A stretch of 53,009 nucleotides of DNA, taken from the NCBI GenBank assembly GCA_938028465.1, contig CALJAA010000015.1, forward strand, positions 1 through 53,009, given 5' to 3'. The notes beneath the pieces were generated by a model that was given only the letters and a program-made list of their open reading frames with translations, had not been told where the DNA came from and did no database searches. Every line of letters begins with the position of its first letter. The stretch's first letter is position 1. This DNA comes from an uncultured Granulosicoccaceae bacterium (lineage in GTDB: Bacteria > Pseudomonadota > Gammaproteobacteria > Granulosicoccales > Granulosicoccaceae). Below, piece by piece: positions 1-53,009 of this stretch. A program made the position numbers and the translations under genes.

Positions 1-75
1 GGTAAGTTTGAAGCTGATTTAGAGCGTTATCGAGAACTTAAAACGCACCCTGATGATCGAAAAACCGCTGGGTAA
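1..75 (+). CDS. C-terminal tail of an unidentified protein (partial)
   Basis: The first frame is open from base 1 to a TAA at 73-75 and encodes 24 residues, strongly charged (E, R, K, D), ending in KTAG. The start lies outside the window. It converges on argB. The fragment is too short to assign a family, and it may simply be an open frame, although the charged composition and the stop placed shortly before a hairpin fit the end of a real gene. Confidence 0.4.
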   Translation, partial: GKFEADLERYRELKTHPDDRKTAG

Positions 76-99
76 TATTTAGATAAGCTCGTTAGAGAT

Positions 100-139
100 G
101 TTAAACAGTGAGTAATTGTTATGGGTGCTCACTTTTAAC
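100..139. terminator. Hairpin between convergent genes, possible terminator
   Basis: Arms 100-112 and 128-139 pair over 12 positions with one bulged base and a 15-nt loop. A second small hairpin (ACAAG/CTTGT) follows at 138-150. There is no clear T-run, so intrinsic termination is uncertain. Position between the partial plus-strand gene and the 3' end of argB fits a shared terminator. Confidence 0.35.
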
Positions 140-193
140 AAGCCGCTTGTAACAAGTCGCTCGGCAAATAACCCGTTCGATGATCTTGTATTG

Positions 194-1132
<939 letters not shown>

Positions 1133-1153
1133 TCAGCATGTCGTGCAAAAAAT

Positions 1154-2530
1154 TTAAAACGGAGGAGTAACACTGCTGTCAGTTTCACGCATGGTTTCAC
1201 GAAATTCATTTTGGATACGCTCTAGCGCTTCTTGAGTATCAGCCTCGAAGCGTATCACTAATGAAGGTGTGGTGTTGGATGCGCGTACTAAGCCCCAGCC
1301 GTCTTTAAAGTCGGCGCGTAGGCCGTCGATTGTGGTGAGCTTGGCATCGTTAAAATTAGCTTGTTTTACGAATTTTTCGATAAACGCATGCTGCGCACCA
1401 TCTTCATCTAATACAACGTTAAGCTCGGGTGTATTGATGCTGTTAGGGATCTCGCCAAATATCTCGCTGGCCTTACGATCAGTAGCTGATAGTATTTCTA
1501 GTAGACGTGCTGCTGCGTATAGGGCATCGTCAAAACCGTACCAGCGTTCTTTAAAAAACAGGTGGCCGCTCATCTCGCCACCCAGCAGTGCGCCAGTTTC
1601 TTTGATGCGCGCCTTAATAAACGAATGGCCTGTTTTCCACATGTCAGGCTCGCCGCCTGCTGCTGTAATTGCTTCTGGTAAAACTTTTGAGCATTTCACG
1701 TCATAAATAATTTTTGCACCTGGGTTACGCGATATAACATCTTGTGCAAATAGCACCATTTGACGATCAGGCCAAATGACATTACCTTTGTCATCGATAA
1801 CACCGACTCTGTCGCCGTCTCCATCAAAAGCTAAGCCCACTTCCAGTTCGTTATCGATAACGGTTTTAATTAGGTCTTGTAGGTTCTCTAGCTTGGCTGG
1901 ATCTGGGTGATGATTAGGGAACGTACCATCCACTGTTGCATACAAGCTTTTGCTCTCACACTGCAGTGCTTCAAACAAGGCAGGAGCGGCTGTGCCTGCT
2001 ACACCATTACCGCAATCAAATGCAATGCGCATGGGACGCTTGATTTTAATATCATCGGTGATGCGTTGTAGGTAGTCGTCTAGTACGTCAACGGTGGAGT
2101 AGCCACCTTTGCCGGTTTTTAGATTGTCTGCTTGTAAGCGTTCGTACAATGCATTGATGCCATCTCCAAATAACGCGTCACCACCTACCATCATTTTTAA
2201 GCCGTTGTACTCGGGTGGGTTGTGGCTACCTGTCACCATAATGCCGGTGCCAGTTTCTAGATGATGAGTTGCATAGTAAAGCACTGGGGTTGGCACCATG
2301 CCAATATCAATCACGTCCATGCCGCACGAGCGAATACCTTCGCTTAGGGCTTCAATTAAATCTGGCCCCGATAGGCGTCCATCGCGAGCCAATACGCACT
2401 TACTGATATCGCGTTCTAGGCATTCGCTCGCGAATGCTCTGCCGATTTCCCTAACAACGTCGGGAGTGAGTGTATCCGTGACAACGCCGCGGATGTCGTA
2501 GGCGCGGAAAATAGCCGGTGATATATTCAT
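1154..2530 (-). CDS. algC: Phosphomannomutase/phosphoglucomutase
   Basis: Interconverts hexose 1- and 6-phosphates of mannose and glucose, supplying GDP-mannose and UDP-glucose precursors for exopolysaccharide and LPS. The 458-residue protein carries the alpha-D-phosphohexomutase marks in order: active-site serine loop TGSHNPPEYNGLK (near residue 100), metal loop DGDGDR (near 237), sugar loop GEMSGH (near 318) and phosphate-binding RASNTTPSLVIRFEAD (near 418). Length agrees with Pseudomonas AlgC. ATG start with AGGAA about seven bases upstream. It lies between dut and argB as in Pseudomonas. The exact substrate preference cannot be read from sequence alone; the context supports AlgC rather than GlmM. 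Confidence 0.94.
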   Translation of the reverse strand: MNISPAIFRAYDIRGVVTDTLTPDVVREIGRAFASECLERDISKCVLARDGRLSGPDLIEALSEGIRSCGMDVIDIGMVPTPVLYYATHHLETGTGIMVTGSHNPPEYNGLKMMVGGDALFGDGINALYERLQADNLKTGKGGYSTVDVLDDYLQRITDDIKIKRPMRIAFDCGNGVAGTAAPALFEALQCESKSLYATVDGTFPNHHPDPAKLENLQDLIKTVIDNELEVGLAFDGDGDRVGVIDDKGNVIWPDRQMVLFAQDVISRNPGAKIIYDVKCSKVLPEAITAAGGEPDMWKTGHSFIKARIKETGALLGGEMSGHLFFKERWYGFDDALYAAARLLEILSATDRKASEIFGEIPNSINTPELNVVLDEDGAQHAFIEKFVKQANFNDAKLTTIDGLRADFKDGWGLVRASNTTPSLVIRFEADTQEALERIQNEFRETMRETDSSVTPPF

Positions 2531-2638
2531 TGTTAGTTCCTATGGGACTGATTCGGGCTCATAGCGGGCTGTGAGTCCGAGTTATAGCATTGCAGTGCAA
2601 CACCCATGCCCTTCGTGTGTGAAGTTGTTAAAAGGACG

Positions 2639-3097
2639 TTAGCTTTGGCCTGTAGAGCCAAAACCGTCGCTGCCACGTTCGCTGCTGTCAAAAGTATCCA
2701 CGCGATTAAACTGTACCTGCGCAACTGGCACAATCACCAATTGGGCGATCCGAGTACCGACTTCGATCAAAAAGGGGTCCGACCCACGGTTCCAACAAGA
2801 TACAAATAGCTGGCCCTGATAGTCAGAGTCGATTAAGCCCACTAAGTTGCCTAACACGATTCCGTGTTTATGGCCTAAGCCAGAGCGCGGCAAAATGATG
2901 CCGGCGTAGCCTGGATCTTTGATGTAGATGGCTATGCCGGTAGGGAGTAACTTTGTCTGGCCCGGGTTGAGTGTTAGGTCTTCGTCAAGGCAGGCTCGTA
3001 AGTCGAGCCCAGCGCTGCCTACGCTTGCGTATTCGGGAAGGTCGATACTGTTACCGATACGTTCATCGATAACGGTGTAGTCAATTGTTTGCAACAT
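2639..3097 (-). CDS. dut: dUTP diphosphatase
   Basis: Hydrolyses dUTP to dUMP and pyrophosphate, preventing uracil incorporation and feeding dTMP synthesis. The 152-residue trimeric-type dUTPase shows the conserved motifs: SAGLDLRA (motif 1), [11 protein letters not shown] (motif 2), GLIDSDYQG with the substrate-binding Asp (motif 3), GTRIAQLVI (motif 4) and the flexible C-terminal [10 protein letters not shown] (motif 5, the glycine-rich arm that closes over the nucleotide). Length is standard. Only 15 nt separate it from coaBC upstream, so the two are probably co-transcribed; 108 nt separate it from algC. Confidence 0.97.
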
Positions 3098-3112
3098 GGT
3101 TTAAACCAAGAG

Positions 3113-4327
3113 TCAGTTTATTTGTTTAGCAATTAATTTTAAAAGTTGCCGAGCAACATCAAGCTTGGCAGCGGGTGCGATCTGTTCTTTGTTCTTGCCC
3201 CAATAAACGCTGAGCGAATTGGTATCAGATCCGAACACTGGGTTGTTTGCTTGACCAACCTGGTTGGCCGCAATCATATCGAGTTTTTTCGCATTTAGTT
3301 TGCCTTGAGCATTTTTTTCTAGGTTTTGGGTTTCTGCGGCAAAGCCAACACAAAACGGGCGAGCCTTTAGCGATGCAACTGTTTTGAGAATATCGGGGTT
3401 ACGGACCAACTCTAGTGTGAGTTCGTCATCGGTTTTCTTTATTTTCTCACTCGAAAATTTAGCAACTTTATAGTCTGCCACGGCGGCAACAGAGATGAAT
3501 ACATCCGCATTTTTCACCGCGTTCAGTGTGGCATCCAGCATGTCATCTGCAGTTTTGACATCAATGCGCTTAACATGTGGAGGTGTATCCAATGCAACTG
3601 GGCCAGCGATTAGCGTTACCTCTGCACCCATTGCTTGTGCGGCTGTGGCTAGTGCAAAACCCATTTTGCCTGAGCTCCGGTTGCTAATAAAACGCACTGG
3701 ATCAATGGCTTCTTCGGTTGGGCCTGCGGTTATCACAAATGATTTGCCTTGTAGTTCATTGCTGTTGTTGGGTGTCGTCGTAATTGCAGCTGCCAATGCA
3801 TCCCTTATTGCTTCAGGTTCGCTCATACGGCCTTCGCCAACTTCGCCACAGGCTTGTTCTCCAGCTCCGGGGCCAATGATACTAGCGCCACGAGAAACCA
3901 GTGTGGCCAAGTTAGCTTGTGTGGCGGGGTTGCTCCACATCAGGCGATTCATGGCTGGCGCGATCGCCAGTGGTGCCTCTGTTGCCAAGCAGCAGGTGGT
4001 GAGTAGGTCGTCGGCCAAGCCATTGGCTAGGCGTGCCATCACGTTTGCAGTGGCCGGGGCGATCAACACGTAGTCTGCCCACCGCGCCAGTTCGATATGC
4101 CCCATGGCTGCTTCCGCGGCCGGGTCGAGCAGATCAGTGTGTACTGGGTTGCCAGTGAGGGCTTGGAAGGTGAGCGGGGTGATAAATGCCTGAGCGCCTT
4201 GGGTCATTATCACGCGCACATCGGCACCAGCATCTATAAGGCGCCTTGCGAGGATGGCGCTCTTATAGCTCGCGATACCGCCGGTGATTCCCAGCAGGAT
4301 TTGTTTGCCTTGCAGTGCAGCTGACAT
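3113..4327 (-). CDS. coaBC: Bifunctional phosphopantothenoylcysteine decarboxylase / phosphopantothenate-cysteine ligase
   Basis: Carries out two consecutive steps of coenzyme A synthesis: CTP-dependent coupling of 4'-phosphopantothenate to cysteine, and FMN-dependent decarboxylation. The 404-residue protein has the N-terminal CoaC flavoprotein (TGGIASYKS at residues 14-22, PAMNRLMW, and the active-site Cys in [13 protein letters not shown] near 160) and the C-terminal CoaB half ([25 protein letters not shown] near residue 200 onward, NPDILKTVA). Full length for the fusion. In Pseudomonas the divergent neighbour is radC; here a 7.4-kb accessory block intervenes. The 172 nt before 4500 must hold divergent promoters. 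Confidence 0.97.
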
Positions 4328-4499
4328 AGGTGAATGTTAACAGTTGATTGAGGGCCATTGGATAACGGCTTTGATTTATGCTTCACTCAAACGAGATAAA
4401 CGGGGACAATATCTTGGCAGCGCAACGATCGTGCCGGGATAATAGCGGTTCTTCGCTAAAAAACCCTCTTAAACACATTAACTCAACGGGAAATTAACC

Positions 4500-7049
4500 G
4501 TGAAAGACTCATACCAAGCCGTGGTTATTGGCGGAGGCGTCGTCGGGTGCTCTGTGCTGTTTCATCTTGCTAGGGCTGGCTGGAAGGACGTTTTGTTGAT
4601 AGAGCGCTCGGAGCTCACCTCTGGCTCGTCCTGGCATGCCGCTGGTGGCTTTCATACGCTTAATGGCGATCCCAATGTTGCCAAGCTACAAGCGTACACC
4701 GTATCGCTATACGACGAGCTAGAAGAGATCTCTGGGCAGTCATGTAGCTTGCATCTCACCGGTGGTGTGATGATGGCTGACTCCGAAGAGCGCATGGATT
4801 TTTTAAGGCTGACTCACGCCCGAGGTCGATGCTTGGGGATGGAAACCGAAATCATCACCCCTTCGGAAGCCAGGCAGATGTTCCCGTTAATGGAGGAGAG
4901 CAATTTTATCGGTGCCTTGTGGGATCCGGTTGAAGGGCATCTTGATCCATCGGGAACCACTCATGCCTATGCAAAAGCTGCCAAAGTGTTAGGTGCTGAA
5001 ATCGAACTACGTAATCGCGTCATGGATATCACTCAAGAGGTGGACGGCACTTGGAATATCGTGACCGAAAAAGGCACGGTGAAAACCGAACACGTTGTTA
5101 ATGCTGGTGGCTTATGGGCACGCGAAGTTGGACGCATGGTTGGTTTAGAGCTTCCAGTTTTAGCTATGGAGCATATGTATTTACTGACTGACGATATGCC
5201 GGAAGTCATGGCGTTTAATAAATCAACTGATAGAGAATTAGTTGGCGTCATTGATTTTAAAGGTGAGATATACACACGCCAAGAAGGTAATGGTTTATTG
5301 CTAGGTACCTATGAAAAAGCCTGTAGGCCTTGGTCGCCTGTTAATACGCCTTGGGATTTTGGCCATGAGTTGTTGCAACCAGATCTTGATCGTATTGCAC
5401 CGTCGCTCGAAATTGGGTTTAAACATTTTCCAGCGTTTGAAAAGGCGGGTATTAAACAAGTGGTTAATGGGCCGTTTACGTTTGCGCCTGATGGCAATCC
5501 ATTAGTTGGGCCTGTGCAAGGCTTGACTAACTTTTGGTGTGCCTGTGCAGTGATGGCCGGTTTCTCTCAAGGTGGAGGTGTTGGGCACGCGCTGGCTAAT
5601 TGGATGGTTGATGGTGATCCGGGCTATGACCTATGGGGCATGGACGTGGCACGTTTTGGTGATTGGGCAACGCTGCGTTATACCAATGCAAAGGTGCGTG
5701 AAAATTATTCCAGACGTTTTTCAATTCGGTTTCCGAATGAAGAGCTACCGGCTGCACGGCCACAGCAAACCACGCCACTATATGACGTGATGAAAGATCA
5801 AAATCATGCCGTGATGGGTGATAGCTGGGGTTTAGAAACACCTATGTGGTTTGCGCCATCAAGTAGTGATGCGCACGATATATTGAGCTTTCACCGATCA
5901 AACGATTTTGAACATATTGCGCGTGAAGTCTGTGATTCAAGAGAGAAGGTAGGTGTTACAGAAATTTCTAACTTTGCGAAGTACGAAATCACGGGCGCAG
6001 GTAGTGAGGACTATCTATCGATGTTGATGACCAATACCATGCCTAAGGTTGGTCGCATTGTATTAACGCCAATGCTGAATGAGGCAGGCAAATTGATTGG
6101 TGACTTCACCATCGCCAAAGCTGCCGACAAGCATTTTTATATGTGGGGTTCTATCGCTGCGCAAAAGTATCACCAGCGTTGGTTTGAGCAACATATGCCG
6201 AGTGATGATTCGGTTGGGTTGAAATTATTTGGCGCTAACTTGGTTGGCCTTTCTATTACCGGGCCACGTGCCCGCGATGTGTTGGCAGCATTGGTTGATG
6301 TTGATGTCAGCAACGAAGGCTTTCGGTTTATGGCTCACCAGGCCATGGATGTAGCGGGTGCGCCTTGCTTAGTTAATCGTATTACGTTTAGTGGCGACTT
6401 AGGTTACGAGCTATGGATGGAGCCGTCGTACCAACGCCGGATTTACGATGGTATAAAAGAGGCAGGTAAGGAATACGGCATTGTTGATTTTGGCATGCGC
6501 GCTTTATTATCCATGCGGCTAGAGAAAAATTTCCCAACCTGGTTTGCAGAGCTTCGGCCAATCTACGGCCCGTTTGAAGCAGGGATGGAGCGGTTTATTA
6601 AATTAGATAAGGCAAACTTTATCGGTAAGGAAGCTGCAACCCGCGAATTTAATGAAGGCCCAGCGCTTATGCGCACCTCTTTTATTGTTGATACTGAAAC
6701 AGCTGAGGTAATGGGTGATGAACCTATCTGGGCAAAAGTAGGCGATAAGGATCACGGTGCGATCATGGCGCCTCATGGCTATGGAGCATCTCGTTTTGTT
6801 GCGTCTGGTGCTGCAACAGCTAACGTTGAATCGCAGCGTGACGGTGATTGGCGTGTGGTGGGTTGGGTTACCTCCGGCGGTTATGGGCACTACGTTAAAG
6901 CGTCTTTTGCGCAAGGTTATGTGCCAGCTGCGCTGGCGTCGGTGCTGGGTGATGATCAATTTCAAATTGAAATACTCGGCAAACGATACCCTGCGCGTAT
7001 TCAAGCTGCGCCATTGTTTGATCCAACTGGTGCGCGTATGCGCAGCTAG
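4500..7049 (+). CDS. Dimethylglycine/sarcosine dehydrogenase-like flavoprotein with GcvT domain
   Basis: The 849-residue protein joins an N-terminal DAO-type FAD domain to a C-terminal GcvT/aminomethyltransferase-like folate domain, the architecture of dimethylglycine dehydrogenase and sarcosine dehydrogenase. The dinucleotide motif VVIGGGVVGCSV (residues 8-19) and SGSSWHAAGG (41-50) are visible; His46 occupies the position of the covalent flavin attachment. The GcvT half begins near residue 440 and ends with GYVTSGGYGHYVKASFAQGYV-like residues typical of this fold (shown here as GWVTSGGYGHYVKASFA). It likely demethylates an N-methylated amine oxidatively, passing formaldehyde to folate; the substrate is not certain. 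GTG start at 4500, weakly supported by GGGAAA upstream. A desaturase gene follows after 2 nt. Confidence 0.88.
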   Translation: MKDSYQAVVIGGGVVGCSVLFHLARAGWKDVLLIERSELTSGSSWHAAGGFHTLNGDPNVAKLQAYTVSLYDELEEISGQSCSLHLTGGVMMADSEERMDFLRLTHARGRCLGMETEIITPSEARQMFPLMEESNFIGALWDPVEGHLDPSGTTHAYAKAAKVLGAEIELRNRVMDITQEVDGTWNIVTEKGTVKTEHVVNAGGLWAREVGRMVGLELPVLAMEHMYLLTDDMPEVMAFNKSTDRELVGVIDFKGEIYTRQEGNGLLLGTYEKACRPWSPVNTPWDFGHELLQPDLDRIAPSLEIGFKHFPAFEKAGIKQVVNGPFTFAPDGNPLVGPVQGLTNFWCACAVMAGFSQGGGVGHALANWMVDGDPGYDLWGMDVARFGDWATLRYTNAKVRENYSRRFSIRFPNEELPAARPQQTTPLYDVMKDQNHAVMGDSWGLETPMWFAPSSSDAHDILSFHRSNDFEHIAREVCDSREKVGVTEISNFAKYEITGAGSEDYLSMLMTNTMPKVGRIVLTPMLNEAGKLIGDFTIAKAADKHFYMWGSIAAQKYHQRWFEQHMPSDDSVGLKLFGANLVGLSITGPRARDVLAALVDVDVSNEGFRFMAHQAMDVAGAPCLVNRITFSGDLGYELWMEPSYQRRIYDGIKEAGKEYGIVDFGMRALLSMRLEKNFPTWFAELRPIYGPFEAGMERFIKLDKANFIGKEAATREFNEGPALMRTSFIVDTETAEVMGDEPIWAKVGDKDHGAIMAPHGYGASRFVASGAATANVESQRDGDWRVVGWVTSGGYGHYVKASFAQGYVPAALASVLGDDQFQIEILGKRYPARIQAAPLFDPTGARMRS

Positions 7050-7051
7050 AT

Positions 7052-7951
7052 ATGGATCATCGCGACTTCATACAATCGTTATCAGCGGAGCAGCGCCGAG
7101 GGCTTACGGCTAAGTCAAACCTAGAAGGCTTTAAAGGTTTGATGCTTCACTGGGGGTTGATTTTATTAGTCGGTGGTTTAATTGCTTTGAAAATACCTTA
7201 TTGGCAGTTGTTGTTGCCAGTGCAAGGCGTGTTAGTCATTTTTTTGTTCACGTTAATGCACGAAACGATTCATCGCACTGTGTTTGCTACTCGGCCTATC
7301 AATGATGTAGTCGCCATCGTGTGCGCGATAATTTTGATGTTACCCGCAGGTTGGTTTAGGCAGTTTCATATGGAGCATCATCGGCATACGCAAGATGAAC
7401 AGCGCGACCCAGAGTTACAATCAGCTAAGCCGCAAACGCTACGGCAGTATCTATGGCATGTGTCAGGCATTCCTATATGGGCGAGCCATATCAGTACGCT
7501 AGTACGCAATGCACGAGGGCGTTGCGATGATGCCTTTGTGCCTAAGTCTAAATTGCGTCAGGTACACAGAGAAGCGCAGGTGATGTTGTTGATTTACGCC
7601 TTTATGTTTGGCTTGTCGCTAGTGAGCGGGTCGCTGTTACTGTTGTACGTGTGGATCATCCCGGCAATACTTGGCCAACCATTCTTAAGAGTCTATCTAT
7701 TAGCAGAGCATGGCAAGTGCCCGCTAGTGGCTAATGCGTTTGAAAATACACGTACTACGTTTACTAATGTGTTAATGCGTAGGCTGGCGTGGAATATGCC
7801 GTATCACAGTGAGCACCATGCGTACCCTATGGTGCCGTTCTTTCGCTTAGGTGAACTGCACAAAATGGTGCAAGCGTATTTGAGCGTGACTGAAAAAGGC
7901 TATGTCAGGTTTAACAGCAAATATGTTGCAGCGCTAAACAGCGATGATTAA
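7052..7951 (+). CDS. Membrane fatty-acid-desaturase/hydroxylase family protein
   Basis: The 299-residue protein has the three histidine boxes of membrane di-iron desaturases: HETIH (70-74), HMEHHRH (106-112) and HSEHH (252-256), with hydrophobic segments at about 30-48, 52-70, 85-100 and 190-215. The family inserts double bonds or hydroxyl groups using O2. Its start lies 2 nt after the stop of the dimethylglycine-dehydrogenase-like gene, so they are translationally coupled; this raises the possibility that the substrate is not an acyl chain but a methylamine-type compound handled with that enzyme (inference). The 3' end overlaps the sodium-channel gene on the other strand: one TTAA at 7948-7951 supplies both stop codons. 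Confidence 0.86.
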
Positions 7952-8792
7952 CGATTTTGTTTCTTGATTAACTTTCTGTTTGCTTCGCTAAAGCCTGCAA
8001 CCTCTTCGCGTAATAATCTAATTTGTTCGATCATTTCTTGTTGGTTTTGATTGAGCTTGTCACGTTCAACTGCTGCGGCTTCATCACCCTCTGCGCTCAT
8101 TGCTGAAACGATAATACCAATAAACAAGTTGAGCACAGTGAAGGTGGTGCAAACGATAAAAATAACAAAGAACAACCAAGCGTAGGGGAATACTTCCATG
8201 ATGGGCCTAACAATACCCATCGACCAGCTTTCTAGTGTCATCACCTGAAACAAAGTGTAGGAGGACATTGATAGTGAGCCAAACCATTGTGGGAATGCTT
8301 CAGCAAACAAGCTAGTGCCCATAACAGCAAATATATAAAACACCAAGGTTAGTAGCATGACAATCGAACCCATGCCAGGTAGTGCGGAAATTAAACCGGT
8401 TACGACACTGCGTAGCGAGGGCACAACACTGATTAAACGCAATACTCTTAAGATTCTTAGTGCGCGCAATACCGATAGGCCGCCGGTGGCTGGCAACCAA
8501 GCGATGATGATGATCGTGCTATCGAATATGGACCACGGGTCGGTAAAGAAAGTTTTCGATGAACAAATAGGCGAGCTGCTAACTCAAATGTGAAAGTGAT
8601 GAGTAGAGCTTGATCTAAAGCATGCAGTAGTGGGCCAATCTCAGCTTGTAGCGTCTTATTGGTCTCCATACCCATGATGATGGCATTGAAGATAATTAAT
8701 GCGGTTATCGTCCACTCAAACCGCTTGCTCTCTAGCAACTGCCGCAATGAGGCTGTTGGGGTGTCTGGCGTTATTCCTTCAACGTTTTGCAT
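7948..8792 (-). pseudogene. Bacterial voltage-gated sodium channel (NaChBac/NavAb type), frameshifted
   Basis: Two frames together encode a single-domain six-helix ion channel: S1-S2 ([31 protein letters not shown]) upstream and, after a frame change near 8550-8556, [18 protein letters not shown], the arginine-rich S4 sensor [13 protein letters not shown], the pore with selectivity filter TLESWSM (sodium-selective type) and S6 [15 protein letters not shown], then a C-terminal coiled coil. Returning one base (one nucleotide missing from the gene) restores a continuous reading frame [13 protein letters not shown] exactly where the family has it. All other parts are intact, so this is a very recent mutation, an assembly error, or less likely a programmed shift. 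ATG at 8790-8792 is preferred to an upstream TTG at 8837. Confidence 0.85.
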
Positions 8793-9130
8793 TGTGGTTC
8801 TTTTTCTGTTTGGGTCATTGTTGCGGGGCGGCTGCAAGCGTTGTTAGCCACTACCTATTAACGGGCAGCGGTAAACAACTGTGCAACTGAAATTGGGGTG
8901 CTCATAGTTAGAGCCCCTTCCACATCGCTGTAGCTCGAACGTGATTCAGACCACATTGCTCCAGCTGGCCTGGCAAGCATTGATGCTGGTGACGAGTAAA
9001 GATCTTTCCTATTCAAGTGCGTACGTGATTTTGGTGAAATTTGCACCATTTCTGCATTTTAATGTAAAAATGCTATATATTAAATATAAATATGGGCGGT
9101 TTAATATATAAATCGTTTTGAGGGCTCAGC
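8793..9130. other. Intergenic region between channel gene and TetR gene
   Basis: These 338 nt lie between divergent genes and must hold both promoters. The last 70 nt are very A+T-rich and contain the inverted repeat listed separately. A 63-codon minus-strand open frame (8858-9049) shows no family likeness and is not accepted as a gene. Nothing else recognisable. Confidence 0.5.
9074..9110. promoter_or_regulatory. Perfect 11-bp inverted repeat, candidate TetR-family operator
   Basis: TATATATTAAA at 9074-9084 is repeated in perfect inverted form at 9100-9110 with a 15-nt spacer (9085-9099). It ends 20 nt before the start of the TetR-family gene, where autoregulatory operators of that family usually sit. 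The arms are purely A/T in an A/T-rich promoter, so chance or overlapping -10 elements cannot be excluded. Confidence 0.45.
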
Positions 9131-9871
9131 ATGAAAATTAGTAAGAAGGTTAAAGAACAAACCCGTATCCGCTTGTTGGAAGCAGCTGTTGATGTGATCA
9201 CCGAAAAGGGTTTTGATAAGGCATCAATGCGCGAAATATCAAAGCGTGCTGAGGTGGCCGATGCGACTATTTACAACTACTTTTCAACCAAAGAAAAACT
9301 GCTCTATGGCTACTGTGAGCACGTGCAGCAGCAAGTGATGGCTGAGCTGATGGCGATTGAAGATTTTCATGAGTACAGCTTGCGCGATCAGTTGCATCAG
9401 ATGACAGAAACCAAGCTAACTAAATGGCTCCCAGCCAGAGAGTTTTTACAAACGGTGTTTGCACAAACCTTTGCGTCCCCTGCTGCAGGGAACGAACTAT
9501 TAGCTGATACCAAAGCGTTATCCAAGCGCATGTTTGTTGATCTATTGGATGCAGCGATAGAGGCTGGGGAAATACCCGAACAACCCTATCAAGATTTACT
9601 GCCACGGCTTTATTGGGATTATGAAACCGCCATCCTTGCTTACTGGTTGAAAGATACGTCTGATAACTTTGCCAATACCACGCAATTAGTTGATCAAAGT
9701 AACGACATCGTATCGCAACTACTTATTGGTGGGGTGGTGGGTAAAACACTGGATATGTTTTCGTTCTTGTTCAAAACCCATGTGTTGCAGCATATGGATA
9801 GCTTAGAGAGTTTGTTTAAAGACCCAGACATCATCGCGGCAAAGCGTCGTTTTATGGGGAGTGAATCATGA
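9131..9871 (+). CDS. TetR/AcrR-family transcriptional regulator
   Basis: The 246-residue protein begins with a TetR helix-turn-helix: RIRLLEAAVDVITEKGFDKA followed by SMREISKRAEVADATIYNYF and STKEKLLYGY (about residues 13-60), the classic arrangement with the recognition helix ending in YNYF. The remaining 185 residues are the ligand-binding/dimer domain with no recognisable ligand signature. ATG with GAGG nine bases upstream. Its last codon overlaps the start of the ABC1-kinase gene by 4 nt (ATGA), so it heads a three-gene operon and likely controls it, perhaps through the upstream inverted repeat. Confidence 0.92.
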   Translation: MKISKKVKEQTRIRLLEAAVDVITEKGFDKASMREISKRAEVADATIYNYFSTKEKLLYGYCEHVQQQVMAELMAIEDFHEYSLRDQLHQMTETKLTKWLPAREFLQTVFAQTFASPAAGNELLADTKALSKRMFVDLLDAAIEAGEIPEQPYQDLLPRLYWDYETAILAYWLKDTSDNFANTTQLVDQSNDIVSQLLIGGVVGKTLDMFSFLFKTHVLQHMDSLESLFKDPDIIAAKRRFMGSES

Positions 9872-11184
9872 GTAACATGCCGCGCACTCAGCTTGCTCGT
9901 AGTAGTGTAGTGGGTAGCACAGCAGTAAAAATTGGATTTAATAAACTTAAAACAAAGGCTAAGCGCCCGTTTTTGAGTGATGAAAAAAACAGTGAAGCGG
10001 AAGAGAATCAACTAGATGCTGAAGCTGAGATGCTATTCACTGCCATTTCCAAGTTACGCGGTACTGCTATAAAGCTTGCACAGTTTTTAGGGATGGAAAC
10101 AGAGATGCTGCCAGAACGAGTACGTAAGGAATTAGCAAAGTCCTATCATCAGGTGCCACCACTTAATCGAGTGTTAGTGGCGAAAGTGATAGAGCAAGAG
10201 CTTGGCCAGCGCCCTGAAGTGCTATTTAAATCATTTGATCATAACGCTATGGCTGCAGCGAGTTTAGGGCAGGTTCATCGAGCCGAGCTGCACGATGGTT
10301 CCGTAGTCGCCGTCAAGGTTCAGTACCCGGGTATTCACCTCACTATTGAAAGTGATTTAAAGATCATCCAAAAGCTAGCACCAAGCGGCATGAAGTTTTT
10401 ACCCAAGCACGCGCGACCGCCAAGAGATGTATTGGATAATGCAATTGACGAGGTGGGTGCAAGGCTACAAGAAGAAACCGACTACCGGCTTGAGGCGCGT
10501 AACACCCAGTGGTTTAAAGACAATCTAAAAATAGACGGAGTGCATGTACCAAACGTGTTTGAAGAGTATTGCTCTGATCGTGTGATTACAACGGAACTGT
10601 TGGAAGGTTTACATTTAGATGAGTGGTTAGCCACTAATCCCTCGCAGAGCAAGCGCAATAAGGTTGGCCAAAGGCTGCAGAGTATATTCAGGGAATCTAC
10701 AACTGACTTAGGAAGGATGCATGCCGACCCCAACCCAGGTAACTATTTGTTCCAAGCTGATGGCGGAGTTGGTTTAATCGATTTTGGTTGTGTGAAAACC
10801 TATAGCCGCCAGTTTGTTGATAACTTTCCTAAGTTGCTGAAAGCCATGTGCGAGGGCGATCTTGAAAAAACGCTCGTTGAATACGAAGCGATTGGTATGC
10901 ATATCTCCGCCGATTCAGATTGCGATCTTGAAGCCGCCTTTAAAGAATTTTTAGATTGGATGGCGATTCCTTTTTCAACAGAATCGTTCGACTTTAAACA
11001 GAACAGTAACTACACCAGTAAAGCTCATGAAATGATGGACTTTCAAAGAGAGTTGCCAACGTTCGATAAGATCCAAGAGGACTTTATCTTTTTTGAACGC
11101 ACCTCCTATGGCTTGTTTAAGTTGTATGAACGTCTGGAAGCAAATGTGAAAATGCGTGAAGGTTGGGGTATGCCTGCGTTGTAG
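9868..11184 (+). CDS. ABC1/UbiB (AarF)-family atypical protein kinase-like protein
   Basis: The 438-residue protein has the ABC1/ADCK/UbiB order: an N-terminal KxGQ-like helix (IKLAQF, 68-73), alanine-rich nucleotide loop AAASLGQVHRA (near 128-138), VAVKVQYPG with the catalytic Lys (near 147), TTELLEG hinge, MHADPNPGNYLF catalytic loop and LIDFGCVK metal motif. Members act as ATPases/kinases supporting quinone synthesis or lipid handling at membranes. Here the normally invariant glycine of KxGQ is alanine (KLAQ, residue 71). No membrane helix is seen at the C-terminus, unlike UbiB itself, so this is an accessory paralogue rather than ubiB. It is coupled to the TetR gene upstream (ATGA). Confidence 0.88.
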   Translation: MSNMPRTQLARSSVVGSTAVKIGFNKLKTKAKRPFLSDEKNSEAEENQLDAEAEMLFTAISKLRGTAIKLAQFLGMETEMLPERVRKELAKSYHQVPPLNRVLVAKVIEQELGQRPEVLFKSFDHNAMAAASLGQVHRAELHDGSVVAVKVQYPGIHLTIESDLKIIQKLAPSGMKFLPKHARPPRDVLDNAIDEVGARLQEETDYRLEARNTQWFKDNLKIDGVHVPNVFEEYCSDRVITTELLEGLHLDEWLATNPSQSKRNKVGQRLQSIFRESTTDLGRMHADPNPGNYLFQADGGVGLIDFGCVKTYSRQFVDNFPKLLKAMCEGDLEKTLVEYEAIGMHISADSDCDLEAAFKEFLDWMAIPFSTESFDFKQNSNYTSKAHEMMDFQRELPTFDKIQEDFIFFERTSYGLFKLYERLEANVKMREGWGMPAL

Positions 11185-11199
11185 TTTGGAGTTGATATC

Positions 11200-11691
11200 A
11201 TGAAAGCGCTGTTTACAAAGGTTGATGCTTGTTCTTTGCCTGAGGGGAGTCAATTGGTGTCGCGAATAAAGGGTGGTGATTTTATTGACTGCTACAGTAT
11301 CGAGGCTGAGGCTAGCCCTAGGCAAGCAGCAGACATAATTACAACGTTTCCTGCTTGGGGCCAATGGCTAGTAAAGCTCCGCTCTGTATTAACTAGTCCG
11401 TTTGGTTTATCTCAAACTGGGCCAGATGCGCCGGATAAGGTGGGGTTATTCCCGGTGGAGCAAGAAACAGAAACTGAAATCATTGCAGGCTTTAACGATA
11501 AGCATTTAGATTTTCGGGTGTCCGTGATGTGTGAACACGGAAAGGTGTATTTGGCTACGTGGGTACACCCGCATAACATTGGCGGTAGGGTTTACTTGAA
11601 GATGATAATGCCTTTTCATATCTTGATTGCGCGCGATAGTTTGGTTCGTGTTGGTGCTCAGACGAGGGCATCTACTATGGCGTCCACTTGA
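11200..11691 (+). CDS. DUF2867-like protein
   Basis: A 163-residue soluble protein starting 15 nt after the ABC1 kinase stop, clearly in the same operon. It resembles the DUF2867 family (SRPBCC-like fold) by its pattern: an N-terminal DCYSIEAEASPRQAADII segment, a W-x-x-W-L-x-K-L-R-S core and the C-terminal stretch ending HILIARDSLVRVG, which is where the family has its last helix. No catalytic residues can be named. Such small proteins bind hydrophobic ligands in related families; that role here is inference. Confidence 0.6.
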   Translation: MKALFTKVDACSLPEGSQLVSRIKGGDFIDCYSIEAEASPRQAADIITTFPAWGQWLVKLRSVLTSPFGLSQTGPDAPDKVGLFPVEQETETEIIAGFNDKHLDFRVSVMCEHGKVYLATWVHPHNIGGRVYLKMIMPFHILIARDSLVRVGAQTRASTMAST

Positions 11692-11734
11692 GTTTAGGTG
11701 CTGATCTGTGGTTCACTAGGCGGGCAGCAACCCA

Positions 11735-11751
11735 AGCACAATGATTGTGCT
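11735..11751. promoter_or_regulatory. 17-bp palindrome before radC
   Basis: AGCACAAT, one base, ATTGTGCT: a perfect 8-bp inverted repeat at 11735-11751, between the DUF2867-like gene and radC. No T-run follows, so it is more like a protein-binding site or an mRNA hairpin than an intrinsic terminator. Confidence 0.35.
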
Positions 11752-11783
11752 GCTGATCAATTTAACCAACAAGGATGTTGAAC

Positions 11784-12458
11784 ATGGCCATAAAACACTG
11801 GCATATCACAGAGCGGCCAAGAGAAAAGCTGCTAAACCTAGGAGTTGCTAGCCTTAGTGACGCCGAACTCCTCGCTATCTTCTTACAATCCGGCACCGCT
11901 GGGCGTTCCGCTGTGGATGTGGCGCGGGAAGCCTTAGGCCACTTTGGGAGCTTGAGCAAATTGCTGAGTAGCGACAAAAAGAGCTTTTGTGCGTTTAATG
12001 GTTTTGGTGAGGCGCGTTATACCCTGCTACAAGCGGCAATGGAAGTCAGTCGCCGACATATGCTGGAAGCCATTCAGAATACGGATGTGCTTAGCTCGCC
12101 GCAAGATGTACGTGACTACCTATCGTTAAACCTTGCAGGCTTGCCGCATGAAGTTTTTTCTGCGCTCTTTTTGGATAACCGACATCGTGTTATTGCTTAT
12201 CAAGAACTGTTTCGCGGCACGATTGATAGTGCGGCTGTTTACCCGAGAGAGGTCGTTAAACTTTGTTTATCTTGTAATGCGGCGGCAGTTATTTTTGCGC
12301 ATAACCATCCAAGTGGCGTGGCTGAGCCTTCTGATACCGATGTGCGATTAACTAAGAAGTTGATTGATGCTTTGGCGTTGGTTGATGTTCGAGTGTTGGA
12401 TCATTTGATTGTTGGGCAGGGGGTTCAAACATCGTTGGCTGAGCGCGGGTTGATGTAA
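11784..12458 (+). CDS. radC: RadC/UPF0758 family JAMM-domain protein
   Basis: The 224-residue protein has the RadC layout: N-terminal helix-hairpin-helix-like half (ERPREKLLNLGVASLSDAEL, then NGFGEARY) and a C-terminal JAMM/MPN metalloprotease-like domain with FLDNRHRVI and the zinc motif HNHPSGVAEPSDTD. Its historic link to DNA repair is not firmly supported; biochemical function is unknown. The start at 11784 (MAIKHW) is chosen over ATG 11775 because AAGG at 11771-11774 is correctly spaced only for 11784. In Pseudomonas radC is divergent from coaBC; here they are 7.4 kb apart in the same divergent orientation. Confidence 0.93.
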   Translation: MAIKHWHITERPREKLLNLGVASLSDAELLAIFLQSGTAGRSAVDVAREALGHFGSLSKLLSSDKKSFCAFNGFGEARYTLLQAAMEVSRRHMLEAIQNTDVLSSPQDVRDYLSLNLAGLPHEVFSALFLDNRHRVIAYQELFRGTIDSAAVYPREVVKLCLSCNAAAVIFAHNHPSGVAEPSDTDVRLTKKLIDALALVDVRVLDHLIVGQGVQTSLAERGLM

Positions 12459-12529
12459 CTAGCAGCTGGTTATTTCTGGGTTCTTTCCCTATAGTTATCA
12501 CTGATCTTGGATAAGAATGGAAATCCAGT

Positions 12530-13966
12530 GTGTCAGTAACCATAGATCGAATTGAGGCTGTTGCGCCTGATCAGGCATCGTTAAATGCAGCCAACAAGTT
12601 GTTAAAGCGCGCTAAGTGGCCAATGCTTGAGCAGAATGCGGACGGCACGATTTTGTGGGGGCAATGCCAAGGGTCTGGCTCTACGCCTTACAGTATGGCA
12701 GTTGATGTTAACGATTTAGGCGCTAAGTGTTCTTGTCCTAGTCGAAAATTTCCTTGTAAGCACTCCATCGCTTTGATGTGGTGGTTTGCTGAAAACGCTC
12801 AAGAATTTACAACAGGTGAAACTCCAGACTGGGTGTCACAGTGGTTGTCTCGTAGGCGAGGTAGTAGTACTGACGCGACAACTGATGCAAACAAGCCAAA
12901 GGTCAGTGCATCTAATGCTAAAAATCAAGAGCCTGTTAAAAAACTTACTCCAGATGAGATAAAGAAAAAAGAAGAACGGGCTGCTCGCCAAAAAGAGAAG
13001 AACCGCGAGGCTCGTGAAGGTGCCATAGCACAGGGGCTAGATGAGCTCGATTTGTGGATATCAGATCAGCTAGCAGCTGGATTCGCTGATTTTGAAATTA
13101 GAGCACATGAGCAAGGGGCAACTCTTGTCAAAAGGTTAGTTGATGCCAAAGCGCCAGGGTTGGCTGGGCGAGTAGAGGGCATAATCGCTGATTACTATGG
13201 CACAGAATACCTAGAGCGTAGTAACTTCTTAACAGAGCAATTGGGTATGTTGCATCTGTTGGCAAATGCGTATCGACGGCAAAGTGAGCTTACCGAGGGC
13301 TTGCAGGCTGATGTTCGCGCCGCGATAGGATGGACTGTAGAGCGTGAGCAAATTTTGAGTAATAAAAAACTCAAACAGGTTTCGGGTGAGTGGTTAGTCA
13401 CTGGCCTTAAAGAAGAAGCTCAGACTGATCGTATGCTGCGGATAGAGACATGGTTGCTAAGAACCGATTCCAAAGAAGCTGAATCGGCGGTGCTCATTGA
13501 TTTTGTGCCTTTGTCCTCTGGTGCTGGTAGAAGCAGCATCTACATCCCGGGCCAGCTATTAAAGGCCACCCTTATATATTATCCATCCTCAACCATGATG
13601 CGAGCGTTGTTGGTAGATTCTAAGCCCGTGGATTCTGAATCGCGTGGCGCTCTGCCCAGTCATGGTTTATCTGCTGATGAAGCGATCAAACACTTTCTTG
13701 ATAAGCGTGTTACTAACCCTTGGCTAGAACAATGGCCGCTGTTAATGAGTAACGTCAGCATAAGACGGACGGCGGATGATCAACTTTGGGCTGTTGGCGG
13801 CAAGGATGAGCAGCATGCGTTACCGGTGGAAAACTCTGCATCCGTTCGTGCTTCAGTCTTGCTGGGGCTGCAAGACCTCACTCTATACGGCTTGTTCAAT
13901 GGAAAAACCTTACAACCAATGGCCGCGTCAACACCGCTTGGTGCATGGTGGGGAACATCTATATGA
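12530..13966 (+). CDS. SWIM zinc-finger family protein
   Basis: The 478-residue protein carries a SWIM-type zinc finger, C67-S-C69...C76-K-H78 within CSCPSRKFPCKHSIALMW, in its N-terminal 100 residues, followed by a lysine/glutamate-rich linker (about 115-165) and a larger domain without recognised motifs. SWIM fingers bind DNA or protein. GTG start at 12530. It opens a five-gene operon with DUF5691-like, MoxR ATPase, DUF5682-like and vWA genes; the next gene starts inside its stop codon (ATGA at 13963-13966). This gene set recurs as a unit in distant bacteria such as actinomycetes (general knowledge), but no function has been assigned to my knowledge. Confidence 0.88.
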   Translation: MSVTIDRIEAVAPDQASLNAANKLLKRAKWPMLEQNADGTILWGQCQGSGSTPYSMAVDVNDLGAKCSCPSRKFPCKHSIALMWWFAENAQEFTTGETPDWVSQWLSRRRGSSTDATTDANKPKVSASNAKNQEPVKKLTPDEIKKKEERAARQKEKNREAREGAIAQGLDELDLWISDQLAAGFADFEIRAHEQGATLVKRLVDAKAPGLAGRVEGIIADYYGTEYLERSNFLTEQLGMLHLLANAYRRQSELTEGLQADVRAAIGWTVEREQILSNKKLKQVSGEWLVTGLKEEAQTDRMLRIETWLLRTDSKEAESAVLIDFVPLSSGAGRSSIYIPGQLLKATLIYYPSSTMMRALLVDSKPVDSESRGALPSHGLSADEAIKHFLDKRVTNPWLEQWPLLMSNVSIRRTADDQLWAVGGKDEQHALPVENSASVRASVLLGLQDLTLYGLFNGKTLQPMAASTPLGAWWGTSI

Positions 13967-15411
13967 GTTTGCCAAGTTGGGTTGCCGGAACGCCAGAAAT
14001 CAATAGCTCGCTAGCGCGTGGCACCGGGCGTCAAGCTTTGCCAATTGGTGATGGCGCTGTTAATTCTCAGTTAGCTATATTGGCTGGAATGGCTGCTTAT
14101 ATTCGGCTGCAGCTACCAAACACCCCTGCTGTGTTTGAACAGAATCAAAGCCCTTCAAGTATTGGGCTTATGGTCGATGATGCAATACGTGCTGCACTCA
14201 TCCGTTATTTTAAAGCTAATCGTGACGGTTTGTCAGATGCTGCCGTGCAGCGAGTTTTTGATTTATTCAGCACAAACGATTACGTTGTTCATCCGTTTGA
14301 TTATATCGAGCTAGAGCATTTGTTGCGTTATAAGCAATCCTTGTTTGATGTGAAATTTAGACGATGGGCTTCACAGGGTGATAACGAAGACATAGCAGAG
14401 AGTGATATCACGCTTGATAATTGGACAGAGTTTGCTCCTGCCGAGCGTAGCAACTACATTAGCACCTTACATAGCGTTGACCCAGAGGCTGCACGAGCCC
14501 TGTTACTCGACGCATTGCCAGATGAAACGGCCTCTGTGCGTGGGAAGCTTATTCAAGCTATTGAGTCGTCTATAACAATTTCAGATAAAGTATTTTTAGA
14601 AGGTTTATTAAATGATCGCGCAAAATCAATTAAGGATAGAGCCGCGACTATGCTGTCTTACCTACCAGGGACCGAGCAGAATAATGAACGCTTTAAAGAA
14701 GCTGTGTCGCGGTTGTCTCTTAAAAAGACAAAACTAACACGCAAAAACAAGCTTATGGTTGAACAGCCCAAAGGTTATAAAAATCATAGCTACAAACTGA
14801 TTGACTGGTACGGCACGACGTTCGGCGGGATAGACCCAATAGCAGTTGCAGCTAAGTTGGAGCTTAAGCCAGCTGAATTTTGCAATCTCATCGAACAGCC
14901 TTATTTGGCGTGTCAATGCGTTATACAGCTAGCTAAGCAAAATGAACTTGAATTGCTGAAGCCACTCGCTATGCAAAATTCGGACGTTGTGCTGGCCTGG
15001 TTATTCAACGATGACGAAATAGAATTGTATAGTTTAAGTCTTGAAGTGAAAAACCTATTTTGGGCGATGGCAACTAAAACGATTAGTGGAAAAAGTGTTA
15101 GCCATTGGGTTCAAATGTTAGAGAGCCTTTATTTAAAGCTCAATACGCCAATCCCTAAAGATATCAGCCTGTATGTTGTCAGTGACAAGAAAATTCTGGC
15201 TGCGATTAGTCAGTCTTTTGAGGAAAGCGAAAAGTATGACAAACATCTTTTGGAGCGACTCGTTTCAATACTTGATGCCTGTAGCTATCCTCAGCTAAAA
15301 AATATCACCAAAGATGCGCCACCATTTGTGAGCACGTATGCAAACCAGTTAATCGATTTGTTGAGCCTACTTGACAATCAAAACTCAACCGATCAAACCA
15401 ACGAGAATTAA
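13963..15411 (+). CDS. DUF5691-like protein of the MoxR/SWIM cluster
   Basis: About 482 residues, largely alpha-helical by composition, no catalytic motif or membrane segment seen. Position directly after the SWIM gene and before the MoxR ATPase matches the DUF5691 member of this conserved cluster; the assignment rests on position and general character (SLPSWVAGTPEI near the start, HEAT-like helical pairs such as ERSNYISTLHSVDPEAARALL). The start at 13963 is favoured because it gives an ATGA overlap with the SWIM gene and has GGGG about ten bases upstream; an in-frame ATG at 13945 would add six residues. Confidence 0.68.
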   Translation: MSLPSWVAGTPEINSSLARGTGRQALPIGDGAVNSQLAILAGMAAYIRLQLPNTPAVFEQNQSPSSIGLMVDDAIRAALIRYFKANRDGLSDAAVQRVFDLFSTNDYVVHPFDYIELEHLLRYKQSLFDVKFRRWASQGDNEDIAESDITLDNWTEFAPAERSNYISTLHSVDPEAARALLLDALPDETASVRGKLIQAIESSITISDKVFLEGLLNDRAKSIKDRAATMLSYLPGTEQNNERFKEAVSRLSLKKTKLTRKNKLMVEQPKGYKNHSYKLIDWYGTTFGGIDPIAVAAKLELKPAEFCNLIEQPYLACQCVIQLAKQNELELLKPLAMQNSDVVLAWLFNDDEIELYSLSLEVKNLFWAMATKTISGKSVSHWVQMLESLYLKLNTPIPKDISLYVVSDKKILAAISQSFEESEKYDKHLLERLVSILDACSYPQLKNITKDAPPFVSTYANQLIDLLSLLDNQNSTDQTNEN

Positions 15412-15417
15412 ACCACT

Positions 15418-16518
15418 ATGGCCGCCAAGAAATCCAAGCCAAAAAAAGCTTCGTTAAATCAGCCCGCCGAAGTGCTTTATGCTGATGAGCTAAAAGCGCT
15501 CAATGCGGTAGATGATGAGCGTCCAGAAGGTTGGAAGTTGGCACCGCAGGCGGTAGTAACGTATCTGCTGGGCGGTGAAGCGCCTGATGGCAGTGCGGTC
15601 AGTGCCAAGTACGTTGGTAATCGACGTTTAATAGAAACAGCCGTGGCAACACTAGCTACTGATCGAGCCCTGTTGCTTTTAGGTGTGCCGGGTACTGCAA
15701 AATCATGGGTATCGGAGCACCTTGCAGCTGCTATATCGGGTGATTCGCAAAGGCTTATTCAATGCACAGCGGGCACTGATGAAAATCAAATTCGGTATGG
15801 TTGGAACTATGCCTCCCTGCTTGCAAAAGGGCCCTCGGATGAGGCTTTGGTTCGTACACCGTTGTTGAGGGCGATGGAAGAAGGCACCTTGGTGCGCTTG
15901 GAAGAACTAACGCGTATGGGATCGGATGTACAGGACACCTTGATCACCGTGTTGTCTGAGAAAATTCTACCGATACCCGAGCTCGATAAGGCGATTGTTG
16001 CAAATCGTGGATTTAATATCATCGCAACTGCCAATAATCGGGATAAGGGCGTTAATGATTTGTCTTCTGCATTAAAGCGTCGTTTTAACGTTGTTGTATT
16101 GCCACTGCCCTCATCTTTAGAAGAGGAGGTGAGCATTGTCGTTGATCGTGTTGCGCAAATTGGTGCAGGCCTTGGGTTGCCAGATATCGAGCCTGCTGAA
16201 AAGGAGCTCGCTAGAATTGTTGAATTGTTCAGAGAGCTGCGCGACGGTCAAACAGCTGATGGAAAGATAAAACTCAAAACACCCAGTGGTTCACTGTCCA
16301 CGGCAGAAGCAATTTCTGTTGGGATAAGTGCTTGGGCTGAAGCAGGTCATTTCCGGTCTGGAGTGGTGGATGCTGATTCCCTAGCTGTTAATCTTATTGG
16401 TGCAATCGTCAAAGACCCTGTGCAAGACGCCATAGTGCTGCAGGAATATTTGGAAACAGTTGTGCGTCCCCGCAAGCAATGGCGCGATCTTTATACTGCT
16501 ATCCGCGAAGTCATGTAA
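15418..16518 (+). CDS. MoxR-type AAA+ ATPase
   Basis: The 366-residue AAA+ ATPase starts 6 nt after the DUF5691-like gene. Walker A is GVPGTAKSW (residues 89-97); the Walker B region reads LVRLEELTRM, with Glu-Glu where most MoxR proteins have Asp-Glu; sensor 1 is IIATANNRDKG and the arginine finger region is LKRRFN. A C-terminal lid domain follows. MoxR ATPases work as remodelling chaperones together with a vWA partner (for example RavA-ViaA), and the vWA gene at the end of this operon is the obvious partner. The substituted Walker B appears to be a property of this subfamily rather than damage, since the surrounding motif is intact. Confidence 0.92.
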   Translation: MAAKKSKPKKASLNQPAEVLYADELKALNAVDDERPEGWKLAPQAVVTYLLGGEAPDGSAVSAKYVGNRRLIETAVATLATDRALLLLGVPGTAKSWVSEHLAAAISGDSQRLIQCTAGTDENQIRYGWNYASLLAKGPSDEALVRTPLLRAMEEGTLVRLEELTRMGSDVQDTLITVLSEKILPIPELDKAIVANRGFNIIATANNRDKGVNDLSSALKRRFNVVVLPLPSSLEEEVSIVVDRVAQIGAGLGLPDIEPAEKELARIVELFRELRDGQTADGKIKLKTPSGSLSTAEAISVGISAWAEAGHFRSGVVDADSLAVNLIGAIVKDPVQDAIVLQEYLETVVRPRKQWRDLYTAIREVM

Positions 16519-16540
16519 CTGATACTAACGATTCAATTGC

Positions 16541-18913
16541 ATGGATAATCGATTACATATTCTAGGTATTAGGCATCACGGGCCGGGTTCAGCTGCGAGT
16601 GTTGAAAAGGCATTAGAGGAACTCAATCCAGATGTTGTTTTAATAGAAGGCCCTAGCGATGCTAGTGAGCTAATCCCGTTCGCAGCGTCGGCGGGAATGC
16701 GTCCACCCGTGGCTATATTAATTTACCCAAAGGGTTACCCTGAGGCTGCACGCTTTTTTCCATTTGCTGAATTCTCGCCTGAATGGTGTGCAATGCTATG
16801 GGCTCTTAACCACAATAAATCGGTCAAGTTTATTGACTTACCTATGCAAGCATCGCTTGTTGACAAGCTACTTGAGCAGCAGGCAGAAAAAGATAGAATC
16901 AAGGACGAACGAGCTGATGATGCCGAAGCATTTGATGCGGATGCTAACGTTGATAGCGATATTGATGATGATACTGATTCTGAGGTGGATCAACGCAGCC
17001 TAATTGCAGCCGACCCCCTTAATGAAATGGCTCGAGTTGCTGGCTATTCGGATGGAGAGAGTTGGTGGAATTCGATTGTTGAGCAATCTGAGAATAGTCT
17101 GAACGCTTTTTCTGCTATTGAAGATGTTATGGCAGCGTTGCGTTCTCGGATTGAAGGCCACAGGCAATCCGGCGATGTTGCTAAAGATGATAATGAATTA
17201 CGTGAGCAGCAGCGCGAAGCCCATATGCGGTCGCACATTCGTGAGGCATTGGCTGACCATGACGGATGTGTTGCCGTTGTTTGTGGAGCATGGCATGCGC
17301 CAGCTTTGAGTCAGATAAAAAATTACGCTGTTAAAGACGACAATACACTATTAAAACAAACAAAACCCTTAGTTGGTGAGAGCTGTTGGATACCGTGGAC
17401 AGACCCAAGGCTGGCTGTATCCAGTGGCTATGGTGCAGGAGTTATTTCTCCAGGTTGGTATCGTCATCTTTGGAAGCAAACTCACAATACCAATGGTATC
17501 GATTTCAACATTGCACAGTGGCAAAGTGAAGTCGCGACGCTTTTGCGTAATGAAGGTTACGACGCATCTACCGCTTCGGTTATTGAGGCAACCCGCTTGT
17601 GCCGGTCTCTTGCTGCTGTGCGTGGTTTGGCTATGCCTGGCTTAGTTGAAATGCAAGATGCCAGTTTGTCTGCCTTGTGTCATGGTGAACTCGCACCTTT
17701 GCAGATTATTGATAAGAAGCTCATTATTGGTAACACAGTTGGTAGTGTAGATGAATCTGTCCCGCAACCGCCGTTGTTAACTGATCTCTCCCGGTTACAA
17801 AAAAAGTACCGACTCAAGCCTGAAGCACTTGGCCGTGAGGTTAAGTTTGACCTTCGTAGTGAAAGTGGAATGGCAAAGTCAGAGTTGCTGCATCGGCTGA
17901 CGCTATTGAATGTCAGTTGGGGCAAACTAAATAATGCTGAGGCAGGTCGCGGTACCTTTCGAGAAGACTGGCAAATTGAGTGGCAGCCAGAGCATGCTGT
18001 AGCGTTGGCCGAAGCAGTCATTTATGGTCCTACGATTGAAATTGCGGCTGCGTCTTGCGCTGTTGCTAAAGCGCAAGATATCGATAATGCGGAGCAGTTG
18101 TCAGAGCATGTCCGGTTATGCTTACTGGCTAATTTGCCGCAAGCGGTTAGTATTGCCATTTCTCGTTTGCAAGCACTTGCTGCAACATCAGTAGAAATAA
18201 GCGCCTTGATGTCAATTGTTTTGCCACTGGCTGACATTATGCGTTACGGTACGGCTCGTAACATACCGCTAGCAGAACTCAAAAAGCTTACTAACAGCAT
18301 CATCATCGAAGTGGTTAGTGGGTTCCGGTATGCCTGCCATCAATTAGACAATGACGCATCCATTAATATGCGTTCACTGACTCGACGATTCGACCGTGCG
18401 GTTAGTATGGTCGAGGGCAATCATTTGGAAACACAGTGGTGTGTGGCACTCGAAGGAGTTGTATACGATGACCGAGCAGCGCCGCTTATAAGAGGGCAGG
18501 TCACAAGGATGTTGCATAACAAGCAGCATTTTGATTTGTCGAAAACCGCCAGTGCACTATCGCTCAATCTATCTCGGTCTATCCCTACAGACCAATCGAG
18601 CGCTTGGCTAGAAGGTTTTATCGATCAGTCGGGTGAAGTGTTTGTACATGATGATGATTTATTCGTCTTGGTCGACGAATGGTTGCAATCGCTTGATGGC
18701 GATACGTTTATCGAGATACTTCCCACTATACGACGATCGTTCACGGAGTTTGACGCGATACTACGCCGGCGACTGTTACAAAAAACGTTCGCAGTGGCTT
18801 CACAAGCGAAAGTGGCAGTCTTGGATGCGGGCGCATCCAACTCGTTGACAGAAGATGCTTTTCAATCAATGTTGCCGCTGCTAAAGCAACTAGTGGATTT
18901 GCCAGATGAGTAA
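16541..18913 (+). CDS. DUF5682-like protein with TraB/TIKI-like motifs
   Basis: A 790-residue protein beginning LHILGIRHHGPGS (residues 5-17), followed by PDVVLIEGP (30-38) and later VVCGAWHAP (246-254). The spacing and content (GxRH near the start, PD-hhhhE, then GxxH) recall the TraB/TIKI/ChaN-EreA superfamily of putative metalloproteases, where these residues form the active site; this is a motif-level inference. An acidic, low-complexity insert (many D and E) spans about residues 120-152. The C-terminal 400 residues are helical without known motif. It sits 22 nt after the MoxR gene, and its last 8 nt overlap the vWA gene. Best regarded as the candidate effector or substrate of the MoxR-vWA pair. 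Confidence 0.78.
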   Translation: MDNRLHILGIRHHGPGSAASVEKALEELNPDVVLIEGPSDASELIPFAASAGMRPPVAILIYPKGYPEAARFFPFAEFSPEWCAMLWALNHNKSVKFIDLPMQASLVDKLLEQQAEKDRIKDERADDAEAFDADANVDSDIDDDTDSEVDQRSLIAADPLNEMARVAGYSDGESWWNSIVEQSENSLNAFSAIEDVMAALRSRIEGHRQSGDVAKDDNELREQQREAHMRSHIREALADHDGCVAVVCGAWHAPALSQIKNYAVKDDNTLLKQTKPLVGESCWIPWTDPRLAVSSGYGAGVISPGWYRHLWKQTHNTNGIDFNIAQWQSEVATLLRNEGYDASTASVIEATRLCRSLAAVRGLAMPGLVEMQDASLSALCHGELAPLQIIDKKLIIGNTVGSVDESVPQPPLLTDLSRLQKKYRLKPEALGREVKFDLRSESGMAKSELLHRLTLLNVSWGKLNNAEAGRGTFREDWQIEWQPEHAVALAEAVIYGPTIEIAAASCAVAKAQDIDNAEQLSEHVRLCLLANLPQAVSIAISRLQALAATSVEISALMSIVLPLADIMRYGTARNIPLAELKKLTNSIIIEVVSGFRYACHQLDNDASINMRSLTRRFDRAVSMVEGNHLETQWCVALEGVVYDDRAAPLIRGQVTRMLHNKQHFDLSKTASALSLNLSRSIPTDQSSAWLEGFIDQSGEVFVHDDDLFVLVDEWLQSLDGDTFIEILPTIRRSFTEFDAILRRRLLQKTFAVASQAKVAVLDAGASNSLTEDAFQSMLPLLKQLVDLPDE

Positions 18914-20096
18914 AACACAGATCATGAGTGAACGCTCTCGGCGTTGGCGGCTATGCCTTGGTGTTGATGATGAGAGTGGCCAATCTAAGCTTGCTGGTGA
19001 TGACATACGAATCGATGCGGCTTTGGCAGCGCTCTATGGTGGTGACGGTGGGGGCGCGGGTCGCAAGGGTGGGTTGGGAGGCTCATCGCCCAGGTTGGCT
19101 AAGTGGTTGGGCGACATAAGAGAGTTTTTCCCGACGTCGGTTGTGCAAACCATACAAAGAGATGCATTTGAGCGCCATAACCTGCACGCGATGTTGCTCG
19201 AGCCTGAATTGTTAGCTGTATTAGAGGCAGATGTGCATCTAGTAGCTGACTTAATGAGTTTAATGGGGGCTGTCCCAGACAAGACGAAGGAAACTGCACG
19301 TATGGTCGTGCAGAAAGTTGTTGATGAGCTAATGCAGAAGCTGGAGCAAAAAACGGCCGAGGCTGTGCGTGGTGCTATCGATAAATCGCGCAGAACAAAA
19401 CGACCTAGGTTTAATGATATTGATTGGCACCGCACTATTGAAGCTAACCTTCGTCACTATCAAAAGAAATACAACACGATCGTACCAGAAAGCTTAATAG
19501 GTGCAGCTCGTAAGTCACGCACGCTTGCTGATCTTGAAGAAGTGGTGTTGTGTGTTGATCAATCAGGGTCAATGGCAACATCAGTGGTATATAGCTCGAT
19601 CTTTGCTGCGGTTATGGCGTCATTGCCTGGCATTGAAACCAAAATGGTGGCGTTTGATACGGCCATCTTTGATCTTACTGAAATGCTTGAAGACCCAGTC
19701 GATGTCTTGTTTGGTGTGCAACTTGGCGGAGGCACCGATATTAATCAGGCCTTACGCTATTGCGAAGGCATTGTTCGTCAGCCTGGTAAATGCCATCTAA
19801 TCCTCATTACAGACCTTATGGAGGGCGGGGATACCAAGGCAATGTTGGCCAAAGTTGATGAACTAACAACCATGGGGGTAAATGTTATCGTTTTGTTGGC
19901 TTTATCCGACGATGGCAAGCCCTACTACGACGAAGATAATGCTCAAAAAATATCGGCAATGGGGTGTCCGGTATTTGCCTGTACGCCAGATCAATTTCCT
20001 GATCTGATGGCGGCCGCATTGAAACGAGCTGATATTCATCAATGGGCCGCTGCGCAAGATATCGCTTTGATTCGCGGGGATGGTGCTGCGCGTTAG
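18906..20096 (+). CDS. vWA domain protein, partner of the MoxR ATPase
   Basis: The 396-residue protein has a C-terminal von Willebrand A domain with a complete metal-ion-dependent adhesion site: DQSGSM (D218-x-S-x-S), threonine in GGGTDINQAL and aspartate in LITDLMEGG. The N-terminal 210 residues are basic and helical, with a glycine-rich stretch (GGDGGGAGRKGGLGG) near residues 45-60. Such proteins recruit substrates to MoxR AAA+ ATPases. It overlaps the DUF5682-like gene by 8 nt and closes the operon; a hairpin with a T-rich tail lies 138 nt downstream. Confidence 0.9.
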   Translation: MSKTQIMSERSRRWRLCLGVDDESGQSKLAGDDIRIDAALAALYGGDGGGAGRKGGLGGSSPRLAKWLGDIREFFPTSVVQTIQRDAFERHNLHAMLLEPELLAVLEADVHLVADLMSLMGAVPDKTKETARMVVQKVVDELMQKLEQKTAEAVRGAIDKSRRTKRPRFNDIDWHRTIEANLRHYQKKYNTIVPESLIGAARKSRTLADLEEVVLCVDQSGSMATSVVYSSIFAAVMASLPGIETKMVAFDTAIFDLTEMLEDPVDVLFGVQLGGGTDINQALRYCEGIVRQPGKCHLILITDLMEGGDTKAMLAKVDELTTMGVNVIVLLALSDDGKPYYDEDNAQKISAMGCPVFACTPDQFPDLMAAALKRADIHQWAAAQDIALIRGDGAAR

Positions 20097-20233
20097 CGAT
20101 AGGTTTTAAAAACGCCCTATTTCATTATAAGCGGCCTTAAGTTAACTTGATATCAGTGCTAAGCCGAATTGGCCTGGCAATTGCTATATCTACAGGGCAA
20201 GCCTCATAACCTTGCGCCAATCAGAAGAATACT

Positions 20234-20272
20234 AACCCGGTTATCGATTGCTGCGATGCCGGGTTTTCTTTT
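20234..20272 (+). terminator. Probable intrinsic terminator of the MoxR-vWA operon
   Basis: AACCCGG (20234-20240) pairs with CCGGGTT (20259-20265), with an inner ATCG/CGAT pairing (20243-20246 with 20254-20257), followed by TTCTTTT. The stem is GC-rich with a broken T-run. It is the only terminator-like structure in the 279 nt between the vWA gene and the desaturase gene. Confidence 0.5.
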
Positions 20273-20375
20273 GTCTAAAATTTGAGATCTCGCTGAGCTT
20301 GGTGGCGGGGCACCGTTGATTTCAACAAAGCGTTGATGTATAGATAGTCGATACAAGGCAACTGTATTAGCTGAC

Positions 20376-21560
20376 ATGAGCGAAGCCACTGATCTGGCGA
20401 TAGAATCTTCCTACCCTCCATTATCTGAAGTCAGGAAAACACTTCGGGTTAAATGGTATCGCTGCCCGATCAACCATGAACGTCTGCGGGAATTGTCCGT
20501 ACGTTCAGATAAAAAAGGGTGGATCCAAGCAGGCGGGCATCTGGGCATCTATTTATTACTAGCTGCGCTCACAGTGATGTTCTGGTCTCAGCAGGCATGG
20601 ATAGCGTTTGCACTCTCGTTGTGGTTATTGGGTTTTGTCGCTACCTTTTTTAAAGGCACTGCTGCGCACGAACTTGGTCACGGTACTGTATTCAAATCTA
20701 AGGCTTTAAATTTTTGGTTTTTACATGCGGTATGTTTAATCAGTTGGTGGGACCCATATGACTATGGTGCCAGCCATACCTATCACCATCGATATACTAC
20801 GCACCTGCACGCTGATCGTGAAAACATTTTGCCGCTAACGCCATCGTTTGCGCCATTGCTGCTGCTTCAGTTATGTACGCTGAATCTGTTTTCGAAGCCT
20901 AGTCGAAATTTTAGTAAAGGTGGATTTTTGTGGAATGTGTATCTGACTGTGAGAACGGCATTGGGTGCGCGTTCAGTTCACACGGATATTCCTAGCCAAG
21001 AATGGCTTGCAAAGCTGCATGACGATCAGCCGCAGGCATTTAAACAATCTGTACGATGGTCGCGCGTGCTTATCGTGTTTCATCTCAGTGTTTTGGTGTT
21101 ATCGCTTACTACTGGTTGGTGGGTATTAACACTAGTTATTTCAGTTCCATCATTCATCGCTAATATCGGTAGCTATATAATCGGCACTACACAGCACTGT
21201 GGTCTGGTAACTAGTAGTTCGGATTTTCGTAAAAACACGCGTTCAATAAGGCTTAACCCTGTATTGAGGTTTTTCTACTGGCATATGAACTGGCATACTG
21301 AACATCATATGTATGCCGGTGTACCTTGCTACAACCTTAAGGCCTTGGCAAAGGAGATCGAAACAGATATGCCGCAACCCAAGTCATTATTTGGTGCCTG
21401 GAAGGAGATGCGTGAAACTTGGTATCGGCAACAATCTGAACCAGACTATGTATTTGATACACCCGTGCCATGTTCCGTCGTTGCAGTTGTGAAGCCGGCA
21501 GATGATGAAATGGTCAATTCGATTGGAGATCTTGCACCTAAAGGCTCCGATATAACCTGA
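20376..21560 (+). CDS. Acyl desaturase-family membrane protein
   Basis: A 394-residue membrane protein with three histidine boxes: HELGH (98-102), HTYHH (134-138) and HTEHH (307-311), plus hydrophobic segments at about 50-92, 110-125 and 225-262. This pattern fits the fatty acid desaturase/hydroxylase family, including a C-terminal cytosolic tail of about 80 residues. Substrate unknown: acyl lipid, or a sphingolipid- or carotenoid-type compound. It is transcribed alone; a two-component operon converges on it with a 33-nt gap. It is not closely similar by eye to the other desaturase at 7.1 kb, which has different spacing between boxes. Confidence 0.85.
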   Translation: MSEATDLAIESSYPPLSEVRKTLRVKWYRCPINHERLRELSVRSDKKGWIQAGGHLGIYLLLAALTVMFWSQQAWIAFALSLWLLGFVATFFKGTAAHELGHGTVFKSKALNFWFLHAVCLISWWDPYDYGASHTYHHRYTTHLHADRENILPLTPSFAPLLLLQLCTLNLFSKPSRNFSKGGFLWNVYLTVRTALGARSVHTDIPSQEWLAKLHDDQPQAFKQSVRWSRVLIVFHLSVLVLSLTTGWWVLTLVISVPSFIANIGSYIIGTTQHCGLVTSSSDFRKNTRSIRLNPVLRFFYWHMNWHTEHHMYAGVPCYNLKALAKEIETDMPQPKSLFGAWKEMRETWYRQQSEPDYVFDTPVPCSVVAVVKPADDEMVNSIGDLAPKGSDIT

Positions 21561-21593
21561 AATATTTGATGTCAAGTAGGGTGTGGAGATGGG

Positions 21594-22913
21594 TCACGCC
21601 AACGGTTGTTTATAACTAAATTTGAATCCATTGGGGTTAGCGTTCTCGAAACTGAGTTGACCCTGCAAGTGCGCGGCGACTTCATGGCAAATGGCCAATC
21701 CTAAGCCGGCACCTTTTCCGCTGGCTTGTCCATCTGGACGATAAAACGGTTCATGTAATTTATCCAGATGTTCGCTGGGCACACCTGGCCCTGAATCAAC
21801 GACGGTAAATACAGCGTGCTCGTGTTCTTGATATAGCTCTATGTTGATAGAGCCGCCTTCGGGGGTAAATTTGATCGCATTGGATAGTGCATTTCGAACT
21901 AAGTGCTGCAGTTGGTTGTTGATATCAGCTACCTGTGTAGGTTCGTTGCGGTTAACGCTAATACTAATTCCTTTATCTTCAGCTATCACATAAAGATCAG
22001 CGATCTGTGTTTTAACCAATTCGTTGAAACTAATGATAGTCTGATTCTCATCCATAATTGATTGCGCACGTGCAAGATCGAGTAATTGATTTACTAGGCG
22101 TTGTAGCCGAGATACGCTTTTTGTTAAAGCCGCTTGGCGTTCAGCTTTTACGGTTTCGTTTTTGGCTGATTGCACATTTTCTATCTCAAGTGATAGGGCG
22201 GTAATAGGCGTGCGTAGCTCATGGGCAGCATCTGCGATAAAGCGGCGCTGTGCGGTGTTATAGGCTTTATTTTTCTCAAGTAGCGAGTCAATGGCTGATA
22301 CGAAAGGCAATACCTCCACCGGTATCTCGTTATCAACTTTTAGATCAAGTGTTAACGAATCACTCGCCCCGACTTTGTTGGTTAGTGCATTAAGTGGTTT
22401 AAAACTATGTCGTACGATCAGTGTGATTAACACGGGCACCAACAGGAATAACAGTAAAAGAGGGACCGCCGTGTTACGTGCGCTCTTTAGTGCGAGTTCA
22501 GCACTAACGCTGAGTTGCTGTGCCACAACATATCGCTCATCGGCACGGTTTTTTCGGGTGATGTAAACGCGCCATAGATCGCCATTTTCGTGCAAAGTGT
22601 GAAAGCCCATTTTTAGTGACTTTTTGATTGAGAATCCGTGGCGATTATCCTTGTTTAACTCCCACACTCTCACGGCGCTGTCATCTACGTGATGGTCATC
22701 AAACATTTTTGTATCGCGTTGTGCGCCCATCTGATTGGTTTCAACTAGCTTAGCAACGGATAGTAAGGTTTCGTCTTGAATCTCGCTTGCCTCAAGGTAT
22801 GCGCTCACGCCGGCGGCGATGGTGGCTAGTACCAATACGGCCAATAGCGTTGCTAACAACGCTCGCTTTAAGCGGCGGCTAAGCTTTGGATTGGATTGCT
22901 TGTCTGCACTCAT
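21594..22913 (-). CDS. Two-component sensor histidine kinase
   Basis: A 439-residue membrane sensor: TM1 at about 17-40, a periplasmic domain of ~105 residues, TM2 at about 148-168, a linker, then the H-box FIADAAHELRTPITAL with His231 as phosphorylation site, N-box NALSNAIKFTPEGG, and G-boxes DSGPGVPSEHL and GAGLGLAICHE. Domain order and genetic context are those of QseC/PmrB-type kinases. Its start overlaps the response regulator stop by 4 nt (ATGA at 22910-22913). The signal is unknown; the PepSY protein encoded in the same operon may be an extracytoplasmic modulator (inference). Confidence 0.93.
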   Translation of the reverse strand: MSADKQSNPKLSRRLKRALLATLLAVLVLATIAAGVSAYLEASEIQDETLLSVAKLVETNQMGAQRDTKMFDDHHVDDSAVRVWELNKDNRHGFSIKKSLKMGFHTLHENGDLWRVYITRKNRADERYVVAQQLSVSAELALKSARNTAVPLLLLFLLVPVLITLIVRHSFKPLNALTNKVGASDSLTLDLKVDNEIPVEVLPFVSAIDSLLEKNKAYNTAQRRFIADAAHELRTPITALSLEIENVQSAKNETVKAERQAALTKSVSRLQRLVNQLLDLARAQSIMDENQTIISFNELVKTQIADLYVIAEDKGISISVNRNEPTQVADINNQLQHLVRNALSNAIKFTPEGGSINIELYQEHEHAVFTVVDSGPGVPSEHLDKLHEPFYRPDGQASGKGAGLGLAICHEVAAHLQGQLSFENANPNGFKFSYKQPLA

Positions 22914-23569
22914 GCTTTTGGAACCATCCAGCCCAGGCCTCGAACATTTTTAATGGCGAGTTTATGTGTTTTTTTGCGAAGGCTGTGGATGAGAAACTCG
23001 ATTGCATTGCTGTTTACCTCTTCATCCCAACCATACACTTTCTCCTCAAGCTCTTCTCGGGAGTAGATGCGCCCCGGTGTTAACAAAAGAGAATGTAGCA
23101 GCCTATATTCCTTGCCTGTTAGCTCAAGCTCATTGTCCTGAAAAGTCGCTACTTTACTAGCGGGGTTGATAGTGATATCACCATTCGACAGTTGCGGCTG
23201 GGCATTGCCTGAACGACGACGTGTGACAGCCCGTATCCTAGCCATTAATTCTTCGATAAGGAATGGTTTAACAAGATAATCGTCGGCACCGAGGTCAAGG
23301 CCAGCTATTCGATCTTCAACCGCATCACGTGCAGTGATCATAATGACGGCTATGCTGTTCTTACGTTGCCGAACTTGCTTTAGTACACTCAGGCCGTCTT
23401 TTTTGGGTAAGCCAATATCCAGTAGCATAAGTTCAAACGAACCAGCTTCGACGCTTGCCAATGCTGCGCTCCCGTCGGTAACCCAGTCCGCTGCCATGCC
23501 AGCATCTTCCAGTGCGCTGGCAATGGCGGCGCCAATTTGAGGGTCATCTTCGACGAGCAATATTCGCAT
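22910..23569 (-). CDS. OmpR-family response regulator
   Basis: A 219-residue regulator with a receiver domain (acidic pocket VEDD at 6-9, phospho-acceptor Asp51 in LLDIGLPKKDG, conserved TARDA and LVKPF) and a C-terminal winged helix (LTGKEYRLLHSLLLTPG, NAIEFLIHSLRKK). It resembles QseB/PmrA/TctD regulators. It lies 17 nt after the small membrane-protein gene and overlaps the kinase gene, so all four genes 24498-21594 look like one transcription unit. Confidence 0.95.
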   Translation of the reverse strand: MRILLVEDDPQIGAAIASALEDAGMAADWVTDGSAALASVEAGSFELMLLDIGLPKKDGLSVLKQVRQRKNSIAVIMITARDAVEDRIAGLDLGADDYLVKPFLIEELMARIRAVTRRRSGNAQPQLSNGDITINPASKVATFQDNELELTGKEYRLLHSLLLTPGRIYSREELEEKVYGWDEEVNSNAIEFLIHSLRKKTHKLAIKNVRGLGWMVPKA

Positions 23570-23586
23570 AACATTGATGATACCTG

Positions 23587-23919
23587 TTAATCAGTGACTC
23601 GCACAGCATCGGCGGGCTTGTCGTTTGTACTAAATTGGGTGTCTACCACTGGATCTGCATCAGCTATATTGCGTTCTACTTTCTTTTTTACAGCCCAGAA
23701 CGAAAGTGCGAATAGAGGCATCATTGCTAGAGATAAAACAACAATAAATGCACTAGCAAAAAATAGGGCTATACCCATTCCGATAACGGTCAGTATTGCC
23801 AGTGGGCGTACCACCCATCGACTGAATTTATCATTTTTATCAAAGTTGAGCGCTTTAGCCAATGTGTCGTTGTTTAAAGTCGTACCATCGATATTAACTG
23901 TTTGTGTGTTGTTAATCAT
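23587..23919 (-). CDS. Small membrane protein in the PepSY/two-component operon
   Basis: A 110-residue protein with one long or two short hydrophobic segments (about 37-75: WVVRPLAILTVIGMGIALFF and ASAFIVVLSLAMMPLFALSF), a polar N-terminus and a charged C-terminal tail. No family recognised. It lies between the PepSY gene (73 nt upstream) and the response regulator (17 nt downstream), so it probably belongs to the same regulon. Its function is unknown. Confidence 0.7.
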   Translation of the reverse strand: MINNTQTVNIDGTTLNNDTLAKALNFDKNDKFSRWVVRPLAILTVIGMGIALFFASAFIVVLSLAMMPLFALSFWAVKKKVERNIADADPVVDTQFSTNDKPADAVRVTD

Positions 23920-23991
23920 GTTATCTATTTCCTAGTTTGGTTGGCTCGGCCAATGAGGTTGGCCGAGTATTTACACATCATATGATTGGGT

Positions 23992-24498
23992 TTAGATCAG
24001 CACTTCACCTGTTTGAGCGTTGATGCGAAACGTTGTTTCCTTGTCGTTGTCGCTTATCGATTCAACTTCCCATATCAAGAGTCCATCGTCATTTTCAAGT
24101 TCGGCTTCAATGATCGCACCTTGTTCTACCGCTCTGATTATGTCGACCGCCTGCGACAGGTTTACGGCATAGGTAAGTGGCATCTCCGCATCATCATCAT
24201 CGTCAGCGCTGGTTGATAGAATTTCACCTGTTTGACCATTGATTTCAACGGTAACCACCTGATTGGCTGCATTAACTATTTCAACTTCCCAAATGGCTTC
24301 CTTATTGTCCATTTCTAATTCGATTTCGACGATCTCGCCCGGCGTAACCGCAGAGGCCGCCATCGCAGCGTTTTCTATATTGATTTCAACATTATTGATA
24401 TCGCTATAGCTTATGGAGTCCGCCTGAGCAAATGCAGCTAGCAGAGCTAATGCAGCGATGCCAGCGCCTGTTTGTGCAGCAACTGTTGTTTTCTTCAT
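23992..24498 (-). CDS. Exported PepSY-domain protein
   Basis: A 168-residue protein with a signal peptide (hydrophobic 10-24, cleavage after AFAQA) and two PepSY-like repeats, each ending in a TVEINGQTGEIL or TFRINAQTGEVL strand with WEVE before it. PepSY domains are periplasmic and are thought to inhibit proteases or sense ions or peptides; in many gammaproteobacteria they are co-encoded with QseBC/PmrAB-like systems, as here. First gene of the operon; ATG with GGAAAC upstream. Confidence 0.88.
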   Translation of the reverse strand: MKKTTVAAQTGAGIAALALLAAFAQADSISYSDINNVEINIENAAMAASAVTPGEIVEIELEMDNKEAIWEVEIVNAANQVVTVEINGQTGEILSTSADDDDDAEMPLTYAVNLSQAVDIIRAVEQGAIIEAELENDDGLLIWEVESISDNDKETTFRINAQTGEVLI

Positions 24499-24708
24499 GG
24501 TCCGTTTCCTCTGTAAGTTTCTGTCAACCAGCGGTTGTGCTGATGGAATCAGTGTAAGGACTGAAAATTAGCGGAAACTTAGGAAGCTAGATTGTTTTTG
24601 CGTGCAGTTTCGCGGTTTGCGTAGGTGTGGCTGGTTATTAGGTGCGTATCGTTAGAGGGTAAGGGGCTCGTAACGTTGGTGGAGAGTACTTTTGACGTTC
24701 GCTTATAT

Positions 24709-25077
24709 TCAATCCTTTGATGGTTTTGTCTTTAACAATGAGCCTAAGTCGGCAAACGGATTGTGTGTGGCAGCCTCACCTTGGTCTCGGTCGTTTCCTG
24801 TTGCTTGTTCTACTAAACGCTGGTGCTCATTGTCATGGCAAAACACACACAGTAGTTCCCAGTTACTGCCGTCGGCGGGGTTGTTGTCGTGGTCGTGATC
24901 ACGGTGGTGCACCGTGAGTTCTTGGATATTGGTTTGCGTGAATTCACGCATGCATCGACCGCACACCCAAGGGTAGAGTTTTAGTGCCCGTTGGCGATAA
25001 CCGTTTTCACGAGCCGCGTAATCTGCTCTTGCGGTTGCCACTAGTTTGTCTAGTTTGTTTTGATTTGCATCGCTCAT
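24709..25077 (-). CDS. yajD: YajD-family HNH nuclease
   Basis: A 122-residue protein with zinc-binding Cys pairs CGRC and CVFC around an HNH core, LTVHHRDHDHDNNPADGSNW and CHDNEH, plus an N-terminal KLDKLVATARADYAARE helix. Size and motif match YajD of E. coli, a conserved HNH protein of unknown role. It is a single-gene unit, divergent from the M20 amidohydrolase gene. Confidence 0.88.
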   Translation of the reverse strand: MSDANQNKLDKLVATARADYAARENGYRQRALKLYPWVCGRCMREFTQTNIQELTVHHRDHDHDNNPADGSNWELLCVFCHDNEHQRLVEQATGNDRDQGEAATHNPFADLGSLLKTKPSKD

Positions 25078-25212
25078 GTCATTAACCCCTGCGTGCTTGC
25101 CTGCTAATGTAATGGTTTTCGCACTTATTTTAAACCCGTCGCTACGTTACTCATCCACATCAAAACTTACCTAAAACACTTGCCGTCGCCCAAGCTATTG
25201 TAGAATAAGCCG

Positions 25213-26361
25213 ATGTTGACTAACTCTGAAATCGTTGAATTAACTGAGCTGCGCCGTAAGTTGCACCGTCGCCCTGAGCTATCAGGTGAAGAAGTAGAAA
25301 CAGCAAAAACAATTGTTGATGCGCTGAACGCCATTTCCCCTACAAAAATTCTAACAAGCTTAGGAGGGCATGGTGTAGCTGCTGTATTTGATAGCGGTGT
25401 AGCTGGGCCAACAGTATTGTTTCGGGCTGAGCTGGATGCATTGCCTATTCACGAACTTTCAAATAACCCTTGGGCGTCTGCGGTGCCTGGTATAGGGCAT
25501 ATGTGTGGCCACGATGGTCACATGATGTTTTTGCTAGCGCTGGGTAGATCAGTCTCACGTAATCCCATTGCCAAAGGTCGGGTAATTTTGATGTTCCAGC
25601 CAGCAGAAGAAGATGGTACTGGCGCGCGTGCTGTAGTGTCTGATGCGGCTTACAATGATATTCGCCCCGACTATGCATTCGCTATTCATGTAGAGCCAGG
25701 TCGCCCTTTCGGTTATGTATCGACTAGAGTAGGTTTGATCAATTGTGCCTCGAAAGGGTTGGAGGTTAAGTTGAAGGGAAAAACCGCGCACGCTGCTGAT
25801 CCTGAAGATGGAATATCACCAGCACTGGCTGTCGCAAAACTGATCCCTGTACTGGGTGGGCTCGGCAAAGGTGGTGCGCTGGATGATAACTTTCGGATGT
25901 CAACTGTTACTCATGCATGTGTAGGTGAATATTCATTCGGTATTGCGCCGGGCGAGGCTGTGATCACCATCACCTTGCGCGCCGCTCGTGACGATGCATT
26001 GCAAGCAATGGAAGATGAAGCTCGTGCCATGACTAGAGGAGTTGCTGCTGAATATGGCTTAGCAGTATCGTTTGATGTATGCGATGCGTTCGCCGCCACT
26101 GTAAATGATGCAGAAGCTACTGAAATTGCAGTTACCGCAATGAACGCGCTCAATGTAGAAAACGGTGATGCTGGATTGCCAATGCGAGCATCAGAAGATT
26201 TTGGAGTGTTCGGTTGGGGAGCCAAAGCTGCCATGTTGTGCATCGGGCCGGGCGAGGGCTATGCTGCACTACACAGTCAGGAGTATGACTTCCCGGATGA
26301 TCTGATTCCAGTGGGTGCTGCGATTTTTGAACGTATTACTCGCGATTTACTTAATAGCTAA
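25213..26361 (+). CDS. M20-family amidohydrolase (hippurate hydrolase/AmhX type)
   Basis: A 382-residue metallopeptidase-family protein. It opens with LRRKLHRRPELSGEE, typical of the M20D group, followed by the metal motifs GHMCGHDGHMM (near 98), PAEEDGTGA (near 136) and AIHVEPG, the dimerisation domain with GKTAHAADPEDGISPA, and the C-terminal ASEDFGVFG and ALHSQEYDFPD. The family cleaves N-acyl or N-amidino amino acids and peptides; the substrate cannot be told. It is transcribed alone and converges on the SDR-lipoprotein pair. Confidence 0.9.
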   Translation: MLTNSEIVELTELRRKLHRRPELSGEEVETAKTIVDALNAISPTKILTSLGGHGVAAVFDSGVAGPTVLFRAELDALPIHELSNNPWASAVPGIGHMCGHDGHMMFLLALGRSVSRNPIAKGRVILMFQPAEEDGTGARAVVSDAAYNDIRPDYAFAIHVEPGRPFGYVSTRVGLINCASKGLEVKLKGKTAHAADPEDGISPALAVAKLIPVLGGLGKGGALDDNFRMSTVTHACVGEYSFGIAPGEAVITITLRAARDDALQAMEDEARAMTRGVAAEYGLAVSFDVCDAFAATVNDAEATEIAVTAMNALNVENGDAGLPMRASEDFGVFGWGAKAAMLCIGPGEGYAALHSQEYDFPDDLIPVGAAIFERITRDLLNS

Positions 26362-26403
26362 GGTTTAAAACGTAAAAACGTGCTGCCGCTGTTGATTGTA
26401 AGT

Positions 26404-27078
26404 CTAATAGTGCTTATTAACGTCGACAGCCGGGTAGTATTCTTTTTTACGCTGTTTTTTTGATAATGTTGACTTTGCCTTATTGGTTTCTAAAACGTAT
26501 TTTACTGTGGCGAGTTCGTCTAAGAATATATTATGAAAACGCAACTTGCCAATAAAATCCATAACAGGGTTTTTGAGTTTAAATCCTGCTCGCTGGCTGA
26601 TTATCACTTTTGAGTTGCTTACCGCTGTTATCTTGTATGAAGAAAATGCAACTTTCATTGGGATGACATTTGTCGCTACTATTTCCCAGGCAATGTAGTG
26701 AGTGGTTGGATCAAAACTAATAATTTCCACGTCTATAAATTTCTTGTTGCTCATTTTGGTGCGTCTCTTCGCGCCGATCTTCTTTTTCGAATCGTTTAAG
26801 TAAAATGTACTTTCGGCGTTGTTATTGAATAGCTCGCTTTTGTCGAAGTCTGTGGCAACTAATTTCCAAGCCTGTGCCAGTGTTGAGTCGACCTCCACCG
26901 CTAACTCAACCACGTTGGCAAGTTTTTCCAAATCAGGGTTAGTGCTGATTCTATCTATGTCAGCTTGCGTAGCGCAGGCGCTTAAACTCATAAGTGTGAT
27001 TCCCAAAAAAAGAATGCTAAGCCATTTAAATTGACGGTGACCAAAAGTAATTGGGGTTGATTGAATAGGTGGCATCAT
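26404..27078 (-). CDS. Predicted lipoprotein, SRPBCC-like
   Basis: A 224-residue protein with an unusually long N-terminus, then a hydrophobic stretch (WLSILFLGITLMSLSAC) whose LSAC is a lipobox with the acylated Cys near residue 36. The mature part has VDSTLAQAWKLVATDFDKSE, a pattern seen in START/SRPBCC-like polyketide-cyclase folds that bind lipids. Its ATG overlaps the stop of the SDR gene (ATGA at 27075-27078), so the two products are made together. Its role is unknown. Confidence 0.7.
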   Translation of the reverse strand: MMPPIQSTPITFGHRQFKWLSILFLGITLMSLSACATQADIDRISTNPDLEKLANVVELAVEVDSTLAQAWKLVATDFDKSELFNNNAESTFYLNDSKKKIGAKRRTKMSNKKFIDVEIISFDPTTHYIAWEIVATNVIPMKVAFSSYKITAVSNSKVIISQRAGFKLKNPVMDFIGKLRFHNIFLDELATVKYVLETNKAKSTLSKKQRKKEYYPAVDVNKHY

Positions 27079-27908
27079 GATTGAGCCCCGGCACTTCGCT
27101 TTTCAGGCATCTTACGAAATGCTTTTTTGATCATCCAGCCGATCATTTTTTTTGAAGCGTTTCTACTCATTAGTTTGTCCATCATTACAGCCATCATTTT
27201 GTTTAAAACGCCTGGCACAACACTGTCCCTTTTTCCTAGCGATTTTATTGCAGTGCTTGCAACTGTTGCTGCTGACCCCATGGGTAAAGGGATCTTTTTG
27301 AGATCGAGATGTTTTTCGATATCTATGGCCATATTGGTTTTGGTGCCTCCAGGTACTACAGTCAATACATCGATATTGTGATCTTTGAGTTCAACGGATA
27401 GGGCTTCTCCTAGGCTTAGAACGTAGGCTTTAGTCGCTGAATATATTGCAATCCAAGGAACCGGCGTTAAGGCGAATCCAGATGACACCAGCACTAGGCC
27501 ACCCGCTTTCTTGCGCGCCTTCATGCGGTTAGCAAATATGTGTGCCAGGTTGGTGGTTGCAGTCACGTGAACATTTAGAAGCTCATCAATGTCCGTTTCG
27601 TTGATATCGATAAAGGGGCCTAGATGGACTGCGCCGGCTGAATGAACAAATAGTCCGATATCTAAGTCGGAGGTTTTTTCTTCTAGTGTGTCGATGCCTT
27701 CTTGTGTCGCAAGGTTGGTCGCAATGACTCGTGTGTTATCTTCGCCCAACAATTCTGCAACTGCGCGAAGCTGGTCTTCTGACCTTGCAATCAATGCTAC
27801 CTTTAAGCCCTTCTTTCTCAGTTGGCGCGCAAACTCTTTTCCAATGCCTGAAGATGCGCCGGTTACCACGGCCCATTGGCCATATTTTTCTGTAAAACTT
27901 GTGTTCAT
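27075..27908 (-). CDS. Short-chain dehydrogenase/reductase
   Basis: A 277-residue classical SDR: cofactor motif TGASSGIGKEFA (17-28), ARSEDQ after the second strand (NADPH preference suggested by the Arg), and the catalytic Ser and YSATK in a Tyr-x-x-x-Lys arrangement (IYSATKAYVLSLGEAL). The C-terminus is basic and helical. AGGAGG stands seven bases before the ATG. Substrate unknown. It is divergent from the LysR gene with a 19-bp palindrome between them, a typical regulator-target arrangement. Confidence 0.92.
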   Translation of the reverse strand: MNTSFTEKYGQWAVVTGASSGIGKEFARQLRKKGLKVALIARSEDQLRAVAELLGEDNTRVIATNLATQEGIDTLEEKTSDLDIGLFVHSAGAVHLGPFIDINETDIDELLNVHVTATTNLAHIFANRMKARKKAGGLVLVSSGFALTPVPWIAIYSATKAYVLSLGEALSVELKDHNIDVLTVVPGGTKTNMAIDIEKHLDLKKIPLPMGSAATVASTAIKSLGKRDSVVPGVLNKMMAVMMDKLMSRNASKKMIGWMIKKAFRKMPEKRSAGAQS

Positions 27909-27966
27909 CTTAGCCTCCTCTTTGCATTAGTGTATGTTTAGAGCATGGCACTAACAATATTCAAAC

Positions 27967-27985
27967 TTGCACGGGCTTCGTGCAA
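27967..27985. promoter_or_regulatory. Perfect palindrome in the SDR/LysR divergent promoter
   Basis: TTGCACG (27967-27973), spacer GGCTT, CGTGCAA (27979-27985): a perfect 7-bp inverted repeat lying between the SDR start (27908) and the LysR-type start (28004). LysR-type regulators recognise such interrupted dyads with a T-N11-A core. It is therefore the best candidate operator for both genes. Confidence 0.6.
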
Positions 27986-28003
27986 ATATTAGTTGGACAT
28001 GAA

Positions 28004-28888
28004 ATGGATTGGAATGAACTAAAGTATTTACTCGCGGTTTCAAGGGCGGGGCAGGCTGGCCGCGCTGCTGATGAATTAAGTGTTAGCCACGCAACTGTTT
28101 CGCGAAAAATTGCTGAACTTGAAAAAAAGCTTGGAGTCAATTTAGTCGACCGAAGTGGGCTTTCTTGGACGGTTACACCGATTGGTCAAAGGATCGCAAA
28201 GCAAGTAGAGATGATGGAAAATTGCGTTCGTGAGACCGAGAGTATTGCAAAAGAACATAGCGATGATTCGGCTGGCACTGTTCATATTTCTGCACCGAAC
28301 ATTCTGATAACTGAGTTGCTGGCAGGCGCGTTGAATGGTTTTTCAAAACAATATCCGAATATTAACTTAGCAATTACATCACTAGATAGCTTCGCAGACC
28401 TTCGAGCACGTGAAGCTGATATCGCCCTGCGGTTTACTGATATGCCAGATGCGAACCTTGTTGGTGTAAAGATTAGGCGCTTCACATGGTCTTACTATGC
28501 TAATGGCCAAGTACAAAATATAATCAAACTATCCTTAGGCTCCAATCCAGATGCCCTGCCGAAGGTGCCGCTGTTAACGAGTAGTCCAGACGATGGATTC
28601 CCCAGTTGGGCAAGGGGTATCTTTCATCCCGAAAGCACCTTGAATCATGTTTATGGTTACAGGGAAAAAGCGTTTCTTGCTGCTGAAGGCTTGGGTGTTG
28701 CATTGTTGCCGGATATGATTGGATTGGCTGTGCCTGGCATATCAGTAGTTACGCCGTACGTCAGCGAGCGAAGCACGCAGTTGTGGATCCTTTCCAATGA
28801 TGATGCAAAGACGTCATCTCGAATAAGAACGGTTAAGAAATTTCTCATTAACAAGCTGGTTGAAAATGATGGCAATGCTAAAGACTAG
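28004..28888 (+). CDS. LysR-family transcriptional regulator
   Basis: A 294-residue LysR regulator with the N-terminal winged helix MDWNELKYLLAV, then AGRAADELSVSHATVSRKIAELEKKLGVNLVDR (recognition helix), and a substrate-binding domain. This N-terminal type (DWN/DWD-ELKYFLAV) is common in the group that controls SDR and other single-enzyme operons. ATG 28004 is preferred over a GTG at 27980, which would place the start inside the palindrome. It probably regulates the divergent SDR-lipoprotein operon. Confidence 0.9.
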   Translation: MDWNELKYLLAVSRAGQAGRAADELSVSHATVSRKIAELEKKLGVNLVDRSGLSWTVTPIGQRIAKQVEMMENCVRETESIAKEHSDDSAGTVHISAPNILITELLAGALNGFSKQYPNINLAITSLDSFADLRAREADIALRFTDMPDANLVGVKIRRFTWSYYANGQVQNIIKLSLGSNPDALPKVPLLTSSPDDGFPSWARGIFHPESTLNHVYGYREKAFLAAEGLGVALLPDMIGLAVPGISVVTPYVSERSTQLWILSNDDAKTSSRIRTVKKFLINKLVENDGNAKD

Positions 28889-28897
28889 TATGGTTAC

Positions 28898-29824
28898 CTA
28901 GCGTGACTCAGACCCATCAAACACTTCACCCAATGAGAAAGGTGCGTGTAAACGCATGCGCGCGGCATTCGTTGAAATAATGGCTAATACAATGATGGTG
29001 ACGATGTAGGGCAGGCTGGATAGCAACTGCGACGGTATTCTAGCGCCCATCGATTGAGCGATTAGCTCGCCTAAAGAAACCATACCAAATAACAATGCGC
29101 CAAAGGCAATGCGGCCGGTTTTCCATGTGCCAAACACAACTAATGCAACAGCAATCCAACCACGGCCAGCGATCATGCCGTCAGCCCATAATGGGGTGTA
29201 GATGGTTGAAGCATATGCACCAGCAAAGCCTGCAAGCAAGCCACCAAATGCAACACAACAATACCGGATCAAGAATACGGGAAACCCCAATGCCTGTGCA
29301 GCGTGCGGGTTTTCGCCCGTGGATCGAATAGCCAACCCAAGCCGTGTGTGTTTAAACGTAAAGCCTATGCACAGTGCCAGCGCGAACGTTAGATAGACCA
29401 CGATGTTTTGTTGGAACAACACCGGGCCGATTAGGGGCAGATCACTAAAAAATGGAATAGCTATACCGTTGGTTGAAGCAATAGTTAGGCTTTCGTGGTT
29501 ATTGCCAATTAGAGCAGATAGCCCTAAGCCCAAAATACCGACGGCTAAGCCTGATGCCACCTGATTAGCCAAAAACGAAATAGTGATAACAGCAAACACT
29601 AGTGAAACGATCACACCCGAAACCCCGGCTATTGCAAACCCTAACAAGTGGTTTCCTGTTTCGTAGGTAACCACAAAGCCAACGGCTGCAGAAACTGCCA
29701 TCATGCCTTCAACACCCAGATTTAGAACGCCTGATTTCTCTGCGACCAGTTCACCCAGCGCGGCGAGCAAAAATATGGTGGCCGCACTGAGCGTACCGGC
29801 TAGGAAAAATTCTATAGTGCTCAC
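28898..29824 (-). CDS. BMP-type ABC transporter permease (second subunit)
   Basis: A 308-residue inner-membrane permease of the branched-chain/nucleoside (BPD_transp_2) family with about nine hydrophobic helices. GVLNLGVEGMMAVSA (35-50) and LAIRSTGENPHAAQALGFPV are the family's cytoplasmic coupling signature. Best match by pattern is the YufQ/NupQ-type subunit. The start overlaps the first permease gene by 4 nt (29821-29824). It is the last gene of the 9-gene minus-strand operon. Confidence 0.92.
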   Translation of the reverse strand: MSTIEFFLAGTLSAATIFLLAALGELVAEKSGVLNLGVEGMMAVSAAVGFVVTYETGNHLLGFAIAGVSGVIVSLVFAVITISFLANQVASGLAVGILGLGLSALIGNNHESLTIASTNGIAIPFFSDLPLIGPVLFQQNIVVYLTFALALCIGFTFKHTRLGLAIRSTGENPHAAQALGFPVFLIRYCCVAFGGLLAGFAGAYASTIYTPLWADGMIAGRGWIAVALVVFGTWKTGRIAFGALLFGMVSLGELIAQSMGARIPSQLLSSLPYIVTIIVLAIISTNAARMRLHAPFSLGEVFDGSESR

Positions 29825-30912
29825 GATGTTAGTTTGGGGGTTGCTTGAGTAATAGGGCGAACAACTCGCAAGCGGTAGTTCACAAACGTGTAGGTAGCCA
29901 GATAGAAAATCAGTAGTAAGCCTTGAAATACGTGTACTGCACTTATTGGTAAGTCAGCAGATACTAGTGCTACATCTCCTCCAATTTGCAGTACGGCCAA
30001 AAAGAAAGCAGCAAAGATGATTCCTATGGGGTTGAGCGCACCGAGGTAGGCAACGATGATGGCAGAGTACCCGTAGCCTGATGTTACTGAGCGCTGTAAT
30101 TGGCCAATTGGCCCGGCAATCTCGCTCATGCCTGCGATGCCAGCTGCAAAACCAGCTAGTAGCAGGCTACTCCATACTGCCTTTTTAGAACTGAAGCCTG
30201 CGTAGGTTGCTGCGCTCGGTGCAAGCCCACCCACAATCAATCTAAAGCCACCGAAGTGCTTTTCCATAAAAAGCCATATACCAATGGTAAAAATAATCGG
30301 TATTGCGATTGATGTGTTTATACGCGCGCCATCGAACAAATAGGGAAACAAGGCTTCATCTTGAAACATAACCGTTTGGGGAAAGTTAAAACCCATTGGA
30401 TCTTTCCATGGTCCAAGTAGTAAGTAATACAAAATTTGTAGGGCAATTGATGACAACATCAGTGTCACCAAAATTTCATTCGCATTAAACTGTGTTTTTA
30501 AAAATGCCGCTATAGCGGCCCAAGCCATGCCGCCCAGAGCGCCCAGTACAATCATCGCTGGTAATAGCCACGCGGAAGTGCTGTCAACAAAGTAGACCGG
30601 TACTGAGCTGGCCGCGATCGCCCCAATGATCATTTGGCCTTCAGCGCCGATATTCCAAACCTTGGCACGAAAACCCACAGCTAGTGCTTGTGCAATCAGT
30701 AAAAGGGGGCCGAACTTTAAAAATATCTCAGTAATGGAGTAAAAATTTTCGAATGGAGCGATAAAAAAAGAGTGGAACGTTAACAGCACGGGTTTGTTAA
30801 GCACGAGCAATAAGAGTGTGCACACAAGCATCGACAAGCCAACAGCCATTATCGGCGTGGCAATCAGCATAGCCTTAGAGTAATGAACTCGACGGTCTAG
30901 TTTAAACTGCAT
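29821..30912 (-). CDS. BMP-type ABC transporter permease (first subunit)
   Basis: A roughly 363-residue permease of the same family, with NIGAEGQMIIGAIAAS and YAGFSSKKAVWSSLLLAGF marks, around ten hydrophobic segments, corresponding to YufP/NupP. ATG at 30912 (MQFKLDRRVHY) is chosen because AGGAGG lies five bases before it; the longer frame from 30930 would place that site inside the gene. The start overlaps the end of the ATPase gene by 11 nt. Confidence 0.92.
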   Translation of the reverse strand: MQFKLDRRVHYSKAMLIATPIMAVGLSMLVCTLLLLVLNKPVLLTFHSFFIAPFENFYSITEIFLKFGPLLLIAQALAVGFRAKVWNIGAEGQMIIGAIAASSVPVYFVDSTSAWLLPAMIVLGALGGMAWAAIAAFLKTQFNANEILVTLMLSSIALQILYYLLLGPWKDPMGFNFPQTVMFQDEALFPYLFDGARINTSIAIPIIFTIGIWLFMEKHFGGFRLIVGGLAPSAATYAGFSSKKAVWSSLLLAGFAAGIAGMSEIAGPIGQLQRSVTSGYGYSAIIVAYLGALNPIGIIFAAFFLAVLQIGGDVALVSADLPISAVHVFQGLLLIFYLATYTFVNYRLRVVRPITQATPKLTS

Positions 30913-32452
30913 GATTGCCTCCTGTTTCACGCAGCTCTTGCTGGTTACCGATCATGTACTCACCGATGTCATTAGGTGTTAGCGCTGAGGTTGTGAGTGA
31001 TGGTGATAGTGCACCACCGTTAATGACGTACATACGGTCAGTGATCTCAAATAGTTCTTCTAATTCTTCGGAGATGATCAACACCGCCACGCCGGCTTCA
31101 CGCAAGTCGAGTAATCGTTGACGAATTGCAGTAGCGGCTCCAATATCCACACCCCAAGTGGGTTGGGCAACGAAGAGTAGTTTGGGTGTAAGCATGAGCT
31201 CGCGGCCAACAATGTATTTTTGTAGATTGCCACCAGATAATGAGCTGGCGGTTGAGTCTGGGCCGCCGCAGCGGACATCAAAATCGTTTATACATTTTTG
31301 CGTATAGCTAGCGATGGCTTTTTTCTTTAAAAAGCCCTTTTTGAGCATGCCTTTTTCGAACGCAGTGAGCAAAGCGTTTTTAGACAGAGGCATTGGCGGT
31401 ACTGCACCACGGCCTAATCGTTCTTCAGGTACAAAGCTAAAACCTAAGCGCCTTCTATCCGCTGCGCCTAAATGGGCTGCAGGCTGGTTGATCATGTTTA
31501 TGGCGTTAGGTGCAAGAAGTTTACTTAAGAGCTCACCAGAGATTACTTTAGATAGCTCTTGTTGCCCGTTGCCGGATACGCCGGCAATGCCGACGATTTC
31601 ACCGCCGTGTACATCAAGATTAATATCGCTAAGGCTTGTGCCAAAAGGATCTTGGGCTTCTACAGAAACAGACGATAGTTTTAGTAGTGGCTTTTCGCTA
31701 GTGCGTTGTTGGTCACGACCCGTGACGCTGGGTACGTCATGGCCAATCATTAATGTAGCGAGTTCTTTTGCCGTTTTCTCGTTTGGATTAACAGAGCCGG
31801 TGACTTTGCCTGCGCGTAACACAGTTGCTGTATCGCAGAGTTCTCGAATCTCCTCCAGCTTGTGGGAGATGTATAGAATCGCGACGCCGTTATCACGAAG
31901 TTTTCGCAAGGCATCAAACAAGGAGAGTATGTGCTGCGGTGGCAGTACAGAAGTTGGTTCATCAAGAATCAGTAATTTTAGATCTTGCATTAAGCAACGA
32001 ATGATTTCGACGCGTTGTCGTTCACCCACTGATAACGAATGTACTGAGGCGGCAGGATTCACATTCAGTTGGTAGTGATCTCCAAGCTCTATGATTTGTT
32101 TGGAGAGTTGCTCACGACTGCCAGGCATCGTAAGCGAAATGTTTTCTACGACACTGAGTGTTTCAAACAATGAAAAATGCTGAAAAACCATGCCAATGCC
32201 GAGCTTTCTAGCGGCGGCCGTGTTGCGTATGGAAACTGAGTTTCCTTGCCAATAAATTTCACCGGCGTCTGCTTCGATTAATCCGTAGGCAAGCTTCATT
32301 AATGTAGATTTGCCCGCACCATTTTCACCTAGGATGGCGTGAATGGAGCTCGGCATAACATCTAGATTAATTTGGTCGTTGGCAATAACTGTTGGGTACT
32401 GCTTGGTGATGTTGCGTAGCGACAGCAGTGGTGTGGTTGGCGTGTTAGACAT
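30902..32452 (-). CDS. ABC transporter ATP-binding protein, duplicated cassette, BMP/nucleoside type
   Basis: A 516-residue protein with two ABC domains. The first has GENGAGKSTLMKLAYG (Walker A, near 43), LSVGERQRVEIIR signature and LLILDEPTS Walker B. The second has a degenerate Walker A, GVSGNGQQELSKV, which is the rule in the sugar/nucleoside families, and an SSLSGGNLQKYIVGREL signature. In the second Walker B the usual acidic pair is replaced (LFVAQPTWGVD). No good ribosome binding site precedes ATG 32452; translation may depend on structures in the 66-nt gap after the binding-protein gene. Confidence 0.93.
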   Translation of the reverse strand: MSNTPTTPLLSLRNITKQYPTVIANDQINLDVMPSSIHAILGENGAGKSTLMKLAYGLIEADAGEIYWQGNSVSIRNTAAARKLGIGMVFQHFSLFETLSVVENISLTMPGSREQLSKQIIELGDHYQLNVNPAASVHSLSVGERQRVEIIRCLMQDLKLLILDEPTSVLPPQHILSLFDALRKLRDNGVAILYISHKLEEIRELCDTATVLRAGKVTGSVNPNEKTAKELATLMIGHDVPSVTGRDQQRTSEKPLLKLSSVSVEAQDPFGTSLSDINLDVHGGEIVGIAGVSGNGQQELSKVISGELLSKLLAPNAINMINQPAAHLGAADRRRLGFSFVPEERLGRGAVPPMPLSKNALLTAFEKGMLKKGFLKKKAIASYTQKCINDFDVRCGGPDSTASSLSGGNLQKYIVGRELMLTPKLLFVAQPTWGVDIGAATAIRQRLLDLREAGVAVLIISEELEELFEITDRMYVINGGALSPSLTTSALTPNDIGEYMIGNQQELRETGGNHAV

Positions 32453-32469
32453 GTTTATGCGTAAGTGAG

Positions 32470-32498
32470 AGCGCCACAGGCATGAAACCTGCGGCGCT
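32470..32498 (-). other. Stem-loop between binding-protein and ATPase genes
   Basis: Arms 32470-32480 and 32488-32498 form an 11-bp stem on the minus-strand RNA with one G-U pair and a 7-nt loop. There is no T-run. Similar hairpins after binding-protein genes protect the upstream message and lower downstream expression, giving the excess of binding protein that importers need; this role is inferred from position. Confidence 0.55.
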
Positions 32499-32518
32499 TA
32501 CTTTATTAGCCTTATTAG

Positions 32519-33610
32519 TTATTTAGGCAGTGGTGAGTTAACACCTTCAACATGCCAGTCCATACCTAATATTGCACCATCCTCCAATCTTTCGCCAGCA
32601 GCAATGACAGTTTCGCCGGCCTGATTAACCAGTGGCCCATCATAAACATGCTTAGCGCCTGATACGATATCGGCTTGCGTGGCTTCAATTTTAGCCATCA
32701 TGTCTTCACTGATGTCTGAGTTCCAATCTTCGACAACAACAACATCGTCTGTCATACCCAGCCATTGGTTTTGACCTTCAAAGTTGCCAGCTAAGTGCGC
32801 ATCAACAGAAGCGACGAAAAACGGAGCCCAGTCGGTTTTAACTACACCTAAGTATTTTGTTGGCGCGTAAGCTTTCATTGAGCCATTCAAATTGAAGACA
32901 TAAGCTCCACCTTCTTCACCAACAGTAACAACCGAAGGGGTGTCTTGTGCGTTGGAGAATAAGATGTCGGCACCGCCTGCTAGCAATGCTTTGGCTGAGT
33001 CTTGTGCTTTGGCGGGATCAAACCAAGAGTTAATCCAAATAACATCAACGGTAATCTCTGGATCGATGCTGCGGGCACCTAGAGTAAAGCCGTTGATAGT
33101 TGAAATGAGCTCTGGAATGGCAAAGGCTGAGACTACGCCTAGCTTTTTGGTTTTAGTCAGCTCAGCTGCGGCCATGCCCATCAAGTAGGCGCCTTCATAA
33201 TACTTAGCAGTGAAAGGTGAAAAGTTTTTGGCTGTTTTGTAACCAGAAGCATGCAGAAAAGTACGCTTTGCGTTGCGCTTGGCTAACTTGAGGCCGCCGT
33301 TCATAAATCCAAACGAACCGAGAACTAAAAATTCGTTTCCGTCACCGACCATTTTATTCATGATGCGATCCGCATCAGGGCCTTCTTGAATATTCTCGAT
33401 CACGTTGATTTCGACATCATCGCCGTATTTCGCTTTAACAGCATCTACGCCATCAACCAGTGCTTTTGACCAACCAACATCTGCAATGGGTGAAGGCGTT
33501 AGTAGGCCAATCTTGAGTGGGTCCGCGGCGTTGGCCGCTGTGTTTATCAGTAATCCCGATACGGCAAACGCTGCTAGCGCTTTTAACATCTTGTTTCTAA
33601 ATGCATTCAT
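32519..33610 (-). CDS. BMP-family periplasmic substrate-binding protein
   Basis: About 363 residues with a Sec signal peptide (MNAFRNKMLKALAAFAVSG... cleavage after ANA), then the BMP/PnrA fold opening LKIGLLTPSPIADVGWSKAL. Continuing features are VIENIQEGPDADRIMNKMV and VDVIWINSWFDPAKAQDSAKALLAGGAD, as in BmpA-like nucleoside or purine-binding proteins. No lipobox Cys, so it is a soluble periplasmic protein. ATG 33610 has AAAGGA about nine bases upstream; the open frame extends 12 codons further but without this site. It delivers the substrate to the permease pair encoded downstream; in this operon a purine-like ligand is most likely (inference). Confidence 0.92.
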   Translation of the reverse strand: MNAFRNKMLKALAAFAVSGLLINTAANAADPLKIGLLTPSPIADVGWSKALVDGVDAVKAKYGDDVEINVIENIQEGPDADRIMNKMVGDGNEFLVLGSFGFMNGGLKLAKRNAKRTFLHASGYKTAKNFSPFTAKYYEGAYLMGMAAAELTKTKKLGVVSAFAIPELISTINGFTLGARSIDPEITVDVIWINSWFDPAKAQDSAKALLAGGADILFSNAQDTPSVVTVGEEGGAYVFNLNGSMKAYAPTKYLGVVKTDWAPFFVASVDAHLAGNFEGQNQWLGMTDDVVVVEDWNSDISEDMMAKIEATQADIVSGAKHVYDGPLVNQAGETVIAAGERLEDGAILGMDWHVEGVNSPLPK

Positions 33611-33668
33611 ATAATGATTCTCCTTTATTGGTTGATTTGTAGTCACTGTTTCCCTGTGTCAGGGCCGC

Positions 33669-35054
33669 TTATAAATGCTTGTATACCACACGTTGTACAT
33701 GAGACTGGGCTTCAGCCGCCATTTTGTGTTCGTCAAGGCCCGGGAACTCCCCATTGCGCCATACGATGCGTCCATTGATCATGGTGAGATCAACGTTGGT
33801 GGTGATGCCTAGTTTGGCAATCAAGCTCTCTGGGTCGTGCAGAGCGCCAACGTATTCTACCTTTCTGGTATCTAGGGTGAATAGGTCTGCGGCTTGCCCA
33901 GGCGCAAGGGAGCCAAGCTCTGGGCGGTTTAGTAAGTCTGCGCCCCCGCGAGTTGCATAGTTTAAGAACAGCTTTGGCTTTGGCACAGGAAAGTTATGCT
34001 GTGATGCCACTAGTGCTTGCAACATATAGGCGCTGTGGATGCAATGCATAAGATTCGAATTATCATTTGATGCAGCGCCATCAACACCTAGGCCAATGCG
34101 TACACCTGCTGCCTGCATTTCGGGGATAGGGGTTACTTCAGCGCCCACTAGATAAACAGGCTCAGGGCAGTGCGAAACACCGGTCTGTGTTTTTGCCAGT
34201 TGTTTAATTTCGGATCCGTTGAGCTCCCAGCAGTGTGCAAGCCAAACGTCTGAACCCACAAAGCCAATGTTTTCACACCAATCGACGGTTCGTAAACCTG
34301 TACGTTGTCGTATTACTTCGCTTTCGCCTTCGCCTACATGGCTATGCAATAGCACTTTTTTATCTCGTGCTAAAGCGATCGATTCTTTAAACGTTTCAAT
34401 GTAGGAGTTAACGGGTTGGCACGGTGCCACTGCAACTTGACGCATGCTGTACGGCTGTGAATCGTGGTAGGTATCGATTAGGCGTGCGCAGTCAGCAATA
34501 AACTCATCGGTGGTTTCGCACATTTCATCGGGGATGGTGCTGCCTTCAGATTTGGGTAAGGTGTTGCCGCCACGGCCCGCATGAAATCGCATGCCTAATA
34601 GTTCGGCTGCTTCAAATTGCCTGTCGACAATGTTTTTCCCGGCGTGTCGTGGAAAATTGTATTGATGATCGAACGCGGTTGTACAACCGTGTTTTATTAG
34701 CTCGCCCATAGCAGCGATGGATGAATGATAAAAACACGCTTCGTCTAATTTAGAAAACAATGGGTAGATGAGGTCTAACCATTCAATTACTGAATATTTA
34801 GTCCAATCAAGATGAGCATGATTGCGCACGAAACATTGAAAAAAATGATGATGCGTATTAATGAGCCCTGGATAAACAAAGTGCCCGGTGCCATCAATTA
34901 CATCAGTGTTAGCCGGGATGTCGCTTTCAGGGATATTGCTTGCAATCTTGGATATAGAATTGCCAACGACTAGTAGGTCAGCATTTTGATGCACAGTGCT
35001 ATTGTCATCACAACTGACAATGGCATCACAGGATTTAAAAAGCGTATTGTTCAC
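33669..35054 (-). CDS. 8-oxoguanine deaminase-like amidohydrolase
   Basis: A 461-residue amidohydrolase of the AtzB/TrzN/8-oxoguanine deaminase group. Metal ligands: HxH in LINTHHHFFQ (H68, H70), HSHVGE, LAHC and the catalytic Asp in GLGVDGAASNDNSN. GCTTAFDHQYNFP, VAPCQPVNSY and GLRTVDWCENIGF correspond closely to Pseudomonas 8-oxoguanine deaminase as I remember it. The reaction would remove an exocyclic amino group (or other substituent) from a purine-like ring. Its ATG overlaps the GST gene stop (ATGA); the importer binding-protein gene follows. Related s-triazine hydrolases cannot be excluded. Confidence 0.85.
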   Translation of the reverse strand: MNNTLFKSCDAIVSCDDNSTVHQNADLLVVGNSISKIASNIPESDIPANTDVIDGTGHFVYPGLINTHHHFFQCFVRNHAHLDWTKYSVIEWLDLIYPLFSKLDEACFYHSSIAAMGELIKHGCTTAFDHQYNFPRHAGKNIVDRQFEAAELLGMRFHAGRGGNTLPKSEGSTIPDEMCETTDEFIADCARLIDTYHDSQPYSMRQVAVAPCQPVNSYIETFKESIALARDKKVLLHSHVGEGESEVIRQRTGLRTVDWCENIGFVGSDVWLAHCWELNGSEIKQLAKTQTGVSHCPEPVYLVGAEVTPIPEMQAAGVRIGLGVDGAASNDNSNLMHCIHSAYMLQALVASQHNFPVPKPKLFLNYATRGGADLLNRPELGSLAPGQAADLFTLDTRKVEYVGALHDPESLIAKLGITTNVDLTMINGRIVWRNGEFPGLDEHKMAAEAQSHVQRVVYKHL

Positions 35055-35713
35055 GGCGATATCTTTTGTGTACTTTTTAGTTCGTGGAGTTCATGAATGC
35101 CAGGCATGGTTAGAAAATTATCGAGGCTGCGTAAGGCATGCAACCAACTGCGTATTGATGGATAGTCGTCGTGTTCTATTCCGGCATCTGGGCTAAGTGC
35201 TGTGTATGGGAAGCAGGCAACATCTGCAACGGTAGGGTTGTCACCGCTTAGCCATTGAATGCCTTTTATGCGTTGTTCAGTGAGGTGAGATTCCAGTTCA
35301 CGCAGACAAATTTTGGAGCCGTGTTTTGCAGCTTCAACGTCGATTGCTTTGTTAAGCATTGAGTTCAAGCGCAACTCACCAATGGTTGCACTTAAGCGCG
35401 AGGAAAACTCAAGCCATTGAACAACACGGGTAAGTTGGTCGCTGTTGTTTGCTGGCCACCAAGTGTTACTCTGGTCGTGATGTTGTGCCAGCCAAGTGAG
35501 CATATCCTTTGTCTCGGTAAACACGTGGCCATCGGTAACAAGGATGGGTAAAGTGCCTGCAGGGTTGAGCTTTAACAGTGCTTTGGATTTGTGTTCTTGG
35601 CCGGGATGAAAATCAACCGCAATAGTTTCGTAGTTGATGTCTAGTAGGCTTGCTAGCAACCTAATTTTGTAGCAATTACCCGATAGTACATAGTTGTAGA
35701 GTGTAATCGTCAT
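35051..35713 (-). CDS. Glutathione S-transferase-like protein
   Basis: A 220-residue GST fold: N-terminal thioredoxin-like domain (ITLYNYVLSGNCYKIRLLASLLDINYE, with a Ser/Cys at the catalytic position, then NPAGTLPILV and ETKDMLTWLA) and an all-helical C-terminal domain (WLSGDNPTVADVACFPY). Its start codon overlaps the Rieske-less oxygenase stop (TGATG), so expression is coupled. In the caffeine system NdmE, a GST homologue, is a structural part of the NdmCDE complex; an equivalent role is proposed here because the same partners are encoded next door. Confidence 0.88.
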   Translation of the reverse strand: MTITLYNYVLSGNCYKIRLLASLLDINYETIAVDFHPGQEHKSKALLKLNPAGTLPILVTDGHVFTETKDMLTWLAQHHDQSNTWWPANNSDQLTRVVQWLEFSSRLSATIGELRLNSMLNKAIDVEAAKHGSKICLRELESHLTEQRIKGIQWLSGDNPTVADVACFPYTALSPDAGIEHDDYPSIRSWLHALRSLDNFLTMPGIHELHELKSTQKISP

Positions 35714-36558
35714 CAGCTTCGTTCAAACGCGCCATAGTATGCGCCGCGTTTTTTTAACCAGCGGCGGTAGGCTATAGAGGTTAGGTCAGCCTTAGTTGGT
35801 ATCTCATGCCCCGGGTCGATGGGTAGTTTTCTTGGCATTTGGTTCTCGAGAATCGATCGGTCCTGCACAAATATCAATTGTTGAAATTGAATCAGATCAG
35901 CCATAGAACTCGTGTCATCATATAGCGCCATCCAAGGCCAGACATCGCAAGTTTCTTCATCCAACGGTTGCACAAACAAAGCGATAACATCTAAACATTC
36001 TGGCTTTGGCGGACAAGTTTTATAGAGCACGGCTGCCATTGGCGCAGGTACGCGATAAATGTATTCGGTTTCAATCCCGCCCTCTGCTGATTTAGATGCC
36101 TGAGGTTGAAAAAACTTGATGTTAGTGGCAAACACTTCATCCACTGTTTCATCAATTTTGACATCGTATTTATAAACTTCAGTATGAGGTTCAGAGCCTA
36201 ATACGCCGGTATGCACAAACGGGAAGTGAGCGATATCAAGAAAGTTTTCCACGGCTCGCAAAGGCGAGCATGAAACTCGTACCACACCGCAAGGTACAAA
36301 TCTGCGTTCTTGTTCGGATGATTCTGGTATAGCAAACAACGGGTATGGGGTGTCAGAAAACGTTGTCCAGGCATGACCATAGGCATGTTGCACGGCTAGT
36401 GATTTACCGGCAGCGTTTACGTCAAGCCGCTCGTCGTTACTCCTGCTCACTACTATGTCGGTGTTAAGTAACTTTGTGTGTTTTGATTGGCCGGTGTCGA
36501 GTTCATCTGCCATTGCAACAGGGTACCAATACTTCAGGGCGTGATCATATCCGCTCAT
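35713..36558 (-). CDS. Rieske-oxygenase catalytic subunit lacking its own Rieske cluster
   Basis: A 281-residue protein. The N-terminus (KYWYPVAMADEL, 9-20) aligns with the start of Rieske oxygenase alpha subunits, but the expected CxH and CxxH cluster ligands are absent; the region is short and degenerate. The C-terminal catalytic domain is intact: NFLDIAHFPFVH (105-116) supplies the bridging Asp108 and iron-ligand His111 and His116, and FVQDRSILENQ places Asp233 as the third iron ligand. The enzyme must therefore receive electrons from a separate Rieske protein, and one is encoded immediately upstream, overlapping by 4 nt. This is the arrangement of NdmC. Substrate probably an N-methylated or otherwise substituted heterocycle (inference). 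Confidence 0.86.
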   Translation of the reverse strand: MSGYDHALKYWYPVAMADELDTGQSKHTKLLNTDIVVSRSNDERLDVNAAGKSLAVQHAYGHAWTTFSDTPYPLFAIPESSEQERRFVPCGVVRVSCSPLRAVENFLDIAHFPFVHTGVLGSEPHTEVYKYDVKIDETVDEVFATNIKFFQPQASKSAEGGIETEYIYRVPAPMAAVLYKTCPPKPECLDVIALFVQPLDEETCDVWPWMALYDDTSSMADLIQFQQLIFVQDRSILENQMPRKLPIDPGHEIPTKADLTSIAYRRWLKKRGAYYGAFERS

Positions 36559-37220
36559 TGTTGTTCAGCTTTATGTCTTACTGATTCACACCAGCGGGAT
36601 ACGGCGACTAACTCGTTAGTTTGATAAACGTCTTTGGCTAATAAGTGGGCGACAACACTTTTGGGGTGAGGCTGCTGAAACAAAATAACAATACCGTTTG
36701 CTCCACTAGGTGATTCTAAAGAGAGAATTTTCGGATGCTGAGAAAGTTCTGTAACCGTGCCGTTGAATAGCGCTGCATCTACTTTTGCGGCGGCTTTAAA
36801 TGCGTCAATCGCTGAAGGAAGATTGCAGTCTAACGTAATACTCCTGAGCGCTATTAAATCATTAGGCAACGATACTGGCTTGGCATCAGCGACAGTGTTC
36901 ACCCATAAAATACCAGCTTGCTCCACGACGCTATAGATGTTTGGTCGGATAGTGGATGGTGGTTCAAGTTCTGGATGAGCTGGAATGTAATTGCATTTTC
37001 CGCTGCAGTCGTAGTGCCAGCCGTGATAGGCGCAAGCTAGTGATTCACCGCGTACAAACCCATGAGATAAACGCATACCACGATGCGGGCAACGGTTTTC
37101 CCATGCGGAGACAACACCGTTAGTGCTGCGCCAGATCGCTAAATCCGTTTGCCCTACCTGTGCCCTCATCACGCCTTTCGGCGCTAAGTCACGTGCTAGG
37201 CCTATGGGCTCGGTACTCAT
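36555..37220 (-). CDS. Rieske [2Fe-2S] protein, electron donor for the Rieske-less oxygenase
   Basis: A 221-residue protein with a complete Rieske motif: CPHRG (C44, H46) and CAYHGW (C63, H66), 16 residues between C-x-H and C-x-x-H. The first ~110 residues are the Rieske domain; the last ~100 show no iron-ligand triad and resemble only a remnant of an oxygenase domain. It overlaps the oxygenase gene by 4 nt (ATGA at 36555-36558). No ferredoxin reductase domain is fused and none is encoded in the window, so a reductase from elsewhere must feed it. Confidence 0.87.
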   Translation of the reverse strand: MSTEPIGLARDLAPKGVMRAQVGQTDLAIWRSTNGVVSAWENRCPHRGMRLSHGFVRGESLACAYHGWHYDCSGKCNYIPAHPELEPPSTIRPNIYSVVEQAGILWVNTVADAKPVSLPNDLIALRSITLDCNLPSAIDAFKAAAKVDAALFNGTVTELSQHPKILSLESPSGANGIVILFQQPHPKSVVAHLLAKDVYQTNELVAVSRWCESVRHKAEQQ

Positions 37221-37255
37221 TGGATTCGTTTCTCTCGTCTTGTGTGGTTCTATGC

Positions 37256-37546
37256 TTAGTATCTAATGAATAGCGCTGGATGTCGATAGTGCTCTTCGGG
37301 CGTGTTTTCTTGTTTTTTGTCAATGGATGAAACCTGCGCGTCAATTGGGCCAAGGCTGCAAGCTACTTCCATAGCGTCTACCAGTATTGGGTCGCCGCTT
37401 AAGAAAATCTCAACTAGGTGGTCGCCACTTGCTTTTACCCAGCCTGAGACGTTTAACCGTTTGGCGCGGCTTAGGATCCATTCAGGGAAAGTGTCGTTTG
37501 GAAATTGCCCATGTATGAGTAGGGTCACTGTCACGAGCTTTGGCAT
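37256..37546 (-). CDS. Acylphosphatase-like protein lacking catalytic residues
   Basis: A 96-residue protein whose pattern follows the acylphosphatase fold: an N-terminal beta strand with a modified loop (LLIHGQFPNDTF against the usual VQGVxxR), helix, then LNVSGWVKASGDHLVEIFLSG and VDAMEVACSLGP. The catalytic Arg of the loop and the Asn after GWV are not conserved (Asn and Ala here), so enzyme activity is unlikely. It lies 35 nt before the Rieske gene and is the first gene of the operon. A structural or ligand-binding role in the neighbouring system is conceivable. Confidence 0.62.
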   Translation of the reverse strand: MPKLVTVTLLIHGQFPNDTFPEWILSRAKRLNVSGWVKASGDHLVEIFLSGDPILVDAMEVACSLGPIDAQVSSIDKKQENTPEEHYRHPALFIRY

Positions 37547-37629
37547 TGATCGATGTTACTAGAAACACGAGCCAAAACCAATTCTATGTATCCTCCCGAA
37601 GTATCAACTGCACTAATGTAAACTGCTAG

Positions 37630-38562
37630 TTGCGAACCTTTTCTCGGACTCTCTTGAACACAGCTATCAAAACCGACCGACGTGCCAATCTGATCGGCAG
37701 TTTTTGGATGGTTGTGGCAATGGCCGCGTTTGCTGTAGAAGATTCACTGGTAAAGCTTGCGTCCGCTGATGTTCCAGTCGGGCAGATACTCATTATCTTT
37801 GGCTTGGGCGGCGCATTCCTTTTTGGCTGTGCTGCAATCGTGAATCGAGAAAACCTTTTTAGTGCCGATGTTGTATCCAATCCGATGCGCATCCGGGTTG
37901 TGTTTGAAATCATGGGTCGCCTGTTTTACGTGTTGGCAATCGCACTCACACCGATGTCGTCGTCAGTTGTTATCTTGCAAGCCACACCCATTGTGGTAGT
38001 GGCGGGTGCCGCGATTTTCTTTGGCGAAAAAGTCGGTTGGCGACGATGGCTGGCTATCGTGACTGGTTTGATTGGTGTGGTTATTATTATCAGGCCGGGC
38101 ACTGACAGTTTTTCTCTACTCTCTATTCTTGCTGTATTGGGCATGCTGGGTTTTGCAGGGCGTGATCTGGCCAGCCGTGCCGCACCAGCATCGTTAAGTA
38201 TTTCAGTATTAGGCTTTTATGGTTTTCTGTCAGTTGTTGTTGCTGGTGTGTTGTATTCGTTCTGGGCGTCAACCTCATTTGTTTGGCTAAGCGTTACGGC
38301 GGTGGCTTACCTTGCCAGTGCAGTGATCTTTGGTGTTGTAGCTTATTCAGGCTTAATGACAGCCATGCGCACAGGAGAGGTATCCGCTGTGACGCCATTT
38401 AGATACTCGCGTTTGTTGTTTGGGATTGCGTTTGGTGTGCTGTTGTTTGATGAGCGCTTGGATACGCCTATGCTTGTAGGCTGTACGCTTATTGTGATGG
38501 CTGGTTTAGTGATTCTTTGGCGCGGGCAAGTGGCCATGGCAGGGCCTACTCAAAGTAGCTAA
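37630..38562 (+). CDS. EamA/DMT-family membrane transporter
   Basis: A roughly 300-residue membrane protein with ten hydrophobic segments in two EamA repeats (first MVVAMAAFAVEDSLVKLA; second YSGLMTAMRTGEVSAVTPFRYSRLLFG with the conserved EVSxVxPF pattern). Family members export amino acids or other small metabolites. The start is uncertain: TTG 37630 or TTG 37654, neither with a good ribosome binding site. It is divergent from the purine-like operon across only 83 nt, so it may share control with it. Confidence 0.88.
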   Translation: MRTFSRTLLNTAIKTDRRANLIGSFWMVVAMAAFAVEDSLVKLASADVPVGQILIIFGLGGAFLFGCAAIVNRENLFSADVVSNPMRIRVVFEIMGRLFYVLAIALTPMSSSVVILQATPIVVVAGAAIFFGEKVGWRRWLAIVTGLIGVVIIIRPGTDSFSLLSILAVLGMLGFAGRDLASRAAPASLSISVLGFYGFLSVVVAGVLYSFWASTSFVWLSVTAVAYLASAVIFGVVAYSGLMTAMRTGEVSAVTPFRYSRLLFGIAFGVLLFDERLDTPMLVGCTLIVMAGLVILWRGQVAMAGPTQSS

Positions 38563-38587
38563 AAAAGCTAGGCCCTTTATTACGCGC

Positions 38588-38613
38588 AAAAAAACGGCCG
38601 GATAATCCGGCCG
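38588..38613 (-). terminator. Intrinsic terminator after the first OmpA-family gene
   Basis: CGGCCGGAT/ATCCGGCCG (38595-38613) is a perfect stem of up to nine base pairs, and the minus strand continues with seven T (complement of the A-run 38588-38594). It lies 43 nt past the stop at 38656, a typical rho-independent terminator. Confidence 0.88.
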
Positions 38614-38655
38614 AGAATGGGAGCATATGCAGGTTGTTGTACCTGCGAATGAAAC

Positions 38656-39291
38656 CTAGTTAAATGTCATGCGATGCGCGGTTATTTCCACTTCTACGCG
38701 ACGATTGGCTTGCCGCCCTTCAGCTGTATCATTAGATGCGATAGGCGTGCTCTCACCCATGCCTACAGACGTGACCTTGGCATCGGGATACCGACTCTGC
38801 AGCATGCTTGCGATAGTGGCAGCTCGTCGCTCAGATAGATCTTGGTTGTATGTCTCGCTACCACGGCTATCTGTATGGCCAACAACTGAAATGCCAGTTA
38901 CGCCTTTGAAGCCATCTAGCTTGACGTTAAGGTCATCCATTGCGTCCATGCCGGCAGCATTTAGTGTGTCTGAATTTGTATTAAACAAAGACACCCCGCT
39001 TAGCTCTGCAGTAACAACTTCTGCTTTTAGCGGCTCAGCTTTTGGTGCCTCCACTACGGGTTCTGGGGCTGGCTCAGGTTCTGCTTTGATGCCTTCGCAT
39101 GCGTCAATAGCCGCATCATCTGAAAAAGATCCAGCATGCAGGCAATCAGACGTACCCGTTTTCAGTACAGAGTCACCAGTTGCAATGTAGCCATCACCTG
39201 CTTCTACGTCGCCTTCAACAGGGTCGATAGTATGGGCTAGAGCAATATTGGATAGGGCAAAGAGACTGATGGCTAGTATTGTTTTAATCAT
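38656..39291 (-). CDS. OmpA-family outer-membrane/peptidoglycan-associated protein
   Basis: A 211-residue exported protein: signal peptide (cut after ALA), a short region with two Cys (TSDCLHAGSFSDDAAIDACEG, like the C-x-x-G spacer seen in betaproteobacterial and neisserial OmpA proteins), a Pro/Glu/Ala linker and a C-terminal OmpA peptidoglycan-binding domain with NTNSDTLNAAGMDAM, VVGHTDSRGSETYNQDLSERRA and NRRVEVEI. There is no beta-barrel. It is a paralogue of the protein encoded 110 nt upstream. Confidence 0.9.
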   Translation of the reverse strand: MIKTILAISLFALSNIALAHTIDPVEGDVEAGDGYIATGDSVLKTGTSDCLHAGSFSDDAAIDACEGIKAEPEPAPEPVVEAPKAEPLKAEVVTAELSGVSLFNTNSDTLNAAGMDAMDDLNVKLDGFKGVTGISVVGHTDSRGSETYNQDLSERRAATIASMLQSRYPDAKVTSVGMGESTPIASNDTAEGRQANRRVEVEITAHRMTFN

Positions 39292-39320
39292 GTGAGACTC
39301 CGAGATTGGTATGAAGGGGT

Positions 39321-39344
39321 TGGGGAAGCCGAACGGCTTCCCCA
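39321..39344 (-). other. Intercistronic hairpin between the two OmpA-family genes
   Basis: A perfect 10-bp stem with 4-nt loop (TGGGGAAGCC, GAAC, GGCTTCCCCA on the plus strand). No T-run follows in the minus-strand direction, so it would stabilise the upstream transcript or attenuate rather than fully terminate. Confidence 0.6.
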
Positions 39345-39401
39345 GTTACATCTTAAAAAATTTACTACGGTACAAATTTACTACGGTGTTACGAGAACAA
39401 C

Positions 39402-40061
39402 TTACTCAGTAATGCTTTTAGCTGTTACCTGTACTTCTACACGACGGTTAGCTTGACGGCCTTCTGCAGTAGCATTAGTTTCGCGTGGTGAGTTTTCACC
39501 TTCGCCAACCGCAGAAACTGGAACCGATGGGTAAGCATTTTCAAGATATGCCTTAACCGTGTTTGCACGTTTTTCAGACAAGTCTTGGTTATAGGCTTCG
39601 CTACCACGAGAATCAGTGTGGCCAGTTACGACCATTTGTGAGATCTCTTGGAACTTGGCTAGATCGGCAACTAGGTTGGCGATTGCTTCTTGGCCAGCAC
39701 CGTTAAGTTCAGCAGAGTTAGTGGCAAATAAGGCTTGACCACCAAGAGTCGCAATCGAAACAATTGGCTCTTTCTCTACTTCTGGTGTTGGAGTTGGCTC
39801 TGGTTCTGGCTCCGGCTCTGGCTCAGCTTTCGCTTCAATACCATTACAAGCATCAGACGCATTATCATCATTCAGGCCACCCAAGATTAAACATTCACCA
39901 GTACCAGTGCGGAGGGCGTTACCTTTCGCATTGACGTAACCACTGGCTTGATCGCCCTCAATAGGAATATCCCCATCTAAAGCTGCTTCGTGTGCAATAA
40001 CCGCGGTGCTGCCCATTAGTAAGGCGGCGACGGCACTAATTGCTATGACGTTTCTTTTCAT
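39402..40061 (-). CDS. OmpA-family outer-membrane/peptidoglycan-associated protein (paralogue)
   Basis: A 219-residue exported protein with signal peptide (cut after IAHEA or just before), the same two-Cys region (GTGECLILGGLNDDNASDACNG), a linker made of Glu-Pro repeats (PEPEPEPEPTPTPE) and a C-terminal OmpA domain (FATNSAELNGAGQEA, VVTGHTDSRGSEAYNQDLSEKRA, NRRVEVQVTA). GGGAG stands six bases before the ATG, a strong site, suggesting abundant product. The two OmpA-type genes are tandem duplicates with the same domain order. Confidence 0.9.
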   Translation of the reverse strand: MKRNVIAISAVAALLMGSTAVIAHEAALDGDIPIEGDQASGYVNAKGNALRTGTGECLILGGLNDDNASDACNGIEAKAEPEPEPEPEPTPTPEVEKEPIVSIATLGGQALFATNSAELNGAGQEAIANLVADLAKFQEISQMVVTGHTDSRGSEAYNQDLSEKRANTVKAYLENAYPSVPVSAVGEGENSPRETNATAEGRQANRRVEVQVTAKSITE

Positions 40062-40386
40062 GTCTAGCTCCCACTAGTTGACAGTCGAAAAATTGCTAAT
40101 AAAACTAAAAATAAATTGTTATTTCTGTGCCCGATGATTATCACCACCGAACGTAATTCGCCTCACATCTAATCGAGGCGCTCCCCCACATCTTAAATGG
40201 CCATAGTTAATACAGCCAGAACTTTGTTGTATTTTTGCTCTGTATAGCGGTTAAAGGCCAGATTGTAAACACTCTTGGGCTAATTCATGTGGGATAAATA
40301 CAACATGAAAGAGGCCAGTTACCTTTTTGACGCTTGTTGAGTGTAGTGTATTCTACGTAGCTTGCTAGGCCGAAAAAGGATTTTCA
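40062..40386. other. Divergent promoter region, OmpA genes / comF
   Basis: These 325 nt contain no gene-like frame. The first 80 nt are A/T-rich and should hold the OmpA-gene promoter on the minus strand. A sigma-70-like promoter for comF is seen at the other end. Nothing else is recognisable. Confidence 0.5.
40327..40354 (+). promoter_or_regulatory. Predicted sigma-70 promoter of comF
   Basis: TTGACG at 40327-40332 and TATTCT at 40349-40354 with a 16-nt spacer, placing the start of transcription near 40361, some 25 nt before the GTG codon of comF. Confidence 0.5.
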
Positions 40387-41238
40387 GTGCCAAATTATGA
40401 TCAAAAATTACCCCTTTCTGGTGTCATACGAAGCCGACTTTCGCTTCTAATGGGCTATCTATGGCCCAGTGTTTGTTGTATTTGTGCCCACAAGGCCCTT
40501 GCTGGTAAGGATTTGTGCAATAGCTGCCGTAGTCATTTTCCCTATCTTGAGCTTCAGTCTGCTCCCTTGTCGGCGTCTTCCCGGTTTATGACGTTATGTA
40601 TAGCTTGTGGTTTACCGCAATCTGTCGGGGTTAGCCGTTGCAATAATTGTGTCAAACAATCATCACCTTATGCGCATTTGGTGATTCCATTTCGTTACGC
40701 TTACCCGATTGATCGATTAGTGACCAGCCTTAAATACGGCGGCCATTTATCGTACGGCAGAGTATTGGGCAACTTATTAGCCGATGAGATTGAGCGAACT
40801 GGCGCACCAATTCCTGATGCACTGCTGCCAATGCCCATGCACCAGTCTCGGTATCGCCAGCGTGGGTTTAATCAAGCCGATGAATTAGCGTATTGGAGTG
40901 GGTCTCGCTTGGGTGTTGCGGTGTGCGGTCAGTGGGCTCACAGGCATATTGATACCCCGGCATTGGCTGGCTTAAACAAAGCCTCACGCGAGCTTGAAAT
41001 TCGTGGCGCTTTTCAGGTTTCCTCGGCAGTTAGCGGTAAGCACATCGCTATTGTTGATGATGTGCTCACTACGGGTGCTAGCAGCACAGAGCTTGCACGA
41101 GAACTCTATGACACTGGTGCACTCAGTGTATCGTTGTGGGTTGTCGCGAGAACAGCATCCGCCGATGTCGATCAAGCTGAATTCATTAACATGCGTTTGA
41201 GTGAGGCTGGTAGTGTTGCATCATCAAAGCTACCTTGA
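40387..41238 (+). CDS. comF: ComF-family phosphoribosyltransferase-like protein
   Basis: A 283-residue protein: N-terminal double zinc ribbon (CCICAHKALAGKDLCNSC and CIACG...CNNC) and a C-terminal phosphoribosyltransferase domain with PMPMHQSRYRQRGFNQADELA and the PRPP motif IAIVDDVLTTGAS. ComF/GntX proteins aid single-strand DNA uptake or recombination in competent bacteria; presence of type IV pilus genes nearby is compatible. GTG start with AGGA six bases upstream. The last 67 nt overlap the antisense 3' end of the GTPase gene, and the final ~25 residues extend beyond the usual family end. Confidence 0.9.
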   Translation: MPNYDQKLPLSGVIRSRLSLLMGYLWPSVCCICAHKALAGKDLCNSCRSHFPYLELQSAPLSASSRFMTLCIACGLPQSVGVSRCNNCVKQSSPYAHLVIPFRYAYPIDRLVTSLKYGGHLSYGRVLGNLLADEIERTGAPIPDALLPMPMHQSRYRQRGFNQADELAYWSGSRLGVAVCGQWAHRHIDTPALAGLNKASRELEIRGAFQVSSAVSGKHIAIVDDVLTTGASSTELARELYDTGALSVSLWVVARTASADVDQAEFINMRLSEAGSVASSKLP

Positions 41239-42803
41239 CCTGCCACCACATCAGAAAGATTGTTGGCGAGTTGATCGCGTTCAGCTGAAAAACTCTCAAT
41301 TGCTTGTTGGCAGTCAATATCAATTTTATCAACACTCTGTTGTAGGCCTTGTCGTAATCCACGTAATGCAGCAGCTTGCCTGGAAGGTTTGGTGCGCAAT
41401 CGTAAAAACCATGGGATAAACCAAGCCACGCCAATCAACATGGCACTGTGTACGGCAAAGTTACTACCAAGATAGTTGTCTGGGTTAGAACCACTGGTTT
41501 GGAATATCACGACAACGCGGTAGGCAACCCAAGCAAGAGCGATAAGCGGTAGCAGGGTGGCAAGCCAACCGAGCACGCGATAAAGCACTCGTTGCCATCG
41601 GTCCCCTGGTAGTGCAAGTGATTTCGCCAGTGCTTTATTAACCACTGCAGGAAGTGATTCGCGCCATTGGCTTTTTAGTGGCGACAAGTGCCGGTGCAAT
41701 GCAGCGTATGGTAAGCCTGCGGCGCTACTTTGCTGCACGAAACGGTCAATTGCAGTGTTTGCATGCGAAAAGAAAAGATCATCGGCCAAGGCTTTAGGCT
41801 CTGATGACGTTGCAGGTTCTGCAGACTCTGTTGCCTTGCGCCAAGGTAGATACGACAACAAGCTGGTTTCAGGTTCGATAAATTGTTCGGCTATCAACTG
41901 CGCTTTGTAATCTGATGCGGTGATAAGCTCCGTGCTAGCTGTGCTCCAAAGTTGCTGCCAGTGGCTTTTGCAGAGTTGCAACTGTTCGCTCGTGCCCAAT
42001 TGGCTTTGCATACTTGAGGCTTGGCTGGCTAATTGTTCTACTCGCTTCACTACGCCGCGTTTTTCAAGCTGCGAAACTAGTTGGGCATCGGCCAATGAAT
42101 CAATCGTTGTTTCTAGCTCACTAAACTCATCCACAGCGTTGGGATCACCTGATGAATCAGTACAAAAAATATGGGGTTGATCAAACCCAGCATTGTTGAG
42201 TAGCTGGCTAAAATCTGCCCGTTGTCGCTCATCACCTTTGTCCCAATGATTAATGACAAACACCCAAGCGTGCTTGGCGCCATGTTCAAGCAGAAGGCGC
42301 CAACCTTGGTCATCCTTGTAGCGTTCAGGGCTCACAACATAAACCAACAAATCGATATGCGGTAGCCATTGGGTTACCAGATCACGGTGGCCAGCTTCAA
42401 CTGAATCAAAGTCAGGCATATCTAGCCACATAACGGATTGATATCGCTTGTTTTGATGAATGGCCGTTTGCATGCGTTGCATCGGAAACTCATCAGGTAG
42501 GTGATCAACAGCGATTGAACTGTGCACGTACACCGTAATGTTGGTGGATGTTGGGCGAGCAGCGCTAGCTCGTGCGATGTCATCTTTTGCAAGGCGATTT
42601 AATAGGGTGCTCTTGCCCACGCCAGTACCGCCAAACAGGGCGGCTACTAGTGGTCGATTTTCAGCATTGAAGAGATCACTGGGCGTTGCCGTTGATAACT
42701 GTTGCAAGCTATCGACGTTGTCTGTGCTGAGCCAGCCGAGCGTTGATGCGCTGTTGGCCCACTCAAGTAAGCTGTGCTGGAGTTGCTGCAGTTCGTTGCT
42801 CAT
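41172..42803 (-). CDS. Membrane-anchored GTPase with dynamin-like features
   Basis: A 543-residue protein: G1 GGTGVGKST (58-66), G3 MPDFDSVEAG, G4 INHWDKGD (NHWDK instead of NKxD) and a long helical part, then two hydrophobic helices near 405-430 and 450-475 and a short helical tail. This resembles bacterial dynamin-like or YfjP-type GTPases that act at the membrane. The motif PDFDS[VI]EA is shared with the GTPase at 44.7-46.5 kb. It is divergent from the CobT-like gene by 89 nt. The specific function is unknown. Confidence 0.8.
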   Translation of the reverse strand: MSNELQQLQHSLLEWANSASTLGWLSTDNVDSLQQLSTATPSDLFNAENRPLVAALFGGTGVGKSTLLNRLAKDDIARASAARPTSTNITVYVHSSIAVDHLPDEFPMQRMQTAIHQNKRYQSVMWLDMPDFDSVEAGHRDLVTQWLPHIDLLVYVVSPERYKDDQGWRLLLEHGAKHAWVFVINHWDKGDERQRADFSQLLNNAGFDQPHIFCTDSSGDPNAVDEFSELETTIDSLADAQLVSQLEKRGVVKRVEQLASQASSMQSQLGTSEQLQLCKSHWQQLWSTASTELITASDYKAQLIAEQFIEPETSLLSYLPWRKATESAEPATSSEPKALADDLFFSHANTAIDRFVQQSSAAGLPYAALHRHLSPLKSQWRESLPAVVNKALAKSLALPGDRWQRVLYRVLGWLATLLPLIALAWVAYRVVVIFQTSGSNPDNYLGSNFAVHSAMLIGVAWFIPWFLRLRTKPSRQAAALRGLRQGLQQSVDKIDIDCQQAIESFSAERDQLANNLSDVVAGQGSFDDATLPASLKRMLMNSA

Positions 42804-42892
42804 GAGATCGCTAGTTGAGTCGCTGTGTGACTGGGCCTTATCGGACAGTAAGCTATGATAAAGGATCGAAAAACTTCATGCTGTAACCATTA

Positions 42893-44689
42893 ATGGCGGA
42901 ACGAGAGCGACAAGAGCACGACACAAAGCAGCAGGCTACAGAGGCCTGTGCTCGAGCTCTGTTGGCCTGTGAGGCATCCAGGGACACCGTTGACTCGTTA
43001 CAAGAGCATCCGCTCGCACCGTCCATTATTCACGCGCCCTTAGCAAGCGATGGCCCGGAGGCCGCGGTTCGTGGTTGGAATGACTGTATGGCGTTTTTGC
43101 ATGCCTATCACGATAAATCAGTGCATCAAGATCTTTGCCCTGCTGACAAACTCAAAGCCACGATGTTTGATGCGATGGAGTATGAACGGTGTTTGAGTGT
43201 GGGAGCTGAGCATTATCGCGGCGCAGCAATAAACATATTGCAATTTAAACAAGGGCCCAGGAGTGTTGACGCGGGCACAACAATACAAGGGCAACTAGTC
43301 GAACAAATAGTGAATCTTACCCGTAGCGCTTTAGCGATGCAGCCAACCCCGGCGTCCAAAATTACGCAACACCCGGCGGTTCAGCGCTTAGCAGAAACCT
43401 TTACTCAACTACAATCAAGTTTTCAAGCATGCAAAACTGACCAGCGTCTCTTTTCTCAACTCAGTTTGTCTGTATTGGCATTACTTGAAGCCGAGTATGA
43501 TCTAGACGTGGGTGGAGTGCCGGCAGGTGCGTCGGGTGATGAATCTGAAGAACAATCGGGTGACGGTTCAAACATAGAGGGTTCGTCGGAGCAATCAGAA
43601 GGGCAAAGCTCTGATGGTTTGACAGAAGAGACAGAGCAACCGCCATCGGAAGTACTCACGGTTGACAGTGACCAGCCTGATGAGTCAGATAAGCATCACG
43701 CAATAGATGACGCGGCCAGTGTTAGTAGTTCAAGTGGTGAAGCGGCTGCGGCAAACGTAGTAGCGGGAATATCGTATCGCGCTTATACAACCGCGCAAGA
43801 TGAGATTGTTGACGCGGCAAAATTAGATCTCACTCAGGCATTATCAACATATCGCTCTCAATTGGATACCTTTATCAATAGGCACGGCTCGATAGTTAAT
43901 CGGCTGTCTGCGCGCTTACGCCAGTTGTTATTGGCTCAGCAGCGCAGTAGTTGGGCGTTTGATCAAGAAGAGGGCACGTTAGATACCAGTAGGCTGTATC
44001 GCGTAGTCACCACCCCTTCTCATCCGCTCACCTTTAAAGTAGAAGTTGATAGTCTATTCAAAGATACGGCCATATGCGTATTGATCGATAATTCTAAATC
44101 GATGGTGGGTAAGCCCATCGCTACAGCAGCTGCCTGTGCTGACATACTGGCTCAAACCTTAGAGCGCTGTGGAGTGTCGGTTGAAATTCTTGGGTTCACA
44201 ACAACCGAACTACATGGATCTGATTTGCTAAGTCAGTGGCAAGGCCAGGGTGCGACTGCCTCTCCCGGGCGTATGAATGGTTTGCGCCACATCATCTATA
44301 AAAATGCATCTACGCCCTATAGGCGGGCTGCGATGAATTTAGGGGCGATGCTAGATAGAGAGCTACTAAAACAAAATATCGATGGTGAAGCCTTGATATG
44401 GGCTTACGAGCGTTTGCGTGTTAGGCCTAATACAAGAAAAATACTGATGGTGATATCGGATGGTGCGCCGTTGGATGCTTCTACGTTAACTGCTAATCCA
44501 AAAGATTACTTAGTGGCTCACTTACGTAACAGTATCGCAAAAGTTGAAGGTGATAAGCAGATCGAGCTCTGTGCTATCGGTATCAATCATGATGTATCGC
44601 ATTATTATAAAAATGCAGTTTCAATACATGATGCGCGTGATCTAGGTAAGGCTTTGCTTGCACAGTTAAGTGCGTTATTTAAGCGTTAG
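42893..44689 (+). CDS. CobT-like vWA-domain protein
   Basis: A 598-residue protein: helical N-terminal region, a Ser/Glu/Asp-rich low-complexity stretch (about 207-275), then a vWA domain with MIDAS DNSKSM (D399) and the CobT-type C-terminal block RRAAMNLGAML, GEALIWAYERL, RKILMVISDGAP. CobT partners with the AAA+ ATPase CobS in cobaltochelatase; no CobS, CobN or cobalamin gene is nearby, so the function is more likely that of a paralogue. It stands between two related GTPase genes, facing away from the first and toward the second. ATG start, no obvious ribosome binding site. Confidence 0.85.
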   Translation: MAERERQEHDTKQQATEACARALLACEASRDTVDSLQEHPLAPSIIHAPLASDGPEAAVRGWNDCMAFLHAYHDKSVHQDLCPADKLKATMFDAMEYERCLSVGAEHYRGAAINILQFKQGPRSVDAGTTIQGQLVEQIVNLTRSALAMQPTPASKITQHPAVQRLAETFTQLQSSFQACKTDQRLFSQLSLSVLALLEAEYDLDVGGVPAGASGDESEEQSGDGSNIEGSSEQSEGQSSDGLTEETEQPPSEVLTVDSDQPDESDKHHAIDDAASVSSSSGEAAAANVVAGISYRAYTTAQDEIVDAAKLDLTQALSTYRSQLDTFINRHGSIVNRLSARLRQLLLAQQRSSWAFDQEEGTLDTSRLYRVVTTPSHPLTFKVEVDSLFKDTAICVLIDNSKSMVGKPIATAAACADILAQTLERCGVSVEILGFTTTELHGSDLLSQWQGQGATASPGRMNGLRHIIYKNASTPYRRAAMNLGAMLDRELLKQNIDGEALIWAYERLRVRPNTRKILMVISDGAPLDASTLTANPKDYLVAHLRNSIAKVEGDKQIELCAIGINHDVSHYYKNAVSIHDARDLGKALLAQLSALFKR

Positions 44690-44729
44690 GCTCTTCATTT
44701 TTGGCAAGCATTGCATAGGCAGGTAATGC

Positions 44730-46454
44730 TTAGTCAAGTAGTGTGGCGCCCCACAATCTGTCATCTTTCATGTTCGTGCTGTTGCTGTGCAGGCGGGCCG
44801 CGATGATACCCTCGAGCAATTGTGTTTTCACCATTCGTTGTTGTTCTAGGCGTAATTCTTTTTTAACGTTGTTCATATATTGGCCCAACACACTTTCAGT
44901 TAACAAAGTGGTTACGGATAGCATGGCGGGAGCAACCAATAAATCAGCCGGCGCTAATCCGCCAGACTTTACCGCCAAGGCCACGCTGGCAGCCTCTGCA
45001 GTGACACGGGCTGCGCGAAGGCTATTAAGAAGTGCAGGTTGTTGTTCAAGTTTGCTGTATAAACGTTTTGCAGCGTCATCAATGCGCGGTTGAAATTTAT
45101 CTTGATAGGCTGTTACGCCGGAATCGAACTCTTCTTTGAGGTCTTGTTTGTTCTCGCGCAACGTTTGGCTTATGGCGCGCCAAAAAACACTGTTTTCTGG
45201 TTGGTCCTGTTGTTGCAGAAGGGCATGGCCTAGCAGTTCGTTTTGTAACTGCTGGTGGGCTTGCTCCAAAACGGATTTCTCTTGATCAAGTGAGCTGAGC
45301 TCTGGGCTGATGTGAAGTTTGTTTTTTCCAAAGCCGAGTAGTTTGCGGGCAGGCCAAGTGACCAAGTTTCGCGTTTTTGATAGTGCGCCAGCAATGCCGG
45401 GTATTTCAAGCAGCGTAAGGAGCTCTGCTAACGCTCGATTAAACGTATCGTTTTTATTCGGATCATCGAGATAGCTTCGCTCATAAAAATTAACGGCATT
45501 GTCCAGGGCTAACGTCAGAGCTGCATCCCATTCTTTTCTTGCCTGATTTTCTTGATCTATCGGTTGTACCCAATCCTGCCAGTGAGCCTCAAGTAATTGT
45601 TGAGCGCCGCTAATTTGAGTTCGGCGGTCGAAATTATTAAAAATGTGTTGAATGGCTTGTTTTAGTGCAACCAGTGCAGTGTCAGGAATTTTTGATTGAA
45701 TGGTGTTGTCAGACGCTGCCTTAACAAATGGAATGGCAACTATCTCAGGTGCTGGCTTGTCTAGCTGTGCTTCGTGTCGTTGTTGAAACGATGAAATAAC
45801 AGTTTGATGGTCAGCTTCATCAAGCTTGTTTATGCAAATCAGCATGGGCTTGGTAAGTGGCGCCAGTAAGGCGAGCATATCCCAAACGCTTTTATCAGCA
45901 TATTTATCTTTACTGACTGCAAGAATAATAATGTCAGCCATGGCTGCGGTTTGTAGCACTGCGTGCCGATAACCTAGGGCTTCAATCGAATCGAAATCAG
46001 GTGAATCCCATACCACGCCCTTTTTGATAAGCGCTTGACTACCGGGCGTTATTGATTCCAATACAAAGCTGTCGAGGGTTGCGCTTGTGATGTCTTGCAC
46101 GCTAACGCGTTGCATAGGCTTGTATGCATCACTTACTGCCTGCAACTCCTCATCGTTACAATGGCAAGCGAAGCCTTGCGCATGGACGGTGTAGCCGGCT
46201 AGCGCACTAATGCCGGCTGGTTGTGCGTCGAGTATCAAATTGGTGAGTGTGCTCTTGCCTGCTTGTGTGGGCCCAAGCACTAATAACTGTACGGGGTGCT
46301 CAGGGTGATCCGCATTGAGAGATTCTTTTATAAACGCAGATTCTGCAAGGCGCAGGCTATTAAGATTGGCAATCCATGTTTTGTTTGTTTGGTTGCTTGC
46401 CGCCAGTACTAGGCTATAGCGTTCAATCAATGCGGGTATATGAGCGCGATTCAT
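44730..46454 (-). CDS. Second dynamin-like GTPase
   Basis: A 574-residue GTPase: G1 GPTQAGKST (61-69), G3 DSPDFDSIEALG, G4 ICINKLDEAD (canonical NKxD), a helical middle and an alanine-rich hydrophobic stretch (AASVALAVKSGGLAPADLLVAP region near 500-530) likely to touch the membrane, followed by a basic helix. It shares the PDFDSIEA motif with the first GTPase. Its start overlaps the ubiA stop by 4 nt (ATGA), so it is read together with ubiA. Stop codons of this gene and the CobT-like gene are 40 nt apart, with an inverted AAGCATT repeat between. Confidence 0.8.
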   Translation of the reverse strand: MNRAHIPALIERYSLVLAASNQTNKTWIANLNSLRLAESAFIKESLNADHPEHPVQLLVLGPTQAGKSTLTNLILDAQPAGISALAGYTVHAQGFACHCNDEELQAVSDAYKPMQRVSVQDITSATLDSFVLESITPGSQALIKKGVVWDSPDFDSIEALGYRHAVLQTAAMADIIILAVSKDKYADKSVWDMLALLAPLTKPMLICINKLDEADHQTVISSFQQRHEAQLDKPAPEIVAIPFVKAASDNTIQSKIPDTALVALKQAIQHIFNNFDRRTQISGAQQLLEAHWQDWVQPIDQENQARKEWDAALTLALDNAVNFYERSYLDDPNKNDTFNRALAELLTLLEIPGIAGALSKTRNLVTWPARKLLGFGKNKLHISPELSSLDQEKSVLEQAHQQLQNELLGHALLQQQDQPENSVFWRAISQTLRENKQDLKEEFDSGVTAYQDKFQPRIDDAAKRLYSKLEQQPALLNSLRAARVTAEAASVALAVKSGGLAPADLLVAPAMLSVTTLLTESVLGQYMNNVKKELRLEQQRMVKTQLLEGIIAARLHSNSTNMKDDRLWGATLLD

Positions 46455-47323
46455 GAAGCCGCGCCACGTATCAGGTAGTCAGCTGCGATACCGATAAAAA
46501 CCGCCATGCCCAAGTAGTTGTTATTTAAAAAAGCGTTAAAGCATTTTTCAGGCTCGCGATGTCGGCTTGTATATAGCTGATAAATCGCAAACCCTGCTGC
46601 TGCTGCAATACCTAATATAAATGGCCAGCCACGTTGGGCGTTTAAACCTATTGTAATTACGATTGCGAGCACAACAAATTGTGTTAAGCCAACTATCAAT
46701 AAGTCTGCTTTGCCAAATAATATCGCAGTGGATTTTACGCCAATTTTTTCGTCGTCTTTTCTGTCGGCCATTGCGTAGTAGGTGTCGTAAACTAGCGCCC
46801 AGAGTATTCCGGCCAAATATAACCACCAAGTTTGTTGATTAGTACTGCCTGTTTGAGCGGCATAAGCCATAGGTATGGCAAAACCAAATGCCGCACCTAA
46901 AAACAATTGAGGTAATTGAGTGAAGCGTTTAGTGAAGGGGTACAAGGTGGCTAGAAACAAGGCTGCAAATGACATCATTACAGTGAGCCTGTTGGTTAAC
47001 AATACTAGACCAAATGCCAGCAGCATAAGGACAGCCGCGAAAATCAGTGCTTCTTTTGATGTTAGGGCGCCAGTGGCCAAAGGGCGGTTTTTTGTGCGCT
47101 CTACCGAGCCATCGATTTTTCGGTCAGCGAAGTCGTTTATGACGCAGCCAGCGGAGCGGGTTAGCACGGTGCCAATTAAGAAAATCACCAGTATGTCCAG
47201 CTTTGGTATGCCGCCAGCTGCAAACCACAGCGCCCACAGCATCGGCCACATTAACAGCAGTATCCCTATGGGTCGCTGAATTCGTGTAATGGCTATGTAA
47301 TGCTGAATTTTTTCAGGGAACAA
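46451..47323 (-). CDS. ubiA: 4-hydroxybenzoate octaprenyltransferase
   Basis: Attaches the polyprenyl chain to 4-hydroxybenzoate in ubiquinone biosynthesis; integral inner-membrane enzyme. The 290-residue protein has about eight to nine helices and the two aspartate-rich motifs of UbiA prenyltransferases, NDFADRKIDGSVERTKNRPL (first, with ND and D-x-x-D) and YDTYYAMADRKDDEKIGVKS (second). Length is standard. No ubiC is adjacent. It overlaps the following GTPase gene. Confidence 0.96.
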   Translation of the reverse strand: MFPEKIQHYIAITRIQRPIGILLLMWPMLWALWFAAGGIPKLDILVIFLIGTVLTRSAGCVINDFADRKIDGSVERTKNRPLATGALTSKEALIFAAVLMLLAFGLVLLTNRLTVMMSFAALFLATLYPFTKRFTQLPQLFLGAAFGFAIPMAYAAQTGSTNQQTWWLYLAGILWALVYDTYYAMADRKDDEKIGVKSTAILFGKADLLIVGLTQFVVLAIVITIGLNAQRGWPFILGIAAAAGFAIYQLYTSRHREPEKCFNAFLNNNYLGMAVFIGIAADYLIRGAAS

Positions 47324-47443
47324 AACGGATTCACCATGATCTGTAAAACGGCCGACTTCGCGTTATAGTAGCGGCTTATCATGAAGCTTGCTTATAGCGC
47401 TTTAGAATTAACAATAAGTCATTCCCAATAGGTAATAAGAATT

Positions 47444-48796
47444 ATGAAAACACCCGATTACGATCTCATCGCTGTAGGTGGTGGTAGCGGCGGTTTGGCG
47501 GCAATCAACAGAGCGGCATCCTATGGGGCTAAATGTCTTATAGTTGAACGAGATCCTGTCATGGGTGGAACCTGTGTTAATCGCGGCTGTGTACCTAAAA
47601 AAGCCATGTGGTATGCGGCAAGTATGGCGCACGGTATTCATGATGCTAAATCGTACGGGTTTGATGTTGAGCCAAGTAAGTTTGATTGGCCAATGTTTGT
47701 CTCAAAACGTGAGCACTACATTAGTAATATTAACAATTACTATGTTAAGTCGTTAAAGGCTGCCTCGGTTGAGAGTGCGCATGGCCTAGCCCGCTTGGTC
47801 GATGCCAATACAATCGATGTGGAAGGTAAGCAATATACGGCAGAACGGATCATTCTAGCGCCGGGTGGTGAGCCAGTTGTACCTGATATCCCCGGGGCAG
47901 AGCTAGGGTCAACTTCTGATGATTTTTTCAATTTAACTGAGCAGCCTGAGCGAGTGTTGGTGTTGGGCGCGGGTTATATCGCAGTTGAGCTTGCGGGAAT
48001 GCTTAGAGCATTGGGATCAGAAGTAACGCTTGGTGTTCGAACCGATCGTTTTTTACGACAATTTGATGACATGCTCTATGAAAATCTAGCGAAGAGCATG
48101 CAGGATCAAGGAATAAAAATTGAAACCGGCTTCTCTGCAGCCAGTATTGAAAAAACCGATGGCGGCTTAGTGACTGTAGGGGAGGCTAGGCAGCGATTGG
48201 GTAGCTATGATTCAATCATATTTGCGATTGGCCGCAGGCCACTAACGGCCGATCTTGGCCTTGATACAGCCGGTGTTACTTATAACGATCGCGGCTATAT
48301 CCCTGTTGATAAGTTTCAACAAACCAATGTGCCTTCAATATTTGCATTGGGTGATGTAACGGGTCAAGCGGAGCTAACGCCTGTGGCAATTGCTGCTGGC
48401 CGTCGTCTTGCCGATCGCTTATACGATAACCAAAAAGACAGGCATTTTGACTACAGCAATATTGCCACGGTGGTGTTTAGTCATCCGCCTATCGGCACGA
48501 TTGGTTTGAGTGAGGCGGAGGCTCGTGCGCAGTTTGGGGATGATATCAAGGTGTACACCACAAGCTTTACCCCAATGTATGCCACTTTTACAGAGCATAA
48601 AACCAAAACGGCAATGAAACTCATCGTGCAGGGAGACAATGAAAAAATAATTGGCTGTCACCTGATTGGTTTGGATGCCGACGAAATGATGCAAGGATTT
48701 GCTGTAGCAATAAGCATGGGTGCAACTAAAAAGGATTTTGACGACACTGTCGCAATTCATCCCACTAGCGGAGAAGAGCTCGTCACCATGCGGTAG
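47444..48796 (+). CDS. gor: Glutathione-disulfide reductase
   Basis: NADPH-dependent reduction of glutathione disulfide in the cytoplasm. The 450-residue flavoprotein has the N-terminal FAD motif VGGGSGG (11-17), the redox-active pair [13 protein letters not shown] (C44 and C49), the NADPH motif [15 protein letters not shown], and C-terminal [12 protein letters not shown] carrying the catalytic His-Glu pair. AGG-rich site before the ATG. It is transcribed alone. Confidence 0.96.
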
Positions 48797-48895
48797 TCGT
48801 AAAGGTTATGAGAACCACTCCACAGTTTGTTCGGTAAAGTGAGATGTGATTCATACTCGGTAGCTAATTGCCGATAATTAAGTGAGGAATGTCAG

Positions 48896-48913
48896 TATTG
48901 GTAATCACCAATA
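48896..48913 (+). other. Small hairpin downstream of gor
   Basis: TATTGGT/ACCAATA with a 4-nt loop, perfect 7-bp stem. It lies 26 nt before the terminator described next and may form part of the gor 3' untranslated region, or the body of a short RNA ending at that terminator. Confidence 0.4.
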
Positions 48914-48938
48914 TTGATAACTGCCTCGATATAAATTG

Positions 48939-48970
48939 AGCTGCTAGGCAATCCTGGCAGCTTTTTTTTT
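48939..48970 (+). terminator. Intrinsic terminator downstream of gor
   Basis: Ten-base-pair stem (48939-48948 with 48953-48962, one G-U pair), CAAT loop and a run of nine T (48962-48970). A strong rho-independent terminator, 143 nt past the gor stop. Confidence 0.88.
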
Positions 48971-49088
48971 GCCAATCGAAACTGTCGTTTTAACTTTCGT
49001 CTTGATCTGGCCGCTACCTGTGTATTGGTTTTATCGGTTAAAAGCTGTGGTTAGTTTCTTTAGGCTTATAAGGGATTATTGAAAACAG

Positions 49089-49631
49089 ATGCGTAAGTCA
49101 AAATTGCATCAATCTGGGTTTACGTTCATTGAGCTGATGGTAACGTTAGTTATCGCGGGCATGCTTGTAGCGGTGGGCTTGCCTTCGTTCGGTAGCTTTA
49201 TGGAACGAACAAAGTTAACTAGCACCACTAACGATTACATTTATTCTTTGCATAAAGCGCGCTCCGAAGCGGTTAAGCGAATATCTGGCGCAGGTCTTTG
49301 CCCAAGTGTCAATTCAATGGATCGCAACGCTGTCTGTGCTGTTGGGCAACCGTATAGCTCCGGTTGGATCGTCTATGCCGATGAAAACAGTAGTGGGGTG
49401 TTTGATGCAGGTGAAGAAATACTGCATCGCATTGAAAGTAGAACAGATGGTTTCGTGTTTACTGCTCCAGCCGTTTTTTCTGAACAAATTTACTTTGATG
49501 AATCAGGTAATAGTGTGAACATTGCTGATTTACCTGTATCTGGAACAATAAGCATCACCTACGCAGGCGGTAACTTAGGCCGTAACGTGATTGTGTCTGC
49601 CAATGGGCGGGTTGTGTCGGAGGAGCAATGA
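49089..49631 (+). CDS. fimT: FimT/GspH-family pseudopilin
   Basis: A 180-residue minor pilin with a type III signal sequence: short basic leader, then GFTFIELMVTLVIAGML (prepilin peptidase cuts after Gly; Glu5 present). The C-terminal domain contains Cys and the pattern seen in FimT/FimU proteins, SGWIVYADENSSGVFDAGEE. It opens a minor-pilin operon that primes assembly of the type IV pilus; FimT proteins can also bind DNA during uptake. The next gene starts inside its last codons. Confidence 0.88.
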   Translation: MRKSKLHQSGFTFIELMVTLVIAGMLVAVGLPSFGSFMERTKLTSTTNDYIYSLHKARSEAVKRISGAGLCPSVNSMDRNAVCAVGQPYSSGWIVYADENSSGVFDAGEEILHRIESRTDGFVFTAPAVFSEQIYFDESGNSVNIADLPVSGTISITYAGGNLGRNVIVSANGRVVSEEQ

Positions 49632-50230
49632 TGAAAACGCAATTGCGAAATTTAAACAACAGCTTTAAGAAGCATGCTGATCAACGCGGTATCGGCATCA
49701 TAGAAGTTCTAGTCGCTTTGGTGGTGGTGTCTTTTGGCGTTTTAGGTATGGCCAGTTTGCAGCTCACCGGTATGAAACACAGCACGGGTGGCTTTAACCG
49801 ATCTAAGGCCTTGATGTTCACAGAAGACGTTGCAACAAGAATGCGCATAAACAGCGATGGAGTTGAAAAAGCCTATTACGGCAGTTTTGATTCAACAACG
49901 TTTGGCGGATGTGGATCTATTCCAGCAAAGATGTGCCAGGCTACTCCTACTGATGATAAACCTGCTGTTTGCAATTCTCAAGAATTAGCTACGCATGATT
50001 TATTCATTGTGGCGTGTGGAGATACGGATACTGCAGAAAACGCCCGTGACGGCGTTATGACTGCACTTCCTAGTGGCCAGATATCGATAACTTGCGATGA
50101 CGCTTCATCGGGTGGTTGTAACAAGAAATCTACTCATACCATAACGGTGAGGTGGCAAGAGGGCAGCGGCACATCAGATGATAAAACAGCATTGCTTAAT
50201 AAGCTTGTACAAGTGAGGCTGCAGCCATGA
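49628..50230 (+). CDS. pilV: Type IV pilus minor pilin PilV
   Basis: A 200-residue minor pilin: GIGIIEVLVALVVVSFGVLGMASLQL is the hydrophobic N-terminal helix (Glu5 present), preceded by a long basic leader. Typical PilV features are MASLQLTGMKHS and ATRMRINSDG. Start at 49628 or 49631 (tandem ATG); GGAGG upstream fits the second slightly better. It overlaps both neighbours by ATGA. Confidence 0.88.
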   Translation: MMKTQLRNLNNSFKKHADQRGIGIIEVLVALVVVSFGVLGMASLQLTGMKHSTGGFNRSKALMFTEDVATRMRINSDGVEKAYYGSFDSTTFGGCGSIPAKMCQATPTDDKPAVCNSQELATHDLFIVACGDTDTAENARDGVMTALPSGQISITCDDASSGGCNKKSTHTITVRWQEGSGTSDDKTALLNKLVQVRLQP

Positions 50231-50946
50231 GTGCAAATATAAGTATGCAAGGAAGGGCTGCTAAGCGAAATCAACAAGGTTTGTCACTAGTTGAATTAAT
50301 GATATCCCTTGTATTAGGTCTTATTGTTGTTAGTGGCCTATTCAATATGTATCTTGGTTCTACTCGCTCCTCTCAATTCAGTAATGGATTACAGCAAATG
50401 CAAGAGAATGGCCGCTATGGTGTGTCAACTCTTCAAAGAGGTTTTCGTTTAGCTGGTTACTCAGCTGGCGAGCTGGTCGAGCCATTCGATATTGCCGCCA
50501 GTAACGATAACACTGTGGTAGTGAGAATGCGCCTTGGCTATGATTGCAATGGTGGTTCAACAGCAGCTACAGGTGGCATTGCCGTTAATACCTATACATT
50601 AGATACCTCCCCAGCGGACGATCTTAAAAGCCAATTAGTATGCACCGGTAATAGTGCAGGCGCGGCACCAATGCCGCTTGTTGTAGGCGTTGATGAATTC
50701 CGAGTGTTGTACGGGATCAGCACTGATGACGATGGAATCCCGGAGCGTTATATTCCGTACGAGGCAGGCATCAATCCTCGGCAGGTGGTTAGTTTGCGAT
50801 TTGCATTGTTGGTTAATTCAGGTAGCCCGATTCGTACGCGCGACGTGAAGTCAAAATACACAGTACTGGATAAAGAAATATCTGTAACGGATCGGGTTGC
50901 TCGGTCTGTGTTCACTAGTACCGTCAAATTACGCAACAGGCGCTAA
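50227..50946 (+). CDS. pilW: Type IV pilus minor pilin PilW
   Basis: A 239-residue minor pilin with leader ending QQG, then LSLVELMISLVLGLIVVSG (Glu5 present), followed by a QENGRYGVSTLQRGFRLAGY segment characteristic of PilW. Start codon overlaps the pilV stop. The C-terminal half is a beta-rich globular domain with few conserved residues. Confidence 0.9.
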   Translation: MSANISMQGRAAKRNQQGLSLVELMISLVLGLIVVSGLFNMYLGSTRSSQFSNGLQQMQENGRYGVSTLQRGFRLAGYSAGELVEPFDIAASNDNTVVVRMRLGYDCNGGSTAATGGIAVNTYTLDTSPADDLKSQLVCTGNSAGAAPMPLVVGVDEFRVLYGISTDDDGIPERYIPYEAGINPRQVVSLRFALLVNSGSPIRTRDVKSKYTVLDKEISVTDRVARSVFTSTVKLRNRR

Positions 50947-50949
50947 ATC

Positions 50950-51534
50950 ATGTACAAAAAAATGATTTCATCTAATGCTATGCAAATAACGCTTGCCAAA
51001 AAACAACAAGGCGTAGCTTTAGCCATCAGCTTGTTATTATTAGTGGCTATGACCATCATTGGAGTGTCTACTCTAACGGGTACTCGTTTGAACGAGCAAG
51101 TTACGAGTAACGCTCAACAAAAAGCCATTACTTTTGAAGCAGCTGAATCTGCTATCAGTACGGTTTGGGACGCTGAAGAAATGATGGATGCGGTTGAACA
51201 GTTTCCAAGCACGCCTTATCACAATCCAATAGCCATAGAGCGCCAAGACTTATATCAGCAACTGTCCGCTGACTATGATCAAAAGTATGGGGGCAATACC
51301 ATAGTTGATGTAGCTGCTGAGGTTAGTATCCAGTACTGCGGCGAATCAGTGCTGCCACAAGGCAGTAACCTAAGTGCTGATGAGTCAAAGCTGCAAATGG
51401 TCGGCTTATTATTTGATATTAATGGCGAGGCCGTTGTTGATAACACTAAATCACGATCAAATCATTTACAACGTGGCGTTCTTGTCCGCCCTAAGTCTGG
51501 TCGCACTGGTAACTGCGTGATACGTGAACGTTAA
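50950..51534 (+). CDS. pilX: Type IV pilus assembly protein PilX
   Basis: A 194-residue protein with QQGVALAISLLLLVAMTIIG and then GTRLNEQVTSNAQQKAITFEAAESAI, the diagnostic PilX N-terminal region. As usual for PilX the fifth residue of the mature protein is not Glu. Next in most bacteria would be the large pilY1 gene; here pilE follows after 16 nt. Confidence 0.88.
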   Translation: MYKKMISSNAMQITLAKKQQGVALAISLLLLVAMTIIGVSTLTGTRLNEQVTSNAQQKAITFEAAESAISTVWDAEEMMDAVEQFPSTPYHNPIAIERQDLYQQLSADYDQKYGGNTIVDVAAEVSIQYCGESVLPQGSNLSADESKLQMVGLLFDINGEAVVDNTKSRSNHLQRGVLVRPKSGRTGNCVIRER

Positions 51535-51550
51535 AGGAAAGTAAGAACTA

Positions 51551-52009
51551 ATGATTGCTAATAAGACAACAGCGGCACAAAAAACACAAATCGGTTTTAC
51601 CTTAATAGAATTATTAATCACGGTGGCGATTGTGGCTCTATTAGTTGGTATTGCCGTGCCTAGCTATAATAACTATATGGATCGAGCGCGCCGTTTGGAT
51701 GCGAAAACCTTTTTGCAAGAAGTTGCTGGTGAGCAAATACGTTACTTTAGTGATAACAACAGCTATGCTGCAAATATGAAAGAAATGGGCTATAGCAGTG
51801 AAACGATGGATTCGCCTGACGGCTTTTACAACGTAGCGATTAATGTTGATGCAACGAGTGCGACTGGTGAGGCTATCGCTTTTACTCTAACGGCGACCCC
51901 TGTTGTTGGCAAGGCTCAAGAGAAAGATACTGCGTGCGGTAGCTTCCTGTTAGACAATTCAGGCTTGAAAGACGTCACGGGCCCTTCAGGTGTGGAAGGC
52001 TGTTGGTAA
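51551..52009 (+). CDS. pilE: Type IV minor pilin PilE
   Basis: A 152-residue pilin-like protein with GFTLIELLITVAIVALLVG (Glu5 present), a conserved YNNYMDRARRLDAKTFLQEV region and a C-terminal disulfide-loop pair (Cys in DTACGSF and in EGCW). Length and context point to the minor pilin PilE rather than the major pilin. AAAGGA lies ahead of the ATG. A symmetrical terminator follows. Confidence 0.88.
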   Translation: MIANKTTAAQKTQIGFTLIELLITVAIVALLVGIAVPSYNNYMDRARRLDAKTFLQEVAGEQIRYFSDNNSYAANMKEMGYSSETMDSPDGFYNVAINVDATSATGEAIAFTLTATPVVGKAQEKDTACGSFLLDNSGLKDVTGPSGVEGCW

Positions 52010-52036
52010 CCTCAGTAACTATCTTTACGTGTCATG

Positions 52037-52065
52037 AAAAAAAGCGGCCCTAGGCCGCTTTTTTT
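52037..52065. terminator. Bidirectional intrinsic terminator
   Basis: Seven A, GCGGCC, three-base loop, GGCCGC, seven T: perfectly symmetrical, so it can end transcripts from pilE (plus) and from the dodecin gene (minus). Confidence 0.93.
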
Positions 52066-52145
52066 ATGCCTATTGTTAAGGCAGTCAGCATCTTTGCCTA
52101 AGCTAGGCAACATAAAGATTGGCTGTTATCGCTTTTTGGAACAAC

Positions 52146-52349
52146 TTAGTCCTTTAAAACAAATGATACTTTCATAGTTACGCGGTATTCAGTGATCTTG
52201 CCGTCAGTGACCATCGCTTTTTGTTCTTTCACCCATACACTTTTAATATCGTTGAGTGTTTTATTGGCACGTGCAACACCTTCAGATACAGCATCGTCAA
52301 AACCCTTAGTTGAAGACGCGATGATTTCTGTAACCTTAGCTACTGACAT
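52146..52349 (-). CDS. Dodecin family flavin-binding protein
   Basis: A 67-residue dodecin: VAKVTEIIASSTKGFDDAV and GVARANKTLNDIKSVWVKEQ, with the conserved Trp39 that stacks on the flavin, then a beta strand ITEYRVTMKVSFVL. Dodecins form hollow dodecamers that store and buffer flavins. The ATG at 52349 has AGAGGA at the correct distance; an in-frame TTG at 52367 would extend the protein by six residues but lacks this site. Confidence 0.92.
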   Translation of the reverse strand: MSVAKVTEIIASSTKGFDDAVSEGVARANKTLNDIKSVWVKEQKAMVTDGKITEYRVTMKVSFVLKD

Positions 52350-52512
52350 AGGATAATCCTCTTTCAATTGTTGTTTAATTAATGGGGTTATAATCAGCTC
52401 GAAGCTGAGTGTCGACTATTATAGCAGTCGGATGGTGCGACATTATCTGCTTTCCTTAGTTCACTAAAAGTGTTCACAAACATTTATCGCACGATAGCGC
52501 ACAGGCAAACTC

Positions 52513-53009
52513 ATGTCATTTGATGACCTAATTTCACGCAAAGCAACCGGTAGCCTTAAATGGGATCGGTATCTGGATACCGATATTCTTCCAATGTGGG
52601 TCGCTGATATGGATTTCGAAGTTGCAAAACCTATCCAGGATGCCATTAAAAAGCGCATCGAGCATCCGGTTTACGGTTACACGGTAGCACCTAAAAGCCT
52701 TGATCAGGCCATCATTGCTTTTCTCGACGAACACTATGGGTGGAAAATACAAGCCGATTGGCTGGTTTATTTGCCAGGTGTTGTCACGGGTCTGGCGGTT
52801 GCCTGTCGGGCATTTTGCGAAGACGGTGACGACATCATGGTTAACCCTCCAATCTATCATCACTTTTATAATTCGCATGAAGATAAACGGCAGCAACTGG
52901 TGAAGGTGCCGTTGCATAAACAGGGTGATCGTTGGACGTACAACATAGAGGCTATGCGTGCTGCTTGCCATTCAAAAATGACAATGCTATTGATGTGCTC
53001 GCCTCACAA
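52513..53009 (+). CDS. PatB/MalY-type C-S lyase / aminotransferase (partial)
   Basis: The first 165 codons of a fold type I PLP enzyme: LPMWVADMDFEVAKPIQDAI (the MalY/PatB substrate-pocket signature), HPVYGYTV, VYLPGVVTGLAVACRAF, and VNPPIYHHFYNSHED with the PLP-stacking Tyr. Catalysis would be cystathionine beta-lyase or C-S lyase. The end of the gene, including the PLP lysine, lies beyond the window. ATG at 52513. Confidence 0.9.
   Translation, partial: MSFDDLISRKATGSLKWDRYLDTDILPMWVADMDFEVAKPIQDAIKKRIEHPVYGYTVAPKSLDQAIIAFLDEHYGWKIQADWLVYLPGVVTGLAVACRAFCEDGDDIMVNPPIYHHFYNSHEDKRQQLVKVPLHKQGDRWTYNIEAMRAACHSKMTMLLMCSPH

Follow-up and report, generated by a model that had tools for sequence, protein, structure and literature searches.

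A conserved nine-gene cassette with a split Rieske oxygenase as a candidate scavenging unit for methylguanine

Organization and conservation of the operon

The window, which is the whole 53,009-nucleotide stretch of DNA that was analysed, carries nine open reading frames at positions 28898-37546, all of them open and on the minus strand, listed here in the direction of reading:

37256..37546, minus strand, acylphosphatase-like protein, 96 aa (Pfam Acylphosphatase 1.4e-9; 2w4d 3e-5)
36555..37220, minus strand, Rieske [2Fe-2S] protein, 221 aa (Pfam Rieske 5e-21)
35713..36558, minus strand, Rieske-less non-heme iron oxygenase of the NdmC-type clade, 281 aa (VanA_C 2.7e-20)
35051..35713, minus strand, GST-like protein, counterpart of NdmE, 220 aa (GST_N_3 6.5e-13)
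33669..35054, minus strand, amidohydrolase deaminase, relative of 8-oxoguanine deaminase, 461 aa (Pfam Amidohydro_1)
32519..33646, minus strand, BMP/PnrA-type periplasmic binding protein with an AtzT-like purine pocket (Pfam Bmp 3.8e-39)
30902..32452, minus strand, ABC importer ATPase with two ATPase domains (ABC_tran 2.2e-41, two stretches)
29821..30930, minus strand, ABC importer permease (BPD_transp_2 9.7e-35)
28898..29824, minus strand, ABC importer permease (BPD_transp_2 3.5e-31)

The initial annotation described nine minus-strand genes with small gaps or overlaps. This description agrees with the open frames and with junctions that range from a 66 bp gap to a 29 bp overlap, and each gene-product assignment is backed by Pfam (Acylphosphatase, Rieske, VanA_C, GST_N/GST_C, Amidohydro_1, Bmp, ABC_tran, and BPD_transp_2 twice). 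A 35 bp gap separates the acylphosphatase-like and Rieske genes, followed by overlaps of 4 bp (Rieske/oxygenase), 1 bp (oxygenase/GST), and 4 bp (GST/deaminase), gaps of 22 bp (deaminase-BMP, counted to the listed GTG start) and 66 bp (BMP-ATPase), and overlaps of 29 bp (ATPase/permease) and 4 bp (permease/permease). For the BMP gene, an ATG 12 codons inside the listed GTG, just before a signal-peptide-like stretch, appears to fit better and is the likelier start.

The full nine-gene order recurs in 14 of the 42 compared loci with a relative of the oxygenase (L001-L005, L007-L009, L015, L016, L023, L024, L037, and L072, with the ninth gene of L005 cut by a contig end). Because the nine genes recur in order in these 14 other loci, their order is not due to chance. 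The locus table has rows for 42 of 43 loci, since no best match in L025 carried the oxygenase label; two of the rows, L069 and L070, come from overlapping parts of a single contig. In the sequence examined, L010 and L063 have the first four genes only and L073 and L074 have no deaminase, with contig ends cutting some such loci; where a contig stops close to the cassette, neighbouring genes may be missed, for instance in L006, L012, L013, L038, L066, L067, L069, L071, L073, and L074. Co-occurrence in other genomes had been set beforehand as a test that could refute the proposed pathway, and the genes do co-occur, across classes. Relatives of the oxygenase with 60-80% identity are frequent on plasmids of Rhizobium and its relatives (123 records), many of the listed hosts having been isolated from legume nodules, and this type of oxygenase also occurs in Granulosicoccaceae. 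The plasmid records that we opened annotate the cassette gene by gene only, and one Rhizobium record gives the deaminase the gene name atzB.

The split oxygenase and its partner proteins

The oxygenase matches SxtDIOX (2e-20) and NdmA (4e-10) by sequence, and GxtA (3e-18) and NdmA (3e-13) in Foldseek, with no NCBIfam match at E values up to 0.1. Residues D108, H111, H116, and D233 are invariant in 12 of 12 sequences and presumably provide the 2-His-1-Asp iron ligands. The protein retains a cluster-less remnant of a Rieske domain, from which the CxH/CxxH cluster motif is absent. In a phylogenetic tree it groups with NdmC-type proteins of caffeine-type clusters (support 100/99), the comparators being NdmC-type proteins with no certified NdmC sequence among them, and this clade is separate from HpxD and the NdmA/B-like enzymes. 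The tree was built without L011 (an oxygenase-GST fusion), L012 (cut), L022 (broken in pieces), and L039-L074; L025 and one L018 oxygenase entered as full-length forms and L035 with its annotated, shorter start. The resemblance to NdmC noted initially thus goes beyond analogy to true relationship. HpxD is a distant Rieske oxygenase relative that also acts on purines, but it is a complete one-chain enzyme with its own cluster, and at 29% identity (Pantoea, L025) and a position outside the clade, identity of the oxygenase with this molybdenum-independent xanthine hydroxylase is rejected.

The Rieske protein has an intact CPH...CxxH cluster motif and corresponds to residues 1 to about 235 of NdmD-like proteins, with the reductase part missing, in keeping with the earlier remark that the operon has no reductase. 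Its C terminus forms a mini helix-grip-like domain without iron ligands, which matches the NdmD-like region at about 100-235 (hhalign probability 92.6, E 4.6e-7). Direct profile comparison of this tail with the oxygenase gave no significant match (probability 3.8), and comparison of the NdmD-like region with the oxygenase gave a probability of 12.1. The tentative reading of the tail as a shrunken catalytic domain therefore comes from the beta-alpha-beta4-alpha order predicted in the AlphaFold2 model (pLDDT 83.6) and from Foldseek, where GxtA matches at E 1e-12 and the first 24 rows are loose superpositions (TM 0.60-0.71 by query length over 266-284 columns, rmsd 5.2-8.7).

NdmCDE, the 7-methylxanthine N7-demethylase of Pseudomonas putida CBB5, likewise combines a Rieske-less iron oxygenase, a separate Rieske domain, and a GST-like third protein, with a homologous oxygenase in NdmCDE-like loci and homology at the Rieske N terminus. 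In NdmD, however, the Rieske domain is fused to a flavin/ferredoxin reductase, whereas the Rieske protein of the operon is unfused, and the operon adds an acylphosphatase-like gene, a purine-type deaminase, and a BMP importer. The GST-like protein is 38-46% identical to those of reductase-fused NdmCDE-like loci (tblastn; the L017 copy is cut), and of the 42 loci that have a relative of the oxygenase, all but L026, L038, and L069 carry a GST gene (39 loci).

The label of the first gene product stands as far as Pfam homology goes, and fails for catalysis. Its family conserves an ACSLGP-type motif, yet Arg is kept in 2 and Asn in 0 of 23 members at what we take to be the catalytic positions of acylphosphatase, and the window protein has Pro and Ala at these Arg and Asn columns (reference 2w4d). 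Loss of both residues rules out an active acylphosphatase in the window copy. The gene was found in 22 loci, each time with a stand-alone Rieske gene immediately downstream of it, the profile search having recovered copies that the best-match table overlooked in some loci; it was found in none of nine fused-Rieske loci and is also absent from five other stand-alone-Rieske loci. The protein probably serves the stand-alone Rieske protein in a structural role or in assembly.

The deaminase and the importer

The deaminase shares full-length homology with 8-oxoguanine deaminases (3hpa and 7ww2, about 1e-87) and retains their HxH metal motif together with the Gln, HxxE (catalytic Glu), His, and Asp positions. 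It scores 399.8 bits against the 8-oxoguanine deaminase equivalog NF006055, below the curated cut-off of 532, and in 15 of 15 cassette copies the loop HCPEPVYLVG replaces HCPCSNMRLA, so that EPVYLVG stands where 8-oxoguanine deaminase has CSNMRLA. An 8-oxoguanine deaminase proper was rejected on these grounds. The substrate loop differs from all four relatives compared. Relatives of the enzyme are described as turning guanine into xanthine (PMC6186785).

The solved structures nearest to the binding protein are purine binders (AtzT 6pi5, 2e-75; 3s99, 8e-70), and this speaks against a ligand unrelated to heterocycles, the condition set at the outset to refute the proposal. The protein is homologous to AtzT overall, and most stacking and hydrogen-bonding residues are kept: in all 15 of the 15 cassette copies S97, F98, E165, N169, and W194 are identical and Trp takes the place of Y45. 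The stretch with the AtzT guanine contacts Asn218/Asn220, in contrast, is changed to SNAQD and is one residue longer. The six BMP proteins from clusters of other types lack the pocket residue set of the cassette. Scores against the putative B6 BMP transporter families NF047927-NF047930 (85.3/400, 178.6/465, 153.4/400, and 421.6/670 bits) are all below cut-off, and this assignment was rejected.

AtzT is reported to bind guanine at 110 nM, and also ammeline at 0.36 uM and 2-hydroxyatrazine at 2.2 uM (PMC6834077). These ligands, the divergent deaminase loop, the atzB name, and the published acceptance of s-triazines and isocytosine by deaminase relatives would fit oxidation or dealkylation plus deamination of another 2-amino-4-oxo heterocycle, such as a pterin (for example isoxanthopterin), isocytosine, or a hydroxy-s-triazine. 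Relatives of this type of deaminase also accept pterins. Against such a substrate, which we consider quite unlikely, the NdmC-type relatives are located in methylxanthine-type clusters, the replacement deaminases of L019, L027, and L070, which belong to another subfamily, exceed the guanine deaminase cut-off, and the legume-nodule origin of many plasmid hosts is no pointer to herbicide. L071 has a homologous guanine-deaminase-type gene about 3 kb away.

The oxygenase homology and the activity of NdmCDE on 7-methylxanthine described in PMC4408171 raise the alternative that the operon acts on a methylxanthine, with the deaminase serving a side substrate or guanine salvage. This is unlikely given that 17 of 42 loci carry a deaminase of the cassette type and that no deaminase occurs in the three clusters where a nucleobase symporter is found without a BMP gene, two of which (L018 and L035) also carry NdmA/B-type genes. 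In the table passages of PMC6834077, which do not extend to xanthine, guanine and adenine are much tighter ligands of AtzT than the pyrimidine bases are. The deaminase beside the BMP importer points to methylated guanine over methylxanthine. The link between importer and deaminase is incomplete, because the sequence examined shows no deaminase for 9 of the 28 loci with a BMP gene (L017, L020, L021, L026, L034, L064, L066, L068, and L069). L069 overlaps L070, which carries one.

Host metabolism and regulation

OHCU decarboxylase, a urate-pathway gene, is present in 13 of 13 host genomes, and guanine deaminase and xanthine dehydrogenase (XDH) exceed their cut-offs in 11 and 10 of them. Since hosts carry these purine-pathway genes, unmodified guanine and xanthine can be handled without additional enzymes. 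This bears on the proposal that the split oxygenase hydroxylates C8 of guanine to give 8-oxoguanine, which would be deaminated to urate, bypassing XDH. The nearest named family of the deaminase, the AtzT-like binding protein, the oxidation of hypoxanthine and xanthine by the related HpxD/HpxE in Klebsiella (described in PMC7373994), and the lack of an XDH over cut-off in the assembly of the window's own host all agree with it. C8 hydroxylation would nonetheless be redundant in hosts with XDH and urate-pathway genes, HpxD has its own cluster and falls outside the Rieske-less clade, and the deaminase has the low score and altered loop described above. Close to L021 there is a gene annotated as belonging to the xanthine dehydrogenase family, L027 has a molybdopterin-binding enzyme in its vicinity, and a short match is also present in L070. 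We consider C8 hydroxylation distinctly improbable.

The search of the host assembly (88.76% complete) turned up no dedicated reductase, and there the sole match to a VanB-type query is a PaaE-type protein adjoining a PaaC gene. The window cassette holds no formaldehyde gene; near NdmC-type oxygenases, formaldehyde dehydrogenase matches occur in L022, L035, and L036 (in two pieces), and the L035 cluster, from P. caffeinilytica of tea soil, includes S-(hydroxymethyl)glutathione dehydrogenase and FghA. The LysR gene at 27980-28888 was rejected as a dedicated regulator and is probably not part of the unit, because it is convergent and no LysR relative adjoins the cassette in L001-L013. L008 has a LysR relative about 5 kb away, and a GntR-type gene is near the cassette in several relatives. 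A riboswitch of the xanthine/NMT1 class was considered, and no Rfam match exceeded the gathering score in the window, L001, L002, L007, or L008; promoter and terminator sites were no more numerous than in shuffles.

Discussion

The route proposed initially, in which a modified purine is imported, oxidised, and deaminated, gains support, at the level of sequence, from the NdmC-type clade, the AtzT-like pocket, and gene co-occurrence. With a probability of roughly 0.5, the operon is a self-contained scavenging unit for an N-methylated 2-amino-6-oxopurine, most likely methylguanine, with 7-methylguanine as the leading candidate; homology to NdmC is what favours the N7 methyl position. In the model that we infer, which extends to substrate class, methyl position, reaction order, complex formation, the role of the first gene, and the electron donor, the periplasmic BMP protein would capture the base, which would then be brought into the cell by the ABC importer. 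The deaminase could then hydrolyse the 2-amino group, converting methylguanine to methylxanthine, or alternatively act after demethylation. The split Rieske oxygenase would take off the N-methyl group as formaldehyde. An external reductase would supply the electrons, which the stand-alone Rieske protein would relay to the mononuclear iron in the Rieske-less oxygenase. The subunits would be kept together by the GST-like protein, probably with the help of the inactive acylphosphatase-like one, and xanthine would join the host's ordinary route to urate.

A more specific form of this model is tentative, and we regard it as possible though doubtful. The pathway may be dedicated to methylated guanine, probably 7-methylguanine from RNA caps, rRNA, and tRNA; the imported base would be deaminated to 7-methylxanthine, which would lose its N7 methyl group to give xanthine. 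The two parts of the heteromeric oxygenase may be degenerate copies of a single ancestor that complement each other, the first having kept the cluster and lost the iron site and the second having kept the iron site and lost the cluster. The GST-like and catalytically dead acylphosphatase-like subunits would join them.

The initial annotation knew of no named homologous operon, and ndmCDE homologues without known function in Sinorhizobium and Mesorhizobium are in fact mentioned in print (PMC4408171). As in the operon, a BMP importer lies beside their NdmC-like, NdmD-like, and NdmE-like genes, and L027, which is of this type, has a guanine deaminase and a molybdopterin-binding enzyme. They differ in their fused NdmD, the lack of an acylphosphatase-like gene, an oxygenase that is 41-44% identical, and a deaminase that is of another subfamily or missing. 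Among the matches listed in open-licence PMC papers, titles and abstract starts gave no methylguanine catabolic operon, no other bacterial catabolic route for methylated guanine, and no acylphosphatase-Rieske pair.

The analysis yields a testable function for a cassette so far annotated gene by gene in the opened plasmid records. A Rieske oxygenase with its cluster and iron site on two proteins and no fused reductase would be useful for the study of electron transfer, and for asking what GST-like and dead acylphosphatase-like proteins do. Methylated guanine is produced wherever RNA is made. Because the oxygenase type is frequent on Rhizobium plasmids and present in Granulosicoccaceae, the cassette could play a part in the recycling of nitrogen near plants, and perhaps also in marine settings.

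Organization and spread of the nine-gene cassette

All nine open reading frames of the cassette are present at the positions proposed in the initial annotation, and Pfam agrees with the domains assigned to them there. The cassette and the other features of the window considered here are as follows.

28898-37546, minus strand: nine-gene cassette encoding an acylphosphatase-like protein, a Rieske protein, a Rieske-less oxygenase, a GST, a deaminase, a BMP-type binding protein, an ATPase and two permeases
12530-20096, plus strand: run of genes for DUF5691, a MoxR-type AAA ATPase, DUF5682 and a VWA/CoxE protein
4500-7049: 849-residue FAD oxidoreductase with folate-binding GCV_T domains, which its domain order suggests is dimethylglycine/sarcosine dehydrogenase-like

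When the oxygenase was used to scan 84,980 species genomes by a pattern-based method that detects close relatives only, 13 loci were returned, the closest from named genomes being L001, from an uncultured Granulosicoccaceae MAG (83%). Eight of the 13 (L001-L005 and L007-L009) carry the nine genes in identical order, with the contig of L005 terminating within the ninth gene. Locus L011 has the cassette genes, but with the oxygenase and GST fused in frame; the 410-residue ORF (L011:1401-2633) joins oxygenase residues 1-239 to GST residues 100-213, and is either a natural deletion or an assembly artefact. Loci L006 and L012 are truncated at contig ends, L013 (Blastopirellula) has the oxygenase with an NdmD-like protein and a GST, and L010 has only the first four genes in the DNA available. 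This four-gene form (acylphosphatase-like protein, Rieske protein, oxygenase and GST) is also seen in L063, with no deaminase or BMP importer in the available DNA of either locus.

The oxygenase also matched 309 of 72,556 plasmid records at E <= 1e-3. Identity was 60-80% for 123 of these matches, and Rhizobium was the top genus among the 309 (128 records). The nine-gene set occurs in 5 of the 16 plasmid stretches examined, its first gene being confirmed by profile search. In the Qingshengfaniella plasmid an allantoinase gene lies ~3 kb beyond the cassette.

Plasmid stretches with the nine-gene set
L015: R. etli CFN 42 p42c, locus tags RHE_RS23315 to RHE_RS23275
L016: Qingshengfaniella plasmid
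L023: Agrobacterium pusense plasmid
L024: Shinella plasmid
L037: R. etli IE4803 plasmid

In a genome sample from the host's class, 11 of 369 genomes had any oxygenase match, and in four of these (the window's own genome, G270, G063 and G307) the match appears Rieske-less, at E < 1e-100; G270 carries the complete cassette (locus L072). In the class of another sampled genome, G007, 8 of 385 genomes matched at E <= 1e-40, counting G007 itself. The nine-gene order, whose conservation had been proposed as a check, recurs in other genomes and plasmids, and the cassette is a real, widely conserved operon. We found no described function for it.

The oxygenase belongs to a Rieske-less clade

Pfam identifies the oxygenase as a VanA_C-type iron oxygenase, and sequence and fold searches (structure model pLDDT 80.7) agree that its nearest PDB entries are SxtDIOX/SxtT, followed by NdmA and NdmB. 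The initial strands of the Rieske fold are retained and the cluster loops are gone. The protein retains the bridging Asp, two His and the third-ligand Asp, residues whose roles we take to be those established in Rieske oxygenases. In a maximum-likelihood tree of 38 rows, it is one of 30 Rieske-less sequences that form a clade (support 100/99). Other members come from P. putida pKF715A, Paraburkholderia caffeinilytica and a Klebsiella plasmid; HpxD and NdmA/B-like enzymes branch outside. Window-type oxygenases form one group of 16 rows inside the clade (97/91). The 7-methylxanthine N7-demethylase NdmCDE combines a Rieske-less NdmC, a Rieske-reductase fusion NdmD and a GST-like NdmE. We provisionally label the pKF715A, P. 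caffeinilytica and Klebsiella types of cluster NdmC-type because of how their genes are ordered, their origin from tea or kombucha, the formaldehyde-pathway genes near them and a statement in an excerpt of PMC4408171; excerpted text of this source places ndmCDE homologues in Janthinobacterium, Klebsiella, Pseudomonas, Sinorhizobium and Mesorhizobium.

Two plasmid loci show other arrangements. On S. meliloti pSymA (L021:8965-10776), two Rieske-less oxygenase paralogues sit side by side, with genes for a single NdmD-like protein and a single GST behind them. On a Leptolyngbya plasmid (L026:1294-6948), a BMP importer directly precedes a complete one-chain Rieske oxygenase, whose long branch joins the Rieske-less clade in the tree and which perhaps gives a picture of the unsplit ancestor.

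The Rieske protein and its partners

The cluster motif of the cassette's Rieske protein is intact. The last 118 residues of the protein correspond to roughly residues 100-235 of NdmD-like proteins (hhalign probability 92.6, E 4.6e-7), and the model (pLDDT 83.6) gives them a beta-alpha-beta4-alpha order. Foldseek aligns the protein loosely with one-chain oxygenases (rmsd 5.2-8.7), over 266-284 columns in the first 24 rows, which exceeds the length of the Rieske domain alone; direct profile comparison of the tail, or of the NdmD-like region, with the oxygenase gave no significant match. We infer that the modelled tail may be a catalytic domain that has shrunk and has no iron ligands, in which case the Rieske protein and the oxygenase would be complementary remnants of one ancestor.

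As originally noted, the cassette itself contains no reductase gene. Komagataeibacter, whose Rieske protein likewise stands alone, encodes a separate reductase within its cluster. A search of the host assembly with a Komagataeibacter VanB-type reductase found a single weak match, in two pieces of one gene, to a PaaE-type protein adjoining a PaaC gene.

In the acylphosphatase-like protein the catalytic Asn is gone from 23 of 23 family members, two of which have Arg at the aligned catalytic column, yet the Cys of the ACSLGP-type motif (window 37256-37546 and relatives) is kept throughout the family alignment. Profile search found the gene in 22 of 43 loci, which are not independent, always directly upstream of, and on the same strand as, a Rieske gene whose stop-to-stop length is 199-291 codons. 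It is present in none of the nine loci with a Rieske ORF of at least 582 codons (L013, L017, L018, L020, L021, L027, L034, L035 and L067, with L013 and L067 being short contigs). Carriers L019 and L036 branch outside the window's oxygenase group. The protein is probably a structural or assembly partner where the Rieske protein carries no fused reductase. A strict rule linking it to stand-alone Rieske proteins is weakened by five loci that have a separate Rieske gene without it (L064, L065, L066, L070 and L071, the DNA of L071 beginning at the oxygenase), and Rieske ORFs of intermediate length occur in L022 (331 codons) and L068 (466 codons).

The binding protein and deaminase resemble purine-handling relatives

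The nearest solved relatives of the binding protein are AtzT (2e-75) and 3s99. In the excerpted report, 3s99 holds adenine, and AtzT binds guanine (110 nM), ammeline (0.36 uM), 2-hydroxyatrazine (2.2 uM) and adenine (2.5 uM), with values of at least 620 uM for thymine, cytosine and uracil (PMC6834077). In AtzT numbering, every one of the 15 cassette copies compared retains Ser97, Phe98, Glu165, Asn169 and Trp194 and has Trp in place of Tyr45. The Asn218/Asn220 stretch, which adjoins the alkyl groups of bound 2-hydroxyatrazine, has become SNAQD, with one residue inserted. This set of pocket residues is not conserved in the six BMP proteins compared from other types of cluster.

In the deaminase, the metal and catalytic positions are conserved, and so is the superfamily Gln, which polarises the exocyclic oxygen (excerpt of PMC12828455). 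Related deaminases convert guanine to xanthine and also 8-oxoguanine to urate (excerpt of PMC6186785). The HCPCSN loop is replaced by HCPEPVYLVG in 15/15 cassette copies, making a substrate other than 8-oxoguanine likely. A guanine deaminase of another subfamily occurs near the oxygenase in L019, L027 and L070 (404-421 bits, above the TIGR02967 cut-off; the 11 host guanine deaminases above cut-off score 505-593 bits), and L071 has an unscored homologue nearby. In L027, from Mesorhizobium, the guanine deaminase and a molybdopterin-binding enzyme come next. Loci L018, L022 and L035 have a nucleobase symporter and neither BMP gene nor deaminase; among BMP-bearing loci, 19 of 28 have a deaminase and 9 have none. 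This pattern favours a 2-amino purine over a methylxanthine as the likely substrate.

A candidate pathway for methylguanine

Three lines of evidence suggest that the substrate is methylated: the characterised member of the oxygenase clade strips a methyl group (excerpt of PMC4408171), formaldehyde dehydrogenase matches lie near L022, L035 and L036, and the hosts already handle unmethylated bases. Of 13 host genomes, all have OHCU decarboxylase, 11 have guanine deaminase above cut-off and 10 have XDH above cut-off; two more have XDH only as sub-cut-off pieces, and none was found in the window's own assembly (4.1 Mb in 223 contigs, 88.76% complete).

The outline of the initial annotation, in which a modified purine is imported, oxidized and deaminated, stands, and methylguanine is a candidate that would refine it. 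The deaminase would probably act first, converting methylguanine to methylxanthine, the known substrate type of NdmCDE; this order is likelier than the reverse because the hosts have a guanine deaminase of their own. Homology and natural abundance point to N7 as the candidate methyl position, 7-methylguanine being the commonest natural methylguanine. As read from its sequence, what the cassette adds is an NdmCDE-like system with a dedicated importer and deaminase.
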